Below are positions 1 through 64,000 of a stretch of 64,000 nt of DNA, in pieces. The position numbers and the translations under genes were made by a program. Source of the stretch: Aquipluma nitroreducens (GTDB lineage: Bacteria; Bacteroidota; Bacteroidia; Bacteroidales; Prolixibacteraceae); assembly GCF_009689585.1 (NCBI RefSeq), contig NZ_AP018694.1, forward strand, positions 248,001 through 312,000, read 5' to 3'. Numbering within the stretch: position 1 is the first letter of the stretch; every line of letters begins with the position of its first letter. The notes beneath the pieces are model-generated. The model saw only the letters and a list, made by a program, of their open reading frames with translations, searched no databases and was not told the DNA's origin.

Positions 1-1004
1 TCGAGCAACGATTTTTTACGGACGTCATTATTATCGAATGAGGAATAAAGGCCAGGTTGACTGAGGAGCCCATTCGGACTTCCAGGGTAATTTCCGGTAC
101 GTGATATGGCAAATTTCTGGTATTCCTGAACACACATAGACTGTAAATAATTCCCAGTAGTTCCGGACTTACTATCATAAGGAATCATGAAGATATTTTC
201 CTTGGAAACCTCATTCTGAATTAAAAAATTCGTGAAATAGTTTGGTTCCAGGATGTAATTCGTTACTTTCTTACAAGCATTTATACAATCTTGCCACCTC
301 GGAGTTCCTGTAAAAACTTCAGCATTTAAATACAGCCGGCCTAATAATGCATTGGCAACATTTTGAGTAAATCTCGCATAAATGGTTGCACTTGGAAGTT
401 CGTTTACGATGTCTTTTAATTCTGACTCAACAAATTCGAAGACTTGCTTCCTGCTGGAATTGGCAGGTAATTCGGCATTTTTATAATCGGTAACAATAGG
501 TACATTTCCGAACATATCCAATAATTGATAGTAATAATATGCTCTTATTCCCCTCAATTCAACATTAATAGCCTTTTTTTGTTCTTCACTGAGGTTGGAT
601 TCTTCTACCTGAAAAATTACTGAATTTACTTTTGAAACGCCTTCAAAACAATATCTCCAGGAAGCTAAAATCATTCTGTTTGCAGGGGTCCATGTATGTT
701 TCTGAGCTTCCAGATAAACTCCTCCATCGTACCAGCCACCACCAACTTTAGTTGCGATGCATGCTTCTTCTGAAGCAATTTCATTTAAAAAGAAGACATA
801 TTCGCCGGTTGGATAGGAAATTGTAATTCCATCATTAAACCCCCGTAATGAAGCATAAGCATTTCCAACAATTGTTTTGATTTCCTCCGGGGTCTTTCCA
901 TATTCAACAGATGCCACTTTATCATACAGTTTTTCGTCAAGTTTCGTACAGCTCATGGTAAATATAAGAGCCAGAGAGATATATATTATTTTTTTCATCT
1001 TCAT
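1..1004 (-). CDS. SusD/RagB-family outer-membrane lipoprotein (3' end outside window)
   Basis: Glycan-binding lipoprotein that partners the adjacent SusC porin on the cell surface. I translated it by hand: it opens with a short hydrophobic signal and a lipobox (FTMSC, Cys19), followed by SusD-like sequence including ELRGIRAYYYYQLLDMFGNV, the typical TPR-like helix of the family. About 334 codons are present and the C-terminal part lies beyond base 1. Two in-frame ATGs exist (1004 and 998). It starts 15 bp downstream of the SusC stop, so the two are co-transcribed. The family is clear; the glycan bound is unknown. Confidence 0.9.
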   Translation of the reverse strand, partial: MKMKKIIYISLALIFTMSCTKLDEKLYDKVASVEYGKTPEEIKTIVGNAYASLRGFNDGITISYPTGEYVFFLNEIASEEACIATKVGGGWYDGGVYLEAQKHTWTPANRMILASWRYCFEGVSKVNSVIFQVEESNLSEEQKKAINVELRGIRAYYYYQLLDMFGNVPIVTDYKNAELPANSSRKQVFEFVESELKDIVNELPSATIYARFTQNVANALLGRLYLNAEVFTGTPRWQDCINACKKVTNYILEPNYFTNFLIQNEVSKENIFMIPYDSKSGTTGNYLQSMCVQEYQKFAISRTGNYPGSPNGLLSQPGLYSSFDNNDVRKKSLL

Positions 1005-1018
1005 ATATTTATAAAAGT

Positions 1019-4000
1019 TTAAAAAGAAAGGTTAACACCTATAGAAATTGTCCTTGTTTTGGGGTAGTAATTATAGACGTCCATCCCCGGATGATCCAAC
1101 CCATCAATGTTTACTTCAGGATCGATTCCGCTATACTTGGTCAATACAAAAAGGTTTTCACCAGTGAAATAGATTCTGCATTTCTCAATACCAATTTTCT
1201 CGGTGTCAATAGTATAGCCTAGGGTGACGTTTTGAAGCCGAAGGAATGAAGCATCTTCAATCCATTGACTGGAGAAAGATGCATTTGATGTAATGCCACT
1301 TGTAAGCGAACTATTTGTAACGTTGTTCAGAGGCATCCGATTAGGATCGCTCAACACCATGTTTGTGGCATTCAATACTTTCTGTCCAAACATACCGTAA
1401 GTTGCGATTTGAAAATCAAATCTCTTGTAATTCAAATCAGTACTCAATCCAACATTGTACTTTGGCTGTGCATTGCCTAAATCTTGGGCTATTCCATTAT
1501 TTGCATACATAATTGCCCCATCTTTGTCTAATCCTATACTTTTAGGACCCCAAAAAGTTCCGACAGCATAACCTTCTTTTATTACCTGCGCGTACTGACC
1601 TGACATTCCTGGAAGACCGTGAAGCGATCCAGAATAAATTGCGTCGGTCTGATAGGTTTGATTGGACAATTTTTCAATTTTCTGGACATTGTGCGATAAG
1701 GTAAGTGTTGCATTCCAGCTCAAATGAGTTTTCTTCAGCAAATTGGCATTAAGGGTCAACTCAACCCCCTTATTACTTAAATCTCCCACATTGGCCAGGA
1801 TGGTTCCATATAAATACGGAGGCTGGGGAACTTCATAAGTATAAAGAAGATTACTCGTTTTTTTGCTGTAGATTTCAAACGACCCATTAATAAATTTAAA
1901 GACTGAAAAATCTATCCCGAAATTTAACTGGGCAGTTGATTCCCATTTCAAATCTGGATTATCGTTTTGAATAATACCATAAGATTGTTTCCAACTGCTG
2001 GTTTCTGCATCATAATAGGGAGCACCACCTGCACCGATCAACGACAGAGATTTATATTCACCTATGCCATCCTGGTTTCCGGTAATCCCATATCCGGCCC
2101 TTAATTTTAGATTATCAAGCCATCCTGAATAGTTTTTCATAAATGACTCTTCGGAAATGCGCCATGCCAAAGAAGCCGATGGGAAAAGACCCCATTTATT
2201 GTTAGCGCCAAAGCGTGACGAACCATCTTTACGCAAACTGGCTGTTGCCAGATATTTATTGTTGTAATTGTAATTTGCACGGCCATAGAACGAAATGAGG
2301 TTCGAGCGTCCTTTGAAAGAACTTACATCAGTGGCCCTAATGTCTTGTCCTGATCCCAGATTATTATACGAAAATGCGTCGGTGTCAAAACTTCTTCTTT
2401 GTGCCCCAAAACCTTCATATGTGTGATCCAGATAAGAATATCCTGCCAAAACGTTTAACTTATTCTCTCCATTAAATTTGATATCATACGTCAGGTATGA
2501 TTCCAGTTGTTTATTCGAAAAATCGGTCAAAGATCGATCTGCCCTGCCATTATCCGTCTGACCTATTATTACTGCATAAGTTGGTATATAAAGACGGTTC
2601 TGAATCGAATTATATTCATAAGAAGCGTTGATAACACCTTTTAACCCTTTAATAATTTCCAATTCAACTTTTCCGTACCCAAACATTCGTTGTTGTGAAT
2701 TATCAGATGTTCGGTTAGTTAAAATTTCAACAGGATTCTCGTAAGAAACACCAGATATATTACTGAATTCTCCATTTGCATTCCTTATTGGAATAGTTGG
2801 ATTTAAATTGAATGCCCTTTGAAATATCGAAAAATCTATGGTATTTAATATTCCAACATTTATCTCATTTTTTTTGTCAAAAGTGCTATGAATTCCAGCT
2901 TCCAATCTTAATTTTTTATTCAGTGCATACTGATGTCCAGATAGACTAGCTCCAATCCTTTCCAATCCACTTGTTATAATTGCCCCCTTATTATTTAGGT
3001 AATTCAGGGAAACACGACTTCCTCCATCTTCACCATTGTTTGAAAATGAAACAGTTTGTGATTTTACAACAGATGTTTGTTGTATCGATTTTTGCCAATC
3101 AGTGTCACCACCATAGTCGACTGCACCAACCGAATTATTATCCTTAACATATTTTCTCCATTGGCTGGCAGATAATAAATCAACGTTTTTTGCAACTTTT
3201 CCCATGGCATAATATCCATCATATTTGACGGTCTTTCCTTTGTGGGTGCTGTTGGTTGTTACAATGATGACGCCGTTGGCTCCCCTTGAACCGTATATGG
3301 CGCAAGCAGAGGCGTCTTTTAAAACATCTATGGAAATAATTTCTGAAGGTTGAATTGTATTAAAATCCACTCCCGAAATTCCATCTACAACAACCAATGG
3401 ACCATTGCTGGCGGAAAGTGATGTGCCTCCTCTTAAACGCAATGATGCCGTACTGGTAGGATCGCCCGACGATTGAATAACCGATAGTCCGGATACTTTT
3501 CCTTGTAATAATTGCTCGGTCGAAAATACAACACCTTTTTTAAGGTTCATGGAAGAAACAGATGCAACAGAACCCGTTAAATCACTTCTCTTTAATGTTC
3601 CATACCCGACAGCAACGACTTCGTCAATCCCAAAAGCCTCTTCAACAAGCATCACATTTATTGATGTTTTACTCTCAGCTACAATCTCTTGGGTTTTCAT
3701 TCCTACGAAAGAAAATTGCAAAGTTGCATTCGCCGGAATATTTGACAGTGAATAATTTCCATTAGCATCGGTAATCGTTCCTGTAGTTGTACCTTTTATA
3801 ACTACAGAGACACCAGGTAATGAACCCCCAGATGAATCGGTAACTTTACCGGAAATGGATTTTTGCTGCTGGAAAGCATTGTCAATATTATTTTTCACAG
3901 AACTTGGAAAAATAATAATATTCCGGTCAACAATCTTATATGTTAGATCAGTGCTACCAAGAAGATCAGAGACTAACTCTAAGATATTCTTATTATTAAC

Positions 4001-4261
4001 ATCAATAGATTTTCTTTCTACATCACGAATTTGTTCGTTTTGGTAGAAAAACCGATACTCAGATTGCTCTTCAATCTTGTTGAAAATTTCACTTAAAGTG
4101 CCATTTTCAACTTTAACAGAAACTTTTGAATTTTGGGAATATAGTGACGCCGAAACGTCAATGACCAAAATAAGTACCAAAAAGGCTGTCAGTTTCATAA
4201 CTCGTAATAATTTTGTCCAACCTGCTCTTGCCAGATGGTCCGTTAATCGTTTTTTTTTCAT
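1019..4261 (-). CDS. SusC/RagA-family TonB-dependent outer-membrane receptor with STN domain
   Basis: Outer-membrane importer of oligosaccharides, 1,080 residues, the usual SusC length. Order of parts: a basic N-terminus and hydrophobic signal (about residues 20-42), a secretin/TonB short N-terminal (STN) domain (about 46-115), a carboxypeptidase-regulatory-like beta-sandwich (GKVTDSSGGSLPGVSV, about 138-205), a TonB plug (VAVGYGTLKRSDLTGSV, about 216-335) and a beta-barrel ending in the aromatic terminal strand NLSF. The STN domain indicates signalling to the FecR/ECF pair encoded just upstream. Its carboxypeptidase-like segment is nearly identical to that of the second SusC at 9634, pointing to duplication or gene conversion within the genome. 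The substrate cannot be read from sequence. Confidence 0.95.
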   Translation of the reverse strand: MKKKRLTDHLARAGWTKLLRVMKLTAFLVLILVIDVSASLYSQNSKVSVKVENGTLSEIFNKIEEQSEYRFFYQNEQIRDVERKSIDVNNKNILELVSDLLGSTDLTYKIVDRNIIIFPSSVKNNIDNAFQQQKSISGKVTDSSGGSLPGVSVVIKGTTTGTITDANGNYSLSNIPANATLQFSFVGMKTQEIVAESKTSINVMLVEEAFGIDEVVAVGYGTLKRSDLTGSVASVSSMNLKKGVVFSTEQLLQGKVSGLSVIQSSGDPTSTASLRLRGGTSLSASNGPLVVVDGISGVDFNTIQPSEIISIDVLKDASACAIYGSRGANGVIIVTTNSTHKGKTVKYDGYYAMGKVAKNVDLLSASQWRKYVKDNNSVGAVDYGGDTDWQKSIQQTSVVKSQTVSFSNNGEDGGSRVSLNYLNNKGAIITSGLERIGASLSGHQYALNKKLRLEAGIHSTFDKKNEINVGILNTIDFSIFQRAFNLNPTIPIRNANGEFSNISGVSYENPVEILTNRTSDNSQQRMFGYGKVELEIIKGLKGVINASYEYNSIQNRLYIPTYAVIIGQTDNGRADRSLTDFSNKQLESYLTYDIKFNGENKLNVLAGYSYLDHTYEGFGAQRRSFDTDAFSYNNLGSGQDIRATDVSSFKGRSNLISFYGRANYNYNNKYLATASLRKDGSSRFGANNKWGLFPSASLAWRISEESFMKNYSGWLDNLKLRAGYGITGNQDGIGEYKSLSLIGAGGAPYYDAETSSWKQSYGIIQNDNPDLKWESTAQLNFGIDFSVFKFINGSFEIYSKKTSNLLYTYEVPQPPYLYGTILANVGDLSNKGVELTLNANLLKKTHLSWNATLTLSHNVQKIEKLSNQTYQTDAIYSGSLHGLPGMSGQYAQVIKEGYAVGTFWGPKSIGLDKDGAIMYANNGIAQDLGNAQPKYNVGLSTDLNYKRFDFQIATYGMFGQKVLNATNMVLSDPNRMPLNNVTNSSLTSGITSNASFSSQWIEDASFLRLQNVTLGYTIDTEKIGIEKCRIYFTGENLFVLTKYSGIDPEVNIDGLDHPGMDVYNYYPKTRTISIGVNLSF

Positions 4262-4352
4262 AGTTTTGAAAAGATTTATAGTTTTTAAATCAATGAATTA
4301 AGGTGATATTTCGTTTGGTGCGGGTATCACCTTTTTTAGTCTTTAATGTTTC

Positions 4353-5336
4353 TCATTTATTGAGAGTTAGTTTGATCGTTTTATTGTTTATTTCATAGTT
4401 AATTGGGATTGTGAGGTTAATAAATTCAAGGACTCTGTATATATTTAAATTATTAATAGTGCCGGTATAATGAATGTTTTCAAAGGTGGCTCTGTTATAG
4501 TCGAAGTTTACTGCATAGTATCTTTCCAGTTTCAAGATCAAATCGTTAAAGGATTCATTTTCGAAAACCAGAATGCCCTGTTTCCATAAAATATCATTTT
4601 GAACAATGGCTTCAGTTTTGTTCAAGGTTTGGGTTTCTGCATCATAAGATACTTTCTCCCCAGGTCGAATATCAATAACTTTATCACTTTTAAATAAAGT
4701 CATTTCTATTTTGCCTGAAAGTAGGGATGCTTCTGTAATCTTTGATCCAGAATAATGGGATACATTGAACTTCGTGCCGAGTACTTTAATTTTTGTATCA
4801 CCGGTTTCAATTACAAATGGATAATCTGGAGAATGATTTACTTCAAAATAGGCCTCCCCGTTTAAACTAACTTTTCGTTCGTTTTTGTCAGGACAATATT
4901 TTATAATTGACCCTGCATTAAGCCAAACCAAACTTCCATCAGGAAGAGAAACCTTGCTTCGTTGTCCAGCCTCAGTTGAAACCTCCACCCAATTGTTTTT
5001 ATAAAAAAGATTTGTTTCTGATGCGATATAAATGGATAAACCCCCAATAGAAATAACAAATACCAATACTGCTGCAACTCTTAACAAATAGTAAATTAGT
5101 GATCTTCCGTGGCCGTCTGCTTCAGTTGATTTTACTCGCGTCAAGAGTCTTTCTCTGGCAATATTCAGTCTATCAGATGATCTTTCTTCAACAGAAAGTT
5201 CCCAGAATGCTTCTAAGTTGTTTAAAAACGATACATTTAAAGGAGATTTTTTCTCCCACCAGGATATTGTATCTACTTCATCCTTGTTAGCTACTTTTAG
5301 TAATATGCGGGCTATTATTAAAGGAATGTCTCTCAT
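4353..5336 (-). CDS. FecR-family anti-sigma factor
   Basis: Inner-membrane regulator of 327 residues that holds the cognate ECF sigma factor until the STN domain of SusC signals. A cytoplasmic N-terminus (1-80) is followed by one membrane segment (about 81-106), a periplasmic FecR domain (AGQRSKVSLPDGSLVWLNAGSIIKY at about 123-147, with FEVNHSPDYPFVIETGDTKIKVLGTKFNV after it) and a C-terminal DUF4974-like domain (about 255-325). It lies between the sigma gene and susC on the same strand, the standard order for Bacteroidota polysaccharide-utilisation loci. Confidence 0.93.
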   Translation of the reverse strand: MRDIPLIIARILLKVANKDEVDTISWWEKKSPLNVSFLNNLEAFWELSVEERSSDRLNIARERLLTRVKSTEADGHGRSLIYYLLRVAAVLVFVISIGGLSIYIASETNLFYKNNWVEVSTEAGQRSKVSLPDGSLVWLNAGSIIKYCPDKNERKVSLNGEAYFEVNHSPDYPFVIETGDTKIKVLGTKFNVSHYSGSKITEASLLSGKIEMTLFKSDKVIDIRPGEKVSYDAETQTLNKTEAIVQNDILWKQGILVFENESFNDLILKLERYYAVNFDYNRATFENIHYTGTINNLNIYRVLEFINLTIPINYEINNKTIKLTLNK

Positions 5337-5456
5337 TCTAAATAATACATTTTAATGTCATTTGGTATAAGGACAAATCTTTTTGTGAATTTCCCCAAAA
5401 GAAATTGAATTATTTTGTGAAATTTTGAATAAAAACGTCTAATCAGGTTTTCGGGA

Positions 5457-6086
5457 CTAAAAGAAGAGTAGAAAAGTCATTAATCCATGAGAATTTTTAG
5501 GATTAGTAAGATCAATATTTAGTTGCTCCGCAATTTTCTTTATCGCTATAGCAACTTGGTTATCGACTGTTTTTGCAGAAATATTGAGAACCTGAGCAAC
5601 TTCATTACGATTAAGTCCATCTTCGCGAATTAATTTAAAAATGATTTTGCATTTAGAGGGTAGTTGCAGCACTGCTTCATTTAATGCGCCAAACATTTCA
5701 TGTTCGATAAGATCACTTTCTGCTGATGGGTTATAATCAGCTAGCTGGATATAGGAGTTCTCCAGAATATCAAAGTGAAATTTCCGTTCTTTTTTTAGAA
5801 CATTTATCGACTTATTTCTTACAGATATGTACAAATATGTTTCAATATTATTTATTGCGTCCAAAGTTTTACTGTTCTCCCAAAGTTTCAGAAAAACATC
5901 AAGGACAATTTCTTCGGCTAATAAATCTGATTTTACAATGGTCGTTGCAAATTGGTTTAACCTGATAAAGTAATAATCAAAAAAATCAGTAAACGATTCT
6001 TGAGATAATTCTTCTTTAAACCGGATAAATTTATATTTTCCTTTTTTCTCCAAGTTTACAGGTTTTGCTGAAAATGATGGATGCAA
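5457..6086 (-). CDS. ECF-type RNA polymerase sigma factor (Bacteroidales PUL type)
   Basis: Extracytoplasmic-function sigma-70 factor of 209 residues. Region 2 (FTDFFDYYFIRLNQFATTIVKSDLLAEEIVLDVFLKLWENS, about 32-72) binds core polymerase and the -10 element. Region 4 (about 140-195) contains the helix-turn-helix EDGLNRNEVAQVLNISAKTVDNQVAIAIKKI, which recognises the upstream promoter element. It is the first gene of a leftward sigma-FecR-SusC-SusD set and presumably activates susCD when the FecR partner is released. It ends in a hydrophobic LLFF tail, common in this group. Confidence 0.93.
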   Translation of the reverse strand: MHPSFSAKPVNLEKKGKYKFIRFKEELSQESFTDFFDYYFIRLNQFATTIVKSDLLAEEIVLDVFLKLWENSKTLDAINNIETYLYISVRNKSINVLKKERKFHFDILENSYIQLADYNPSAESDLIEHEMFGALNEAVLQLPSKCKIIFKLIREDGLNRNEVAQVLNISAKTVDNQVAIAIKKIAEQLNIDLTNPKNSHGLMTFLLFF

Positions 6087-6427
6087 TTTTAAGAATTAAT
6101 AACGGATTTTTAACATCCTTAATTGCAATAGTAGAGGATCGGTTAATTTTGACAATCAAATTATTTAAAGCATGCTTTTCTATGCTCCGATTATAGCTGA
6201 CAATATTTCATTAAGGATATTCAAAGTTATTAAATGATTTTCTTACAGAAGCATCTTTTCACCGGGAATCGAACATATTCCATATGTGGCTGATATTCAA
6301 TATCATAAAAATACTTAATCAAAAGAGTCTCAATTTAGCTCCTCGTTCTGATTATCAATATATTACAATGCAAATGTACGCAAATTTTATTGATTTATTA
6401 TTACAAGTATATATCTGCAATGAGTAT
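6087..6427. other. Intergenic, no gene seen
   Basis: A 341-bp AT-rich gap between the start of the leftward ECF sigma gene and the 3' end of the broken ATPase gene. Neither strand carries a convincing reading frame, and I see no strong hairpin. It should hold the promoter of the leftward sigma gene, but no clear TTG-N20-TAnnTTTG match was found. Confidence 0.5.
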
Positions 6428-7618
6428 TTAATACAAAAATCCAAATAACCAGATTGGAACCTTGTTTTCTCCTCCGGTTTCTATATCATCTGCAGCAATC
6501 AGATATTTATCGAGATGCTTTACCTTAAATGAACTTTTGCCTTTACCTCCAACCTCGATAGTCAATCCATCAATGACAAAGTCACCTTCTGTAGGAGAAC
6601 TCACTTTTAATCCGGCATTGAATAATTGATTTAAAACAAATGTTTCCTTTATGTTCCCGATATCAGGCTTTTCTTTTAACGCAAAGGCAAGGTTGGTATT
6701 TTCCAGAAATATTTTGTCCGATTTTTGTAACGTTGAAACACCTTTCCCTTCTATACTTAGAGTATTTAGCAATCGTGCGTCTTGTAATTGATAGATATAT
6801 TGATAGACACTATCACGACTCAAATCAAGTTTTCTGGAAAGTGCGGCAATGTTCGGTTTGAAGGGAACCGATTCTGCGATTACACCTAATAATTTTTTAA
6901 CCTTGGTCGCAGTACCTGAATTATATGAAACGATGTAAGCAAGATCAGTATCTACAATTGTATTAATTATTTGGTTTAATTTCATCAGATAGGTATCTTC
7001 TCCTTCAACAATAATTGGTAGATAGCCTACTTCTAAATATTTGCGGAATGCCGGTAGCGGACGAAATCCTTCAGTGATCATCCGGCTCAGACTTCGATGA
7101 TTATTGTTGATATCATCCATTTTAAATGCATCAAAACTTACCCCATTGGTAAATATTAAATATTCCCGAAAAGAGAGACCTGCAAGTATATAACTTACAA
7201 CTCTCCTACTTAAGTCGGCCTCCCCACGGTAAATATCTAAAGCTGAGGAGGCTGAAAAAATAACCTGCATTTCCGGTAATCCATCATTGATGTTCTTCAA
7301 TTCAACTGACCAATTGGGATATTTATGAACTTCATCGATAAATAGTATTTTTCCACCTTGCTTATACCAATCATTTGCTGTTTCTAATAAGATGTGATTA
7401 TAAAACCAGATATGATCAGCGGTGATGTACAGTGCATTAGAAGGTAACTCCATGTCATACTTTAAATGCTGCAGCATTAGAGTAGTTTTTCCTGCACCTC
7501 ATGGCCCTTTAATTCCAATCATTCGCTGTTCCCAGTTAATCCGGTTATGCAAATATCTTCGGAAGTCATTCTTTACAGGTCACAAAAGATTTTCTTGAAA
7601 CTCAAATAAAATATCCAT
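6428..7618 (-). pseudogene. AAA-family ATPase with DUF4143-type C-terminus, broken by two TGA codons
   Basis: ATP-binding protein of the AAA_14/DUF4143 class that is widespread and of unclear role in Bacteroidota. The intact downstream part (349 codons, from 7477) contains Walker B-like ILFIDEVHKYPNW and the C-terminal PD-(D/E)XK-like DUF4143 part (FVLNQLFNAG...FVIDGLTIEVGGKGKSS). Reading on upstream to the natural ATG at 7616-7618 (MDILFEFQENLL) stays in frame but meets TGA at 7580-7582 and a second TGA at 7499-7501. The second falls exactly inside the Walker A loop (GP-stop-GAGKTT, where Arg or Gln is usual). Both changes are single-base, so the gene is recently inactivated. Without Walker A the downstream frame cannot be an active ATPase. 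Confidence 0.85.
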
Positions 7619-7833
7619 TTTATGTCGATTTAATACGACAACAATGTTGATTCCATTCGACAGAATGGTTAATTAATTTATTCGGTAACCCAACCTCTGG
7701 AAAGTGAGAAAGAATAATTGTAAATTCGAACTATTCGAAGTTAAGGAAGCGATCACTACTGATTTTTAAAAAGTTGCAGAATAGGATTATATTTCATTCT
7801 TTTGATCGGTTTATCTTCAACATTAGTTACAGA

Positions 7834-8430
7834 ATGAAACAGGGTGTGTCAAACGAGGAATTCTTCATTTTACAAAGGATGATAGAAGGTGATGAAAATG
7901 CCTTCAAATATTTCTTTGACGCATATTATGATAATCTTTGCAACTTCGTCAACAGTTATTTGCGCGATGAAACACTTTCGGAAGACGTGGTTCAAAGCAT
8001 TTTTATTTATTTATGGGAGAAAAAAGATTCCCTTTCGTCCAATTGTTCTATAAAGTCATACCTATACACAGCTTCAAAAAATAAAAGTCTAAATCAACTC
8101 CGAAACATTAAAAACAAAAACAAAATTATAGGTGAACTTTTAACTCAACCTGAATTGATTTCTGATGAAAGGGCTGACCGATTCCTGGAATTTGAAGAAT
8201 TAAAAACGATTATTTCCAATGCGATTGATGGACTGCCAACGCAATGCAAAACTATCTATCAGTTAAGCAGGGATGAAGGGTTGACAAACAAAGAGATTGC
8301 AGAAAAACTGGGCATTACGGTTAAAACAGTCGAGAACCAGATGACCATTGCCATCCGAAAAATAAAATTTTTTTTACAGCCATATCACGACCAAATATTC
8401 ATTTTTTTCATTGTTGCAAATTTCTTTTGA
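7834..8430 (+). CDS. ECF-type RNA polymerase sigma factor (second PUL)
   Basis: Second ECF sigma factor. I place the start at the ATG at 7834 (MKQGVSNEEFF, 198 residues) because conserved sequence begins there; the frame extends upstream to 7774 with 20 unlikely residues. Region 2 covers DENAFKYFFDAYYDNLCNFV through SEDVVQSIFIYLWEKK. The C-terminal region 4 helix-turn-helix is EGLTNKEIAEKLGITVKTVENQMTIAIRKI, almost the same as in the leftward sigma factor. It leads a rightward sigma-FecR-SusC-SusD set, is divergent from the broken ATPase, and should activate the SusCD pair downstream. Confidence 0.93.
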   Translation: MKQGVSNEEFFILQRMIEGDENAFKYFFDAYYDNLCNFVNSYLRDETLSEDVVQSIFIYLWEKKDSLSSNCSIKSYLYTASKNKSLNQLRNIKNKNKIIGELLTQPELISDERADRFLEFEELKTIISNAIDGLPTQCKTIYQLSRDEGLTNKEIAEKLGITVKTVENQMTIAIRKIKFFLQPYHDQIFIFFIVANFF

Positions 8431-8492
8431 TTCGTTTTGGGGGTTAATAGTGGTTTAAGTGCTGTAGTAACAAATAGCAACTTATCAGCATT

Positions 8493-9467
8493 ATGGAAAA
8501 TCAAGTTCCCATACACAATATCATCCAGAATATCGCATCAAATGGGGTGGAATATGCAAAGGAAATCCGGGAATGGTTGGATGATTCCAATGAAAATAAA
8601 AAAGTTTATCAGGATCTTCTTGAAATTTGGCACGTAACAGGTAGCTTTCCTGAACAATTCTCACCCAACAGGCCGAAAGCATGGTTGAAAGTGCAACAAC
8701 ACATTCATTCCCCTAAAAGGAAATACTTTTTATACCGTAGGATTGGGCAAATTGCTGCTGCAATCATTGTTGTTTTTCTAAGTGTATGGACAGGGACCGA
8801 ACTCAACATCTGGAAACAAAAAAACCAGTATACAGAGGTTTTTTCACCAGCAGGACAGAAAACCAGAATTATCTTACCCGATAGTTCAATAGTGCTATTG
8901 AACGGTAATTCACAAATCAGGTACAGCCGGAATTTCAATGATGGGAACCGAAATGTCGAATTGATGGGAGAAGGTTTTTTTGATGTACGGAAGGATTTAT
9001 CCAGGCAGTTTATTGTAAGGACTTCTGAACTTGATGTCAAAGTCTTTGGAACATCTTTTAATGTAAAAGCATATGAAAATGACCAAAACGTAGAGGTAGG
9101 ACTTAAAAACGGAAAGATCGGGATTGATCGTAATGAAAAGGCAATAGCACAACTAACCCCTGGACAGGTGGCAACTTTTGATAAAAAAGAACAGAAATTA
9201 GATATCGGGGAAATGGATATTAATTTAGTTTCCGCCTGGACAAGAGAAGAAATGGTATTTGAAGAAGATTCTCTTGAAGAAATCATCAAGTACCTGGAAC
9301 GTTGGTATGGTGTTAATATTCAGGTTGCACCGGAATTGCTAAATGGGGAACTACTTACATTTAAGGTAAAAACAGAATCCCTGAGTGAACTTTTAAAGCT
9401 GATTAATATACTCAAGCCAATAAAATATCATATTGACGGGAAACAAGTAATTATTACTAAACCATAA
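8493..9467 (+). CDS. FecR-family anti-sigma factor (second PUL)
   Basis: Membrane-bound anti-sigma/regulator of 324 residues following the ECF sigma gene by 62 bp. One membrane segment lies at about 83-102 (RIGQIAAAIIVVFLSVW). The periplasmic FecR domain begins at about 115 (AGQKTRIILPDSSIVLLNGNSQI) and includes GTSFNVKAYENDQNVEVGLKNGKI. A C-terminal DUF4974-like domain (MVFEEDSLEEIIKYLERWYG, about 255-322) would contact the STN domain of the SusC encoded next. Confidence 0.93.
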   Translation: MENQVPIHNIIQNIASNGVEYAKEIREWLDDSNENKKVYQDLLEIWHVTGSFPEQFSPNRPKAWLKVQQHIHSPKRKYFLYRRIGQIAAAIIVVFLSVWTGTELNIWKQKNQYTEVFSPAGQKTRIILPDSSIVLLNGNSQIRYSRNFNDGNRNVELMGEGFFDVRKDLSRQFIVRTSELDVKVFGTSFNVKAYENDQNVEVGLKNGKIGIDRNEKAIAQLTPGQVATFDKKEQKLDIGEMDINLVSAWTREEMVFEEDSLEEIIKYLERWYGVNIQVAPELLNGELLTFKVKTESLSELLKLINILKPIKYHIDGKQVIITKP

Positions 9468-9520
9468 CACATTCTGCCGATGAAGAAAGACAACTAATCT
9501 TATTTAAACTAAAAACAAAA

Positions 9521-9543
9521 AGGCTTGCCATAAAGGCAAACCT
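9521..9543 (+). terminator. Hairpin between fecR and susC
   Basis: AGGCTTGCC pairs with GGCAAACCT around a 5-nt loop with one C-A mismatch, and is followed by TTCTT. It lies between the anti-sigma gene and susC. It would separate constitutive sigma/FecR transcription from induced susCD transcription, or attenuate read-through. The short U-tract makes it a weak terminator. Confidence 0.45.
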
Positions 9544-9633
9544 TTCTTAATCAAAAAATTATTAACTCAGCTTGGTGAAAAGGTTACCGACATAACCTCA
9601 ATCCAATGAAGGCTGAATAAACATTACAAAACT

Positions 9634-12600
9634 ATGAAAAAAAAATGTAGTTCGGGTGGTTTTTCGGATTATCGAAGCATCCGAAGAAAATTTATTTTGA
9701 GGATGAAACTAATTGTAATACTGATTTGTATCATAGGGCTAACAGGGAGCTATGCTTCTGTTTACAGCCAGCAGACAAAACTGGACCTAAACGTGCAAAA
9801 AACGACAGTGAAGGATGTTCTAAAACTGATTGAAGACCAATCGGAATTTTCCTTCATGTACAATGCCAGTAAAATTGATGTTTATCGGGAAATCGATCTT
9901 AATGTTGAGAAAAGTACTGTTGAAGACATTTTAAAGAAGATTTTTGCCGGAGAAGCTGTATCCTACAGGATTATAAACCGAAATATCATTATTTCATCAA
10001 ATTCAGAAGTAAATGAATCTGCGGAACAGCAAAAATCGGTTTCTGGTAAAGTAACCGACTCTTCAGGAGGAGCTTTGCCTGGAGTTTCAGTAGTGGTAAA
10101 AGGCACCACCACTGGCACCATTACCGATGCCAACGGAAATTATTCAATCTCCAATGTTCCTGCGAATGCAAGCTTGCAGTTTTCGTTTGTGGGGATGAAA
10201 ACGAAGGAGATACCCGTTGATAACAAAACTTCTATTAACGTTCAACTCGAAGATGAAGCCATTGGAATTGAAGAAGTGGTAGCTATAGGCTATGGAACCC
10301 AAAAGAAGATTGACCTTACAGGTTCAATTAGTTCAATTAAGAGTGAAGATCTTAGCAAAACACCCTCGTCAAGTATAAACCAGGTATTAAAAGGTAAAGC
10401 AGCTGGTGTAATGATTTCACAAACGAGCGGCCAACCAGGTGGCGACTTCTCAGTTCGCATTCGGGGAACTGCATCTTTAAATGCAGGAAATGATCCATTG
10501 TATGTAATTGACGGATTACCAATTGATAATAGTGGTATTATGCCCGGACCTTCTGGCAGCAGGGGTGTACCTTCAAGAAACCCGCTAAACTCAATATCTC
10601 CTTCAGATATTGAATCCATAGAAATATTAAAGGATGCATCTTCTACTGCAATTTTTGGATCAAGAGCTGCTAACGGTGTAATTATTATAACCACAAAAAG
10701 AGGGAAAGAAGGTAAATTAAAAGTCAACTATTCTGGTAGCATTGGAATTCAGAATGTTATAAAGACTCCTGAAGTATTAGATGGTACCCGGTATGCTAAT
10801 ACAGTAAATGAAATTTCTGTGCTTCGTGGAAATGGTATTGTGTATGACCAAAATGCAATGAATGCAATTCCGAATAACGGGAAAGGAACAGATTGGTACC
10901 AAAAAGTACTCAATAACAATGCCTTAACAAAAAACAATACGGTTACTTTATCCGGTGGTAACTCTTCTGACCTTTACCTCATTTCATTCAATGCTTTTAA
11001 TCAGGATGGAATCGTCCATTCAAGTGGAATTAAAAGGTACACGGCTAGAGTAAACCTTACTCATAAAAAAGAGAAATTCGATTTTGATTTTAACCTGAAT
11101 ACTTCACTTACTCTTGATGATTTTGTTCCTTTTGCAACAGGAAATAATGAATCTGCCGGAGTTCTTCAAAATGCAATGGTTTTTACGCCCATGGTCGATG
11201 TTTACGATAATAGTGGACAGTATTCCAAACATACAACTGCTTTTATGGCCGAAAATCCTATTGCATTGATGAATGATTATCTTGACGATGGAGAAACAAA
11301 CAGAACCCTTGGTTCATTTAAGGCAAATTATGAGTTACTTAAAGGTCTGAAAGTTGGGGTTAACATGGGTTTTGACCGCCAATTTGCACGTAGATCTCAA
11401 TATGTTCCTCTTTCAATACGCGAAGGAAAAAATTTGAATGGGGCTGCTTATATTCATACGAATGAACGAAACACATACAATATCGAACCAAATATTAACT
11501 ATCAGACAATTATTAATGATATCCATAAGATTCAGATTATGGCTGGTGGTACATACGAGACTTTTATAAATACCATATTAGGCTTAGGTTCATCCGATTT
11601 TCCTAGTCAAACCGTTACTTATAATAACCTTGGTTCAGGTACAACTAAGCAGATAACTGAATCCTATAAATCAAAAAACCAACTTCTATCCTATTACGGC
11701 CGTGCATTTTATAGCTATAAAGATAGGTACCTTGTAAACGTAACTTTTAGGGCTGACGGTTCTTCCCGTTTTGGGGAATCAAATAAATTCGGATACTTTC
11801 CTGCCGCATCTATTGCATGGAAGCTTAATGAAGAGAATTTCATAAAGGATCTTGGTCTTTTCAGTAACTTAAAATTAAGAGCCGGATACGGAGTGACAGG
11901 GAATCAGGAAATTGGTAATTACAGCTCTTTACAGTTCTATCAAATTGTTACCGCTGCAATTGGAGATGTCAACTATAAAGGTGTATCTCCTCAAGGTTCT
12001 CCCGGAAACCCAAATCTAAAATGGGAAAAAACCGGGCAGTTGGATGTTGGTCTGGATATTGGATTATTTAACAACAGGGTTACCTCCAGTATTGATTATT
12101 ACAAAAGGAACACAAAAGATTTGCTTTTCTCATTACCCTTGGCAAAAGAGAATGGGTATTCATCCATATTAAGCAATGTGGGAGAAATAAGTAATGAAGG
12201 GATTGAGTTTGAATTGTCAACTGTGAATTTATCCGGACCATTGCAATGGGAAACAATGTTCAATATTGCTTATAATAAAAATAAAGTTGTAAGTCTTAAT
12301 GAAGGATTCACTGAGCAAATTTATAATAACGTATTTTATGGAGGAGGATCCAACTTCAACCTGCAGATCCTTCGTCCCGGAGAATCCGTTGGTGCAATAT
12401 ACGGATATGTTTTTGATGGAATCTGGCAAAGCAATGAAGCGACACAAGCCGCTATCTATGGTGCAATACCAGGGGATCCTAAATACAGGGATTTAAATGG
12501 CGATAAGAAGATCACCGTTGACGACCAAAAAGTGATTGGAAGTCCTGACCCAAAAGTAATTCTTGGGTTGACCAATAACTTTAAATACAAGAACTTCGAT

Positions 12601-13026
12601 CTTTCTATTTTTATACATGGGAACCTTGGAGTTAACAAATATAATGGAACGCGGTTTCAGCAATTAAACCCCAACTTTTTGGGAGATAACTGGTCGCCCG
12701 AAATTCTCAATCGATGGACACCTACGAATCCATCAAATACAATTGATTCAAAGAGAACAGTTCAACCGGATTATGTCCATGCGGCAAATACATTCTACCT
12801 GGAAAATGCCTCTTTTATTCGTCTCAAAAACATTACGCTTGGATATAATTTGCCGGCAGACAGACTTATAAGAGGGCTGAGTACATTAAGATTATATTGC
12901 GATATTCAAAATGTATTCACAATTACTGGATACAAAGGTGTGGATCCTGAAATATCCAGTGCAGTTGACAGAGACCCGTACCCGCTATCACGGAATTTTA
13001 CTTTTGGAATCGAATTAGGCTTTTAA
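9634..13026 (+). CDS. SusC/RagA-family TonB-dependent outer-membrane receptor with STN domain (second PUL)
   Basis: Outer-membrane oligosaccharide importer of 1,130 residues. A signal segment (about 24-45) is followed by an STN domain (about 50-118, LDLNVQKTTVKDVLKLIEDQ), the carboxypeptidase-regulatory-like domain (about 138-208), a TonB plug (VAIGYGTQKKIDLTGSISS onward, with YVIDGLPIDNSG and KDASSTAIFGSRAANGVI) and a barrel that ends GIELGF. It is paired with the SusD that starts 17 bp after its stop. From the downstream rhamnosidase and rhamnose transporter I infer that its substrate contains rhamnose. Confidence 0.95.
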   Translation: MKKKCSSGGFSDYRSIRRKFILRMKLIVILICIIGLTGSYASVYSQQTKLDLNVQKTTVKDVLKLIEDQSEFSFMYNASKIDVYREIDLNVEKSTVEDILKKIFAGEAVSYRIINRNIIISSNSEVNESAEQQKSVSGKVTDSSGGALPGVSVVVKGTTTGTITDANGNYSISNVPANASLQFSFVGMKTKEIPVDNKTSINVQLEDEAIGIEEVVAIGYGTQKKIDLTGSISSIKSEDLSKTPSSSINQVLKGKAAGVMISQTSGQPGGDFSVRIRGTASLNAGNDPLYVIDGLPIDNSGIMPGPSGSRGVPSRNPLNSISPSDIESIEILKDASSTAIFGSRAANGVIIITTKRGKEGKLKVNYSGSIGIQNVIKTPEVLDGTRYANTVNEISVLRGNGIVYDQNAMNAIPNNGKGTDWYQKVLNNNALTKNNTVTLSGGNSSDLYLISFNAFNQDGIVHSSGIKRYTARVNLTHKKEKFDFDFNLNTSLTLDDFVPFATGNNESAGVLQNAMVFTPMVDVYDNSGQYSKHTTAFMAENPIALMNDYLDDGETNRTLGSFKANYELLKGLKVGVNMGFDRQFARRSQYVPLSIREGKNLNGAAYIHTNERNTYNIEPNINYQTIINDIHKIQIMAGGTYETFINTILGLGSSDFPSQTVTYNNLGSGTTKQITESYKSKNQLLSYYGRAFYSYKDRYLVNVTFRADGSSRFGESNKFGYFPAASIAWKLNEENFIKDLGLFSNLKLRAGYGVTGNQEIGNYSSLQFYQIVTAAIGDVNYKGVSPQGSPGNPNLKWEKTGQLDVGLDIGLFNNRVTSSIDYYKRNTKDLLFSLPLAKENGYSSILSNVGEISNEGIEFELSTVNLSGPLQWETMFNIAYNKNKVVSLNEGFTEQIYNNVFYGGGSNFNLQILRPGESVGAIYGYVFDGIWQSNEATQAAIYGAIPGDPKYRDLNGDKKITVDDQKVIGSPDPKVILGLTNNFKYKNFDLSIFIHGNLGVNKYNGTRFQQLNPNFLGDNWSPEILNRWTPTNPSNTIDSKRTVQPDYVHAANTFYLENASFIRLKNITLGYNLPADRLIRGLSTLRLYCDIQNVFTITGYKGVDPEISSAVDRDPYPLSRNFTFGIELGF

Positions 13027-13043
13027 CCTGAAAAATTAACATT

Positions 13044-14501
13044 ATGAATAACCATTTAATACATAAAATAGCAATATACTTTTTGGCTACTATTCTGATT
13101 TTTAGTAGTTGTAAAAATACCCTTAGGGAAGAAGTTTATTCATCACTTACAACAAATTCCTATTTTAAATCAGAACAAGACTTTACTCTTGCACTTTATG
13201 GCGCATATAAAGGGCTGGCGCCTGAATGGGGTTATTACCATAAGTATTATCATTGCATAAACGATTCTCCAACAGATATGTTACTGGTTGATCAAGCCTG
13301 GGCTCAGGGTGAATATGGGGTTCTTAAAGATTTCACATGGGATGCTTCAACAGGTCTTTTTGGTGGATTTATATATGATGCCATTTATATTGCTATTAGC
13401 AGGGCTAATCTAGTCATCGATGAAACAAGTAAAACCTCCGTTTTAACTGATGCTGTCAAAAAGAGAATAATAGCAGAAAGTAAGTTCATCAGGGCATTAT
13501 GCTACTATGATGGTTCCGGTTGGTTTGGCGGGCTCCCAATAGTAACCGATTCTGCCATCGATCCGCTATCAAAACCTAGCAGAGCTTCAATTGAAGAAGT
13601 GAATACCCTGATCGAAAAAGATCTGACTGAAGCACTAGGTGATTTACCTGTCAGTGTGCCTAAAGCTGAATGGGGAAGAGCTACACAAGGAGCTGCGCAA
13701 GCCTTGCTGTGCAAGCTTTATATGCGCACTAAGGATTTTGCAAAAGCGAAAGATATGGCCGCAAACGTTATTAGTGGCCCCTATACATTGCAGGCTACAT
13801 ATGGAGATGTATTTTCTTTGAGTAATGAAGAAAATAACGAAATCATTTTCGCTATTAATAATATCACTCCGAATCCACAAGGTAATGGAAGTCTGTTTAA
13901 CGCTCATGCCTTGCCCAGCGATTTTAAACCAATAAGTAGCTTAGACTCATGGTCAGGATTTAGAGCAACAATGACTTTGTATAATTATTTTGAGCTGGGT
14001 GACCATCGGAGAGATTATTTAATTTTCGATTATCCGACCAGATCAGGAGAAATTGGACACTCCGTAAATCCAATTGTGGTCAAATTTCCAATTGATCCAA
14101 CTCAGGCAGGGCATCAGGGTACGAATGATGAGCTTGTACTCAGACTTGCCGATATCATTTTATGCAAGGCCGAAGCAGTTAATGAAGTATCCGGTCCAAC
14201 TCAGGAAGCTTTTGATCTGATTAATGTGATAAGGGCAAGAGCATTTGGAAATACCACCCATAAATTATCTACGTCAGATTTACCAACCAAAGATGCTTTC
14301 CGGAGTTATTTGCTTACAGAACGTGCGCGTGAATTATATCATGAAGGAAAACGAAGAGAGGATCTGATACGGTTTGGGAAATATATTCAATTCGCTAAAG
14401 ACAGAGGGGCAACTAGTGCCGATGATCATCAGTTGCTCTTTCCAATTCCCAAGCCTTCACTTGATGCAAATACTGCTTTGGTGCAAAACCCAGGGTATTA
14501 A
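13044..14501 (+). CDS. SusD/RagB-family outer-membrane lipoprotein (second PUL)
   Basis: Surface glycan-binding lipoprotein of 485 residues. The signal ends in a lipobox with Cys23 (LIFSSCKN). SusD hallmarks follow: an N-terminal helical segment, RIIAESKFIRALCYYDGSGWFGGLPIV at about 142-168, and the C-terminal RagB part (LADIILCKAEAVNE, then LLTERARELYHEGKRREDLIRFGKY near 430-455). It forms the lid of the SusC encoded 17 bp upstream. Confidence 0.95.
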   Translation: MNNHLIHKIAIYFLATILIFSSCKNTLREEVYSSLTTNSYFKSEQDFTLALYGAYKGLAPEWGYYHKYYHCINDSPTDMLLVDQAWAQGEYGVLKDFTWDASTGLFGGFIYDAIYIAISRANLVIDETSKTSVLTDAVKKRIIAESKFIRALCYYDGSGWFGGLPIVTDSAIDPLSKPSRASIEEVNTLIEKDLTEALGDLPVSVPKAEWGRATQGAAQALLCKLYMRTKDFAKAKDMAANVISGPYTLQATYGDVFSLSNEENNEIIFAINNITPNPQGNGSLFNAHALPSDFKPISSLDSWSGFRATMTLYNYFELGDHRRDYLIFDYPTRSGEIGHSVNPIVVKFPIDPTQAGHQGTNDELVLRLADIILCKAEAVNEVSGPTQEAFDLINVIRARAFGNTTHKLSTSDLPTKDAFRSYLLTERARELYHEGKRREDLIRFGKYIQFAKDRGATSADDHQLLFPIPKPSLDANTALVQNPGY

Positions 14502-14561
14502 TCAAAATATTAGTAAAAGGTCTTTGTGTTTTATACAACTTAAGACCATAGGTATTATAAT

Positions 14562-14598
14562 GGATGATTTGGCTACCTTTAAAGTAGCCGAACCATCC
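14562..14598 (+). terminator. Long hairpin after susD
   Basis: GGATG/CATCC outer and GGCTAC/GTAGCC inner arms form a strong stem 61 bp after the susD stop. There is no clear T-run, so it may protect the susCD mRNA 3' end or partly terminate, rather than act as a classical terminator. Confidence 0.5.
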
Positions 14599-14615
14599 GC
14601 TATAACTTACAAATT

Positions 14616-14636
14616 CATTTCTAAAAGCAAGAAATG
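14616..14636 (+). terminator. Second hairpin after susD
   Basis: CATTTCT and AGAAATG form a perfect 7-bp stem with a 7-nt loop, 18 bp after the previous hairpin. Together the two structures separate susCD from the rhamnosidase gene, which fits the common excess of susCD mRNA over the enzyme genes. Confidence 0.4.
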
Positions 14637-14730
14637 AGTTAAAAGACATTGGTTAACTACTGCGATAAGATTGTCCTTAAATCTGGTGGAATTAGTATAA
14701 TCTAACTTAATCCAATATCATCTGAAAAAA

Positions 14731-17700
14731 ATGTCTGGAAAATATAAATTTACAGGTAGATGGTTATTTTCATTTATTTGTTTTTGCTTATCCATTTCTG
14801 CAGCTAAAGCTACAGTCCCGGATGCACCTTCGAATTGTCGTATTCAGGATTATTATTCACAGCTGGGTATCGATACCAAATCACCAAGGTTTAGTTGGAT
14901 CATAAACGATGTCGACAGAGGAGAAGTACAGTCAGCTTATGAAATTATTGTTGCTTCTATGGAGGCGAATATTGATGTTAATATTGGCGATCAATGGAGT
15001 AGTGGCAAAATCATTTCCGCTGCGCAATATGATATTCGGTTTGAAGGCATGTCTTTAAAAAGCTGTACAAAATATTGGTGGAAAATACGCGCATGGGACA
15101 AAGACGGAAACGTTTCGCCATGGAGCTCCAAAAACAGTTTTGTTACAGGTTTTCTAAATTCGGGTGACTGGGATTCTAAAGTATGCTGGATTTCTGCATC
15201 ACAGCAACGTGTTGGTTTGGCTCGTGCAAACTGGATTTGGGACAATATTGATTCAAACTCAACACTTTGCAAGTTTCGCTCGCTAGTTCAAATTCCTGAA
15301 GGGAAGTCGGTTGTGAGCGCAAAAGCGAGCATAACAGCCGATAGCAGTTTCACTTTTTATATAAACGATAAACTTGCTGCTCAGAGTAACGATTGGACTA
15401 CAGTAACTGACATCGACTTAGTTCCCTTTCTGCACAGTGGTTCAAATTCACTTTTTATTCAGGCCAGAAAAAGTGTTCTTAAAAAGGGAAGCGTGATTGC
15501 CCGCATTGAAGTAAGGCTTAACGATGGTGAACTCATCTTACTGGTAACCGACAATACTTCGTGGGAGGCATCAACAGAAACCAACAATTGGAAACCAGCC
15601 TGTATTGTTGCAGGGTTGGGTAATGAACCTTGGTTTCTGAAACTATTTAAAACCGCTACTGTAAACGATCATTCTCCATTATTCCGCAAAGTGTTTAATA
15701 TTAATAACAGGGTAAAGGAAGCGTATCTTTTCATTTCGGGATTGGGTGTATTTGATGCAACACTGAACGGGAAAAAGATTGGTAACCAGATAACTCCGCC
15801 AGCATGGACTGATTACGATAAATCAGCAAATTACCTGACGTTCGATGTTGCCAATTTGCTGCAAACAGGCGATAATACCCTCGGGGTAATGCTCGGAAAC
15901 GGATGGTTCGATTATCAAACAGAAACACGTATTGAACGAAAAGGCCTGGGCGAAACTCCCCCCCGGATTCGTCACTATGGAATTATGAGGCTTTTTTCGC
16001 AGTTGAATATTCAATTTGAGGATGGATCTACCATGGTGGTAGTTTCTGATCCTTCATGGAAAACATCTGAAAGCCCTTTCACATTAACACATGTTTTTGG
16101 TTCGGAACAATATGATGCAAGACTGGAGCAGGTGGGTTGGAATACTAGTACGTTCTCTGATAACAATTGGAAACCTGCTGAAATAATTGAAGCGCCGTTA
16201 GGTCTTTTAGAGTCGCAAAAAGTGCCGCCAGTAATAGAACGACAAGTGTATAATACTATAAAAAGAACAAGTCCTGACTATGATGTGCAGGTATTTGACC
16301 TGGGACAGAATATGAATGGACAGTTTGAGATAAAGGTTAGCGGACCTGCCGGTCGCGTTTTGAAAATAACTCCGGGAGAAGTATTGGATAAAGGCAGGGT
16401 TCGGCCAACAGCCGATAATTATACGACTTACTCTACCTATACATTAAAAGGTAAAGGACTGGAAACATGGCGTCTGACATTTTCAACCGTTGGATTTCGT
16501 TACATTGAAATAAATGGAATAACAGCTGACTGCACAAAAACCGACGTGCCTTATATTCATGACGTAAAAGGGTATTTTACGTATTCTGCAGCTAATGATG
16601 CCGGTACATTTTCCACTTCCGACCAGCGGTATAATCAAATTTACGACCTTGCACTTAAAACACTTCAAAGCAATCAGGTGACTATTCATACCGATTGCCC
16701 TACCTACGAGAAACTAGGCTGGCAAGAGGTTGTGGCCAGTTTGGCGCCCTCGTATGCCTATCTGTTTAATATGCAGCCTTTATGGATTGGCCTGACTCAA
16801 AATCTATCTGAAGCTCAGCGCCCGAACGGACTTATTCCCAATATCGTACCCGATTACACCCATGGACGAGGAGATTTTGATGATTCTCCTGCTTGGGGAA
16901 CAAGCATGTTTGCCATGCCATGGCAGTATTATTGGACGTATGGCGACAAAAAGATTTTGGAAGATAATTACCAGAATATGAAAAACTATCTGGTATATCT
17001 AAAAACCAAAGAAGATACACGGGGAGTAATAGCTTATGGGCTGGGAGACTGGATGTCTCCTGCTGGTAGTCAGGCCGCAAATGTTGAAGGTGCTATTTAT
17101 GTGTGGGACGTAAAGATTATGAGAGACATTGCAACAGTTTTAAACCGTACTGATGATGCTTCATTCTTTTCAAAAGAATTTATCCGGTTAAATAATGCTT
17201 ACAACAATGCCTTTTTTGATTCCGGTAAAGGATGCTACCTTCCTGAGGTACAAGTCAACCAGACGATGCCACTTGCTCTGGGATTAGTTCCTTATGGAAA
17301 GGAACAATTCGTTTTCAATGCTTTATTAGAGATAATCGCAAACCCTAAAGGGACAGTGGGTGAAAACGGAACTTTTGGTCCGGTTCTTCCCAACCACGCA
17401 AGTGTGGGAGATATTGGTGTAACTTATCTCTGGCGTGTACTTGGTGATCTGCAAAAGTCTGCTCTTGTGGATACTATGATTATGCAAACTGATGTTCCGG
17501 GTTATTATAATTTTATTAAACTTGGCCTCACCACTATTCCGGAAAACTGGAGGACAGACCGGTCGCGTTCAATGAACCATGATATGTACGCCGGAATATT
17601 GGAGTGGTTTTATCGCTCGGTGTCAGGCATTTCAAATACCGAGGCAGGTTATGGCAAATTCCGGATTAAACCTGCTTTTGGGTTGAACTTAGCTGATGTG

Positions 17701-17961
17701 AAATGCACGTATCAATCTGTCCGGGGGACCATCTCATCTTCATGGATAAAGAAAGGGAACAAGATTACTTTAAAGGTCGGAATTCCGACAAATACAATTG
17801 CCGAGGTCTTCGTGCCTGCAAGAAATGCCAGTTCAGTATCAGAAAATAATAAAACGCTGTCCAAAGTAGCCGGAGTCAAATTTTTACGAATGGAAAATGG
17901 GAATGCAGTTTATCTTTTAGGGTCAGGAAACTATGTTCTTACATCAAATCTTATAAATTAA
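14731..17961 (+). CDS. GH78 alpha-L-rhamnosidase, secreted
   Basis: Hydrolyses terminal alpha-L-rhamnosyl linkages. 1,076 residues, within the large multidomain GH78 range. A signal peptide (about 1-28) is followed by a fibronectin-like/N-terminal beta domain (TKYWWKIRAWDKDGNVSPWSS), rhamnosidase N domains (WTDYDKSANYLTFDVANLLQ, GDNTLGVMLGNGWF) and an (alpha/alpha)6 catalytic domain from about residue 620. The catalytic signature TDCPTYEKLGWQE lies at about 654-666, and TTIPENW at about 934-940 carries the second catalytic Glu by analogy with characterised GH78 enzymes. It starts the enzyme part of the locus, 229 bp after susD and next to the rhamnose symporter gene, which supports rhamnose release as its job. 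Confidence 0.92.
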   Translation: MSGKYKFTGRWLFSFICFCLSISAAKATVPDAPSNCRIQDYYSQLGIDTKSPRFSWIINDVDRGEVQSAYEIIVASMEANIDVNIGDQWSSGKIISAAQYDIRFEGMSLKSCTKYWWKIRAWDKDGNVSPWSSKNSFVTGFLNSGDWDSKVCWISASQQRVGLARANWIWDNIDSNSTLCKFRSLVQIPEGKSVVSAKASITADSSFTFYINDKLAAQSNDWTTVTDIDLVPFLHSGSNSLFIQARKSVLKKGSVIARIEVRLNDGELILLVTDNTSWEASTETNNWKPACIVAGLGNEPWFLKLFKTATVNDHSPLFRKVFNINNRVKEAYLFISGLGVFDATLNGKKIGNQITPPAWTDYDKSANYLTFDVANLLQTGDNTLGVMLGNGWFDYQTETRIERKGLGETPPRIRHYGIMRLFSQLNIQFEDGSTMVVVSDPSWKTSESPFTLTHVFGSEQYDARLEQVGWNTSTFSDNNWKPAEIIEAPLGLLESQKVPPVIERQVYNTIKRTSPDYDVQVFDLGQNMNGQFEIKVSGPAGRVLKITPGEVLDKGRVRPTADNYTTYSTYTLKGKGLETWRLTFSTVGFRYIEINGITADCTKTDVPYIHDVKGYFTYSAANDAGTFSTSDQRYNQIYDLALKTLQSNQVTIHTDCPTYEKLGWQEVVASLAPSYAYLFNMQPLWIGLTQNLSEAQRPNGLIPNIVPDYTHGRGDFDDSPAWGTSMFAMPWQYYWTYGDKKILEDNYQNMKNYLVYLKTKEDTRGVIAYGLGDWMSPAGSQAANVEGAIYVWDVKIMRDIATVLNRTDDASFFSKEFIRLNNAYNNAFFDSGKGCYLPEVQVNQTMPLALGLVPYGKEQFVFNALLEIIANPKGTVGENGTFGPVLPNHASVGDIGVTYLWRVLGDLQKSALVDTMIMQTDVPGYYNFIKLGLTTIPENWRTDRSRSMNHDMYAGILEWFYRSVSGISNTEAGYGKFRIKPAFGLNLADVKCTYQSVRGTISSSWIKKGNKITLKVGIPTNTIAEVFVPARNASSVSENNKTLSKVAGVKFLRMENGNAVYLLGSGNYVLTSNLIN

Positions 17962-18004
17962 ATCTAAATCTGTATGAGGTTCCATCTGACTATACATTAA
18001 ACGG

Positions 18005-18205
18005 TCAAATTTGATTTACCAAATCGCCGGCTGAGAATTGCCCAATGCTGTCGCCCGCAAACCAGGTTCCGCTGCCTTTTAAAATGAGAGTCAGTTCTAA
18101 CTCTTCATGATAATGCCATGTACTGTAAAAATTTGGCCGTATATCTTTCCTGATCTGAAACGATTGGCTGACTTTCGACTCTATTTTAAGGAGTAAAGGT
18201 TGCAT
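18005..18205 (-). pseudogene. Truncated AraC-family regulator (N-terminal cupin only)
   Basis: About 66 codons from the ATG at 18205 encode the start of an AraC-type regulator: a cupin sensor strand with FYSTWHYHEELELTLILKGSGTWFAGDSIG and FSAGDLV, after which the frame ends at once (NQI then stop). The rest of the cupin and the helix-turn-helix DNA-binding domain are absent. It lies divergently upstream of rhaT, where a rhamnose-responsive activator would be expected, so the local regulator appears lost. Confidence 0.75.
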
Positions 18206-18365
18206 ACTAATAGCTATAGTACTAAATGAAAGCAATATAATATAATAAACACGAAATGAAAGATAATAATGTATTAGTATTAAATAATGGTGTCCAAACA
18301 AGCAACTCTTTACTTTAATATGTTTGATTCGAAAAAAGTAGTTAATCAATCGCTAACAAATCACT

Positions 18366-19370
18366 ATGAACATTACAGCAGGACTCTTAATCGTAACAAT
18401 AGCGGGACTCTTACAGGGTTCGTTCTTCTTACCAATGACCTATACAAAGAAATGGGACTGGGCGCATAAATGGTTCGCCTTCTCCTTGCTTGCCATGCTG
18501 GTTTTAAATTGGATCATCGCATTTGGCAGTATCAGCAATCTTTCAGGCATTATCTTACAAATCCCATCGTCATTATTGTTTGTGGTCATGCTTTTTGGTC
18601 TCGGTTGGGGAATCGGGGCAATCCTTTTTGGAAAAGGTATGGACATACTCGGAATGGCTTTGGGCTATCCAATTATCATGGGGATCAATGCTGCCGCAGG
18701 AACAATCATCCCCGCCTTGATTTTTTCTCCTGGCATCTTCTTTCAGACCAGGGGCAAGCTCATCATTGCCGGAGCCATCCTTACAGTTGCAGGAATTATT
18801 CTTTGCGCGAAGGCTTCGTCAATAAAAGCCCCATCCGAATCAACAACAAATTCAAAACAGTTAGGGAAAGGTCTTATCATAGCTGTAATTGCAGGTTTTA
18901 CTTCCTGTTTACCAAACCTGGGGGCTGCTTTCAGTGGACAAATTACTTCAATTGCCTTAAATTCAGGAGTGAACAGTATTCTTGCGGGCAATGTGGTTTG
19001 GTCCTTATTTTTCAGCAGCGGGGCCATTATTAATGCAGGCTATTGTTTGTTCCTGATCAACAGAACTAAAAGTATAAAAAGCTTCTTTAACGAACACAAA
19101 GCGATAAACTGGATTTTAATGCTGGCGATGTCAGTGATGTGGATTGGTAGTTTTTACTTTTATGGTATTGGTTGTTCGATGCTGGGCGATTATGGACTAA
19201 TAATTGGCTGGCCTTTGCTCATTACCTTGTCCATTGTCGTTGGAAATCTCTGGGGATTATACCGGGGCGAATGGAAAGAAGCTTCGGCAAAATCAAAGAG
19301 AATTTTAAATATAGGATTGCTCATCTTAATAGGTTCCATTGTGCTGACTGCCATGAGCAACAAGTTTTAA
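18366..19370 (+). CDS. rhaT: L-rhamnose/proton symporter RhaT
   Basis: Inner-membrane symporter of 334 residues with about ten hydrophobic segments and almost no soluble domains. The N-terminus GLLQGSFFLPMTYTKKWDWA is the characteristic RhaT signature. It brings L-rhamnose released by the upstream rhamnosidase into the cytoplasm. It is followed 25 bp later by the GH2 gene on the same strand. Confidence 0.92.
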   Translation: MNITAGLLIVTIAGLLQGSFFLPMTYTKKWDWAHKWFAFSLLAMLVLNWIIAFGSISNLSGIILQIPSSLLFVVMLFGLGWGIGAILFGKGMDILGMALGYPIIMGINAAAGTIIPALIFSPGIFFQTRGKLIIAGAILTVAGIILCAKASSIKAPSESTTNSKQLGKGLIIAVIAGFTSCLPNLGAAFSGQITSIALNSGVNSILAGNVVWSLFFSSGAIINAGYCLFLINRTKSIKSFFNEHKAINWILMLAMSVMWIGSFYFYGIGCSMLGDYGLIIGWPLLITLSIVVGNLWGLYRGEWKEASAKSKRILNIGLLILIGSIVLTAMSNKF

Positions 19371-19395
19371 TGTTCCCCGATTAATTAATAAAGTT

Positions 19396-22362
19396 ATGAG
19401 ATTAAAAACAAGATATACAAAACCTTCTGGAATATTAATTTCCTTGTGCCTTTTGGCTGGAACTGCTTCTGGTAAGACAGAATCATTTCAGGATAGAGTT
19501 GCGGCCAGTTTGACCCCTCGTCCAATAAACGTGAATACTTTAAAGGAATTGAAGATTGACCTTAACGGAACATGGAAATTTAATCCAGCGCCACAGGCAG
19601 GATTTCAGACCGTAAAGAAAGTCCCGGCGAACTGGAGCAATATTGCTGTTCCCGGTGAATGGACCATGCAGGGATTTTCAGTAAAGTCCAACACCCGTGC
19701 AGCTTATATGAAATCATTCGCAATTCCTTCGGAATGGAAAGATTGCGACATTAAATTGCGATGCGATGCAGTGTTCAGCGATGCAGTCATCTCGATAAAC
19801 GGGAAAAATGCAGGTATGCATCAGGGAGGCCTGAATGCTTTTGAGATGGATGTCACCAATCTGATTAAACAGGGTACAGAAAACATCATTTCCATGGGGA
19901 TTATGAGCGAATCGCTGGCCGACAGCCTGATGAGCGGCAGCCAATATGCCGCCCACCAACTTGGAGGTATTCTTCGCAAAGTTTACCTGATTGCGGTACC
20001 CAAAGTTCATATCTCATCGCTCCATTTAGCCACAAATTGGGAAAGCAAAAGCGATGTAGCAATGCTAACTGCTGACTATGAAATCGAAAATCAATCGGGA
20101 AAAGAGATCGCCAAATCAAATATTCAATTTGAGCTTTTCAATTCATTGGGAGGTAAGATTGAAATGATTGAGGTGAAAGAAAATTCAGCGAACGGAACTG
20201 AATCACACAGGAAAGTGTTTAACGTCTCAAAACCGAAGAAGTGGGATAGCGAACATCCGTATTTATATACTTTGAAAATCACTTACAGCGCGAACAATCA
20301 ATCGGAACAAATCAAACAGCTTATCGGGTTCCGCAAGATTGAGGTTATTGGGAACCAATTGTTTGTGAACGAAAAACCAGTTAAGCTCCGGGGAGTAAAC
20401 CATCACGACGTTCATCCATTGCTAGGGCGGGCACTGAACCAGGAACTTTGGGAAAAAGATGTACGGCTTTACCGGGCTGCCAATATAAATTACATACGCA
20501 CCTCGCATTATCCACCTTCCGAAGAATTTGTGCAATTGTGCGACGAACTGGGTATGTATGTTGAAGTTGAAAACCCGATCGCATGGGTTGGTCAAGGAGC
20601 CAATAGTAAATGGGAAAAGGAGGATCCGCATCAGGCCAAATTCCTTCCGCTGATTGAGCAGATAACCCAACAAACCGTTGAATACCTTCGCAATCATCCT
20701 AGTGTAATTATTTGGTCAATGGCCAATGAATCGTCCTGGGGGCCTAACTGGAAAGCCAATTTTGAATTTCTGAAAACCCTCGACTCATCGCGCCCTTCTA
20801 CTTTTCATGATCAGGCTTACGGAGAAAACAATAGTCACGGAAGTACCGACATGCCCATCGCAAATATTCATTATCCAGGACCCGCCGGTCCTGAAGTAGC
20901 CGCAAATTTTCCACGCCCTTTGCTGTTTGGCGAATATTGTCACCTGAACACCTACAACCGGCAGGAAATAGTGACAGATCCCGGCGTTCGCGATGCCTGG
21001 GGAATAGGACTGGAACCTATGTGGAACAACATGTATTACAGTCGCGGCTGTCTGGGCGGGGCCATTTGGTCAGGCATCGACGATGTGTTCTATTTGCCGG
21101 AAGGCAAGGCTGTTGGCTATGGAGAATGGGGACCTATTGACGGATGGCGCCGCGAAAAACCGGAATATTACCACATTAAAAAATCCTATTCTCCCGTAAA
21201 AGTTTATACCAGTGAAATCAAATTTCCAATTTCAGGAAACGAAATTCAAATTCAGGCCGAAAACCGGTTCGACTTCAGCAATTTTAAAGAATTGAAAATT
21301 GAATGGACACTGGGAAATGAATCCGGTAAGTTAACTGCCGATATTCTTCCCCGTACCTATGGCGTAATTCGAATTAGTCCAGGTCATCAGATAATTGATG
21401 GAGAATCGCTCGCATTGAAATTTACCAGTCCATTGGGTTTCGTGATTGATGAATACCGGATTCCTGTGGGTCATCATGAACACGAGACGATCAGCCTGGT
21501 TCAGGAAGATGAGCCGCTCATGATTACCAAAACGAAGGATGAAGTCGTGATTAAAGGGAAAACTTTCGCATGGAGTTTCAATGCAACAAACGGAACTATC
21601 AGGCAGGCAACAAAAAACGGAAAAGAGATTATGCAAGAAGGCACCGCCCTGATGATGCTCCCTTTAAGCACAGGCCCTTGTTTGACCGAATATAGCCTTG
21701 ACATTCAACCACTTAACAATACCTGTGCAAACTGGAAAATGAGCGGACTAATAACTGAGGAATCAGAGAAGCAAATCGTTGTTAAAGTAAATGGTTCGTA
21801 CAATGAAGCCACCGGAACAATAAGCTATACGATTGACAGCAAGGGAAATCTCCAGATCGGATATGAGTTTACATCAGCTATTGACATAAATCCACGGCAA
21901 TGGGGCCTTGTTTTCACTGTTCCTCGCAATGTTGAAAAACTCAGTTGGAACAGGAAAGGACAATGGAACATTTATCCCGAAAACCATATCGGACGGACAA
22001 AAGGTGAAGCTTCCCCCTACCATGTTACACAAAGCCGTAACCTGAAATTTGGTACTGAACCAACCTGGGATTGGCGTTATGACAGTAATGAACTGGGATC
22101 AAACGATTTTCGTTCATCAAAAGATTTCATTTATGAAGCTTCTTTGGAATCGAAAGAGGGATACGGAATCCGTGTCAACGGTCAGGGGAAACAGACTTTC
22201 CGCTCGTTTGTGAACGGAGAATCCATTCAGTTCCTAGTTGCCGGATTTTCGACTGGTGGCGGAGATTCATTCTTTAGTAGCCATCTTGAAAAATATAGAA
22301 AACCGCTTAAAAAAGGAGATTCATTTTCAGGAACTGTTCTGCTGCAATTGTTTGCCAATTGA
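19396..22362 (+). CDS. GH2-family glycoside hydrolase (beta-galactosidase-like), secreted
   Basis: 988 residues with a signal peptide (about 1-26). Domain order is that of large GH2 enzymes: sugar-binding jelly roll (TWKFNPAPQ, then WSNIAVPGEWTMQGF), immunoglobulin-like domain, TIM barrel (VKLRGVNHHDVHPLLGR, RTSHYPPSEEF), and a C-terminal beta-galactosidase small-chain-like domain from about 700. The acid/base is probably E445 (SMANESSWGP) and the nucleophile E513 (LFGEYCHL). Galactosidase is the nearest well-known activity, but specificity in this group varies, and in this cluster it may act on a rhamnose-containing oligosaccharide. It sits between rhaT and the catabolic genes. Confidence 0.85.
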   Translation: MRLKTRYTKPSGILISLCLLAGTASGKTESFQDRVAASLTPRPINVNTLKELKIDLNGTWKFNPAPQAGFQTVKKVPANWSNIAVPGEWTMQGFSVKSNTRAAYMKSFAIPSEWKDCDIKLRCDAVFSDAVISINGKNAGMHQGGLNAFEMDVTNLIKQGTENIISMGIMSESLADSLMSGSQYAAHQLGGILRKVYLIAVPKVHISSLHLATNWESKSDVAMLTADYEIENQSGKEIAKSNIQFELFNSLGGKIEMIEVKENSANGTESHRKVFNVSKPKKWDSEHPYLYTLKITYSANNQSEQIKQLIGFRKIEVIGNQLFVNEKPVKLRGVNHHDVHPLLGRALNQELWEKDVRLYRAANINYIRTSHYPPSEEFVQLCDELGMYVEVENPIAWVGQGANSKWEKEDPHQAKFLPLIEQITQQTVEYLRNHPSVIIWSMANESSWGPNWKANFEFLKTLDSSRPSTFHDQAYGENNSHGSTDMPIANIHYPGPAGPEVAANFPRPLLFGEYCHLNTYNRQEIVTDPGVRDAWGIGLEPMWNNMYYSRGCLGGAIWSGIDDVFYLPEGKAVGYGEWGPIDGWRREKPEYYHIKKSYSPVKVYTSEIKFPISGNEIQIQAENRFDFSNFKELKIEWTLGNESGKLTADILPRTYGVIRISPGHQIIDGESLALKFTSPLGFVIDEYRIPVGHHEHETISLVQEDEPLMITKTKDEVVIKGKTFAWSFNATNGTIRQATKNGKEIMQEGTALMMLPLSTGPCLTEYSLDIQPLNNTCANWKMSGLITEESEKQIVVKVNGSYNEATGTISYTIDSKGNLQIGYEFTSAIDINPRQWGLVFTVPRNVEKLSWNRKGQWNIYPENHIGRTKGEASPYHVTQSRNLKFGTEPTWDWRYDSNELGSNDFRSSKDFIYEASLESKEGYGIRVNGQGKQTFRSFVNGESIQFLVAGFSTGGGDSFFSSHLEKYRKPLKKGDSFSGTVLLQLFAN

Positions 22363-22368
22363 ATGTAA

Positions 22369-23124
22369 ATGAGGACAAATAATCATGAAAAAAATATTCC
22401 CGAAAATATTAAATACAAAATGACAGAGAAACAAAAATTTTGGAAGAATGATAAAGAACTTTTTCAATTAATTAAAGAAGAACTTTTTACCGGAGTAATT
22501 GGAGACATCATGGACAAAATGGGATTGCAAAAACAGTTTCTTCCGGCTCAGATCAGACCCCTGAGAGAAAACATGTTTATTGTGGGACGTGCCATGACCG
22601 TGCTTGAAGCTGATTGTTTCGAAGAACTCTCTCCAGACTCGCAAAATCCTTTGATGAACAAACCTTTCGGCTTAATGCTCGAAGCGCTCGACGACATTAA
22701 ACCGGATGAAGTTTATATTTGCTCTGGATCGTCACCCAACTATGCCCTTGTTGGTGAGTTGATGATGACTCGGGTAAAAATATGCGGAGGCGCGGGCGCT
22801 GTAGTCAATGGTTACACACGCGACACCAATGGTATTTACGAAGTAGGGCTGCCTGTATTTGGCTACGGCCCATACGCCCAGGACCAAGCTCCGCGAGGGA
22901 AAGTTATTGATTTCAGGGTTCCTATCGAGATGAACGGAGTCCGCATCAATTCGGGCGACTTGATCATTGGTGATATTGATGGTGTTTGTGTTGTACCTCA
23001 GTTGGTTGAGCAAGAAGTTTTTGTTCTGGCTATCGAAAAGGCCAGAGGCGAACGAATGGTTTTAAAAGCCATTCAGGAAGGAATGAGTGCTGTTGATGCC
23101 TGGAATAAATACGGAATCATGTAG
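22369..23124 (+). CDS. RraA-family protein, possible class II pyruvate-type aldolase
   Basis: Member of the RraA/HMG-aldolase/demethylmenaquinone-methyltransferase-like fold, 251 residues (234 from the alternative ATG at 22420, where the conserved sequence begins). Visible family marks are TGVIGDIMDKMGL near the N-terminus, the glycine-rich GGAGAVVNGYTRD with R151-D152 that bind substrate and metal in aldolase members, and GDIDGVCVVP. Genuine RraA inhibits RNase E, but catabolic-cluster members are usually pyruvate/keto-acid aldolases. Immediately upstream of a sugar-acid dehydratase it is well placed to cleave the 2-keto-3-deoxy acid. That assignment is inference. Confidence 0.75.
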   Translation: MRTNNHEKNIPENIKYKMTEKQKFWKNDKELFQLIKEELFTGVIGDIMDKMGLQKQFLPAQIRPLRENMFIVGRAMTVLEADCFEELSPDSQNPLMNKPFGLMLEALDDIKPDEVYICSGSSPNYALVGELMMTRVKICGGAGAVVNGYTRDTNGIYEVGLPVFGYGPYAQDQAPRGKVIDFRVPIEMNGVRINSGDLIIGDIDGVCVVPQLVEQEVFVLAIEKARGERMVLKAIQEGMSAVDAWNKYGIM

Positions 23125-23141
23125 AAAAAAGCAAAAGTAAA

Positions 23142-23147
23142 GAGGAG
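23142..23147 (+). promoter_or_regulatory. Unusually good Shine-Dalgarno sequence
   Basis: GAGGAG sits 8 nt before the ATG at 23156. Most genes in this Bacteroidota window have no recognisable Shine-Dalgarno sequence, so this one fixes the start and may raise translation of the dehydratase. Confidence 0.5.
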
Positions 23148-23155
23148 AAAAACAC

Positions 23156-24316
23156 ATGAAAATTACAGATGTAAAAGTATGGTTGGTTGAAGGAGTGAAA
23201 TACAACTGGACCATGTTAAAAATATATACCGACGAAGGTCATACAGGAGTAGGTGAAGCAACCAACTGGCCTGGAAGTCAGATTGTGGAAACAGCAGCCA
23301 AGGAAGCTGGACAACGTATCATTGGACTCGATCCGATGCAAACCGATTTTATCTGGACCAAGCTTTACCGCGATTTGAACTGGGTTGGTCCATTTGGCGC
23401 CAGCATGTGCGCCATATCAGGCATTGACATGGCTTTGCTCGATTTGAAAGCAAAAGTTCTAGGGGTTCCGATGTACGAATTATTGGGTGGCTCTTTCCGG
23501 ACAAAAATCCGCTTGTATGCCAACTACTGGTTTACTGGAGGCGGTCACAATGCACAGGATTATGCCGACCAGGCGCGCAAAGTAATGGCAGACGGCTTCA
23601 TGGGAGTAAAATTTGACCCGTTTGCCCACGTAAATTATCTCTATGGCGAAGACCTGAATACCGATCTTGGGTTATCACATGAACAGCAAAACAGGGCTTT
23701 CGAGGTCAGCAAAGCAGTACGGGAAGCCATTGGCCCGGATGCCGACCTGATGATTGAAACTCATGCGATGCTGAATTTCAAAACTGCGGTGACCATGGCT
23801 GAGCGTTTATCTGAACTGGATATAACTTGGTACGAAGAACCCGCAGGGCCGGAAAGTGCATCAACTTTGCGTACTATGCGCGAACGGATCTCGCCAAAAG
23901 TATCCATTTGTGTCGGTGAACGCCATTATACCCGATACGGTATCCGCGATTTACTCGAAAAACAGGTGGTAGATATTATTATGCCTGACATTACTCGCTG
24001 TGGAGGACCTTCAGAAATGAAACGTATGGCAACTATGGCCGAAGTTTACAATGTACAACTGGCTCCCCATAATCCCAACGGTCCATTATCAACCCTGGCG
24101 AGCGCCCATGTTTGTGCAGCGGTACCAAATTTTTTCCGTCAGGAATTCATGTTTAACGATGTGCCGTGGAGAGACGAGGTAATTGACCACCCGATTGATA
24201 TTCAAAGCGGGCACCTTATTTTATCCGAACGCCCCGGTCTTGGGGTTGACCTGATTGAACCGGAAATGGAAAAACACTCTGGTATCCGGGTTTCCAGAAA
24301 TGGATTTTACATTTAA
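23156..24316 (+). CDS. Enolase-superfamily sugar-acid dehydratase (mandelate racemase/muconate lactonizing group)
   Basis: 386 residues. The capping domain and TIM barrel of the MR/MLE group are complete. Metal ligands are probably E201 (IETHAM), E227 (WYEEP) and E255 (VGERHY); the acid/base residues are K152 in GVKFDP and H305 in LAPHNPNGP, the arrangement of galactonate/rhamnonate-type dehydratases. It would convert an aldonate to the 2-keto-3-deoxy acid. Given rhaT and the rhamnosidase upstream, L-rhamnonate is the favoured substrate, with D-galactonate as the alternative. It lies between the RraA-family gene and the SDR gene, in one operon. Confidence 0.85.
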   Translation: MKITDVKVWLVEGVKYNWTMLKIYTDEGHTGVGEATNWPGSQIVETAAKEAGQRIIGLDPMQTDFIWTKLYRDLNWVGPFGASMCAISGIDMALLDLKAKVLGVPMYELLGGSFRTKIRLYANYWFTGGGHNAQDYADQARKVMADGFMGVKFDPFAHVNYLYGEDLNTDLGLSHEQQNRAFEVSKAVREAIGPDADLMIETHAMLNFKTAVTMAERLSELDITWYEEPAGPESASTLRTMRERISPKVSICVGERHYTRYGIRDLLEKQVVDIIMPDITRCGGPSEMKRMATMAEVYNVQLAPHNPNGPLSTLASAHVCAAVPNFFRQEFMFNDVPWRDEVIDHPIDIQSGHLILSERPGLGVDLIEPEMEKHSGIRVSRNGFYI

Positions 24317-24338
24317 TCAAATCTTAAACAACCAAACT

Positions 24339-25127
24339 ATGTTAGAAATAAATCTTCGCAATAAAGTGGCAATTGTCACCGGTGTTTCAAGTGGAATTGG
24401 CAAAGGAGTCGCCAAAATGTTGGCACAGGCAGGCTGTATTGTTTCGGGGTGTGGCCGGACAGATAAAAATGATGCCTCGGTGAACGAGTTTTCAGCAACA
24501 GCCAAACAGAATGGAGTAGAGTCTCTTTATACTGAAGTTGATGTAACCAAAGATGCTGATCTGGAAAAACTGGTCGAAAACACGGTGAAACGGTTCGGCA
24601 AAATAGATATTCTGGTTTCCAATGCCGGAGTTAATGTGTTTAAAGGTGCCGAGAAATGTACCGAAGAAGATTGGATATACAATCACAAGCTCAATTTGTC
24701 ATCACACTGGATGGTCTGCAAATTGTGCAAACCGCATCTGGATAAATCCGGTAACGGAGTGATTATCATCATGACCTCCAATCATGCATTCAGTTCAATT
24801 CCAGGCTGCTTCCCTTACAACGTAACTAAAACTGCTTTGACAGGATTAGTGCGTTCCCTGGCCATGGAATGGGGGCCAAAAATTAGAACCATTGGAATGG
24901 CTCCCGGATTTATCGAAACTCCCGGAAACGACAAATGGTTTGCCTCTTTCCCCGATGCTGAAGCTGAACGCCAGTGGACCATCAAGTTGCATCCGGCTGG
25001 AAAACTCGGGACGGTTGAAGAAGTTGGGGCTTTTTGCGCCTACTTAGGTTCCGATTATGCCAGATTTATGACCGGAACCACTTATCTCATGGATGGTGGC
25101 CGTTCGGCACTGATGCAGGATGAATAG
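24339..25127 (+). CDS. Short-chain dehydrogenase/reductase, candidate sugar 1-dehydrogenase
   Basis: 262 residues from the ATG at 24339 (MLEINLRNKVAIVTG); the frame is open further upstream but overlaps the dehydratase. Classical SDR features are the cofactor loop TGVSSGIGKG (14-23), NAG (about 93-95), S147, and the YxxxK pair Y160/K164. It would oxidise a sugar at C1 (rhamnose to rhamnono-lactone) or a keto-deoxy acid later in the pathway. The lactonase gene directly downstream makes the first role attractive. Substrate inferred from context only. Confidence 0.85.
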   Translation: MLEINLRNKVAIVTGVSSGIGKGVAKMLAQAGCIVSGCGRTDKNDASVNEFSATAKQNGVESLYTEVDVTKDADLEKLVENTVKRFGKIDILVSNAGVNVFKGAEKCTEEDWIYNHKLNLSSHWMVCKLCKPHLDKSGNGVIIIMTSNHAFSSIPGCFPYNVTKTALTGLVRSLAMEWGPKIRTIGMAPGFIETPGNDKWFASFPDAEAERQWTIKLHPAGKLGTVEEVGAFCAYLGSDYARFMTGTTYLMDGGRSALMQDE

Positions 25128-25150
25128 CTTAGAAATTGACATTTCGGACT

Positions 25151-26035
25151 ATGAACACATACAAAATCCACCAGGCCTCTTTGCTGATTGACTCGAAAAA
25201 CCAACTTGGAGAAGGAGTTTTGTGGCATCCGGTAGAAAAAGCCCTGTATTGGGTAGATATTTCTCTGGGAATACTGCATTGCTTTAATCCGAAAACTGAG
25301 GAAACAGAAAGCTGGCAGATGGGATACATGATCGGGACTGTAGTTCCTGCCGCATCGGGCGGGCTTGTCGTAGCTCTTGAAAATGGGATATTTCACTTCA
25401 ATTCCTCAAAAGAATTAATCCGGTTATTCGATTTCCCGGAGTCTCCTGAATCGGGGAACCGGTTCAACGATGGCAAATGCGATCCTTCAGGCCGTCTGTG
25501 GGTAGGGACCATGAACAAGTGGGTTCGGTCCCATGCCGGAAGCCTCTATTGTTTTGATGGCAATTCTATTATTACTAAACTTTCAGGCCTGACTATTTCA
25601 AACGGAATGGCTTGGTCGGCTGATCAAAGCATATTTTATTTTATTGATACGGTTGATTATGCGGTAGTAGTTTTTGATTTTGACAATCAACTCGGTAGTA
25701 TTTCAAATAAACGAAAAGTTATTGAAGTGCCTCTTGAAATGGGAGCTCCGGATGGAATGACTATTGACAGGGAAGGTAAGCTCTGGATTGCCCATTGGGG
25801 CGGATCGTGCGTGGCCCGGTGGGATCCCGAAAACGGACAATTACTCGAAATCGTTAAAGTGGCCGCACCTCATATTACTTCCTGTACTTTTGGGGGCGAG
25901 AACCTACAAACACTCTACATTTCAACTGCCAGAGAAGGACTGACAGAGAAACAACTTAAGAAATTTCCTTTGAGTGGTGGTTTGTTCTATTATTTACCGG
26001 AAACAGGAGGAACAAGGGCACACTTTTTTAAATAA
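25151..26035 (+). CDS. SMP-30/gluconolactonase-family sugar lactonase
   Basis: 294 residues from the ATG at 25151 (MNTYKIHQ). Six-bladed propeller of the SMP-30 family, with the expected metal-binding segments: GEGVLWHP near the N-terminus (Glu), NRFNDGKCDPSGRLWVGTM, NGMAWS (Asn) and PDGMTID (Asp). It hydrolyses sugar lactones to aldonates. Its place after the SDR and dehydratase genes completes a dehydrogenase-lactonase-dehydratase set. Confidence 0.9.
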   Translation: MNTYKIHQASLLIDSKNQLGEGVLWHPVEKALYWVDISLGILHCFNPKTEETESWQMGYMIGTVVPAASGGLVVALENGIFHFNSSKELIRLFDFPESPESGNRFNDGKCDPSGRLWVGTMNKWVRSHAGSLYCFDGNSIITKLSGLTISNGMAWSADQSIFYFIDTVDYAVVVFDFDNQLGSISNKRKVIEVPLEMGAPDGMTIDREGKLWIAHWGGSCVARWDPENGQLLEIVKVAAPHITSCTFGGENLQTLYISTAREGLTEKQLKKFPLSGGLFYYLPETGGTRAHFFK

Positions 26036-26047
26036 GATATTTTGGTT

Positions 26048-26520
26048 ATGAAAGTAATACCATCTGGTGAAATCATGCTGCGTCTAGCTACTCCAGGTTA
26101 TTTTCGGTATAGTCAGACTTACGGTTATAAAGCTACCTTGGGTGGTGGCGAGACAAACATTGTCGTATTACTTGCCAATTATGGTATTCCTGTTGATTTT
26201 GTGACTCGATTTTTAAAAAAAATAGCATTGCTCTAGCCTGTGCTTGCAGATATGCTAGATATTATAGAATAGGTGTTAATCATATCGTTTATGGCGGTCA
26301 TCGTGTTGGAATTTATTTTATAGAAAGTTGTGCTGTAAGTCGCTTAAATAAATTAGTTTACAGCCGTTAGAATTCAACTGTTTCCGAAATTGTAATAGGT
26401 AAGATTGACTTGGACAAAGTCTTTGAAGGTGTAAACTGAGTTCAATGATCAGGAATTACACCTGCTATTTCTCAGAGTTCTTCAAATGTTTATTTCAATG
26501 CTATTCAGTATTACTCACCG
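26048..26520 (+). pseudogene. Decayed 2-keto-3-deoxy-sugar kinase (PfkB family)
   Basis: The first 60 codons read cleanly as a PfkB/KDG-kinase N-terminus (MKVIPSGEIMLRLATPGYF, then LGGGETNIVVLLANYGI). A frameshift in a run of A's at about 26214-26221 follows. The next frame continues the family (RIGVNHIVYGGHRVGIYF, then SGITPAIS) but holds a TAG and two TGA codons, two of them where family members have Trp (GV-N-stop-V-Q-stop-SGITPAIS). The C-terminal half is missing. It follows the lactonase by 12 bp and was the last gene of the operon. Confidence 0.85.
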
Positions 26521-26582
26521 AGTTCAGAAAGATGCTGAAAGAGCATCATGGCCAGCCATGCAAAAAATGGCTGAAATCCCTA

Positions 26583-26757
26583 TGAAGCCAAAAAAATGCT
26601 GGGTATCTCCCTGTGAACACTTCAGAAGCTGCGGGTAAACGGCACACTTCTGTTTTCCAAGATCGGTGGGGTGATGTTTTATGACTACGAGGATATCTGG
26701 AAAATGCTGGAACCAACCAAAGAAAAATCCAGGTTTAGTTTCGATCTGAAACGATGA
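26583..26757 (+). pseudogene. Decayed helix-turn-helix (MerR/excisionase-like, HTH_17) protein
   Basis: Readable as YEAKKMLGISL, an in-frame TGA where Arg is usual, then TLQKLRVNGTLLFSKIGG and a C-terminus ending SFDLKR before a stop. This is the small DNA-binding protein family common in Bacteroidota integrative elements. The upstream part has shifted frame and contains stops. It marks the transition from sugar-utilisation genes to element genes. Confidence 0.65.
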
Positions 26758-26758
26758 A

Positions 26759-27028
26759 CTACATCAGACAACTGAGAGTATTTATTTCAATCGAAAAGTA
26801 TACCAGTATTATATCTGTTCCAGCAGTGGAATGCGGAACGGTGCGGGATTGGATTGTTATTTTCGGAGTGAAATAACGCAACTGTCCCGGATTGGTTCTG
26901 CGGATACTTATGCCTGTTGCACGTAGGATGTGGCCGATTGAGGGTATATCCGGTTGGGCATTGTATTTAATTTCATATTCTTCTTTTATCCTGCTGCCAA
27001 TCACCTTTTTGAAACTGTTGCTTTTCAT
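26759..27028 (-). CDS. Hypothetical protein, element-borne
   Basis: 89 residues, basic N-terminus (MKSNSFKKVIGSRIKEEYEI) and no recognised domain. Its ATG overlaps the stop of the upstream gene by 4 bp (ATGA), so translation is coupled. It converges on the HTH remnant with a 1-bp gap. The coupling supports it being real; the function is unknown. Confidence 0.5.
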   Translation of the reverse strand: MKSNSFKKVIGSRIKEEYEIKYNAQPDIPSIGHILRATGISIRRTNPGQLRYFTPKITIQSRTVPHSTAGTDIILVYFSIEINTLSCLM

Positions 27029-27477
27029 TGCGTTCTCTCCATTTTCTTGGCAGTCTCACTAATTCCTTTTTCATATTCCTCCACTCTTCCGCGAATCTCT
27101 CTGATTTTTTTCTTATCCCTGTGGTAATGGAAAATATCCTCAAGCTTTCTTAGATTTCCCGCACTAATTCCATTAGTTGATTTGATATACCGGTACTTTA
27201 GGTCGTTATCTGTCATCCGGGAGTTTATTTCAAACTGATGAATATTTCCTATTAATGAGGTCAGCAGCAAAACAGAAATTGAAACTATTGACACTACCAC
27301 TTTTGAGGAACTCAGGTCAATTACATGGTGATGGCGAACCAGCCTGTTCTTGTCAGCGTTGATGATTATCTGTTTCAACTCTTCCATATGGAACAAAAAA
27401 TGCTTTTCAGACTCCCTAACTGATTCCGAAATTTGTCCTGTTTTTTGTTCCATGCCCTGCAAGTGAGATGCTATCAC
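27025..27477 (-). CDS. Hypothetical single-pass membrane protein with flanking coiled coils
   Basis: 150 residues from a GTG start at 27477 (142 from the ATG at 27453). A charged helical N-terminus (about 10-45) is followed by one hydrophobic segment (KVVVSIVSISVLLLTSLIGN, about 59-78) and a highly charged helical tail (RDKKKIREIRGRVEEYEKGI). It is the middle member of a three-gene leftward set of small proteins. Such membrane/coiled-coil proteins are frequent in Bacteroidota conjugative elements, but I recognise no named family. Confidence 0.6.
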   Translation of the reverse strand: MIASHLQGMEQKTGQISESVRESEKHFLFHMEELKQIIINADKNRLVRHHHVIDLSSSKVVVSIVSISVLLLTSLIGNIHQFEINSRMTDNDLKYRYIKSTNGISAGNLRKLEDIFHYHRDKKKIREIRGRVEEYEKGISETAKKMERTQ

Positions 27478-27486
27478 TCGGATTAA

Positions 27487-27657
27487 CTACTCCGGCTTGA
27501 TCGTATCGGATTTTGACTCTGGTTTGGGCATTGTCGGTTCCAGAGCCGGAGGTGTTTCTTTCACCGCAGACTTTTCATCCAGTTTCTTTTCAATGGATTT
27601 GAGCAGACTTTTGATATCTTCAAACATCACATTGATCATTGAATTCGTATTTCCCAT
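27487..27657 (-). CDS. Small acidic/proline-rich hypothetical protein
   Basis: 56 residues (MGNTNSMINVMFEDIKSLLK, then a lysine/glutamate helix and a Pro-rich tail ending KSDTIKPE). It lies 9 bp upstream of the membrane-protein gene on the same strand. Its ATG is only 5 bp from the end of an IS21 remnant, so its original promoter has been replaced or the upstream DNA deleted. No family recognised. Confidence 0.5.
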   Translation of the reverse strand: MGNTNSMINVMFEDIKSLLKSIEKKLDEKSAVKETPPALEPTMPKPESKSDTIKPE

Positions 27658-27661
27658 AGTT

Positions 27662-27737
27662 TGGAAAAAACGGTGAAATTGACCACCTAATTTCAGTTTA
27701 AATTGGCACAGGGTGGTCAGTTTGACCGAATATTACA
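27662..27737. mobile_element. 76-bp IS21-family remnant with both ends joined
   Basis: The first about 42 bp match the left end of the IS21 element at 43637 (two mismatches). The last 33 bp (GGCACAGGGTGGTCAGTTTG onward) match its right end at 49871-49903 exactly. The junction falls in the shared TTAAAT sequence, so nearly 2.5 kb including istAB has been lost. No target duplication is visible on its flanks (CCATAGTT against CTTTGACT). Confidence 0.85.
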
Positions 27738-28233
27738 CTTTGACTTTTTTAACTGAAAACTAACTGAAACTCTCATTTTATCCTATTTTACAAAATTAAA
27801 AAAATAGGTCTCGATTTCAGTGCTAAAAATACTCTTAAAGAAGCTATTTTGAAAACACCAAATTGAACCGATTCGATTCAATCTGTATTGAGATACAGAA
27901 AGTTACATCGATTAGCGAGACCTATAGTCCAATTTTTTGGATTGGTCTCGATTTAGACCTTTTTTTGTTGATTTTTAGTACATTATTTGGATACTTTACA
28001 AAAATAAAAAAAAAGTGCTCAAATCATTGATTTTAAGTGCTTTTAGTTTGTTTCGATTTCTCTTACAGTAGTCTCTTTCGACATTTCAAATATTCATTTT
28101 TTGCGGTTGTGTGGCAATCTTTGCCAAATGGAAGCCAACCTCTGCCAAAGAAATGTAAAACACAAACCATCAAGGCCGTTCATGTACTTTTGAATTACAT
28201 TAATTGTGATGTAATAATTAAAATCAAAGTATC
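27738..28233. repeat. AT-rich intergenic region with GGTCTCGATTT repeats
   Basis: 496 bp without a convincing gene. It contains GGTCTCGATTT twice in direct orientation (27807-27817 and 27944-27954). A perfect 10-bp inverted pair is also present: ATAGGTCTCG at 27804-27813 and CGAGACCTAT at 27916-27925. The second direct copy can itself fold (GGTCT...AGACC, 27944-27959). Iteron-like or operator-like, next to the start of an element gene. Confidence 0.5.
28194..28215. promoter_or_regulatory. Inverted repeat upstream of the DUF3945 gene
   Basis: ATTACAT and ATGTAAT are a perfect 7-bp inverted pair with an 8-nt spacer, ending 18 bp before the ATG at 28234. Position and symmetry suit a repressor operator. 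No protein can be assigned. Confidence 0.4.
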
Positions 28234-29652
28234 ATGGACGAAAAATTGAACAACCAGGATGTTCTGCTTGTCAGAGAAAAAGACAGTGATAAATTGAAAG
28301 TCGTTTCGGGTATCGAAAAAGAAGGTCAGCCAAAGTCCGTTGAACCTCTAAAGGAAAATGAGACGCAATTTCTGAGAATTGACAAATCCGGCAATGCATT
28401 GGATAACTTCATGTCGAATTTTCAGAGGCAATACAAAGACCCAACACATTTCCAGTTCTTTAAAGTACCTATTGAGAAGGTCAGTGAAATTGCCGTAAAA
28501 CTCCAGGAGGCTTTTAAGAAGCCTGACGAACCTGCCAATAAAGCAACAATTGACACACACAAGGTTGAATCCCCATCGCAGGATAAAAAGCAATCTACTC
28601 ACACCATTGACGAAAACCGTATCGATTGGTCTCAATTAGAACGTCTTGGTGTTACCCGCGATACCCTTGAACGAACCAAAAGTCTGGAAGCAATGATGAA
28701 CTGGCAAAAATCACCCGTTCTGATTCCTATTGCAGCCAAATTTGATGACACCACACTTCGAACAGATGCTCGGTTATCCTTTAGGGAAATGCCAGATGGG
28801 AAACTGGCTTTGGCTATTCATGCAATTCGCAAAGAACCTGAATTAGACAGGCCATATTTTGGTGTCAGGTTCACCGATGAAGACAAGAAAAATCTGCAAA
28901 CAACTGGAAATCTTGGGCGGATTGTCAATGCAGAATTCAAGCAAGGAGAAAAAACGCCAGTATTTATTTCGGTAGATAGATTAACCAACGAACTGGTAGC
29001 TGTTAGAACCGATAAACTTAGAATTCCTGAATCCATCAAAGGAGTTACTCTCGAAGATACACAGAAGCAACAGCTGGCTGAAGGCAAATCGGTTTATCTG
29101 GAAGGAATGACCTCCAAAGGCGGGAAAGAGTTCTCTGCAAACGTACAGGTTAATGCTGATAAGAAAGGAATTGAATTCAGGTTTGATCAACAACCAAATC
29201 AATCTCAGCAAAATGATCAGCGACAATTTCAGCAACCAAACGGAGAAGTACGTATTCCCAAAACATTGCTTGGAGTTGAATTATCAGAGATACAGCAAAG
29301 TAAACTTCAGGAAGGGCAAACTATATATGTAAGTGGGATGAAAGATAGCCAGGGCCAGGATTTTAATGCTTACGTTAAGGTTGATAACGAAAACTCAAAA
29401 CTGGCCTTCTTCAAATGGAACCCGGATAAGTCTAATGCTAAAGAAGTCACTCCCGATAATGCAAGTAAAACTCAGGTAGATGTCAATTCAGAAGGTAAAA
29501 CAAACGAAGCCACCAAAAAACTTGATGAGCCATTGAAAAAGGATCAAACACAACCGACCGAAAAACAGGCTGAAAAACAAGACAAGAAAATGACCGAGGA
29601 AAACAAACAAGAATCTGAAAAGCCTGAGAAGGCCAAAGGAAGGAAATTGTAG
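28234..29652 (+). CDS. DUF4099/DUF3945-domain protein of conjugative elements
   Basis: 472 residues. An N-terminal part (about 1-110) precedes a DUF4099-like region (IDWSQLERLGVTRDTLERT, about 129-150). Two DUF3945-like repeats follow, built around RIPESIKGVTLEDTQKQQL and RIPKTLLGVELSEIQQSKL, each with a LxEGxxxYxxGM strand pattern. The tail is extremely Lys/Glu-rich (about 390-472). The family is common in Bacteroidota conjugative transposons and has no established function. It is the only rightward gene in the accessory block and is convergent with the methylase-like gene. Confidence 0.85.
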   Translation: MDEKLNNQDVLLVREKDSDKLKVVSGIEKEGQPKSVEPLKENETQFLRIDKSGNALDNFMSNFQRQYKDPTHFQFFKVPIEKVSEIAVKLQEAFKKPDEPANKATIDTHKVESPSQDKKQSTHTIDENRIDWSQLERLGVTRDTLERTKSLEAMMNWQKSPVLIPIAAKFDDTTLRTDARLSFREMPDGKLALAIHAIRKEPELDRPYFGVRFTDEDKKNLQTTGNLGRIVNAEFKQGEKTPVFISVDRLTNELVAVRTDKLRIPESIKGVTLEDTQKQQLAEGKSVYLEGMTSKGGKEFSANVQVNADKKGIEFRFDQQPNQSQQNDQRQFQQPNGEVRIPKTLLGVELSEIQQSKLQEGQTIYVSGMKDSQGQDFNAYVKVDNENSKLAFFKWNPDKSNAKEVTPDNASKTQVDVNSEGKTNEATKKLDEPLKKDQTQPTEKQAEKQDKKMTEENKQESEKPEKAKGRKL

Positions 29653-29699
29653 TTTAAAAGTTATTTCTATTTCCGAAGTAATAAAAGCCCTGAAAGGCC

Positions 29700-30449
29700 T
29701 TAAAAATCAAACAACAGTTGCTGAACCGGCTGCATATTCATTGGGAGTAATTCAACAGAATCGATAACCGGCAACTCTTGTTGTTTGATCTTCGGTTGTT
29801 CCTGGTTATGTTTGGGAAGTTGCAGCATCATATAACTATGGTCTTCGGTAATCGGAACGATGTATGGCGCCCCGGTTATCGGATGTGGATTCACCTGCCA
29901 GCCGGAGAAAAACTGGTTGGTTAGAGTATCCATGCAGGCAACTTCTCCAAACATTCCGTTCAGGCACATATTAACCAAACACATCATGGCGCAGGTCCGG
30001 TCGATGTCGGCTCCGTAAAACCGTGCATTTCGGTTGATCCTGGCTGCTGCCATTAACGTTCTGCCTGAACCGCAGCATGGATCGGCAATCCGTTCACCAT
30101 CCCGGATTTCTCCGATGGTAATTAATGCCATCATTTCACAGATATGTTCAGGGGTGAAAAACTGCCCTGCTTTGCCGTAACTGATGTGTTCCATAAAGAA
30201 GTCACCAAAGACATCCTTCAACCCTTCCCCATCGTTTTCCATGTCAATTATTACTGCTGCTAATGCAGAGGAGAAAACCTGAAGTTCATCTTTATTGTAA
30301 CTTTTGATGATTTCAAAATAGCGGTCTTCCATCTGTCCCAACGAAAGGGCGCAAACAGTCATTTCCAAGAAATCGGAGAATACGTGGCTAACCCCATGCT
30401 TGGGTGCCAACTGATCCATGTAATTCACAAAACTAAGTAACTTTTCCAT
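29700..30449 (-). CDS. N6-DNA-methylase-fold protein lacking the catalytic NPPY/F motif
   Basis: 249 residues resembling the HsdM/N-6 methylase core. The SAM-binding motif DPCCGSGRTL (about 138-147) and the acidic partner GADID are clear, and GKAGQFFTPEHICEMM is the usual approach to the fold. The catalytic motif IV (N/D-P-P-Y/F) that should follow is absent; the region reads NQFFSGWQVNPHPITGAPY. It may bind SAM or DNA without methylating, or use NPH. The C-terminus VQQLLFDF resembles a beta-clamp-binding motif. Its start is preceded by the conserved hairpin leader (copy A). Confidence 0.75.
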   Translation of the reverse strand: MEKLLSFVNYMDQLAPKHGVSHVFSDFLEMTVCALSLGQMEDRYFEIIKSYNKDELQVFSSALAAVIIDMENDGEGLKDVFGDFFMEHISYGKAGQFFTPEHICEMMALITIGEIRDGERIADPCCGSGRTLMAAARINRNARFYGADIDRTCAMMCLVNMCLNGMFGEVACMDTLTNQFFSGWQVNPHPITGAPYIVPITEDHSYMMLQLPKHNQEQPKIKQQELPVIDSVELLPMNMQPVQQLLFDF

Positions 30450-30496
30450 CTTGATTTACCGCTGCCCAACGGATTTATTAAGGCATCTGGCACGCC
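30450..30496 (-). promoter_or_regulatory. Two-hairpin translational leader, copy A
   Basis: Read on the minus strand: stem P1 (GGC...GCC, 30482-30496), a 9-nt A-rich linker, stem P2 (30459-30472; CCGT/GCGG with loop TGGGCA and one G-U pair), then 9 nt to the ATG. Same architecture as six other leaders in this window. Confidence 0.75.
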
Positions 30497-30640
30497 GGTT
30501 AATTTTGAGCCGAAACCATTGAGCAGGCCGGATTCTTGTCAAGGGCTACTTCGACACTTTACGCTGTTCAGTGACCCATCGAAGTGAGCTTGTATACCCT
30601 TGACTTTTCCGGAATGCGGAAATACCTTTGCGCCAAATTG
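30450..30640. repeat. Divergent-promoter repeat, copy A
   Basis: Arm 1 (30528-30545, CCGGATTCTTGTCAAGGG) and arm 2 (30597-30612, CCCTTGACTTTTCCGG) are imperfect inverted repeats. On the plus strand, arm 2 supplies TTGAC (30600-30604) followed after 20 bp by TACCTTTG (30623-30630), a full Bacteroidota promoter. On the minus strand, arm 1 supplies TTGACAAG directed at the methylase-like gene through leader A. Confidence 0.75.
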
Positions 30641-30728
30641 AGTAAGAGTAAAAAACTTAAAAACAGGAATATTGAACCGAGAAAAGCATTGATGAACAAA
30701 TGAAAAAGGGTTTTTCACCCTCTTCTAT
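30637..30728 (+). ncRNA. Candidate short transcript from repeat A
   Basis: Predicted from the plus-strand promoter ending at 30630 and the hairpin at 30708-30722. It begins with sequence like AATTGAGTAAGAG, related to the starts of the other copies, and holds no open frame. Existence is inferred. Confidence 0.3.
30708..30722 (-). terminator. Terminator of the 30728-31135 gene (bidirectional)
   Basis: AGGGT/ACCCT stem with TTTTC loop. On the minus strand it is followed by TTTTTC, 6 bp after the stop of the hypothetical gene. Confidence 0.65.
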
Positions 30729-31135
30729 TATGATGCTATTGATACCGATAAATGTTCACCTTTTGAAGCATCAACTGATTTGAAGTAAGTCTCTTTGATT
30801 TGATTAGTTAACTGATCAGATTCAAGATCAACTGATTCGATTACCCGAAACCAGGTCCAAAACAAATCAAAGAATTCATTATCAGATTCGATTTCTGATT
30901 CTTCCAAAGAATCAATGTAATCACTATCATACCACAGAACAATTTCCTGATAATCACCAAAATCATGCTGAAATGTTTTAACCGAATAATAAGCTATTGT
31001 TTTAAATTTCTGCGGAATGGGAAAACTGGAATGAAAGTAATCCAGTAGCACACGCATTTCAATTTTCAGTTTCTTGTAAAATGCGGAATCGCCCATTTGG
31101 GCAAACCCATTTGAACCTAAGACTAAATAATCCAT
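30728..31135 (-). CDS. Hypothetical acidic protein
   Basis: 135 residues, strongly acidic in the middle (SDYIDSLEESEIESDNEFFD), no signal or membrane segment and no recognised domain. It starts 9 nt after the P2 hairpin of leader F, which supports both the start and the gene being real. Last gene of a leftward set running from DUF6573 through SymE. Confidence 0.65.
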   Translation of the reverse strand: MDYLVLGSNGFAQMGDSAFYKKLKIEMRVLLDYFHSSFPIPQKFKTIAYYSVKTFQHDFGDYQEIVLWYDSDYIDSLEESEIESDNEFFDLFWTWFRVIESVDLESDQLTNQIKETYFKSVDASKGEHLSVSIAS

Positions 31136-31183
31136 GATAAATTGTCCATGCCTTTGGAACTTATATGGGTATCAAGCACACCC
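31136..31183 (-). promoter_or_regulatory. Two-hairpin translational leader, copy F
   Basis: P1 is GGGT...ACCC (31167-31183), P2 is TCCA/TGGA with loop AAGGCA (31145-31158), and 9 nt separate P2 from the ATG. Unlike copies A-E it lies between genes with no promoter arms, so the leader does not depend on the repeat. Confidence 0.75.
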
Positions 31184-31196
31184 GATTTAAAAATGA

Positions 31197-31415
31197 TTAA
31201 AAGTTTGCTGAAATCCATTGTTGAAAAGCCTGTTCAGTAGTCAAATCTCCGCTGACCCATATCTGATGGATTTCAGAAATAATTTCCAAGGCATGTTCTT
31301 CCTGTGCAAAAAATCCTTCTTCCTGATCAAATACTTCAACAGTACCAAGTGAAGTGTCAATGACACCACAGCTATATTTTCCACTGATCCAACTTTCGTT
31401 TAATGTAATATCCAT
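31197..31415 (-). CDS. Small hypothetical acidic protein
   Basis: 72 residues from the ATG at 31415 (MDITLNESWISGKYSCGVID); an upstream ATG would overlap the previous gene. Sequence such as FFAQEEHALEIISEIHQIW suggests a compact alpha/beta protein. No family recognised. Follows the 65-residue gene by 20 bp on the same strand. Confidence 0.55.
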   Translation of the reverse strand: MDITLNESWISGKYSCGVIDTSLGTVEVFDQEEGFFAQEEHALEIISEIHQIWVSGDLTTEQAFQQWISANF

Positions 31416-31435
31416 GGTAGTTTGATTTAAGTTGA

Positions 31436-31633
31436 TTAATCGTAATGTAAAAATTGATGATGTTCCAATTTCCAATGAGCTGGAAGCATACTCACAATTT
31501 CGTTGTAGCTTTCCTCCAGTTCAAACAACCACGGACGTTCCAGGATCGCCCCTTTTTCATCCAGATAAGGGCCTAGTGTCCATAGCATTCCGTTTAATAG
31601 CCGGTCTGTTGTTTGTATATCTAATTCAAGCAT
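31436..31633 (-). CDS. Small hypothetical protein
   Basis: 65 residues (MLELDIQTTDRLLNGMLWTL, ending EHHQFLHYD). Gene reality is supported by leader G, whose P2 hairpin ends 10 nt before this ATG. No domain recognised. Confidence 0.6.
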   Translation of the reverse strand: MLELDIQTTDRLLNGMLWTLGPYLDEKGAILERPWLFELEESYNEIVSMLPAHWKLEHHQFLHYD

Positions 31634-31705
31634 GGGTAAATTGCTGATGCCTTTCAGACTTATTTGGGTATCCTTCGATAAACTCAGGACTGGTCAAGCT
31701 CACCC
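31634..31705 (-). promoter_or_regulatory. Two-hairpin translational leader, copy G
   Basis: P2 is CTGA/TCAG with loop AAGGCA (31644-31657), 10 nt from the ATG. P1 is GGGT/ACCC with an enlarged loop (31666-31705) that contains TTCGATAAACTCAG, half of the palindrome seen whole in repeat D. P2 has a different stem sequence from the other copies but the same shape. Confidence 0.7.
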
Positions 31706-31715
31706 GGTTATCCGT

Positions 31716-31895
31716 TTATTCTACTGAAGTAATTACAAGTTTGCCATTGGAAACAGCAACCCGGATGAGTTTGGAAGGATGGAAACCAGCTTCCTGAAGC
31801 CAGTTTCCGGTGAGAGTAAGTTTGGGAACTACTTTAGGTGTACGGGCGTATTTCCCTTGCCTGTAATTCGGCTGAAGTTTGATGATCCGCGTCAT
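31716..31895 (-). CDS. SymE-like toxin-family protein
   Basis: 59 residues, translated by hand: MTRIIKLQPNYRQGKYARTP, then PKLTLTGNWLQEAGF and VAVSNGKLVITSVE. The K-L-x-L-x-G-x-WL-x-x-AGF and gkLvI segments are the hallmark of the SymE AbrB-fold family, which in E. coli is a type I addiction toxin. It starts 2 bp after the stop of the DUF6573 gene, so it is co-transcribed. No antisense SymR-type RNA can be shown, and in this context it may be a DNA-binding regulator rather than a toxin. Confidence 0.75.
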   Translation of the reverse strand: MTRIIKLQPNYRQGKYARTPKVVPKLTLTGNWLQEAGFHPSKLIRVAVSNGKLVITSVE

Positions 31896-31897
31896 GA

Positions 31898-32338
31898 TTA
31901 ATCCTCCGATGGTTTCATGATAAAAATGGCCGGTGACGGATCGTCAAAGTCCTGTGCCTGTATAACCGATTTAAGCGTGACCAGCCGGATGGTGCGGTTG
32001 TGGTCAAGGTCCGGATCTACTTCCTCATTAGGTTCCCAATCTCCTTTATCAGCAAGAACCACATTCAGTTTATACATCAGCGTTGACGAATCGCATGATC
32101 TGGCAGCGAACATGAACATGAAAAGTACATCCCACAGCCGTCCATCCAAATCCTGAACTCCCCCAAAATCTTTCGGTAATTCAACGTATTTATCCCAAAC
32201 CGCACGGGTCAGGTAAACCGGATATTTAATACCCGCTTCTTTTGAAATCTTTTGGTCAACTCGGACTAAAAATCCATCTTCAACAGCCTGTCTGGTGCTG
32301 TAAGTGTCGATTACTTCCCAATCTGAAAAATCACTCAT
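31898..32338 (-). CDS. DUF6573-family protein
   Basis: 146 residues. The pattern EVIDTYSTRQAVEDGFLVRV, AGIKYPVYLTRAVWDKYVE, GRLWDVLFMFMFAAR and the closing LVTLKSVIQ...IFIMKPSED matches a family found on plasmids and conjugative elements (named DUF6573 in current databases, as I recall it). Function unknown. It begins 9 nt after leader B and heads the SymE-containing set. Confidence 0.7.
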   Translation of the reverse strand: MSDFSDWEVIDTYSTRQAVEDGFLVRVDQKISKEAGIKYPVYLTRAVWDKYVELPKDFGGVQDLDGRLWDVLFMFMFAARSCDSSTLMYKLNVVLADKGDWEPNEEVDPDLDHNRTIRLVTLKSVIQAQDFDDPSPAIFIMKPSED

Positions 32339-32385
32339 AGTTTTGTACCCTTGCCTTAGGGATTTTTATTGGCATCTGGCTCGCC
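32339..32385 (-). promoter_or_regulatory. Two-hairpin translational leader, copy B
   Basis: P1 GGC...GCC (32371-32385), A-rich 9-nt linker, P2 CCCT/AGGG with loop AAGGCA (32348-32361), 9 nt to the ATG of the DUF6573 gene. Confidence 0.75.
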
Positions 32386-32595
32386 TGTTAATTTGAACCC
32401 TATCCGATTGAGCAGTCCGGATTCTTGTCAATGGGCGAATGTCAGTTTTAACGAAGACCGGAGTCGGAAGACCGAAGTCAGAAGTTAAAAGTGACCGAGT
32501 GCGAAGCAAGCTTTTCATTTCCCTTCCGGAAGGAGAAAAGCTCCCTTGACTTTTCCGGAATGCGCAAATAACTTTGGGATCTAATTGATAGAAGA
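32339..32595. repeat. Divergent-promoter repeat, copy B
   Basis: Arm 1 at 32417-32435, arm 2 at 32543-32558. The plus-strand promoter is TTGAC (32546-32550), 20 bp, TAACTTTG (32569-32576). The loop between the arms contains a CTTCCGGAAG palindrome shared with copy C and a run of three GAAGTC/GGAGTC-like short repeats. Apparent minus-strand frames through it are only the repeat translated. Confidence 0.75.
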
Positions 32596-32695
32596 AAGAC
32601 TCTCTCTGTAGTCGGTCAAACCTGTATAAAAAGAAGAAAAAATGGGAGTCAAATATATTTAAGGAACAAAAAAAAATGGCCGAAGCCATTTTCTT
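32583..32695 (+). ncRNA. Candidate short transcript from repeat B
   Basis: Predicted between the plus-strand promoter and the hairpin at 32673-32692. It starts with TAATTGATAGAAG and contains no open frame. Inferred only. Confidence 0.3.
32673..32692 (-). terminator. radC terminator (bidirectional)
   Basis: AAAATGGC/GCCATTTT stem around a 4-nt loop, with T-runs on both strands. It lies directly after the RadC-like gene. Confidence 0.75.
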
Positions 32696-33167
32696 ACATC
32701 AATCCTTCGTCGGCAAAGGAAAAGTAAGATTCTGAAGTAATAATTAAGTGATCCAATACCGCGATGTCGAGAACTTTGCCAGCTTCACGGATTTTCTTGG
32801 TCAAATCTTTGTCAGCTTCGCTAGGTGTTAGATTCCCTGACGGATGATTATGTGAAATAATTATGGAATTTGAGCAGGCCTTTAAAGCCGTCTGCATAAT
32901 CATTCGGACATCGGCAATTGTGCCGGATAAACCTCCAGCTGAAATCTGGCAGTAGCCCAAAACTTTGTTATTTCGGTTTAGGCAAAGGATGTAGAAATAT
33001 TCACGGTAATCTAGGCTCGGAAAAACATCTTTTAAACAAGCGTAAGCATCACCCGAAGTAACCACCTTCGGCAATTCTGATGCCTTGTACTTTGGTTTGT
33101 AACTGATTTCGATTTCACACAATGTTGAATTAAACAGTTCACGTGGAGTAAATAAATTTGTTTGCAT
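32694..33167 (-). CDS. RadC-like JAB/MPN-domain protein
   Basis: 157 residues forming only the JAB/MPN domain of the RadC family. The metal-binding signature is intact (HNHPSGNLTPSEAD, about 107-120) together with the closing DHLIITSESYFSFADEGL. Chromosomal RadC has an extra N-terminal helix-hairpin-helix; this short form is the kind carried by plasmids and integrative elements. The old DNA-repair name is not a proven function. It starts 9 nt after leader C. Confidence 0.9.
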   Translation of the reverse strand: MQTNLFTPRELFNSTLCEIEISYKPKYKASELPKVVTSGDAYACLKDVFPSLDYREYFYILCLNRNNKVLGYCQISAGGLSGTIADVRMIMQTALKACSNSIIISHNHPSGNLTPSEADKDLTKKIREAGKVLDIAVLDHLIITSESYFSFADEGLM

Positions 33168-33214
33168 TTTAAGTCACCGCTGCCCGGCGGATTTTTTAAG
33201 GCATCTGGCTCGCC
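33168..33214 (-). promoter_or_regulatory. Two-hairpin translational leader, copy C
   Basis: P1 GGC...GCC (33200-33214), linker TTAAAAAAT, P2 CCGC/GCGG with loop CGGGCA (33177-33190), 9 nt to the radC ATG. Confidence 0.75.
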
Positions 33215-33400
33215 AATTAATTTTGAGCCAACCAGCACATAGAGCAGTCCGGATTCTTGTCAATGGGCGAATGTCAGTTTTGAAGTGAAGCGAGAAAGTG
33301 ACCGAATGCGGAGCAAGCTTTTCATTTCCCTTCCGGAAGGAGAAAAGCTCCCTTGACTTTTCCGGAATGCGGAAATAAATTTGAGAAAAATTGAGTGAGA
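33168..33400. repeat. Divergent-promoter repeat, copy C
   Basis: Arm 1 at 33248-33266, arm 2 at 33350-33365. The plus-strand promoter is TTGAC (33353-33357), 20 bp, TAAATTTG (33376-33383). Its inner half is nearly identical to copy B over more than 60 bp, so these two copies diverged last. Confidence 0.75.
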
Positions 33401-33520
33401 GAAGTACCTTTGAAAGTTTGCTTTTGATGGATAAAATTTAAAAGAATCGAAATAGGTGGAAATCTTGAGATTACGTTTATTTGAAAAATAAAAACCCCAG
33501 TCAGGACCAGGGTTTTCAAA
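33390..33520 (+). ncRNA. Candidate short transcript from repeat C
   Basis: Predicted from the promoter to the hairpin at 33491-33516. It starts AAATTGAGTGAGAG, the clearest form of the shared 5' segment. No gene lies between the promoter and the terminator on either strand, which makes this the best copy to test for an RNA. Confidence 0.35.
33491..33516 (+). terminator. Hairpin ending the region after repeat C
   Basis: AAAACCC and GGGTTTT pair around a 12-nt loop; T-runs lie on both sides. Confidence 0.5.
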
Positions 33521-33644
33521 TTCCACCTCCATAACAAAAAAAACTGAGTTAAATTCTTTTACTGTGATAAAAAAATCAATCTAAATTTACGATAATATTT
33601 GACAAGTACAGGAAATATTTTGTTGATTTATTGTAACTGTTAAA

Positions 33645-34190
33645 ACCACCTCCTTTGGTGGTGGTCATGGATAAATTGGCTTTGCCTGAAAATTATTAAT
33701 TTCGTGACATGAGTAAATTTAAGAAATTAAGTCACGTCATTTATCGATGTACATACCATATCGTTTGGACGCCGAAATATCGATACCGTATTCTAGAAGG
33801 ACTAGTCTAAGAATTGTTGTCAAAAGATATTCAAATGTTATTGGAGTGGAAGTCCTGTGAATTGATAGAAATGAATGTTCAAATTGATCACATTCACTTG
33901 ATCGTGAGTATTCCACCCAAAATATCGATATCAGAACTTATGGGGATTTTGAAAGGGAAAACAGCGATCAAAATCTTCAAAAGTTATCCTCAACTGAAAA
34001 AGAAACCCTATTGGGGCAATCATTTTTGGGCAAGAGGATATTGTGTTGACACCATTGGCCTTGACGAAGATAAAATCAAAAAATACGTCAAATATCAAGA
34101 AGAGCAAGAACGACTAGAAGAGCAACAAAGGTTCGAGTTCAGCCCCTTATAGGGGCAATTTTAAGTCCACCTTCTTAGAGGGTGGATTCT
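33645..34190 (+). mobile_element. IS200/IS605-family element with end hairpins
   Basis: Contains a tnpA-type gene only. The left hairpin is ACCACC/GGTGGT with a 6-nt loop (33645-33662), the right one TCCACC/GGTGGA (34166-34186), the structured ends expected of this family. The exact cleavage sites cannot be set from one copy. There is no target duplication, as expected. Confidence 0.75.
33709..34152 (+). pseudogene. tnpA: IS200/IS605 TnpA (Y1 HUH transposase), nonsense mutation
   Basis: Reads as a full 147-codon TnpA from the ATG at 33709 (MSKFKKLSHVIYRCTYHIVW) except for TAA at 33808-33810 (codon 34, GLV-stop-ELLSKD). The HUH signature DHIHLIV and the catalytic Tyr (KKYVKYQEEQE) are intact downstream. 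A restart inside the second part would lack the first strand of the fold, so the element is probably inactive by itself. A 6-bp hairpin (GCCCCT/AGGGGC, 34142-34156) overlaps the stop. Confidence 0.85.
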
Positions 34191-34196
34191 TTAATA

Positions 34197-35117
34197 TCAG
34201 CCAAATAACACGTTTTCTAATAGAGAGAACATCTCCTTGTGTTTCCTGGGATTATCGTGTTTTAATCTTTCAATATTCTGCAATTTCCAATGAACGGCTG
34301 GTAATTCTCTGGCATTTTTGACGGATAATTTTTCCCAATCCGGGTTGCCATCCTTGAAACTCATTAAAAATTGTCGGTCGTCGTTTGTTAGTTTTGATTG
34401 AACTTGTCCAACTAACTGTATTCGGGTTCGCTCATAATCTTTATAGCTAAAAGGGATATTTGCCATGCCAGAAAATTGAGTTTCAAATGCTTGTTGCTGA
34501 TCAATAAACATCGGACTGATTACCTCACTGATTGGTCGCATGTGAGAAATAAGCGCAACAAGGAAACCATCTTTTATATCATCAGTGAAACCTTCATTAT
34601 CCAAAAGAAGCATGACATCAAACAAATCGCGGGGATGCTGCCGGTCTAATGCCGCACAAATCTTGCCTCCATAAAGTTCAGCCATTGAAACAACATGAAT
34701 GGCAGCAAATCTTCCAAACGAAGATTCAACAGAATCATGAACCCGCATAAGTCTTGTTGGATGAATGCACCCCCGAGTTGTGGTATTTACCTCGATCTTA
34801 ATTTGAGCGCCTGGTAACTGACAATTAATTTTAACATCCTGTCCTTCGCGCGATGCTGCCGTTACGCTGATTCTGGGAATGGAACGTTCCAAGTCTAATT
34901 TAATACGTGCCAATCCATCCGAAATATTTTTCAATGCCGTTTCCCGGTCATCAATTGGAAGATAAGTTAAATCGATATCTACTGACAGTCTAGGTATATT
35001 TCGAACAAACAGGTTAATGGCCGTCCCTCCTTTAAGTGCAAATATTTCTTCTTTTGCAACATACGGGAGCGTTTGCAACAATAAATCAACTTGTGCTTTA
35101 TATTTTGGATCGATCAT
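34197..35117 (-). CDS. AbiEii/AbiGii-type nucleotidyltransferase toxin
   Basis: 306 residues of the type IV toxin-antitoxin / abortive-infection nucleotidyltransferase family. The N-terminal catalytic signature is FALKGGTAINLFVRNIPRLS then VDIDLTYL (about 22-50), and the second conserved block is MAELYGGKICAALDRQHPRDLFDVMLLL (about 145-172), with D/R residues for nucleotide transfer. It overlaps the antitoxin gene by 4 bp (ATGA), so the two are translated together. In characterised AbiE systems the toxin transfers nucleotides to tRNA and blocks growth after phage infection; that role is carried over here by family. Confidence 0.88.
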   Translation of the reverse strand: MIDPKYKAQVDLLLQTLPYVAKEEIFALKGGTAINLFVRNIPRLSVDIDLTYLPIDDRETALKNISDGLARIKLDLERSIPRISVTAASREGQDVKINCQLPGAQIKIEVNTTTRGCIHPTRLMRVHDSVESSFGRFAAIHVVSMAELYGGKICAALDRQHPRDLFDVMLLLDNEGFTDDIKDGFLVALISHMRPISEVISPMFIDQQQAFETQFSGMANIPFSYKDYERTRIQLVGQVQSKLTNDDRQFLMSFKDGNPDWEKLSVKNARELPAVHWKLQNIERLKHDNPRKHKEMFSLLENVLFG

Positions 35118-35881
35118 AATTGAGCCAATTCTTTGGATATTGTAATATGAAATTCAGAATCATACGAACCATTACTGATAATATTGCGGTCACCCTCTCC
35201 AAGATTGACCGATGATAAATCAAGAAATTGGAACCATTGATGATTTGCTTTTTTCGCCATGTATAAAAATAAGCGTTTAACTTTCACCGAACTGCATTCA
35301 TCCAAAAACTTCTGCAACAAACCAGGCCTTAGATTTACCAAGCCTGACATGATTTGATAAACCTCTATTATATCCAGCTTTTCCGGAGTGAGATAAAGAC
35401 ATTCAAAAATTGCCCTTTCTGCTGAAGAAATGATCAAAGGGAATTGTGTTTCCTGAAACTCTTCCATCCCAATCCCTTCCAGAAGAAATGATGTCTTGAC
35501 ATGGTTTATTGTTTCACTCCATGAATATTGTTTAAACCATGCTGGCAATCTCGAATTCAATTGAGAGAATAAAAAGACAGTCTCAGCACCAGTGCGTATA
35601 TAATGAGAAAATCCCAACATCGACAAAGCAGTTGGGCCACCAATGTAAACAGGTAGATTCGCTTGTTTTTGAAGGGAATAAAGTGCACCTTGCCAACCGA
35701 CCGTTTCATTCGGGCGTTTGAATGCACCAACTCCAATCGATTCAAGCCAACTGCTTTTTAAATACCGATGTTGCAAATCACGGGAGAATCCATTTGCATC
35801 AAGCCATGATGCCAGCATTATTGTTCCCGGAATATGCAAATCCAGAAGTTTCTTTAATTTTATTTCATTATTAGTACTCAC
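35114..35881 (-). CDS. AbiEi-type antitoxin / transcriptional regulator
   Basis: 255 residues, upstream partner of the AbiEii-type toxin. The sequence follows the AbiEi/COG5340-like pattern: an N-terminal winged-helix region (ASWLDANGFSRDLQHRYLKSSWLESIGVGAF) and the central conserved block YIGGPTALSMLGFSHYI, then a C-terminal domain with SSAERAIFECLYLTPE. AbiEi proteins repress their own promoter and counter the toxin. No conserved hairpin leader precedes it. Confidence 0.82.
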   Translation of the reverse strand: MSTNNEIKLKKLLDLHIPGTIMLASWLDANGFSRDLQHRYLKSSWLESIGVGAFKRPNETVGWQGALYSLQKQANLPVYIGGPTALSMLGFSHYIRTGAETVFLFSQLNSRLPAWFKQYSWSETINHVKTSFLLEGIGMEEFQETQFPLIISSAERAIFECLYLTPEKLDIIEVYQIMSGLVNLRPGLLQKFLDECSSVKVKRLFLYMAKKANHQWFQFLDLSSVNLGEGDRNIISNGSYDSEFHITISKELAQL

Positions 35882-35931
35882 AGTACAAATATCGTAATAT
35901 ATTTAAAGAAACAAGCGATGTCCTGAATATT

Positions 35932-36168
35932 TTAACCTATTGCATTGTTGTTGACCTGTTCCACAATCCGAATAATCCGATTTTGATCTTCATCTTCAAA
36001 AAGACTGAATATACCGTGGTCATTAATGTCAGCAAATGGTGGTTGGGCAAGCCGAGATCGTTCGAGTATTCCGTTATTCTTAAAATGAGTGACTATGTTC
36101 TGGATATTGACCTGGTGAAACTTTGCTGCAGAGATTGGCAAATCGGACGAGAAAAATGAATCAAACAT
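35932..36168 (-). CDS. Hypothetical protein or C-terminal gene fragment
   Basis: 78 residues (FADINDHGIFSLFEDEDQNRIIRIVEQVNNNAIG at the end). No recognised domain; the sequence looks like the end of a longer protein. No leader, and no clear promoter upstream. Could be a remnant. Confidence 0.3.
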   Translation of the reverse strand: MFDSFFSSDLPISAAKFHQVNIQNIVTHFKNNGILERSRLAQPPFADINDHGIFSLFEDEDQNRIIRIVEQVNNNAIG

Positions 36169-36398
36169 TCTTTGTGGGGGTCAGTTCTGGGCGGAGGCAA
36201 GGTGTGTTCTGAATGAATGGTTTTTCGGTCCAATCATTCAGAACTTACACGTGTGGCGATGAAGATTGTTTGGTGAACGAGTGAATTAGCTCGGAGTGCA
36301 GCTATCCCTTATCAGGATAGCGGGAACGGACGTGCGTTTAAAATGAGTGAGCCGAACGTTCTGCAATTGTTTGGGCTTTGTTCTGATTGTGCTCTTCG
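36169..36398. other. Structured intergenic region
   Basis: No gene. Two strong hairpins: TTCTGAATGA/TCATTCAGAA, a perfect 10-bp stem at 36210-36243 or close by, and GCTATCC/GGATAGC at about 36302-36323. It follows the stop of the HU gene. May be a terminator region, a small RNA or a remnant of a mobile element. Confidence 0.45.
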
Positions 36399-36683
36399 TT
36401 ATTTTACTTTTTCTTTAACCTGAGCAACAAATTCTTTGGCTGGCTTAAATGCAGGAATGTTATGAGCAGGAACAATAATGGTGGTATTTTTAGAAATAAT
36501 ACGTGCAGTTTTTTCTGCTCTTTTTTTTACGATAAAACTTCCGAAACCTCGAAGATATACGTTATTTCCCCCGGTTAAAGAATCTTTAACTGTTTCCATA
36601 AATGCTTCAACAGCTTTTTCTACGGTCACCTTTTCAATACCAGTGTTTTGGGTTATTTCCTTTACGATATCTGCTTTTGTCAT
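36399..36683 (-). CDS. HU/IHF-family DNA-binding protein
   Basis: 94 residues, full length for HU. MTKADIVKEITQNTGIEKVT, then the beta-arm region LRGFGSFIVKKRAEKTARI and the proline arm tip (TTIIVPAHNIPAFKPAKEF). It bends DNA and could assist recombination, oriT processing or packing of element DNA. Single gene between two intergenic regions. Confidence 0.93.
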   Translation of the reverse strand: MTKADIVKEITQNTGIEKVTVEKAVEAFMETVKDSLTGGNNVYLRGFGSFIVKKRAEKTARIISKNTTIIVPAHNIPAFKPAKEFVAQVKEKVK

Positions 36684-36824
36684 TGCTTAAAATTTTTAAT
36701 TATCAATAATTTATATTTCTAAAATAATTGGTGAGCAAATATAAAATTATTAATCAGACAGTTGCCTTTTTTTAGGGTACATTTTACCTTGAAATGATGA
36801 CTCTTTCAAATTGCGACACAAAAA

Positions 36825-36841
36825 AAAGCCTTTTCGGCTTT
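36825..36841 (-). terminator. Terminator of the SSB-tail gene
   Basis: AAAGCC/GGCTTT stem; on the minus strand it is followed by a run of nine T's, 15 bp after the stop at 36856. Confidence 0.8.
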
Positions 36842-36855
36842 CTTTTGGTTTTCAC

Positions 36856-37164
36856 CTAAAAAGGAAGGTCATCTTCAGCCGGTTGAGCCTGCTTTTTAGA
36901 ACTCTTTTTGTCAGCTTTCTTTTGTTTCACTGGTTCGTCCTGAACTGGATTGTCAGTGTAAACCTTGGTCTGAAAATAACAAGTATGAGTCCTGCCGAAT
37001 TTATCAGCTTCTTTTAGTTTTGCCACCTCAAATGAGAGGTACTTAATTCCGTTCTTTTCGAACATTGCGGCATCGAGGCCCTCTGCTGGCAATACAACTC
37101 TAATAATGTCAAGGTTTTCTAACTTAGTTCCTTTTCCGATGTAATGTTTTTCAAAAGTTGTCAT
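36856..37164 (-). CDS. Small protein with an SSB-like acidic C-terminal tip
   Basis: 102 residues. The body (GKGTKLENLDIIRVVLPAEG, then IKYLSFEVAKLKEADKFGRTHTCYF) has the strand pattern of a small beta-barrel. A Lys-rich linker (VKQKKADKKSSKKQAQ) leads to EDDLPF, closely like the DDDIPF tip by which single-stranded-DNA-binding protein recruits repair and replication enzymes. I do not find a canonical SSB fold signature, so it may be a divergent SSB or a mimic of its tail. Plasmid leading regions typically carry ssb genes. Confidence 0.65.
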   Translation of the reverse strand: MTTFEKHYIGKGTKLENLDIIRVVLPAEGLDAAMFEKNGIKYLSFEVAKLKEADKFGRTHTCYFQTKVYTDNPVQDEPVKQKKADKKSSKKQAQPAEDDLPF

Positions 37165-37727
37165 AATGTTGAATTTTGAGTTATAAAAAAAATTTCTGCA
37201 TGATGACTATTCTGATGAAGGGTGGCAATGAAGCAACTGGAATACCGCGGTTCGACAGGCTCACCAAACGGTGAACCAAGAACAAGGATATGCCGGGAAA
37301 ATTCATTGACGGGTTTCCTTCAATCTAAGAATAAATCTTTGTAGATAATTTTGGACTAACGGCTCAATATTTTGTAAACCGTAGAAAATCCACACTGGTA
37401 AAGGTTACCCAGTTAAACCCTGAGATTATCTTAGAGTCGTTACGAGCCAGTGCTTTGATTGTGTTTGAATAGGCATTGAAATAGTACCAATTGAGGCTGT
37501 GTTAACGAAAGGAACAAATCGGAAACCATATTTTTTCAAGCAAATGGTATTGACAAACCTCAGGAAACAGACCAAAACTAAAAATGCAAAAATGAAGAAA
37601 GCAGGTTGGCAGGTAGATGACCTCAATAAGCTGAACCCAAAAGCCGAAAGGCTAATTTGGGAGCAAAAGGGTACCGGGTACTGGGAGTTAGCGAACAAAA
37701 AAATGGAGGCGAAGCCTCCACTCTTGG
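37165..37727. other. Intergenic, no convincing gene
   Basis: 563 bp. Contains a REP-like TTCGACAGGCTCA with a small TCACC/GGTGA hairpin at about 37253-37278. Opposed frames of 79 (plus) and 90 (minus) codons overlap each other and have no family resemblance, so I do not call them. Confidence 0.5.
37704..37720 (-). terminator. Terminator of the 37728-38108 gene
   Basis: TGGAGGC/GCCTCCA stem with a 3-nt loop; the minus strand continues into TTTTTTTG. Confidence 0.8.
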
Positions 37728-38108
37728 CTAAAGGTTAATCAGTTCTTCAACATCGTGGATTTTAACATCCAGTGTCCGTTTCATTTCATCGATCACTGAG
37801 CTGATCACTGCTGAGTTGGAAGTTTTGAACTCATTGCCGTTTGAATCGCGCAAACTGATCACAGAACTGAGCGAATCAGCTCCGATCTGAAAGGTTTGCA
37901 ACTTGCGACGTGAGTCGTTCAAGGTTTTCCAACGGTCGATCAATAATGACAAATCTTCCACCCGTTGAATCCGTTCTTCAAGCGTCAGCTTACGAGCTGC
38001 TTCTTCCACTTTTTCTTCTTTGACAACGGTCATCGTTGGTGCTACAGGACTCACTTCAGCAACTTCAGTACCATTAACTGTTTTTTCGGCAACATTTGAT
38101 TTACCCAT
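37728..38108 (-). CDS. Hypothetical protein of conjugative elements
   Basis: 126 residues from the ATG at 38108 (MGKSNVAEKTVNGTEVAEVS), chosen because leader D ends 9 nt upstream; the frame runs further upstream through the leader. A low-complexity acidic N-terminus precedes a helical segment (LEERIQRVEDLSLLIDRWKT) and a small beta/helix part (SVISLRDSNGNEFKTSNSAV). Similar proteins of unknown function occur in Bacteroidota conjugative transposons. Confidence 0.75.
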   Translation of the reverse strand: MGKSNVAEKTVNGTEVAEVSPVAPTMTVVKEEKVEEAARKLTLEERIQRVEDLSLLIDRWKTLNDSRRKLQTFQIGADSLSSVISLRDSNGNEFKTSNSAVISSVIDEMKRTLDVKIHDVEELINL

Positions 38109-38156
38109 ATTTTTTTGCCCATGCCCTTGGGTCTTATTTTGGCTTCTGGCACTGCC
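38109..38156 (-). promoter_or_regulatory. Two-hairpin translational leader, copy D
   Basis: P1 GGC...GCC (38141-38156), linker AAAATAAGA, P2 CCCA/TGGG with loop AGGGCA (38118-38131), 9 nt to the ATG. Confidence 0.75.
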
Positions 38157-38380
38157 GGTTAAAATTAAATTACGGGTTGAAATCATTGAGCCGGACGGAT
38201 TCTTGTCAATGGGCGAATGTCAGTTTCGTAAGAATGGAGAAAGTGACCGAGTGCGAAGCATGGCTTCGACAGGCTCAGCCACCAAACACAACGATCAATA
38301 CGACGGTGGCTGAGTTTATCGAAGCCACCCTTGACTTTTCCGGCTGGCGATCAATACCTTTACCCAGAATTTGAGTGTAA
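38109..38380. repeat. Divergent-promoter repeat, copy D, containing a REP-like palindrome
   Basis: Arm 1 near 38196-38213, arm 2 at 38328-38343. The plus-strand promoter is TTGAC (38331-38335), 21 bp, TACCTTTA (38355-38362). The loop holds a long imperfect palindrome, TTCGACAGGCTCAGCCACC against GGTGGCTGAGTTTATCGAA, at about 38262-38325, absent from copies A-C. Confidence 0.75.
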
Positions 38381-38460
38381 CAAGAATTCTCTGTCTACTC
38401 CGGAAAGTCTGATTATTTTAAAAAACGACCAAAAAAAGGGGCGAAAAAGCCCCTTGAGTA
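38369..38460 (+). ncRNA. Candidate short transcript from repeat D
   Basis: Predicted from the plus-strand promoter to the hairpin at 38437-38454; starts AATTTGAGTGTAAC. Inferred only. Confidence 0.3.
38437..38454 (-). terminator. Terminator of the zinc-ribbon/J-domain operon (bidirectional)
   Basis: AGGGGC/GCCCCT stem with a 6-nt loop, followed by a T-run on the minus strand. Confidence 0.8.
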
Positions 38461-38461
38461 T

Positions 38462-38677
38462 TTAGTACGCACATGGACCAATTCCATTATAAGCATCTTC
38501 GTCGGCTGCCGATGATCTGAACTGGCTATATGGAACTACGCCACATTTCAGGCAATACGCCTTTCTGTCGGATGGCCAGTAATAGATTTGAGTTCCTTTT
38601 TTGATGCTACAGCCGCATTTGGAGCAGACTGAAGTAAACTTTGCAGTTAACATTCTTGGATCGTTTTTGTAAGTCAT
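38462..38677 (-). CDS. Small zinc-ribbon protein
   Basis: 71 residues. CSKCGC and CLKCG (about 18-23 and 42-46) give the four cysteines of a zinc ribbon, with GTQIYYWPSDRKAY between them. It resembles small proteins carried by conjugative elements. It follows the J-domain gene by 11 bp, so it is co-transcribed from leader/promoter copy E. Confidence 0.75.
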   Translation of the reverse strand: MTYKNDPRMLTAKFTSVCSKCGCSIKKGTQIYYWPSDRKAYCLKCGVVPYSQFRSSAADEDAYNGIGPCAY

Positions 38678-38688
38678 TGTGTGTAATT

Positions 38689-39174
38689 TTAGTGAATGAA
38701 ATTATTTTGATTAGCATATTGAGAGTCCACTTTTTCGGAACCCCAGACTTCACGCATTTCGTCCATCGACATCAGCTTGCCTGACTTTTTAAAGTATTCC
38801 CCTTTATGCCAGTACCAGGCCGCTTTGGGATGTGAGAATTTGTATCCTTCACCTTTCAATGTTTCCCTTACTGCAAAGGTATTTCCTGTAATCCAAATCC
38901 ATGAACCAATCAGTTCAATAACAATACCTTTCAGAAACATGATACGATCCAGCCGATCGCGCATTTCTTCTGAAACCTGCTGTTCATACTCTTTCCTGGC
39001 TTCCGAAAAATCAGCATTGCCATTGATCAGCATTTTGGATAGCCGGTCGTACTGGTCATTAATTACCTGCATGATGGCCGTGTCGCCACCTTTGTCTGGA
39101 TGATACAGAAAAGCAAGGCGACGGTATTCCCTGCGCAATTCATCCAACGTTTTGATATTCTCAAAAAACTTCAT
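38689..39174 (-). CDS. J-domain (DnaJ-like) protein
   Basis: 161 residues with an N-terminal J-domain: helix II EYRRLAFLYHPDKGG with the invariant His-Pro-Asp at 25-27, then helix III (INDQYDRLSKML). No Gly/Phe or zinc domain follows, so it is a class III co-chaperone that would direct a DnaK to a specific client. The C-terminal part (KGIVIELIGSWIWITGNTFA, then YKFSHPKAAWYWHKGEYFKK) is conserved in mobile-element relatives and unknown in function. It starts 9 nt after leader E. Confidence 0.85.
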   Translation of the reverse strand: MKFFENIKTLDELRREYRRLAFLYHPDKGGDTAIMQVINDQYDRLSKMLINGNADFSEARKEYEQQVSEEMRDRLDRIMFLKGIVIELIGSWIWITGNTFAVRETLKGEGYKFSHPKAAWYWHKGEYFKKSGKLMSMDEMREVWGSEKVDSQYANQNNFIH

Positions 39175-39222
39175 GTGATTTCACCGCCTGCCCGGCGGAT
39201 TTATTTTGGCTTCTGGCTCGCC
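39175..39222 (-). promoter_or_regulatory. Two-hairpin translational leader, copy E
   Basis: P1 GGC...GCC (39208-39222), linker AAAATAAAT, P2 CCGCC/GGCGG with a GGGCA loop (39184-39198, one extra pair), 9 nt to the ATG. Confidence 0.75.
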
Positions 39223-39415
39223 TGTTAATTTTGAGCCAAAACACCATTGAGCAGACCGGATTCTTGTCAAAGGCCGAATGTCAGTTTTTAGGTACGAAAA
39301 ACTGAACTAGCGCCTTCGGCGTTGTTTCGGTTCAATAGGCTCAGCGCACATAATTCCGAAACAAGCCTTGACTTTTCCGGAATGCGTAAATACCTTTGCA
39401 CACAATTATAGGAGA
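39175..39415. repeat. Divergent-promoter repeat, copy E
   Basis: Arm 1 at 39256-39273 and arm 2 at 39366-39380; the inner pair has changed to GGC/GCC in both arms, keeping the pairing. The plus-strand promoter is TTGAC (39368-39372), 20 bp, TACCTTTG (39391-39398). The loop includes a GCGCCTTCGGCG hairpin and a REP-like half site. Confidence 0.75.
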
Positions 39416-39482
39416 GAGAACCCCTTCTGACTATTCTTAGGAGGAAAGAGCATTAAAAAAGAGGCATTTCGCCTCTTGAAGT
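39405..39482 (+). ncRNA. Candidate short transcript from repeat E
   Basis: Predicted from the plus-strand promoter to the hairpin at 39459-39477; begins CAATTATAGGAGAGAG. Inferred only. Confidence 0.3.
39459..39477 (-). terminator. Terminator of the 39497-39667 gene (bidirectional)
   Basis: AAGAGGC/GCCTCTT stem with a 5-nt loop; the minus strand runs into TTTTTT. Confidence 0.8.
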
Positions 39483-39496
39483 TGAAGCTGTTAAGG

Positions 39497-39667
39497 TTAT
39501 TTCTCGTAACAACTTTTATATGATTCATACTCGAACTCAAGCAATTCTTTGTCAAGCTCATCGGCAGCACCCTCGAAATAAACCGTTTCCAGATATTCAA
39601 CGAAGGCTTCCCAAACTGTGTTAGTTTCCTGATTCTTTGTGGCTGATTTTAAAGTGTAAGTTTTCAT
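39497..39667 (-). CDS. Small acidic hypothetical protein
   Basis: 56 residues (MKTYTLKSATKNQETNTVWE, then a Glu-rich helix ending SYKSCYEK). It is followed by a good terminator, which supports it being expressed. No family recognised and no conserved leader upstream. Confidence 0.6.
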   Translation of the reverse strand: MKTYTLKSATKNQETNTVWEAFVEYLETVYFEGAADELDKELLEFEYESYKSCYEK

Positions 39668-40507
39668 ACTATAGTTTTTAAAAAATTCATACCCTTCTTC
39701 TGTTGAATTTTTCGGTAAACAAAAAGCAACTGGAAGATTTTTTATGACAGTATGGAAGAAAAATACCGGGAAATTTTTTGTTTAGACGCTAGTCCTTAGC
39801 CGCTAAATTCGACGGTTTCTTTGTGTGGATTCTAATAAAAACAAGTATGATGGAGGCTCTTACACAATCAGCCGCGAAGAAACTAGGAACCTCGCAGTTT
39901 GGAAATCAACTGATCTTTTAGAACTGGTTTTTCGTGGTGATCTGAACCCCAAAATGTTTTGCGTTTTGGAATCCATTAGAGTTCATTGAAAAGAATTGCT
40001 TCTTCAGGTAAGTGAAGTAAGTTTATCCTTAAAATTCGAACATTACTATGGTTTTGGATAGGCAATCTCATATGTAACTTTCATCCTTCTTGGTGATTTC
40101 TATGACATATGAAACTGCATTTTCGGGATGGAGTGTTGCTTTCCAACCCCAAAGAAACGGTTCATTAGCGTTTCATCCAAGAACAATCCATGTAACACAC
40201 TCATTATAAGATTCATCTAAACACATCGCATTAAAGATTTGTCAAATAATTATTGTGATTTTTTTAATTAAAATATGAGATAAAAAGTTGTCGAAACCTG
40301 AAAATCGTATTTCTAACGAGAAATTACAAATGTTCTGTAACAAATAATATTTTGATACATTTAACGAATTAAATCGATGCGTAAAATTGATGATAATTTT
40401 ATGAATATATCTTGTGCTTAATTATCTGATATGGGCTTCAAGTCTGATTGATACATTCATTAAATAATTATATTGATAGCAACTACGATTCTGAAAAAAG
40501 GAAAAGT
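39668..40507. other. Intergenic, no gene seen
   Basis: 840 bp, AT-rich towards the kinase gene. One short open stretch at about 39851 (MEALTQSAAKKLGTSQFG, then stop) may be a remnant. No promoter could be assigned for the kinase; AAGGAAAAG before the ATG at 40508 is a plausible weak ribosome site. Confidence 0.5.
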
Positions 40508-43500
40508 ATGGATGAAAAAGTCTCAAACCATAACAATAACATCATCATTGTTGACGATAGTTTGGATAACCTTAGATATCTAAAAGATGTACTGGTTATT
40601 CATGGATATCAGGTCAGAACCTTTACTAATGGGAAGGAGGCTTTAGAAAGTATAAATACTGATTTTCCATCACTTATTTTACTGGATATAATGATGCCAT
40701 CAATGGATGGTTACGAAGTTTGCCAAAGATTAAAATCAAATGAGTTATTAAACCATATCCCTGTAATTTTTATCAGTGCATTAAACGATGAAGCATCATA
40801 TGTTGCCGGGTTTAATGCAGGAGGTACTGATTTTATCTCCAAACCATTCCGAAGACTTGAAATACTTGCCAGGGTAAATACCCATATAAAATTACACGAT
40901 GCATTACTACACAGTAGAAGTCAACAAAAAAGACTTCAGGATGAAATAGAAGCTCGTAAATTAGTAGAACAGGAACTTTATAAAAGTAAGGAACAATACA
41001 TGGCCACTTTATACGGAATTGGCGATGGAGTTATTACTACAGACAGTAATGGTTATGTTTTATTGATGAATCAGGTCGCTGAAAGCTTAACGGGTTGGAC
41101 ACAGCAAGAAGCCATAGGACATGTTTTGGAAAATATATTCAGGATTATAAATGAAAAAACCAGAAAGAATGTTGAAATACCTGTTCGTAAGGTATTACGT
41201 GATGGCGCTGTTGTTGGATTGGCCAATCATACGCTCCTAATATCCAGACAAGGAAAGGAAATTCCAATTGCTGACAGCGGAGCGCCAATCAGGAATTCTG
41301 AGGGACAAATTATTGGAGTCGTTTTAGTTTTCAGGGATCAAACAGAAGAAAGAGCTGCCGAGAATAGATTAAAGGACAGTGAAGATCGGTTTAGAAGTTT
41401 ATATGAAAATTCTGCTGTAGGAATTTCTATGACGGATTCAGATGGAAATATATCCGGCAATAAAGCTTTTTGTAATATGCTGGGGTATTCCATAGCTGAA
41501 TTTAAAGAAATTAACTGGCGCGATATTACTTATCCTGATGATATTCAAAAAAGTGCGGAGGTTTCAAACTCCTTAATTCTGAAAGAGAAAGAGAAGATTC
41601 GAATCGAAAAAAGATATATTCATAAAAACGGGGAAATAATTTGGGCAGACATTAGCTCAACCATACAATGGGATACTGAAGGCAAACCGACTTATTTTAT
41701 TACGAGCGTGACTGACATAACAGCTCGTAAGAAAGCAGAGGAAAAGTCACTTAAGTTTAAAATGGGGATCGATAATTCTGAAGACGCCATATTCATTACC
41801 GATCTAAACGGAATTATTGAATACATAAACCCTGCATTCAAAAGGATCTATGGTTTTTCTACTTCTGAATCTTTAGGAAAAACTCCCCGGATACTTAAAT
41901 CGGGACTATTGTCGCAATCGGTATATGAACACTTTTGGCATCAATTATTATCAAAGAAACCAGTTTCAGGCGAAATTCAGAATAAGACAAAGGATGGACG
42001 GATAATTACCATTGATGCCACAAACAATCCGATTGTAGATGAAAAGGGCGATATGATTGGATTTATCTCGATCAACAGAGATGTAACGGAAAGAAAAAAT
42101 ACTGAGTTAAAACTTATTGAGAGTGAGGAAAAATTCAGGACTCTGGCAGAATCCACGCCAGTGGCAATATGTATTTATCAGGACGATCATTGGGTATATA
42201 TCAATCCGGCAGGAGAAAAGATGGGTGGCTATACCGCCGAAGAGCTTTATCAAAATAAATATTGGGAATTTGTTTCTCCTGAATTTCAGGATTTTGTTAT
42301 TAAAAGAGGAAAGGATAGACAAGCCGGAGACAAAAATCAAATATCCTATGAATTTAAAGCAATTAATAGGGAAGGAAAAACCAGGTGGGTTTTCCTAACA
42401 GGAAGTACCATAAAATATAATGGAAAGCCAGCCGGTATAATTTCTGTAATCGATATTACCGATAAAAAAGAATCGGAAAGGCTATTACAGGAAAGTGAGG
42501 AAATGCACCGCACAATATTTGAAAACAATCAGGCAACCATGTTAATAATCGATCCTGAAAGTGGAGATATTTTGGAAGCAAATAATTCTGCAGCTTCTTA
42601 CTATGGTTGGAGTCAAGCAGCACTCACATCGATGAACATCGCCCAAATTGATACTTTAAGTCCTGAAGAAATCAAATTGGAACTGACCAAATTAGGGGAG
42701 AAAGACCAAAATTATTTTCAATATATACATCGACTGGCCAATGGTTTGGAAAGAAACGTTGAAGTATATTCCAGCCGGATTCTTCGGAAAGGGAAGACCG
42801 TCTTATTCTCAATTATTTATGATATTACTGAGCGGAAGAATGCCGAGGAAGCATTAAAAGCTGCAGAGGAACGTTTCAGATCAGTTTTTGAAAATACAAT
42901 GGTTGGCCTATACCGTACTACTCCTGAAGGAAAAATAATTCTTGCAAATCCTGCATTAATTAAGATCCTCGGATTCAATTCATTTGAAGAACTTCAGAAA
43001 CGAAACCTGGAAAATGAAGGATTTGATTTAGAGGACTTGCGTAAGGAATTTAAAAAGACCATCGAAAAAGACGGTTATGTTGACAACTATGAATACAATT
43101 GGATAAAACAAGATGGTTCAGTAATTAACGTGCGTGAAAATGCCAGGTGCATAAGTGATGATGATGGAAAAATCCATTTTTATGATGGGGTAGTCGAGGA
43201 TATAACAGCCAGTAAAAAGGTAAAAGAAGCGCTTGCATATTCTGAATCAAGGTACAGTGACATCTTTAAATATGCTCCTGTAGGAATCTATCTGTCAACC
43301 AAACAAGGCGATTTTATCACTTTAAATAACCGATTGGCTGAGATTCTTGGTTATGAGTCGATTGATGAGTTGAAAGTGAAAAACCTGGAAAATGATATTT
43401 ATTACAATAATGATGAGCGGGATCTCCTGATTGCTAAATATGAACCTGGGGGGTCTGTTCTAAACATCGACGTACAATGGAAGAAAAAGGATGGTAATCC

Positions 43501-43636
43501 TATATGGATTAGCCTGAGCTCTCATGCTATCAAGGACGAAAAGAACAATACTTTGTTCTATGAAGGATTTGTTCACGACAGAAGTGCCGGTAAAAAGATT
43601 GAAGAAGATATTCTGTCAGAACGGAGATTACTTCGG
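40508..43636 (+). pseudogene. Hybrid PAS sensor histidine kinase, 5' part (split by IS insertion)
   Basis: Start at the ATG 40508 (MDEKVSNHNNN); the frame begins further upstream only with TTG. Residues 8-130 form a receiver domain (IIIVDDSLDN, phospho-acceptor D60 in LLDIMMPSMDG, Lys in ISKPF). Then come seven consecutive PAS/PAC sensor domains, each closing with a DIT/DVT-type motif (ITARKKAEE, VTERKN, ITDKKESE, ITERKNAEE, ITASKKVKE). The kinase core is missing from this part, because the gene is cut after codon 1043 (SERRLLR) by the insertion at 43637. A cytoplasmic protein without membrane segments. Within the conjugative element it could sense a signal for transfer, or be a passenger. 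Confidence 0.9.
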
Positions 43637-43726
43637 TGGAAAAAACGGTGAAATTGACCACCTGATTCCAGTTTAAATTGACCACCAGTTTCGGAGCAAA
43701 GTGACCACCGGTTGCCGACGCAAATT

Positions 43727-45540
43727 GGTTCTTCGTCACATTTGGGGAATAATTATCCGGTTTGAGATAGAATCACCTTCCTTCGCAACAGTTCAAAACC
43801 TGCCCTGCCATACATTTGGCGCTTAATGCTCTTGATCCGGTTCACATGACCTTCAACGGCTCCATTGCTCCAAGGCAAACGTATGCCATTTTCAACAGCC
43901 TTAATATCGAATAGTAAGCCGTTGGCAAATGTTTTCAGGCCATATAACTTTCGTTTTGATCGTTTTATGAAACCAATCCATCTTTTAATGTTACCACTTC
44001 TTCTTTTAAGCATAGTTCGAAAAATCAGGACTAACCTCCTGACAATTTGAAGTTCAGGAACATTGTCAATTAGGGCTTTCATACAGATTCTTTCGTTAGT
44101 GTCTTCAATGTCTGATAGAGATCCGCCAATATATTTGGCCAATTTTCTAGAGCTTAGAGGTTTGATATAAGGGATCATTCTTTGTTGAATCTCGGCGTTA
44201 TCTAATGTGGTAAGGCCATACTCCAACTTTATTTTGTTGATGTAAGAATATGCTTGTGTGCTGCCGCCGTTATATCCAAGCTGAACAATTTCATCGAATA
44301 TATCCTTCTTTTTATATCCCTCCATAGTTAGTCGGGACAAAATATAACTGGTAAATAAATCAATGTTGATCGATCTTGGGTGAATCCTGGGTGACAAGGT
44401 TTCCTGAATGAAATAGGATCGAACCGTGTTACGACTAATATTTAAGATTTTTGAAATTCTTTTCAGTGGAGTTCCGTTTGATTGAAGTTCTTTGACTTTT
44501 TTGAAGGTATCCAGTCGTTGATCAACTTTGATTTCTTTAGGTTCTGCTGTAATTTGCTGGGACAGGAAGCTTTTAACCGACTCATCATTACATCGATCAG
44601 CATTGGCAGACATAGGTAATATTTCATTCGTTTTTTCTGTTATTACTCTTCTTATTTCTTTGCTTACACTTTTGAAGTATTTATCTAAGGCATCAGATAA
44701 ATTCATTAATAAATGGAATCGATCAGCAATTTGAATTGCATCCGGACAAACTTCATTAATGGCCGAAGAATATGCACCTGACCGATCCCTGGTCACAATC
44801 TGGGCATCAGGATATTTGGCTAACCATCCCTTTAAATCGGCACTTTCTCTTGATGATAATAAGTCAATTGGTCTGGATGTTTCCATGTCAATCAAAACTG
44901 TTCCATAGCTCACTCCCTTACGGTGTGCCCAATCATCAATGCCAAGGACTCTTGGTTGCTTTATCTCTGGCAATTGCTGTTTAAGGGCTATCCGGGTGAC
45001 GGTTGAAGGACTAACTGGAATTGAAAATTGTTTAGATAGAATGCTTCCAAGTTTTCCTGTTAGTTCAATTGACAAAGAATCCAATACTTGCGATGCTCTG
45101 GCAGTTCTTCTGGCGTATCGCATCATATGAGGCGTCTGTTCAGAAAATACCTTGCGGTGACATGTTGGAACTTTGCATTTGAATTTCCGTGTCTTTAGAA
45201 TGAGTATGGTATTGTGTTGAAATACGGGTAGATCAGATATCGTTCGATGGTAAAAATCATGAACAGAACTGCTGAGAAAACCACAATCAGGACATTTGGA
45301 TCTGTTGGACTTGATTGATGCAAAAATTTTGATTGTATCATTATCATGTTCTATATTCTTAATGCGAAAATTGGATAAGCAAATTAGGCCGGTTATCTTC
45401 ATAAGTAACTGTTATTAAATTACTTAAAGATAGAAAATACCAGTCTAATTATCAAGAAAATATCAATTTAATGTGTTGATTATCTGATATTTAATTCCAT
45501 ATTCAATCACATGTATTTTCCCCAAATGTGACGAAGAACC
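43727..45540 (-). mobile_element. ISL3-family element, copy 1 (1,814 bp)
   Basis: Ends are perfect inverted repeats GGTTCTTCGTCACATTTGGG / CCCAAATGTGACGAAGAACC. Flanked by the 8-bp duplication CGCAAATT (43719-43726 and 45541-45548), the usual length for ISL3. Inserted in the left end of the IS21 element, between its terminal repeats and istA. Confidence 0.93.
43753..45402 (-). CDS. ISL3-family transposase (copy 1)
   Basis: 549 residues. N-terminal zinc-binding cysteines (CPDCGF, about 37-42, and KFKC...CHRK near 75-83), then the DDE domain: GIDDWAHRKGVSYGTVLIDME at about 150-172, IVTRDRSGAYSSAI, IADRFHLLMNL and, near the C-terminus, LPWSNGAVEGHVNRIKSIKR with the catalytic Glu. An intact frame with complete ends suggests an active element. 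Close paralogue of the copy at 48186. Confidence 0.93.
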   Translation of the reverse strand: MKITGLICLSNFRIKNIEHDNDTIKIFASIKSNRSKCPDCGFLSSSVHDFYHRTISDLPVFQHNTILILKTRKFKCKVPTCHRKVFSEQTPHMMRYARRTARASQVLDSLSIELTGKLGSILSKQFSIPVSPSTVTRIALKQQLPEIKQPRVLGIDDWAHRKGVSYGTVLIDMETSRPIDLLSSRESADLKGWLAKYPDAQIVTRDRSGAYSSAINEVCPDAIQIADRFHLLMNLSDALDKYFKSVSKEIRRVITEKTNEILPMSANADRCNDESVKSFLSQQITAEPKEIKVDQRLDTFKKVKELQSNGTPLKRISKILNISRNTVRSYFIQETLSPRIHPRSINIDLFTSYILSRLTMEGYKKKDIFDEIVQLGYNGGSTQAYSYINKIKLEYGLTTLDNAEIQQRMIPYIKPLSSRKLAKYIGGSLSDIEDTNERICMKALIDNVPELQIVRRLVLIFRTMLKRRSGNIKRWIGFIKRSKRKLYGLKTFANGLLFDIKAVENGIRLPWSNGAVEGHVNRIKSIKRQMYGRAGFELLRRKVILSQTG

Positions 45541-45639
45541 CGCAAATTGACCACCCTTTGCCGGAGCAAACTGACCACCTAAAACGCTTACTTTTTTTCA
45601 TGTCGTTACCCATACTTTCGTTCAAAAAATGAGCGGATT

Positions 45640-47187
45640 ATGGCAAATAAATTAACGGACATGAGTAAGATTAGAAAAGCAATTAAATTTCATTGCGGTG
45701 GAAAAAGTAAGCTGTTTATAAGCCAATACTTATCCTTATCGAGGAACACGGTAAAAAAATACATTTCCCTTTTTGAAGTACAAGGGCTAACCCTTGACCA
45801 GATCAATCAAAAGACTGATCTTGAACTTGAAACGCTGTTCTCTCACCAAACCGATGAACCCATCAGCGCCCGGGTGCAAAAGCTTTATGACTTTTTCCCG
45901 TACATGGAACGGGAACTCAAAAAAGTTGGTGTTACCTCCTATGGGATGTGGGAAGAATACATCAAAAAGCATCCTGATGGCTATCAAAACTCTCAGTTCC
46001 GGGAGTATTACAAACTGTGGGGAAAGAAGGTAAATCCGGTGATGCACATGAACCACAAGGCTGGCGACAAGATGTATGTTGATTATGCCGGGAAAAAGCT
46101 TTCAATCACGGATAAAGACACCGGAGAGATTACCGAAGTTGAGTTTTTTGTTGCCATTTTAGGGGCAAGTCAATATACCTATGCCGAAGCAACGCCGAGC
46201 CAAAAGAAGGAAGAATTTGTTGTATCGGTTGAGAATGCCATGCGCTTTTTCGAAGGCGTTCCGGCAGCCATAGTTCCGGACAATCTTAAGTCAGCGGTGA
46301 TAAAAAGTAGCCGTTTTGAGCCCACCATCAACGAAACACTGGCAGATCTGGCAGAACATTACGAAACCACTATTCTACCAGCCAGAGCTTATAAACCACG
46401 GGACAAATCATTAGTTGAAGGTGCTGTTAAAATACTATACCGAAGGATTTATGCGGTACTGAAGGACGAAACGTTTTTCTCCATTGCGGAACTGAACGAT
46501 CGCATTGGAGACCTGTTGGATGCCCACAACAACAGAAAGCTCACTGGTCGTCCATACACACGTTTTGAACTATACAATGACATTGAGAAGGATAAACTGT
46601 CGCCACTGCCCATCCAACGCTTTGAGATCAAGTATCAGGCACAGGCAACGGTCATGCAAAATGGTCATGTGCAGCTCAGTTGTGACAAACATTTTTATAG
46701 CGTGCCGTACCAATACATCCGCAAAAAGGTGAAGGTAATGTACACCAGAACAACGGTCGAGATTTACTTTAAATACAATCGGTTGGCTACCCATCCCCGG
46801 GACTACGCACTTTACAGCTACACAACGGTACCCGAACATTTAGCGAGCACCCATCAATTTGTAACCGACTGGACTGCCCCCAGGTTTATCAATTGGGCAA
46901 ACAGTATTGACCCAGTTGCCGGGGAATATATCTTTAAAATCATTGAAAGCCGAAACCATCCTGAGCAGGCTTTTAAAAGTTGTATGGGGATACTTTCGTT
47001 TGAGAAAAAGGTTGGTAAACAAAGACTTATTAATGCATGTAAACGCGCTCTTGACTTTGGAACCTACAGTTTTAAAGCCATACAAAACATCCTGGAAAAC
47101 AACCTGGATATGATCAAGGATGAGACGACAGAAGATCCGGAATTGCCCGAACACAACAACATACGGGGAAAGAACTATTACAAATAA
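45640..47187 (+). CDS. istA: IS21-family transposase IstA
   Basis: 515 residues. An N-terminal helix-turn-helix (GGKSKLFISQYLSLSRNTVKKYI) is followed by the DDE integrase core with candidate catalytic residues D148 (MYVDYAGK), D214 (IVPDNLKS) and E260 (LVEGAVKILYRR), and a C-terminal beta domain. Works with IstB, which starts 18 bp downstream. Appears intact, but its left terminal region is interrupted by ISL3 copy 1. Confidence 0.95.
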   Translation: MANKLTDMSKIRKAIKFHCGGKSKLFISQYLSLSRNTVKKYISLFEVQGLTLDQINQKTDLELETLFSHQTDEPISARVQKLYDFFPYMERELKKVGVTSYGMWEEYIKKHPDGYQNSQFREYYKLWGKKVNPVMHMNHKAGDKMYVDYAGKKLSITDKDTGEITEVEFFVAILGASQYTYAEATPSQKKEEFVVSVENAMRFFEGVPAAIVPDNLKSAVIKSSRFEPTINETLADLAEHYETTILPARAYKPRDKSLVEGAVKILYRRIYAVLKDETFFSIAELNDRIGDLLDAHNNRKLTGRPYTRFELYNDIEKDKLSPLPIQRFEIKYQAQATVMQNGHVQLSCDKHFYSVPYQYIRKKVKVMYTRTTVEIYFKYNRLATHPRDYALYSYTTVPEHLASTHQFVTDWTAPRFINWANSIDPVAGEYIFKIIESRNHPEQAFKSCMGILSFEKKVGKQRLINACKRALDFGTYSFKAIQNILENNLDMIKDETTEDPELPEHNNIRGKNYYK

Positions 47188-47205
47188 ACTTAAAATCAAA
47201 TCATT

Positions 47206-47943
47206 ATGAATGAATCAACGTTGACAAAAATGAGACAAATGAAGCTCTCCGGAATGCATGGTGCATTTAAAACTGCTGTTGAAACCGGGAAAACTGATCA
47301 TTACACCATCGATCAGTTTGTATCCATGATTATTGATGCCGAATGGGACGAACGTCACAACCGAAAAATAGAGAGACTAATTAGAAATGCCAAGTTCCAT
47401 TACAAATCAAACATCGAAAGCATCACTTTCGATCAATCACGAAACCTGGAACGCAACCTCATTTTACGACTTGGAGAGTGTGAGTTCGTAGAGAAGAACG
47501 AGAACGTTTTAATCACAGGAAGTACTGGTGTGGGTAAAAGTTACTTGGCAACGGCACTGGGTTATCAGGCATGTATCCAGGGCTACCGGGTAAATTACTT
47601 CAATACATCGAAGTTGTTTTCCAAGTTAAAAATGGCAAAAGCCGATGGCTCATATCTGAAGGAACTAGCGAAAATAGAAAGGCAGGATGTTATTATACTC
47701 GATGATTTTGGACTCCAGGCACTCGATAGTCAGAACCGGATAACACTATTGGAAATCATCGAAGACAGACACAATAAGGGTTCTATTATCGTTACTTCAC
47801 AAATACCGGTTCAGGGATGGTATGATATTATTGGTGAAAAAACCATTGCTGACGCGGTATTAGACCGCCTTATCCATCAGGCTCACCGCATCGAATTACA
47901 TGGTGAATCAATGAGAAAGAAAAAGAGTATCAACAAAGAATAA
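47206..47943 (+). CDS. istB: IS21-family helper ATPase IstB
   Basis: 245 residues, DnaC/DnaA-like AAA ATPase that selects targets for IstA. Walker A GSTGVGKS at 105-112, Walker B VIILDDFGL at about 163-171, and the sensor motif SQIPVQGWYDIIG. Intact. Confidence 0.95.
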   Translation: MNESTLTKMRQMKLSGMHGAFKTAVETGKTDHYTIDQFVSMIIDAEWDERHNRKIERLIRNAKFHYKSNIESITFDQSRNLERNLILRLGECEFVEKNENVLITGSTGVGKSYLATALGYQACIQGYRVNYFNTSKLFSKLKMAKADGSYLKELAKIERQDVIILDDFGLQALDSQNRITLLEIIEDRHNKGSIIVTSQIPVQGWYDIIGEKTIADAVLDRLIHQAHRIELHGESMRKKKSINKE

Positions 47944-48045
47944 TTTTTACAATTTTGAATATCAATTACGACATTGAAAAAAGGTAGTTTTTAGATGGCA
48001 CTTTTAGGTGGTCAATTTAAATCGGCAACACATGGTCAATTTAAA

Positions 48046-49860
48046 GGTTCTTCGTCACATTTGGGGATGTACAAAAATTCGCAAAAAACTTGCACATATA
48101 TTTGATAATCAGATAAATACATTCATATTTTCTTGATAATTCGGCAAGTATTCATTATCTTCAAGTAATTTAATATCAATTACTTATGAGAATAAATCAC
48201 CTTGTTAACCTTCCCAGATTCTTTATTCAAGACATTGAACAAAAAAATGGCAAAATCACCATTTTTGCTTCCATCAAGTCCAGTCGATCCCAATGCCCTA
48301 TCTGTGGCCATTCTAGCAGCTCTGTTCATGATCATTACCACCGAAAAATAACAGATCTGCCCGTATTTCAAAATACGACATTACTCTTCTTGAAGACAAG
48401 AAAATTTAAGTGCAGGAATTTTTCGTGCCCCCGTAAAGTGTTTTCTGAGCAGACCTCTCATATAAAAAGATACTCACGTAGGACTATCCGGGTATCGCAA
48501 TTATTGGATTCATTGTCAATTGAACTAACTGGAAAACATGGAAGTCAGCTAACAAAGCTACTTTATCTTCCTGTGAGTAGTTCTACCATCACTCGTATTG
48601 CACTAAGTCAAGTACTGCCAGCAATAAAACAACCCGTCATCCTTGGCGTTGACGATTGGGCTTTTCGCAAAGGAGTAAATTATGGAACAGTGCTGATCGA
48701 TATGGAAACATCCAGACCAATTGATCTCTTATCTTCACGAGATAGTGCAAACCTTAAAGAATGGCTTAAAAAATATCCAGCAGTTAAAATTATCACCAGG
48801 GATCGGTCCGGAGCATATTCTTCAGCCATTAATGAAATTTGTCCGGATGCAATTCAAGTTGCTGATCGGTTCCACTTGCTAATGAACCTTTCTGATGCCC
48901 TTGATAAATATTTTAAAAGTGTCAGAAAAGAAATACGACGGGTAATAACAGAAAAGACAGACGAAATATTATCATTATCTGCCAATGAAGGCCAATGTAA
49001 CAGCACAGATGTTACAAACTTTCTTGCTGTACAAGTTGCCTCAGAAACTAAAGAGATCCAGCTCGATCAGAGATTAGACACCTTTAACAAAGTCAAAGAA
49101 TTTCAATCGAAAGGAACTCCTTTGAAAAGGATCTCAACAATTTTAAAAATCAGTCGTAATACGGTACGCTCTTATTTCATTCAAGAAACCTTGTCTCCAA
49201 GGATTCACCCAAAGTCTGTCAACATCGCTCTATACTCTGGGTATATTTTGTCCCGGTTAAATATGGAAGGTTATATTAAGAAAGATATATTTGAAGAAAT
49301 CCTTGGGCTTGGTTATAATGGTGGCCGCACGCAGGCTTTCGTTTACATCAATAAATTGAAGCTGGAATATGGACTTACTACCCTGGATAGCATTGAGGTT
49401 CAAAAGAAAATAACACCATATGTCAAACCATTAGATTCCAGAAAATTAGCCAAATATATCGGGGGTTCAATCTCAGACATTGAAGATCCCGATGAAAGAA
49501 GCTGTATGAAAACATTAATTGCTTACCTGCCGGAACTTCAAATAGTCAGAAAATTGGTACAGATATTTCGAACCATGATCAAGCGAGGTTGTGGCAACAT
49601 ATCGAGATGGATAGATTTTGTTAAAAAATCGAAGCGAAAATTATCCGGACTGAAATCATTCGCTTATGGTTTATCCCGAGATATAAAAGCCGTGGAAAAC
49701 GGAATAAGATTGCCTTGGAGTAACGGCACTGTCGAAGGACATGTGAACAGAATAAAATGTATCAAGCGCCAAATGTATGGCAGAGCCAGTTTTGAACTAC
49801 TGCGCAGGAAAGTGATACTGTCTCAGCATGGGTAACCGTCCCCAAATGTGACGAAGAACC
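48046..49860 (+). mobile_element. ISL3-family element, copy 2 (1,815 bp)
   Basis: Same perfect terminal repeats as copy 1. Flanked by the 8-bp duplication AATTTAAA (48038-48045 and 49861-49868). Inserted in the right end of the IS21 element, only 35 bp from its right tip. Confidence 0.93.
48186..49835 (+). CDS. ISL3-family transposase (copy 2)
   Basis: 549 residues, colinear with copy 1 and roughly three-quarters identical by eye, so the two are distinct lineages and not a recent duplication. Zinc cysteines CPICGH and the core GVDDWAFRKGVNYGTVLIDME are present, as is LPWSNGTVEGHVNRIKCIKR. Intact frame. Confidence 0.93.
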   Translation: MRINHLVNLPRFFIQDIEQKNGKITIFASIKSSRSQCPICGHSSSSVHDHYHRKITDLPVFQNTTLLFLKTRKFKCRNFSCPRKVFSEQTSHIKRYSRRTIRVSQLLDSLSIELTGKHGSQLTKLLYLPVSSSTITRIALSQVLPAIKQPVILGVDDWAFRKGVNYGTVLIDMETSRPIDLLSSRDSANLKEWLKKYPAVKIITRDRSGAYSSAINEICPDAIQVADRFHLLMNLSDALDKYFKSVRKEIRRVITEKTDEILSLSANEGQCNSTDVTNFLAVQVASETKEIQLDQRLDTFNKVKEFQSKGTPLKRISTILKISRNTVRSYFIQETLSPRIHPKSVNIALYSGYILSRLNMEGYIKKDIFEEILGLGYNGGRTQAFVYINKLKLEYGLTTLDSIEVQKKITPYVKPLDSRKLAKYIGGSISDIEDPDERSCMKTLIAYLPELQIVRKLVQIFRTMIKRGCGNISRWIDFVKKSKRKLSGLKSFAYGLSRDIKAVENGIRLPWSNGTVEGHVNRIKCIKRQMYGRASFELLRRKVILSQHG

Positions 49861-49910
49861 AATTTAAATCGGCACAGGGTGGTCAGTTTGACCGAATATT
49901 ACAACTTCGG

Positions 49911-51353
49911 ACACTCATAGACAATATTCCGGATCCAATTTATGTTAAAGACACGGTTGGACGAAAAACGGTTGCAAACATTGCCGATGTTTTGAACATA
50001 GGTCGTTCCAATGAATCGGATGTATTGGGAAAGACCGATTTAGAACTTTTTGAAGGTGAAATTGGTGAACGTGGATTCTCGGATGATTCAACGATCTTTC
50101 AGACAGGAGAAGCAATAATTAACCGGGAAGAAAAATTTATTGATAAGAATGGGCATGAGCATTGGTTGCTTACTTCAAAAATTCCAATTTTTAATGATCA
50201 GGGAGGAATGACCGGGTTGGTTGGAATTGGTCGGGAGATTACAGAAATCAAAAATGCAGGGAATCAAATCCGAAAGCTTTCGAAAAGTATAGAACAAAGT
50301 CCTTCAACAATTATAATTACTGACACCCAAGGCCAAATTGAATATGTCAATCCTAAATTTATTGAGATTACCGGCTATGACGCAGAAGAAGTTATTGGAA
50401 AAAAACCGAGCATTTTAAAATCAGGTCAAATGTCTTTGGAATTTTACCAACAGCTTTGGAATACGATATCCAGTGGCGAAGTTTGGCGGGGTGAGTTCTT
50501 AAATCGTAAAAAGAACGGAGAATTGTATTGGGAATGGGCTACCATGACATCGATTAAAGATGAAACTGGGACAATAACCAATTACATTGCTATAAAAGAG
50601 GACATTAGTTTACGTAAAAAAATAGAAGCCGATTTAATAATTGCCAAGAATAAAGCTGAAGAAAGTGACCGGTTGAAGTCGGCCTTCCTGGCCAATATGT
50701 CTCACGAAGTCCGGACACCATTAAATAGTATTATTGGGTTCTCTGAGTTACTGGCTGATCCTGATTTTGAAGAGGATAACAAAAGAGAATTTATTCAGCA
50801 CATCATCTCCAACGGGAATAACTTGTTAACCATTATCAGTGATATTATGGATATTTCAAAATTGGAGGCAGGTGAATTGAAAATCTATAGTAAACCGGTG
50901 AATGTCTATGACTTCATTTCAAATATTAAGAATCAGATAACTTATCAATCCGGAATAAAAGGTCTTGATTTTGAAGCCAACATTCCTGATGCTAGAGACA
51001 TTTCTATTTTTGTCGATCCGGACAGGCTCCGCCAAATAATTAATAACTTAATCAGTAATGCCATAAAGTTTACCGCCAAGGGTGGAATTGAGATTGGTTA
51101 TCAGCTTTCCGGAGAGATGGTTGAGTTCTATGTCAAAGATACTGGAATCGGTATTCCTCTAGAATATCACGATAAAATATTTGAACGATTTAGGCAGGTT
51201 GAAGATGAAAGAACACGCAAATATGGCGGAAATGGGCTAGGGTTAGCAATTACAAAAAATCTGGTAGAATTGATGGGTGAAAATATATGGCTCAAAACAA
51301 AAGAAGGACAAGAAACCATTTTTTACTTTACTATCCCAAAGCATACAAATTAA
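49911..51353 (+). pseudogene. Hybrid PAS sensor histidine kinase, 3' part (split by IS insertion)
   Basis: Continues the interrupted kinase in the same frame: ...SERRLLR joins TLIDNIPDPIYVKD once 43637-49910 is removed. It contains two more PAS/PAC domains (the eighth and ninth), a HisKA dimerisation domain with the phospho-acceptor His about residue 1308 of the restored protein (MSHEVRTPLNSIIGFSELL), and a HATPase with N (NNLISNAIKFT), G1 (DTGIGIP), F and G2 (GGNGLGLAI) boxes. No start codon or promoter of its own is evident; a product from inside the IS cannot be excluded. Restored length is 1,523 residues. Confidence 0.9.
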
Positions 51354-51576
51354 GTATAGCCCCATTTTATTTTCAGACAAAATGATCTTGTGAATAAATA
51401 AAGCTAACCAATATAAATTTCACGGTTTCAATCGATGGCAAGTCAATATTTATAGCGCCATTTGTTTATACCCTTTCAGAAATCGAAATTTGTTTCTTTC
51501 AAGAAGCAAGTATAGTCTAATAAAAATCGGGATGGTCTTATTTGCCCTTCGACAAGAGGAAACTGAAAAGAAAGTT

Positions 51577-53583
51577 CTATTTCCTTTTTACCAAATGCAT
51601 TAATTTTTCATCCCTGCCAATCCGCTCCAATTCATCTTTCACAATATCAAGCACATCCTTTTTTACCTGTTGGTAATTCAAATCAATTTCAGATTGCATG
51701 ATGTCGTTGCCTTTGTCATCTATAAAATTAACTATTTCAGGAATTAGTTTATACGATTTGGCTTCCGCAGAAACAGAAATGTTGTCCACAACGATTTCAG
51801 CATGGAAAATTTTCTGCTCGATATGTTCATTAAAATTGTCGGAAACAGCGCCAACAAATATTCCTTGAGTCAGGTTACTAATTTTGGATTGTGGAATAAG
51901 ACTGTCCATTTGGGTACTGATAGATGTTGATTTCTCCCGTTGGTTAATGGTCATCGACTGGCGTTTCTGCAACACTTTTCCGAAGCGTTCCGACAATGTT
52001 TTGGCCGTTTCACCAACAACCTGGCCACTGAAGATATTTCCGACTGTATTCATTACCACTTTAGCTTCTTTATCGCCGTAGTCCCTTGTTAACTGCGAGA
52101 AATCCTGAAACCCCAGACAAACGGCTACCTTGTTGGAACGTGCCGTGGCAATCAGGTTGTCAAGTCCCCGAAAATAAATTGTCGGAAGTTCATCAATGAT
52201 AACCGAACTTTTCAGTCTTCCTTTTTTGTTGATCAGCCTGACTATTCTCGAATTATACAATCCCAATGCAGCAGAATAGATATTCTGACGGTCAGGATTA
52301 TTGCCAACGCAAAGGATTTTCGGTTCTTCCGGGTTATTAATGTCCAGCGTAAAATCATCGCCTGTCATCACCCAATAGAGTTGCGGTGAAATCATCCTTG
52401 AAAGCGGAATCTTTGCACTGGCAATCTGTCCCTGTAATTGATCCTGTGCTCCACCTTCCCAAGCATCCATAAAAGGGCTTAAATAATTTTCCAATTCAGA
52501 GTATGAAGTCAGAATTGGGAATATATCAGCGTACCTGCGGTTCAAAAACTCAATGGCATGTGGAAAGGTGCAGTATTTACCTTTTTTGTAGATTTTCAGG
52601 TACCAGATAATAGCTGCCAAAAGGATAATCGGTGATTCGACAAAAAAATCGCCCTGTTTCTGAATCCAGGTCCGGTTTAGGTTCAGCATGATGGTATAGG
52701 CCGACTCGTAGGCATCTGAAATGTCCGTCATAAACGTTGGGTTAATCGGGTTACAACGATGGCTTTTGCGTGGGTTGTCGAAGTTAATTACATAGAATTT
52801 CGGTGGAACTTTATACTTGTCGACGTTTTTTAGCAATGTATTGTAAGCAATGGTGCTCAAATCATCAAATTTAAAATCGTAGATATACATTGAAAACCCT
52901 TTGAATATATGTTGTTTGATGTAATTATTCACCACTGCATAGGACTTTCCGGAACCGGGTGTTCCAAGCACAATACTTGCCCGGAACGGGTTCACCACAT
53001 TAATCCAGCCATTATTCCATTTCTTTTGATAGTAAAAACGAGTTGGCAAGTTGACGGAATATTCGTTTTCAATCAGCCTGATTTCCTGCATAAACGATTC
53101 GTTTTCAGTATTGAAAACATCGTCCATCAGGTTGTTTTTCAGAAGTCGAGACATCCATAGACCCCCAACCAGCAAAGAAATATAGCCGATTGTCATCGTG
53201 GCAACGTACAATGCAGTATTGAACACCAGTGGAAATGGCAAATGCAGTAACCACCAGTTCAAAAAGAAAAAGATAAACCCGAAAAACAAACATGCCCAAA
53301 TTTTTACCCAGATTATCTTTTCTTCTTTTACGCCTTTGGTTCCCAAACAGGATAAAGCAAGAAACACTATGGCAAAAATCTTAGTCCAGACAATGGAGGA
53401 AAACAATCCGGTTGTCCGCTGAAAATTCAACAAGATTCTATCCACTACTCCGATATAAATATTCCATTCCTTGATGGACTGGTAGCAGAACCAGTAAATG
53501 TTGATCAGCACAAATAATATACTGATAGCCCGCATAAACTCCATGACCCTAGCCAATCCCCTTAAATCATCTTCCTGTTGCAT
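51577..53583 (-). CDS. Conjugation coupling protein (T4CP, MobC/TraG-like, YWFCY domain)
   Basis: 668 residues. Delivers the relaxase-DNA complex to the type IV secretion channel. The N-terminal membrane region includes the YWFCY signature (INIYWFCYQSIKEW) and four hydrophobic segments (about 12-170). Walker A GTPGSGKS lies at about 207-215, and SSVIIDELPTIYFRG is the Walker B region. Orientation is the same as the relaxase gene upstream. Matches the MobC of CTnDOT-like elements. Confidence 0.93.
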   Translation of the reverse strand: MQQEDDLRGLARVMEFMRAISILFVLINIYWFCYQSIKEWNIYIGVVDRILLNFQRTTGLFSSIVWTKIFAIVFLALSCLGTKGVKEEKIIWVKIWACLFFGFIFFFLNWWLLHLPFPLVFNTALYVATMTIGYISLLVGGLWMSRLLKNNLMDDVFNTENESFMQEIRLIENEYSVNLPTRFYYQKKWNNGWINVVNPFRASIVLGTPGSGKSYAVVNNYIKQHIFKGFSMYIYDFKFDDLSTIAYNTLLKNVDKYKVPPKFYVINFDNPRKSHRCNPINPTFMTDISDAYESAYTIMLNLNRTWIQKQGDFFVESPIILLAAIIWYLKIYKKGKYCTFPHAIEFLNRRYADIFPILTSYSELENYLSPFMDAWEGGAQDQLQGQIASAKIPLSRMISPQLYWVMTGDDFTLDINNPEEPKILCVGNNPDRQNIYSAALGLYNSRIVRLINKKGRLKSSVIIDELPTIYFRGLDNLIATARSNKVAVCLGFQDFSQLTRDYGDKEAKVVMNTVGNIFSGQVVGETAKTLSERFGKVLQKRQSMTINQREKSTSISTQMDSLIPQSKISNLTQGIFVGAVSDNFNEHIEQKIFHAEIVVDNISVSAEAKSYKLIPEIVNFIDDKGNDIMQSEIDLNYQQVKKDVLDIVKDELERIGRDEKLMHLVKRK

Positions 53584-53647
53584 AATGACTGTTTTTTAAT
53601 CGGTTAATATGCGAACGTAGAGGGTAATTTGTCAGATTGTGCAGTTA

Positions 53648-53670
53648 ACACAAGAGATGGCTGCTTGTGT
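53648..53670. promoter_or_regulatory. Inverted repeat upstream of coupling-protein gene
   Basis: ACACAAG/CTTGTGT, perfect 7-bp arms with a 9-nt spacer, 65 bp before the coupling-protein start. Confidence 0.35.
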
Positions 53671-53725
53671 CACAAAATTGGCAGTTAGTGACCAGAGAAT
53701 ATTTTGGAAAGCCATTTTAACTTAT

Positions 53726-53762
53726 CTTGATAAAAGTGTTACTTAAATACACTTTTATCAAG
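53726..53762. promoter_or_regulatory. Perfect 14-bp inverted repeat
   Basis: CTTGATAAAAGTGT and ACACTTTTATCAAG with a 9-nt AT-rich spacer. It lies in the gap between relaxase and coupling protein. The relaxase-mRNA side of the stem lacks a T-tract, so an operator is as likely as a terminator. Confidence 0.55.
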
Positions 53763-53881
53763 AAAAAAATGTATTGTCAGCTTATGAATCACCTGGTTTA
53801 TTTTTGAAGGCTTATATGTATTTAGAGTACAGACAGACTCAGAAATATAAACCGACAAAAACATATCTAGCTATATATCAA

Positions 53882-55156
53882 TTATAACTGTCTTCCAAAC
53901 CTCCGTTTTTTCTTCTTCCGTCTTCGGCCTATCGGATGGTTATCACCAGTATGACCGTCGGACTCCGGTAAAAAGATTGAAAACAAACTACCTGCTGATT
54001 CAATCCTATCTTCAATCCAGCCACGAGATGAAGGACTATTTTCTGACTTTGCTGTTTGGTGTTCTTTGTCTGGAAGCGTATTTAAATCCGCTTTGTAATT
54101 CTTACTTGTTGCTAGATCGCCTCCAAAACGTTCGTTAAATACATTGGCAGAAAACTCTTTCCCCAGTCGCGAACCATTAAACACCACTTTTTGCTCATGG
54201 TCGATAAATGTTACCCCATAGATGCGCCCGTTTTCATTCTCCCGGAACAAAACACTGATTCCGTTTTTTGTCAGTTCTTTTTCAAAGCTGATCCGGTCGG
54301 GATGTGATTTTAGTGCAGAAGTAATAAATCTTTTACTGCGCTCTTTCAGTCCTTTCTGTTTGATGATCTCAACCGATTTCTCAATTCGTTTTTCAAGTGA
54401 CTCGATACCGACAGACTTTCCGAAAAGAGAAGATTTGAAGGGATTTCCAACTTTTTCGCCATGGTCATTCAACGCAGAATAAACCAATCCCCGGTATGGC
54501 TTTCCTTTTATCTCGCCACGTACTTCCTCTACATGAACATTATAAAAAGAAAGCAGGGCTTTGAATTCTTTCAAACTCAGGAAGTGATACTCCTGAGCAA
54601 CAGGCCGGATAACATTGGCAACCTGGTGTTTTATATCACCTTTCTCATAGTCAACCGCTTTCAGTGCAGCGCTTTCCTGTCGTTGTTTTTGGTCTGCCGG
54701 AACAAGTCCATATTTTTGCTCCAACTCTCGGCAAGCAGTCATCGAACGCCGGTGCTCGAAGCTGTCTTTGATGCTTTTCCCTGTTTCATCCACACGCAAG
54801 GATACAACATGGATATGTTTGCGGTCAATGTCTTCATGTTTGTACACGATAAAAGGCTGGTCACCGTATCCCATTTTCTGCATGTATTCCTGCGCAATGG
54901 AGGATAACTGATCATCAGTCAAAATATCTTTAGGATCGGGATTAATGGAAATATGCAGTATCGGCTTTTCTGTCTTGATGTTTGCCAGCAAATACGCTTC
55001 AAATGAGCGCATACAGATACTCAAATCATAGGTTCCGTCCTGCGGTTCAATCATACGGTTGGTAAAAAGTACCGAAGCCTTTTGGTCATCCACTTTAATC
55101 TGATTATATGCCAGTACCCCGTAAAGCGAACTACCAGAACTTATTTTTGTAACCAT
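53882..55156 (-). CDS. Relaxase / mobilization nuclease (MobB-like)
   Basis: 424 residues. Cuts one strand at oriT and stays attached to its 5' end. The histidine triad of the HUH fold is visible as HEDIDRKHIH with H107, H114 and H116. Catalytic Tyr candidates lie near the N-terminus (Y12, Y17). A C-terminal basic tail (RRRKKKKRRFGRQL) may bind DNA. Overlaps the upstream mobA-like gene by 16 bp, so the two are co-translated. Confidence 0.92.
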   Translation of the reverse strand: MVTKISSGSSLYGVLAYNQIKVDDQKASVLFTNRMIEPQDGTYDLSICMRSFEAYLLANIKTEKPILHISINPDPKDILTDDQLSSIAQEYMQKMGYGDQPFIVYKHEDIDRKHIHVVSLRVDETGKSIKDSFEHRRSMTACRELEQKYGLVPADQKQRQESAALKAVDYEKGDIKHQVANVIRPVAQEYHFLSLKEFKALLSFYNVHVEEVRGEIKGKPYRGLVYSALNDHGEKVGNPFKSSLFGKSVGIESLEKRIEKSVEIIKQKGLKERSKRFITSALKSHPDRISFEKELTKNGISVLFRENENGRIYGVTFIDHEQKVVFNGSRLGKEFSANVFNERFGGDLATSKNYKADLNTLPDKEHQTAKSENSPSSRGWIEDRIESAGSLFSIFLPESDGHTGDNHPIGRRRKKKKRRFGRQL

Positions 55157-55569
55157 CGCTGTTCAAATTCATGGGTTAGCTGGATGATTTGTTTGTTGAT
55201 TTCCACCAATTCCAGTGTAGCTTTTTCCAGTTTATATAGAAAAGCCAGGGCTTTTTTGTCCGTAAAAGCGGTCTTAATCGCTTTTGTAACCTGATTATAA
55301 TTGGTCCCGATGCTGCGGAACTGCGAATGAAAAGTGGTTAACCGCATGTAATAATCCATCGCTGCTTTGTCGATTTTGACCACTTTCAAACGCTCATTGA
55401 AAACACAGGCCGAGATAAAATGCGATTTATTTTTCAGTCCCGACGCATCAAACAGGGACAGGAACCGGGCATTATCTGTATCGTTCAGATTGAACGAATA
55501 CCTGTTCCGGCAGGGATCAGTCTTGGGTTTACGCCCTCCGGCTCTTGGATTTCTTTTTTCTACTGTCAT
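55141..55569 (-). CDS. MobA-like mobilization accessory protein (ribbon-helix-helix)
   Basis: 142 residues from the ATG at 55569 (MTVEKRNPRAGGRKPKTDP); an upstream ATG at 55611 is possible. A basic N-terminus and a ribbon-helix-helix-like start (NRYSFNLNDTDNARFLSLFD) fit an oriT-binding relaxosome protein; IGTNYNQVTKAI is the conserved segment of this family. It lies between the relaxase gene and the structured region proposed as oriT. Confidence 0.85.
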   Translation of the reverse strand: MTVEKRNPRAGGRKPKTDPCRNRYSFNLNDTDNARFLSLFDASGLKNKSHFISACVFNERLKVVKIDKAAMDYYMRLTTFHSQFRSIGTNYNQVTKAIKTAFTDKKALAFLYKLEKATLELVEINKQIIQLTHEFEQRWLQK

Positions 55570-55671
55570 AACGTCTCTTGTTTTATTGGAACATGTGATG
55601 CTGCAAGCCAATTGTTAATCGGAAATGGTTTAAAAAACGCTGACTTCGGAAGCGTTTTTCCCCGGCAAGGG

Positions 55672-55725
55672 GCAAGTTGTTTTCAGGCACTGAAAACGTT
55701 TTGAGGTCCTCAAAACACAACTTGC
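55672..55725. other. Three-way-junction-forming palindromes, candidate oriT or part of it
   Basis: An outer stem GCAAGTTG (55672-55679)/CAACTTGC (55718-55725) encloses two perfect hairpins: GTTTTCAG/CTGAAAAC (55679-55697, sharing one base with the outer stem) and GTTTTGAGG/CCTCAAAAC (55698-55716). The whole 54 bp can fold with hardly an unpaired base. It sits about 100 bp upstream of the MobA-like start, the usual location of oriT. Confidence 0.6.
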
Positions 55726-56116
55726 TATTTGCCCGAAGCAAATAAATCCTCCCTTAACAGTCGGATTCTGCCGCATTGCCATTGACTTTCGGCAATATGA
55801 GCATTGACTTTCTAATCATGGGGTAAAGTTACGGGGTGTTTGAAACATCCTTCCAATCAGATAGGTAGTCAACCGGTTCCAAATCGCTGCCAACTAAAGC
55901 CATTGATATCCGACCTGAATTTTACTGCTGTTTTTCCCTGTTTCTTGCGCGAAAATCGAATTTGTGAATAATTGATGCTGCATATAAACACATCGGTAGT
56001 TCATCAGAAAAGTGAATTGATAAAGAAACAAATCGGTAATAAAACAAATATTCAGAGATACATTGAAAGGGTTATTCAGGGAAGCAACGACTTACCAAAC
56101 TAATGATGTACTGACT

Positions 56117-56151
56117 TACTGTCGTATTGTTGTACATCAGTACTGTCGTAT
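56117..56151. promoter_or_regulatory. Direct repeat upstream of parA
   Basis: TACTGTCGTAT occurs at 56117-56127 and again at 56141-56151, with centres 24 bp apart, about 120 bp before the parA start. Candidate operator for autoregulation of the tra operon. Confidence 0.45.
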
Positions 56152-56267
56152 GGAACTGTTGGCTCAAACCAGCAAATCACCGATTAAGAAAACCGTTGAA
56201 TCATCAATAAAACAAGGGATTACAGATATAAATCACTCAATATCTATTTAAGTAAAAACGCAACAAA

Positions 56268-57047
56268 ATGAAAAAAGAAACTTTATTTATTGCTTTCTCA
56301 ACGCAAAAAGGCGGAATGGGAAAAACTGCACTGACCGTATTAATGGCTAGCCAGCTACACTACACCAAAGGATACCACATTGGGATAGTCGATTGCGATT
56401 ATCCCCAGCACAGTATCGGGGAAATGCGCAAACGCGACACCGATTTGGTAATGAAAGATGAGTATTTCAAGCTTCAGGCTTACCGGCAATTCTCAACCTT
56501 GGGAATCAAAGCCTACCCAATCAAAGAATGTACTGCTGATAAAGCCATTGACATGGCCGAAGAGCTGATGCAGACCTCAGATAAAGACTTCGACATCATC
56601 TTTTTTGATTTGCCCGGAACCTTAAACAGTCCAGGTGTAATCCTGACATTGGCTTCAATGGATTATGTCTTTACCCCGGTCAGTGCTGACAGGGTTGTAC
56701 TGGAAAGCACCCTGCAATATGCCACCATGCTCAACGATAACCTGATTGTCCCCCAAAAAGGAAATCTCAAAGGGCTGTACCTATTCTGGAATATGGTTGA
56801 CGGACGAGAGAAAACCCCACTATACAAAGCTTATGAAAAAGTAATTGCCGAATTGCGCCTGAATATGCTGAAAACCATTCTGCCGGACAGTAAACGTTTC
56901 CGCAGGGAAGTTTCTGACCAGCGTAAGTCGGTATTTCGTTCCACTCTGCTACCGGCAGACAAAACCCTACTCAAAGGCAGCAACATTGAAGAACTAGCCA
57001 ATGAGATATGTCAAACGATAAAACTGGAAAACCATGGCAACCAATAA
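56268..57047 (+). CDS. ParA/MinD-family ATPase (TraA of conjugative transposons)
   Basis: 259 residues. The deviant Walker A KGGMGKT (14-20) with the signature lysine is followed by IGIVDCDYPQHSIGEMRKRD and IIFFDLPGTLN. First gene of the rightward transfer operon. ParA-type proteins at this place are conserved in CTnDOT-like elements, where the role may be positioning or regulation rather than partition. Confidence 0.92.
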   Translation: MKKETLFIAFSTQKGGMGKTALTVLMASQLHYTKGYHIGIVDCDYPQHSIGEMRKRDTDLVMKDEYFKLQAYRQFSTLGIKAYPIKECTADKAIDMAEELMQTSDKDFDIIFFDLPGTLNSPGVILTLASMDYVFTPVSADRVVLESTLQYATMLNDNLIVPQKGNLKGLYLFWNMVDGREKTPLYKAYEKVIAELRLNMLKTILPDSKRFRREVSDQRKSVFRSTLLPADKTLLKGSNIEELANEICQTIKLENHGNQ

Positions 57048-57426
57048 AAATAAAGTTGAAGGCATCGACGAATTGTTGCTGCTTTCATCCATCAAAGAAA
57101 AAGATGTTGCCCAAATCCAGCCCGTTGAGCAATCCATTCAGGAAAATGAACCGGGAAAAACAAAGGAGCAAAAGGATTCGAAAAGAAAACGAACAGCAGT
57201 TGGTTACAGTGCAACGTTCCTTCAAAAGAATGAGATCAAAACAAGGCAATGCGTGTATATCAGCCAACGCATACATGCTACCATCTCCGAGATTGTCAGG
57301 GTAATAGCTGATAAAGATGTATCCGTTGGAGGTTACATTGACAATGTACTGCTGCAACACCTGGAAGCCCACAAAGAAGAAATCAACGAACTGTACAAAA
57401 AAGACAGAAGGGATCTGATAGAATGA
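57034..57426 (+). CDS. DUF3408-family protein (TraB/TraC-type of conjugative transposons)
   Basis: 130 residues. A charged N-terminus (about 1-55) precedes the conserved C-terminal part VYISQRIHATISEIVRVIAD and VGGYIDNVLLQHLEAHKEEI, a ribbon-helix-helix-like DUF3408 domain. Overlaps parA by 14 bp and the next gene by 4 bp. Confidence 0.88.
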   Translation: MATNKNKVEGIDELLLLSSIKEKDVAQIQPVEQSIQENEPGKTKEQKDSKRKRTAVGYSATFLQKNEIKTRQCVYISQRIHATISEIVRVIADKDVSVGGYIDNVLLQHLEAHKEEINELYKKDRRDLIE

Positions 57427-58052
57427 AAACCATCCTCGTTTTGGTAATGCTTCTCGCGCTTTACCTGCTTTACCGGATTGCTTTTCCAAAACCAATAAAA
57501 AAGCAAAAACCAACCTCGGTTTTATTCCGGTCCAAGGTCGATGAAAAAGAGATTATCGGTCAAAGCCGTGTTGTCCTGAGTTTTCAGCGACAAGCTGTGC
57601 CTATTGCTGCCAAAACCTGTGAGACAGTTAGTCCGCATCAAAATGCAGATAGTTTTGCTCAAGAAACTGATCCCGGGCTGATGGATATTTCAGTTCCGCT
57701 TCAACATGAAGAAGAAAACGAAGAAGCTGAAATTGACCCGGAAGAAGAAGCTGAAGAACTTAGGCAACTGATGGGTAACGAACCGGATTTGGCCAGCGGT
57801 TTTACATTCGAAGAACTGGAGCAAACGGTTAATGAAGTGAATCTTCCGTCGGGAAATGACAGGCAAGTTGCGAAGGTAATTTACCGGCTTCAGGATACGG
57901 ATTGCATAAGCCAGTTGGCAGCGATCAGCCCCGAAAAGGCGGAGCGGATCAAAAGCCTGATCAGCCTTCATGTAAATGAAGTTGAAAGCAAAACCGGAAA
58001 GACTGGAAATGAAAAGCCGGGCCAACCGGACATCACTGGATTTTTAAGTTGA
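57423..58052 (+). CDS. TraD-like conjugative-transposon protein
   Basis: 209 residues. A single N-terminal membrane segment (TILVLVMLLALYLLYRIAF) is followed by a very acidic linker (EEENEEAEIDPEEEAEEL, about 98-115) and a helical C-terminus with TFEELEQTVNEVN. Matches TraD of CTnDOT-type elements by position and architecture; unrelated to F TraD. Confidence 0.75.
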   Translation: MKTILVLVMLLALYLLYRIAFPKPIKKQKPTSVLFRSKVDEKEIIGQSRVVLSFQRQAVPIAAKTCETVSPHQNADSFAQETDPGLMDISVPLQHEEENEEAEIDPEEEAEELRQLMGNEPDLASGFTFEELEQTVNEVNLPSGNDRQVAKVIYRLQDTDCISQLAAISPEKAERIKSLISLHVNEVESKTGKTGNEKPGQPDITGFLS

Positions 58053-58142
58053 ATAGTTCAAATAGTATTAACCTGCCCTGATCATTTTATAGGGAAAAAA
58101 ATCAAACCGAAAAAAGTGATCACGGCCAAATTCAAAAAAACG

Positions 58143-58442
58143 ATGATTAAAAAGAGATTCTTTCTTTCGATGGCAATTGCCATGACAGCTTATGGCGTTT
58201 ATGCCCAGGGTGACGGATCTGCAGGGATTGTAGAAGCTACCAGTATGGTAACCTCGTATTTTGATCCTGCAACCAAATTGATTTATGCCATTGGCGCCGT
58301 TATTGGGCTTATTGGTGGTGTGAAAGTGTATTCGAAGTTTAGTTCCGGAGACCCGGATACCGGGAAGACGGCAGCTTCCTGGTTCGGGGCTTGTATTTTC
58401 CTGATTGTGGCTGCTACGATCCTGCGTTCATTCTTCCTGTAA
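58143..58442 (+). CDS. traE: TraE, DUF4134 membrane protein
   Basis: 99 residues from the ATG at 58143 (MIKKRFFLSMAIAMTAYGVY); a GTG at 58116 is an alternative. Signal peptide then two membrane segments, with GIVEATSMVTSYFDPATKL as the DUF4134 signature. VirB2-like in size and layout, so a possible pilus or pore subunit. Confidence 0.88.
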   Translation: MIKKRFFLSMAIAMTAYGVYAQGDGSAGIVEATSMVTSYFDPATKLIYAIGAVIGLIGGVKVYSKFSSGDPDTGKTAASWFGACIFLIVAATILRSFFL

Positions 58443-58453
58443 AATTGCCAGTC

Positions 58454-58783
58454 ATGTCAGAATATCCGGTTAACAAGGGTATCGGGAAATCTGCCGAGTT
58501 CAAAGGATTGAAATCTCAATACCTGTTCATTTTTGCAGGTGGTTTACTTTCTGTTTTTGTTGTTTTTGTGGTGATGTATATGGCGGGTATCGGCCAATGG
58601 ATTTGCATCGGCTTTGGCATTTGTGCTGCATCCACTGTGGTGTGGATGACTTTTTCACTGAATGCCAAATACGGCGAATACGGCCTGATGAAAGTACAGG
58701 CCCGCCGTAATCACCCCAAATATATTATTAGCAGAAAGGCGATCTGCCGTTTGTTTACACGATCTAAATCCATAACAGTATGA
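58454..58783 (+). CDS. traF: TraF, DUF4133 membrane protein
   Basis: 109 residues from the ATG at 58454 (MSEYPVNKGIGKSAEFKGLK). Two adjacent membrane segments (about 24-70) and a basic tail. VirB3-like in size and position, directly before the VirB4-type ATPase. Overlaps traG by 4 bp. Confidence 0.88.
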   Translation: MSEYPVNKGIGKSAEFKGLKSQYLFIFAGGLLSVFVVFVVMYMAGIGQWICIGFGICAASTVVWMTFSLNAKYGEYGLMKVQARRNHPKYIISRKAICRLFTRSKSITV

Positions 58784-61296
58784 GGAACATTCTTAAAAGC
58801 GCAACCCTGGAAAGTAAGTTCCCGTTGCTGTCGGTTGAACACGATTGTATCATTAGTAAGGATGCAGAAATTACAGTTGGGTTTAAAGTCATTTTGCCGG
58901 AACTGTTTACAGTTACTTCTACTGAATATGAAGCTATTCATTCGACATGGCTAAAGGCAATTAAGGTTTTACCTGACTTTTCCATCGTCAATAAACAGGA
59001 TTGGTTTATCCAGGAAAACTACGAGCCTGATGTACAAAAAGATGAGTTAAGCTTTTTGTCAAGATCATTTGAACGTCATTTTAATGAACGTCCATTCCTG
59101 AACCATACCTGTTACCTGTTCCTGACCAAAACGACCAAAGAACATAGCCGGAAGCAAAGTAATTTTTCCACCCTGTGTCGTGGTTTTATCGTGCCAAAAG
59201 AAATTCAGGATAAGGAAACTGCCGTAAAATTTGTGGAAGCAGTTAGCCAGTTTGAACGGATTGTAAACGACAGCGGCTTTGTAAAACTGGCTCGCCTGAC
59301 AACGGATGAAATCGTTGGAACAAATGAACATGCCGGTATCATCGAAAAGTACTTTGCCCTTTCACAGGAAGATGTCACCTGTTTACAGGATATGGCCATA
59401 TCACCTGCGGAAATGAGGATTGGGGACAAGCTGCTCTGCTTGCATACACTCTCTGATCTGGACGATTTGCCTTCCAAGTTCCAAACCGATGGGCGTTACG
59501 AAAAGCTATCCACAGATCGGAGTGATTGCCGTTTATCGTTTGCATCACCTGTTGGTGTTTTGCTTTCCTGTAACCACATTTACAACCAGTATATTTTCAT
59601 TGATGACCATACGGAGAACCTGAAACGGTTTGAAAAGCAGGCCCGCAATATGCACTCGCTTTCGAGGTATAGCCGCGCCAACCAGATCAACAAACAATGG
59701 ATCGAACAGTACTTGAATGCGGCCCATTCGTTTGGACTGACTTCTGTACGGTGCCATTGCAATGTGATCGCATGGTCAGAAGATCATGAACAACTTAAGC
59801 GGATCAAAAACGATGTTGGTAGCCAATTGGCTTTGATGGAATGTAAGCCACGACACAATACGATTGATACGCCCACCCTTTACTGGGCAGGAATTCCCGG
59901 CAATGCAGGAGATTTTCCGTCAGAAGAAAGTTTCTATACATTTATTGAGCAAGCCTTATGCCTGTTTACAGAAGAAACCAATTACCGGTCCTCCCTTAGT
60001 CCTTTTGGAATCAAAATGGTAGACCGCCTGACAGGAAAACCTTTGCATGTGGATATTTCCGACCTGCCGATGAAAAAAGGAATTACCACAAACCGCAACA
60101 AGTTTGTACTTGGACCCAGTGGCAGTGGCAAGTCCTTCTTTATGAACCACATGGTTAGACAATATTATGAGCAGGGAACACACGTATTGTTGGTAGATAC
60201 CGGAAACTCTTATCAGGGACTTTGTACCCTGATTAACAGAAAAACCAAGGGCGAAGATGGCATCTATTTTACTTATACCGAAGACAATCCCATCTCGTTC
60301 AACCCTTTTTATACGGATGACTACCAGTTTGATGTCGAAAAAAAGGACAGCATCAAAACGTTGCTTTTGACACTCTGGAAAAGCGAAGATGACAAAACCT
60401 CAAAGACTGAAAGTGGTGAGCTGGGTAGCGCAGTAAATGCATATATCAAGAAGATAAAGGCAGACAAAAGCGTAACACCATGTTTTAATACCTTTTATGA
60501 GTTTATGCGGGATGATTACCGACAGGAATTGAACCGGAGAGAAATCAAGGTAAAGAAGATGGATTTCAATATAGACAATTTACTGACTACGCTCAGTCAG
60601 TATTACAGAGGCGGACGCTATGATTTTCTGCTGAACTCCGACAAGGATATAGACCTGCTATCCAAGCGGTTTATTGTATTCGAAATTGACTCGATCAAAG
60701 AAAACAAGGAGCTTTTTCCGGTTGTGACCATCATCATCATGGAGGCATTCATCAACAAGATGCGCCGCTTAAAAGGTGTCCGAAAACAGCTTATAATTGA
60801 AGAAGCGTGGAAGGCCATTGCTTCGGCAAACATGGCTGAATACCTGAAATATATGTATAAAACAGTGCGTAAATATTATGGAGAAGCTATCGTAGTTACG
60901 CAAGAAGTTGATGACATTATTTCCAGTCCTGTGGTTAAGGAAAGTATCATCAACAATTCCGATTGCAAAATCCTGCTTGATCAGCGCAAATACATGAACA
61001 AGTTCGACAGCATCCAGAATTTGCTGGGGTTGACCGAAAAGGAAAAGGCTCAAATCCTCTCTATCAATATGGACAACCACCCCTCGCGCCGGTATAAAGA
61101 AGTTTGGATCGGATTGGGAGGAGTTCAATCGGCTGTTTACGCTACTGAAGTTTCGCTGGAGGAGTATTACACCTACACCACCGAAGAAACCGAAAAACTG
61201 GAACTGAATAACCTTGCTGAAAAGCTGGACGGGAATATGGAACTGGCCATCAAACAACTGGCTGAATCAAAAAGAAATCAGATTTATGAAACTTAA
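58780..61296 (+). CDS. traG: TraG, VirB4-type conjugation ATPase
   Basis: 838 residues. Powers assembly of and transport through the type IV secretion channel. Walker A GPSGSGKS at 445-452, and the Walker B region RKQLIIEEAWKAI near residue 670, followed by the VTQEVDDI and NNSDCKILLDQ motifs of the family. Full length and intact. Confidence 0.94.
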   Translation: MRNILKSATLESKFPLLSVEHDCIISKDAEITVGFKVILPELFTVTSTEYEAIHSTWLKAIKVLPDFSIVNKQDWFIQENYEPDVQKDELSFLSRSFERHFNERPFLNHTCYLFLTKTTKEHSRKQSNFSTLCRGFIVPKEIQDKETAVKFVEAVSQFERIVNDSGFVKLARLTTDEIVGTNEHAGIIEKYFALSQEDVTCLQDMAISPAEMRIGDKLLCLHTLSDLDDLPSKFQTDGRYEKLSTDRSDCRLSFASPVGVLLSCNHIYNQYIFIDDHTENLKRFEKQARNMHSLSRYSRANQINKQWIEQYLNAAHSFGLTSVRCHCNVIAWSEDHEQLKRIKNDVGSQLALMECKPRHNTIDTPTLYWAGIPGNAGDFPSEESFYTFIEQALCLFTEETNYRSSLSPFGIKMVDRLTGKPLHVDISDLPMKKGITTNRNKFVLGPSGSGKSFFMNHMVRQYYEQGTHVLLVDTGNSYQGLCTLINRKTKGEDGIYFTYTEDNPISFNPFYTDDYQFDVEKKDSIKTLLLTLWKSEDDKTSKTESGELGSAVNAYIKKIKADKSVTPCFNTFYEFMRDDYRQELNRREIKVKKMDFNIDNLLTTLSQYYRGGRYDFLLNSDKDIDLLSKRFIVFEIDSIKENKELFPVVTIIIMEAFINKMRRLKGVRKQLIIEEAWKAIASANMAEYLKYMYKTVRKYYGEAIVVTQEVDDIISSPVVKESIINNSDCKILLDQRKYMNKFDSIQNLLGLTEKEKAQILSINMDNHPSRRYKEVWIGLGGVQSAVYATEVSLEEYYTYTTEETEKLELNNLAEKLDGNMELAIKQLAESKRNQIYET

Positions 61297-61306
61297 AATC
61301 AACAAA

Positions 61307-61936
61307 ATGAGAACAAAAATTATATGGATGACGGTTCTGATTGCTTTATGCGGTTTGCCGTCAAAAGCCCAATGGATTGTCACCGATCCAACCAACCTGG
61401 TGCAAAGTATTGTCAATACAGCCAACGAGGTCATTCAAACATCTTCGACGGCCTCCAATATGCTGAACAATTTCAAGGAAGTTCAGAAAGTCTATACCCA
61501 GGGGAAAGAATACTACGACAAATTAAAAGCAGTAAATAACTTGGTAAAAGATGCAAAAAAAGTTCAGAACACCATTTTATTGGTTGGTGAGATTTCCGAC
61601 ATCTACGTTACTAATTTTCAGAAGATGCTGGCCGATCCTCACTTCCGGATTGAAGAACTGACTGCGATTGCCTTCGGATATACCAAACTTTTGCAAGAAT
61701 CTGCCGATATGCTTTTGGAACTCAAAGATGTGGTCAACGTCAACGGGCTTTCGATGACTGACAGTGAACGGATGGACATTGTTGCCAAAGTGTATGACCG
61801 GTTAAAAAAGCATCGGGATATGGTTGCTTACTATACCCGAAAGAACATTTCGGTTGCCTATCTGAGAGCTAAGAAAGTCGGTGACAGCGACCGGATTATG
61901 GCTTTATACGGAAATGCTGATGAGCGTTATTGGTAA
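61307..61936 (+). CDS. traI: TraI-like, DUF4141 protein
   Basis: 209 residues from the ATG at 61307 (an ATG at 61286 overlaps the end of traG). Signal peptide ending at SKAQ, then a largely helical secreted protein (ANEVIQTSSTASNMLNNFKE, then EYYDKLKAVNNLV), resembling VirB5-like periplasmic components. Matches DUF4141/TraI of conjugative transposons. Confidence 0.87.
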   Translation: MRTKIIWMTVLIALCGLPSKAQWIVTDPTNLVQSIVNTANEVIQTSSTASNMLNNFKEVQKVYTQGKEYYDKLKAVNNLVKDAKKVQNTILLVGEISDIYVTNFQKMLADPHFRIEELTAIAFGYTKLLQESADMLLELKDVVNVNGLSMTDSERMDIVAKVYDRLKKHRDMVAYYTRKNISVAYLRAKKVGDSDRIMALYGNADERYW

Positions 61937-61957
61937 TAATCTCAAAGATGAATTAGC

Positions 61958-62971
61958 ATGATACTCCTTGCTGTTGATTTTGACAACCTCCATCAGATCC
62001 TTCGCAGTCTCTACACCGAAATGATGCCGTTATGCAGCAACATGACCGGTATAGCCAAAGGCATTGCCGGGCTTGGCGCCCTGTTTTATGTGGCTTCACG
62101 TGTATGGCAAGCTTTATCCCGTGCTGAACCCATTGATGTGTACCCGATGTTGCGGCCTTTTGCCATCGGACTTTGCATCCTGCTTTTTCCAACGTTTGTT
62201 TTGGGGACAATTAATGCAGTGTTGTCGCCAGTGGTAAAAGGAACGCACCAGATGCTGGAATCACAGACGTTCGACATGAACCAATACCGGCAGCAAAAGG
62301 ATCAACTCGAATATGAAGCCATGATGCGAAACCCGGAAACTGCTTACTTAGTTTCGAACCAGGAGTTTGACCGTCAGTTGGAAGAATTGGGTTGGTCTCC
62401 GAGTGATTTGACCACCATGACCGGAATGTATGTGGAACGGAGTATGTATGATCTGAAAAAGTCTATTCGTGACTGGTTTCGTGAACTGTTGGAATTACTT
62501 TTTCAGGCAGCGGCTCTGGTAATTGACACCTTACGGACATTCTTTTTGATCGTTTTGTCTATCCTGGGGCCTATTGCTTTTGCCATTTCGGTATATGACG
62601 GGTTCCAGTCAACCATGACACAGTGGATCACACGCTATATCAGCGTGTATCTGTGGCTGCCGGTGTCGGATGTTTTTAGTTCGATACTGGCTAAGATACA
62701 GGTTTTGATGCTCCAAAATGACATTACAGAACTTCATAACAACCCTGATTATTCAATTGATGCTTCCAACTCAGTGTATATCATTTTCATGATTATTGGG
62801 ATCATCGGATACTTTACCATACCAACTGTTGCCAACTGGATTATTCAGGCCGGGGGAATGGGTAGCTTCGGACGTAATGTCAACTCAACCGCTAGCAAAG
62901 GTAGCTCAGTTGTCAGCGGTGCTGCAGGTGCAGCAACCGGAAACATTACTGGCAGATTAATGGGAAAATAA
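61958..62971 (+). CDS. traJ: TraJ, polytopic conjugation membrane protein
   Basis: 337 residues, VirB6/TrbL-like. Several hydrophobic segments: GIAKGIAGLGALFYVASRVW, the stretch after DVYPMLRPFAIGLCILLFP, TLRTFFLIVLSILGPIAFAI and YIIFMIIGIIGYFTI. The C-terminus is Gly/Ala/Ser-rich. Typical of TraJ from CTnDOT-like elements. Confidence 0.9.
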   Translation: MILLAVDFDNLHQILRSLYTEMMPLCSNMTGIAKGIAGLGALFYVASRVWQALSRAEPIDVYPMLRPFAIGLCILLFPTFVLGTINAVLSPVVKGTHQMLESQTFDMNQYRQQKDQLEYEAMMRNPETAYLVSNQEFDRQLEELGWSPSDLTTMTGMYVERSMYDLKKSIRDWFRELLELLFQAAALVIDTLRTFFLIVLSILGPIAFAISVYDGFQSTMTQWITRYISVYLWLPVSDVFSSILAKIQVLMLQNDITELHNNPDYSIDASNSVYIIFMIIGIIGYFTIPTVANWIIQAGGMGSFGRNVNSTASKGSSVVSGAAGAATGNITGRLMGK

Positions 62972-62983
62972 AAATATCGAAAA

Positions 62984-63607
62984 ATGGAATTTAAATCATT
63001 AAAAAATATCGAATCTTCATTCCGACAGATACGGTTCTTCGCTATGGTATTTGTCATCCTTTGTGCGATAATTGTATGTTATGCACTCTGGTATTCGTAT
63101 AGTTTTGCTGAAGCGCAGCGGCAGAAAATCTATGTGTTGGACGGTGGCAAATCTTTGCTGCTTGCCCTTTCCCAGGATTTATCCCAAAACCGTCCGGTAG
63201 AAGCGCGTGACCATGTAAAGCGGTTCCATGAACTGTTTTTTACCCTATCTCCAGACAAGGATGCCATCGAGAGCAATATCCAGCGGGCATTGTTCCTGGT
63301 AGATAAAAGTGCTTTTGCCTATTACAAAGACCTGACAGAAAAAGGGTATTACAACCGGATCATCTCAGGGAATATCAACCAGACCATTGCAGTGGACAGC
63401 GTGGTATGCAACTTCGATCATTATCCTTACCAAGTGGCTGCTTACGCCCGGCAAATGATCATACGGGAGAGTAATATCACTGAACGAAGCCTGGTCTCCC
63501 GGTGCATCCTTATTAATTCAGTTCGCTCAGATAACAACCCGCACGGGTTTATCATGGAAAACTTTGAGGTTGTCGAAAACCGGGACCTTCGGATTACTGA
63601 CCGTTAA
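62984..63607 (+). CDS. traK: TraK, VirB8-like conjugation protein
   Basis: 207 residues. A short cytoplasmic N-terminus (MEFKSLKNIESSFRQIR), one membrane segment (about 18-42) and a periplasmic domain, the VirB8 layout. Conserved TraK sequence (RDHVKRFHELFFTLSPDKDAI) is present. It starts 12 bp after traJ. Confidence 0.9.
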   Translation: MEFKSLKNIESSFRQIRFFAMVFVILCAIIVCYALWYSYSFAEAQRQKIYVLDGGKSLLLALSQDLSQNRPVEARDHVKRFHELFFTLSPDKDAIESNIQRALFLVDKSAFAYYKDLTEKGYYNRIISGNINQTIAVDSVVCNFDHYPYQVAAYARQMIIRESNITERSLVSRCILINSVRSDNNPHGFIMENFEVVENRDLRITDR

Positions 63608-63623
63608 TTCCAAAACCGAATCC

Positions 63624-63914
63624 ATGAAAAAGTTTAAACAACTTGCCAGCGGCCTGATAGAACAGGTTCGTTTCCGTTTGCAGAAAGGGTGCAACAATCT
63701 CTCACCTCAAAAACGAATGATCACGATTTTGTGTTTGTGTTCCACTTTTGGAATTGTCTCATTTTACATGACAGCCAGCTCTTTTTACACCATTTGGAGG
63801 AATGATCAGCAGACAAACAAAATCCATCAGGTAATTAAAGAATCCGGCTCACACCACTTAGAAGTTACTACTGACAGCATTATAAAACCATCAAAACATT
63901 TGGAATATGAATGA
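63624..63914 (+). CDS. traL: TraL-like, DUF3989 membrane protein
   Basis: 96 residues from the ATG at 63624 (MKKFKQLASGLIEQVRFRLQ). One membrane segment (ITILCLCSTFGIVSFYMTA). Matches the small DUF3989/TraL protein between traK and traM. Confidence 0.8.
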   Translation: MKKFKQLASGLIEQVRFRLQKGCNNLSPQKRMITILCLCSTFGIVSFYMTASSFYTIWRNDQQTNKIHQVIKESGSHHLEVTTDSIIKPSKHLEYE

Positions 63915-64000
63915 AAATCAAATTACCGAAGAGAAACAGGCACTTTCTTCAGCGCAGAAACAAACGATGAAAAAGTATGCCGTCTTTGCTTTAATGTTTG
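63907..64000 (+). CDS. traM: TraM, conjugative-transposon protein (start only; runs off window)
   Basis: 31 codons are present (MNENQITEEKQALSSAQKQT, then MKKYAVFALMF). It overlaps the previous gene by 8 bp; the ATG at 63911 in another frame stops quickly. By position and its N-terminus this is TraM, a VirB10-like protein. Confidence 0.75.
   Translation, partial: MNENQITEEKQALSSAQKQTMKKYAVFALMF

Follow-up and report, generated by a model that had tools for sequence, protein, structure and literature searches.

The window analysed here is a stretch of 64,000 nt of Aquipluma nitroreducens (NZ_AP018694.1, 248,001-312,000), and leader coordinates are positions within it. Seven minus-strand genes are preceded by a leader of about 40 nt that comprises hairpin P1 (3-4 bp, loop GNGCCAGAW), an A-rich linker mostly of 7 nt, and hairpin P2 (4 bp, loop NRGGCA), extended by one pair past a 1-nt bulge. 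All seven copies claimed by the initial annotation are confirmed, with ATGs at 30449, 31135, 31633, 32338, 33167, 38108 and 39174. Covariance model R1, whose training set included six of them but not the 31633 copy, recovers all seven (70.4 to 42.6 bits, E <= 1.9e-13), the untrained copy still reaching 42.6 bits; the sole further match in the window has 13.6 bits (E 0.047).

39172..39227, minus: leader (P1, linker, P2, spacer, ATG) of the J-domain-like gene 38689-39174; R1 69.8 bits; P2 CCGCC/GGCGG, loop GGGCA
38106..38160, minus: leader of the 126-aa gene 37728-38108; R1 66.8 bits; P2 CCCA/TGGG
36856..37164, minus: gene of a 102-aa protein with C-terminal tip EDDLPF; in the window its ATG is not preceded by a leader of this kind
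33165..33219, minus: leader of radC 32694-33167; R1 66.9 bits; P2 CCGC/GCGG
32336..32390, minus: leader of the DUF6573 gene 31898-32338; R1 70.4 bits; P2 CCCT/AGGG
31631..31709, minus: operon-internal leader of the 65-aa gene 31436-31633; R1 42.6 bits; P1 GGGT/ACCC, P2 CTGA/TCAG; P1 loop holds an additional hairpin-like stretch
31133..31187, minus: operon-internal leader of the 135-aa gene 30728-31135; R1 55.6 bits; P1 GGGT/ACCC, P2 TCCA/TGGA; P1 loop GTGCTTGAT, P2 loop AAGGCA
30447..30501, minus: leader of the N6 methylase-like gene 29700-30449; R1 68.4 bits; P2 CCGT/GCGG

The P2 stems listed earlier stand, except that the 39174 copy has a 5-bp stem which cuts the constant loop to 5 nt (GGGCA). 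A further in-frame ATG lies upstream of the 126-aa gene, at 38186; by analogy with the other leader copies, the ATG behind the leader (38108) is taken as its start.

Five of the window copies sit behind an inverted repeat, accompanied by a Bacteroidota-like promoter that points outward from the gene:

39256..39270, minus: gene-proximal arm TTGACAAGAATCCGG, J-domain-like gene
39366..39380, minus: distal arm CCGGAAAAGTCAAGG, J-domain-like gene
39368..39398, plus: outward promoter-like TTGAC..TACCTTTG, J-domain-like gene, 20 nt between TTG and TA; proposed as the non-template arm of a single-strand promoter
38195..38209, minus: gene-proximal arm TTGACAAGAATCCGT, 126-aa gene
38329..38343, minus: distal arm, 126-aa gene; outward box TACCTTTA (one base off) at 38355-38362, plus
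33249..33263, minus: gene-proximal arm, radC
33351..33365, minus: distal arm, radC; outward box TAAATTTG at 33376-33383, plus; hairpin folded
32417..32431, minus: gene-proximal arm, DUF6573 gene
32544..32558, minus: distal arm, DUF6573 gene; outward box TAACTTTG at 32569-32576, plus
30528..30542, minus: gene-proximal arm, methylase gene
30598..30612, minus: distal arm, methylase gene; outward box TACCTTTG at 30623-30630, plus; hairpin folded

The two copies described as lacking this repeat do lack it, and both are operon-internal (31631..31709 and 31133..31187). Over the wider family, the proximal arm (at most 3 mismatches, within 75 nt) is present in 84 of 169 parsed copies, in 83 together with the distal arm, and absent in 85. 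Exact TTGAC..TAnnTTTG, which we take to be the Bacteroidota-type promoter consensus, occurs on the opposite strand in 45 of the 83 repeat copies (no exact match in 38), with a TTG-to-TA gap of 20 nt in 38, 21 in 6 and 19 in 1. Of 82 repeat-bearing copies, 63 have the shorter TAnnTT(T/C)G on the opposite strand and 4 have it on the gene strand; shuffling gives 7.3.

An inverted repeat with an outward promoter looks like the geometry expected of a single-stranded-DNA (Frpo-like) promoter, and, as for Frpo, the repeats stand upstream of what are presumed to be leading-region genes. Folding of four of the five window repeats gives z of -3.0 to -3.5, with the -7 box inside the folded stretch in only two. 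The repeat's inner stem shows conservation instead of covariation, and so cannot by itself count as proof of a hairpin. The leaders lie upstream of, and co-oriented with, close relaxase homologues, and the genes bearing them are presumably on the leading side of oriT. In the oriT-like block the main inverted repeat is on the relaxase side of the conserved end, and a nick-like TTCCTG/C, which in our view resembles the MOBP nick core, is on the relaxase-sense strand. If this were the nick, transfer polarity would be the opposite of that assumed here, where the transferred strand is itself inferred.

Comparative evidence for the leader fold

The case for the leader structure is comparative, not energetic. 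Folding energies of single window leaders are not unusual against shuffled sequence (z from +0.75 to -1.41), and the minimum-energy fold contains P1 and P2 in the expected register in only three of seven, a fourth having P1 with a shifted P2. Comparison of copies bears out that P1 and P2 covary. A pairing-blind scan of IMG/VR, with stem letters left open, returned 50 matches, 41 of them distinct. All four P2 pairs form in 40 of these 41, while 1000 shuffles of the P2 partners gave a mean of 16.4 and a maximum of 23; in the 41st instance P2 would pair if the loop were one base longer. In 124 distinct copies of standard spacing, for which no pairing was required, each P2 pair forms in all but one or two rows, and as many as five pair types are used. 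For the inner pair of P1 the counts are C-G 100, T-A 16, T-G 2, G-C 1 and other combinations 5. The bulged extra pair was not in the search model; it is G-C in 121, A-T in 85, G-T in 4 and A-A in 3 of 213 copies. Across the 169 parsed copies, where at least three pairs were required, 26 P2 stem sequences occur and all four pairs form in 168.

Covariation beyond phylogeny was assessed with a home-made null that is R-scape-like but is not R-scape (177 distinct rows, 630 column pairs, 60 simulations; rows were parsed with P1 pairing and three of the four P2 pairs required, while the bulged pair was left free). No simulated pair came up to three of the P2 pairs, one of the P1 pairs or the bulged pair; the remaining two P1 pairs (E 0.27 and 19.9) and the first P2 pair (E 9.3) are not significant. 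In a test on 33 diverse rows (P1 pairing required for 31) and 12 pairs, kissing helix included, 92.7% of cells are paired versus 77.1 after shuffling, and the covariation score is 0.501 versus 0.195, with slid controls at or below 0.072; there is no gain in the variety of pair types (18 versus 16.8). When the cells of both stems, of the bulged pair and of two kissing pairs are added up (cells, not independent events), G-T (40) far exceeds A-C (5) in mRNA sense, which means that it is the mRNA strand that folds.

The two loops likely kiss, GCC of P1 with GGC of P2, although this contact is not proven and is more weakly supported than the stems. At one of its positions P1 G faces P2 C in 208 of 213 copies, A faces T in 3 and G faces T in 2; in the fixed-distance set the same position is A-T in 4 and A-C in 1, the A-C row being a weak match (25.9 bits) that was dropped from the 213-copy count. 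At another position T in P1 occurs only with A in P2 (18/18), which is otherwise A in 34 of 195. Under the phylogeny-aware null the kissing pairs are not significant (E 6.9 and 16.6). The GGCA loop had been suggested as the target of a protein or a small RNA. For a small RNA this fits poorly, because the loop is complementary to the P1 loop and is probably occupied by it.

Start codons, genes served and known RNA families

In a start-codon-blind scan that required a paired P2 (138 instances in the loci collected at that stage), ATG follows P2 by 7-9 nt in 122. Counting from the final base of P2, the first ATG comes after 6-11 nt in 126; in another nine it comes at 3 nt and a second follows at 8 nt, and the remaining three have TTG at 7 nt, ATA at 7 nt and no start codon there, respectively. 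The spacer is A-rich and G-poor (1-8% G at -6 to -1), and P2 spans about -9 to -25. Genes inside operons also have leaders, without the inverted repeat. Covarying as they do, and keeping a constant place ahead of the ATG, the leaders have the look of cis-regulatory translational leader RNAs, for which they are candidates.

The own genome holds 20 strong matches, and relatives hold many. Matches occur in 30 of 393 genomes sampled from Bacteroidales and span 19 families, a few of them by weak matches; among the genome samples scanned, the leader was seen in this one order only. Of the outcomes that would have refuted the initial annotation, two were looked for and did not arise, namely a lack of further copies in other elements and a lack of covariation beyond phylogeny: copies were found in many genomes and several pairs exceed the null. 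Proteins downstream of 219 leaders fall into 36 clusters, 17 multi-member and 19 singletons (some singletons follow weak matches), so they are unrelated as claimed, and with the covariation this upholds a selected RNA structure at translation starts over coding conservation. Sequence comparison establishes P2 with its bulged pair, the inner pair of P1, a constant distance to ATG and a place before many unrelated genes; the element probably acts in translation initiation.

Among the genes that carry a leader are those of ArdA, ArdC, RadC and a methylase, anti-restriction genes thus being represented, with several leader copies per mobile element. Across 37 neighbourhoods compared, no regulator linked to the leaders was identified. 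The most shared neighbour without a leader is the 102-aa protein, present in 16 of the 37 (some from one genome), whose EDDLPF tip we regard as SSB-like; its structure prediction was not usable (mean pLDDT 48.9).

Rfam 15 gives no match at gathering threshold in the window and none at the leaders with E<=10 (26000-40500), nor with E<=1 at the leaders of 20 further loci, the lone match above gathering, Flavo-1 (L225), lying elsewhere. As full-text literature searches did not find them either, the leaders are apparently a new RNA family. ANTAR target RNAs also have two small hairpins joined by a short linker, with hexaloops carrying A1 and G4 and a terminator as target. The leader resembles them in its two hairpins and in A1 of the P2 hexaloop (160/169; G4 was fixed by the parse), but of 213 P1 loops 148 have 9 nt and not one has 6, on which this identity was rejected; moreover, its loops probably pair with each other and it adjoins a start codon, not a terminator. 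A search of the genome for ANTAR proteins had no match, in a search where control genomes gave none either. In the operators of RNA phages and T4 gene 32 and in ribosomal-protein leaders, a hairpin or pseudoknot beside the start codon sets initiation; these serve one gene or operon, whereas the leader is repeated before many unrelated mobile-element genes.

The radC RNA motif RF01754, a candidate cis-regulatory RNA in the available text of Weinberg 2010 (PMC2864571), is named for a gene that the leader also serves. Its model has 149 positions and is listed for Proteobacteria, unlike the roughly 40-nt Bacteroidales leader, and it has no match at the leaders (E<=10, 26000-40500). RF01754 matched neither the own genome (0/1) nor any of 41 genomes with the own included (0/41), which alone does not prove absence, since no control genome exceeded the cut-off. 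EGeRS1 of pLS20-family plasmids of Bacillus, as described in the accessible part of PMC8708921, is likewise a repeated structured sequence before several establishment operons, ardC being among their genes. In that system the transferred strand is the non-template strand, whereas an Frpo-like promoter here would have it as template. EGeRS1 measures 400-600 bp, versus about 40 nt for the leader (160-240 nt from distal arm to ATG in the window), and was rejected as an equivalent; the leader, unlike EGeRS1 as described there, precedes single genes, also inside operons, and has covariation support.

Closer to the repeats are the Frpo/ssi promoters of F and ColIb-P9, whose -35/-10 boxes lie in a stem formed by the folded single strand (PMC9849209, PMC11541004, in the portions available). 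Those portions place them, as is presumably true of the repeats here, upstream of several leading-region genes, anti-restriction and methylase genes being typical there, and in both cases the promoter would act only before the second strand is made. The boxes here are of Bacteroidota type, and the predicted promoter feeds a structured RNA leader, which those portions do not describe for Frpo/ssi. In the main text of the Nature paper on promoters of this type the string 'Bacteroid' does not occur.

Possible roles of the leader

We lean, by a little, towards the leader being a per-gene translational control element (operator) of an establishment regulon. In its folded state, and probably with a trans-acting factor from element or host attached, the leader would set or shut off translation, so that ArdA, ArdC, RadC, the methylase and other establishment genes would be controlled one by one, each through its own leader. 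Repeat-bearing genes would probably be transcribed first from the entering single strand by the Frpo-like promoter. Box spacing would put the transcript start within a few bases of CAAAATTAAC, just before P1; the leader would therefore be the 5' end of the message made from the single strand. Standing before start codons, often behind a promoter-like repeat, it may set translation strength upon DNA entry.

Most of the same evidence would suit a portable initiation enhancer. A preformed P2 in the place of the Shine-Dalgarno duplex could, with the A-rich linker, dock 30S or bS1 and give strong, regulator-free translation on entry; we hold this to be a real but minority possibility. Tight ATG spacing, the spacer composition, one element per gene even inside operons, the lack of a linked regulator in the 37 neighbourhoods, and matches in 19 families (a few of these weak), which suggest a host partner, all agree with it. 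Against it, the family is confined to one order of the samples scanned, though ribosomes are presumably alike phylum-wide, and the loop letters are conserved past the needs of pairing. Small riboswitches resemble the leader in size and loop-loop architecture, and a 40-nt fold adjoining the ATG might bind a metabolite or ion and gate ribosome access. This is improbable given several copies per element and served genes without an evident common pathway, anti-restriction genes of mobile elements included. Messages of Flavobacterium johnsoniae, another member of the phylum, have no Shine-Dalgarno sequences and normally show little structure from -20 to +20 (available text of PMC6847099), yet P2 of the leader reaches into this region. 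In the same species structure near the start codon accompanies lower initiation, which also weighs against ribosome recruitment.

A role of the structure in DNA, such as that of a protein or primase site on the single strand, with ATG proximity incidental, is about as improbable as the riboswitch, or slightly more so. Single-strand-promoter-like repeats are nearby, and plasmids are known to carry promoters and initiation sites of the single-strand type (PMC11541004, part available). However, the excess of G-T over A-C cells indicates that the strand complementary to the mRNA is not the folder, and the ATG spacing is tight and two window copies have no repeat. Least credible is an inserted repeat, itself functionless, that spread by duplication. 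Copies within one element do have long upstream sequence in common, but diverged copies in other families retain the leader while their upstream sequence differs, and stem letters vary with pairing kept, a covariation that disfavours this origin.

An unlikely elaboration of the operator reading is that the leader checks where the message began, promoter and RNA switch together limiting translation to minutes after entry. A message from the entering single strand would begin right after GGCTC and fold only into the kissing form, while a read-through message from the established double strand would carry GGCUC, which would pair with GAGCC at the cost of the kissing helix. GG(C/T)TC lies within 40 nt upstream in all 83 repeat copies, with A at the second place of the P1 loop (GAGCC) in 78; in 130 copies without the repeat that place is T in 78 and A in 37, and GG(C/T)TC occurs in 13. 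The association may reflect common descent, because many repeat-bearing copies are close relatives.

The leader marks, by sequence alone, Bacteroidales mobile-element genes that may form one entry programme, among them genes of many small proteins without known function, which become candidates for anti-defence. It equips single genes with an RNA element in a phylum where messages have no Shine-Dalgarno sequences, so that the influence of structure on initiation there can be approached directly. Together with the repeats, it suggests a Bacteroidota counterpart of the early single-strand expression known from enterobacterial plasmids.

Seven leaders and their fold

The initial annotation described seven copies of a two-hairpin leader, and all seven could be read directly on the minus strand: hairpin P1, an A-rich linker, hairpin P2, whose loop is (N)RGGCA, and a 9- or 10-nt spacer before ATG. 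A covariance model built from 16 copies retrieves 7/7 of them in the window, which spans 248-312 kb of the 5.71-Mb genome; its sole other match there has E 0.047. The Rfam scan of the window gave no match at the seven leaders.

Leader-bearing gene starts in the window (direct reading and covariance model)
30449, minus strand, gene start
31135, minus strand, gene start
31633, minus strand, gene start
32338, minus strand, gene start
33167, minus strand, gene start
38108, minus strand, gene start
39174, minus strand, gene start

For the comparison, 196 matches from 78 sources gave 179 distinct copies, of which 169 were parsed with at least three pairs adjoining the loop required; the sources were picked from those at hand, with dense clusters favoured, and their counts are not a census. 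The 10 unparsed copies pair in another register (three), have the loop GGTA (one), carry a P2 mismatch (two) or are without P2 (four). The 169 parsed copies use 26 different P2 stems, with the four pairs complete in 168. A further pair, between the base before P2, past a single bulged base, and the base after P2, was absent from the search model and not demanded by the parse; this bulged pair is G-C in 89 copies, A-T in 73, G-T in 4 and A-A in 3.

Addition of 55 diverged copies from other genomes brought the set to 234, with 213 parsed and 21 dropped. The covariation claimed at the outset was compared with a home-made phylogeny-aware null, in which 60 simulations redistributed the parsimony changes randomly over a tree. 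It was borne out at the bulged pair, at the inner pair of P1 and at three pairs of P2; the remaining P1 pairs (E 0.27 and 19.9) and the first pair of P2 (E 9.3) did not exceed the null. Since this parse had itself demanded pairs, we repeated the count at fixed distances with no pairing required (7/234 copies not anchored, 84/227 with another P1 spacing, 124 distinct rows). Here the inner P1 pair is C-G in 100 rows, T-A in 16, T-G in 2, G-C in 1 and other in 5, the bulged pair is G-C in 79, A-T in 40, G-T in 2 and other in 3, and each P2 pair is unpaired in 1 or 2 rows. A diverse alignment of 33 rows, 31 of them picked with P1 pairing required, has a covariation score of 0.501 versus 0.195 for shuffles and at most 0.072 for slid controls; its pair-type count is not above shuffles. 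In a pairing-blind scan of IMG/VR, some contigs of which were already a source of earlier copies, P2 is fully paired in 40 of 41 distinct instances, versus a mean of 16.4 and a maximum of 23 when partners are shuffled, and the bulged pair is Watson-Crick in 39.

The two hairpin loops are complementary as well, the P1 loop G-N-G-C-C facing the P2 loop G-G-C-A across GCC/GGC. The first position of this kissing helix (P1-P2) is G-C in 208 parsed rows, A-T in 3 and G-T in 2, while the fixed-distance set has G-C 117, A-T 4, G-T 2 and A-C 1, the A-C row being a weak match (25.9 bits) left out of the 213-copy parse. Where the sixth place of the P1 loop is T, the second place of the P2 loop is A in 18/18 copies, versus 34/195 with other letters. 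These co-changes amount to few events on the tree, and the kissing pairs are not above the phylogeny-aware null (E 6.9 and 16.6); we regard the helix as likely, though not proven. Diverged copies with the A-U kissing variant (L240, L258; genome G144) stand before secreted- or lipoprotein-like proteins, unlike the anti-restriction sets elsewhere.

Non-Watson-Crick cells of P1, P2, the bulged pair and two kissing pairs in the fixed-distance set are G-T 40 times and A-C 5 times in the mRNA sense, which shows the mRNA strand to be the folding strand. Sequence comparison establishes the RNA fold and its position before start codons. Long P1 loops contain an inner hairpin with a stem of at least 4 bp in 37/37 distinct loops, a raw count on which nothing is built here. 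The P1 loop also appears to resemble the 530 loop of 16S rRNA, a likeness that is probably due to chance.

Place at the translation start

In a scan made without start codons, ATG lies 6-11 nt past the last P2 base in 126/138 instances (7-9 nt in 122). Nine more have ATG at 8 nt preceded by another at 3 nt, and the other three have TTG at 7 nt, ATA at 7 nt and no start codon there, respectively. A frame that has at least 60 codons, or that is still open at the end of the 700 nt read, is opened by 158/169 parsed copies, and one of fewer than 30 codons by five. The spacer between P2 and ATG is A-rich, with G at 1-8% from -6 to -1; 11/234 copies contain SD-like words. Positions -20 to +20 are described as unusually unstructured in Flavobacterium johnsoniae, where A at -12/-13 aids initiation (PMC6847099); a conserved hairpin in this interval thus signals control or an unusual mode of starting. 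The best explanation, judging from sequence, is that the leader would act as a translational control element, positive or negative.

Two known RNAs were considered as alternatives. The Rfam radC motif, listed for Proteobacteria in the source table (PMC2864571), has no match at the leaders (26000-40500, E<=10), in the own genome or in 41 genomes, the control genomes of the genome searches being likewise without a match above cut-off. An ANTAR target RNA was ruled out on the P1 loop, which has 9 nt in 148/213 copies and 6 nt in none.

Distribution and genomic surroundings

The own genome holds 20 matches to the leader model, strong (E <= 1.5e-12) wherever DNA was fetched. Among 61 genomes of relatives there are many strong matches, and 47 have some match at E <= 1, a good part of them weak. 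Wider genome searches used stricter filters, by which weak matches are lost: an even sample of the order gave a match at E <= 1e-4 in 30/393 genomes, representing 24/207 genera and, by our own count, 19 families, a few weak; a few of the 30 have solely weak matches that look poor by eye (e.g. L242 to L245). Across the phylum a second model found 3/395 genomes, namely the own genome and two weak matches in one genus, in which P1 is absent by eye.

Homologues of radC with at least 74% identity carry the leader in 9/9 loci (L141-L149), all from MAGs labelled Prolixibacteraceae except one labelled Bacteroidota. More distant radC has a convincing leader in 0/71 genome loci (best E 0.034) and in 1/41 IMG/VR loci. 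The radC leader has no blastn match in plasmid (PLSDB) or phage (INPHARED) records. In a genome of another family, an Rfam Flavo-1 match (49.6 bits) lies near leader copies (L225, 2944-3029, plus strand).

Proteins after 219 leaders fall into 36 clusters, with named families RadC, N6 methylase, DUF6573, ArdC, ArdA and a YspA-like SLOG protein; one DnaJ match is just below cut-off. A 102-aa protein (window 36856-37164), without a leader in the window and found in 16/37 compared neighbourhoods, ends in EDDLPF, presumably an SSB-like tip; its predicted structure is unusable (mean pLDDT 48.9). The two-gene pair at window 34197-35881 looks to us like an AbiE-type nucleotidyltransferase toxin-antitoxin. 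Homologues of part of the leader-bearing gene set recur in a second element, at 4.73-4.74 Mb of the same genome.

Second element and close relaxase homologues
Second element, leader-bearing homologues in order: DUF6573, J-domain-like, 65-aa, 135-aa and radC genes
Second element, after the radC homologue: Toprim/DnaG-zinc protein, MobC/NikA-like protein, MobA/VirD2-type relaxase
Close relaxases, own genome (G000): 4740637; 466319 (broken in two); 226236 (~50 kb from the window's leaders)
Close relaxases, other genomes (leader clusters): G017 (C11, C52), G011 (C101), G003 (C42)

Searched against 17 genomes, this relaxase has a match in 7 and a close one (at least 76% identity) in 4. The close homologues lie downstream of leader clusters on the same strand; weaker ones are not always so placed and were left out of the argument. 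As relaxase genes are described as typically in the lagging region (PMC11541004), leader genes upstream and co-oriented with them would be in the leading region. Six elements (L064, L284, L285, L286, L287, L288) conserve an oriT-like block of nested inverted repeats (CGGCAAGAT..ATCTTGCCG) upstream of the mobilisation gene, in which the nick may lie on either strand. Polysaccharide-utilisation genes (SusC/D-like, rhamnosidase, RhaT; window 9634-26035) separate the window's leader genes from the closest-lying of these close relaxase homologues, ~50 kb off; they may be cargo that the element carries or may have been inserted.

The upstream repeat as a candidate promoter

Five window leaders are preceded by an inverted repeat with a gene-proximal and a distal arm.

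Upstream repeats in the window
Five inverted repeats within 30528-39398 (both strands), with outward-facing promoter-like sequence of Bacteroidota type, arranged as in single-strand (Frpo-like) promoters

A TTGACAAGAATCCG-like sequence lies at most 75 nt upstream in 84/169 copies, 83 of which have the distal arm too. Read on the non-gene strand, this distal arm gives TTGAC, ~20 nt, TAnnTTTG (exact in 45/83). Counted from 230 to 60 nt upstream, with 9/234 copies dropped for upstream sequence too short or masked, the opposite strand contains TAnnTT(T/C)G in 63/82 repeat-bearing copies (gene strand 4, shuffles 7.3), in 30/48 other copies with a long intergenic space (4 and 5.8) and in 30/95 with a short one (7 and 11.5). 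An outward ATG frame of at least 80 codons starts within 300 nt in just 9/78 copies, which makes a conventional divergent promoter improbable in most cases. The loop of one repeat contains a long palindrome, GGTGGCTGAG..CTCAGCCACC (window 38260-38330), and long P1 loops hold sequence resembling CTGAGTTTATCGAAGG that seems akin to it.

For four of the five window repeats, one of them taken without its outer arm, plus-strand folding is better than that of shuffled sequence (z -3.0 to -3.5); the -7 box is within the folded stretch in two of the four, unpaired in one and in its own small hairpin in the other. A folded single strand serving as promoter is the logic described for Frpo, the single-stranded-DNA promoter of conjugative plasmids (PMC9849209, PMC11541004), and from this analysis we infer that the upstream repeat may be a promoter of that kind. 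Should the plus strand be the one that enters a recipient, its folded arm would present the promoter boxes and its second arm would serve as template for the gene; messages would then be expected to start at CAAAATTAAC early in recipients. An alternative pairing, GGCUC-GAGCC, is possible in repeat-bearing copies and is our boldest lead: as part of a switch, it would go with later messages that start upstream of GGCTC.
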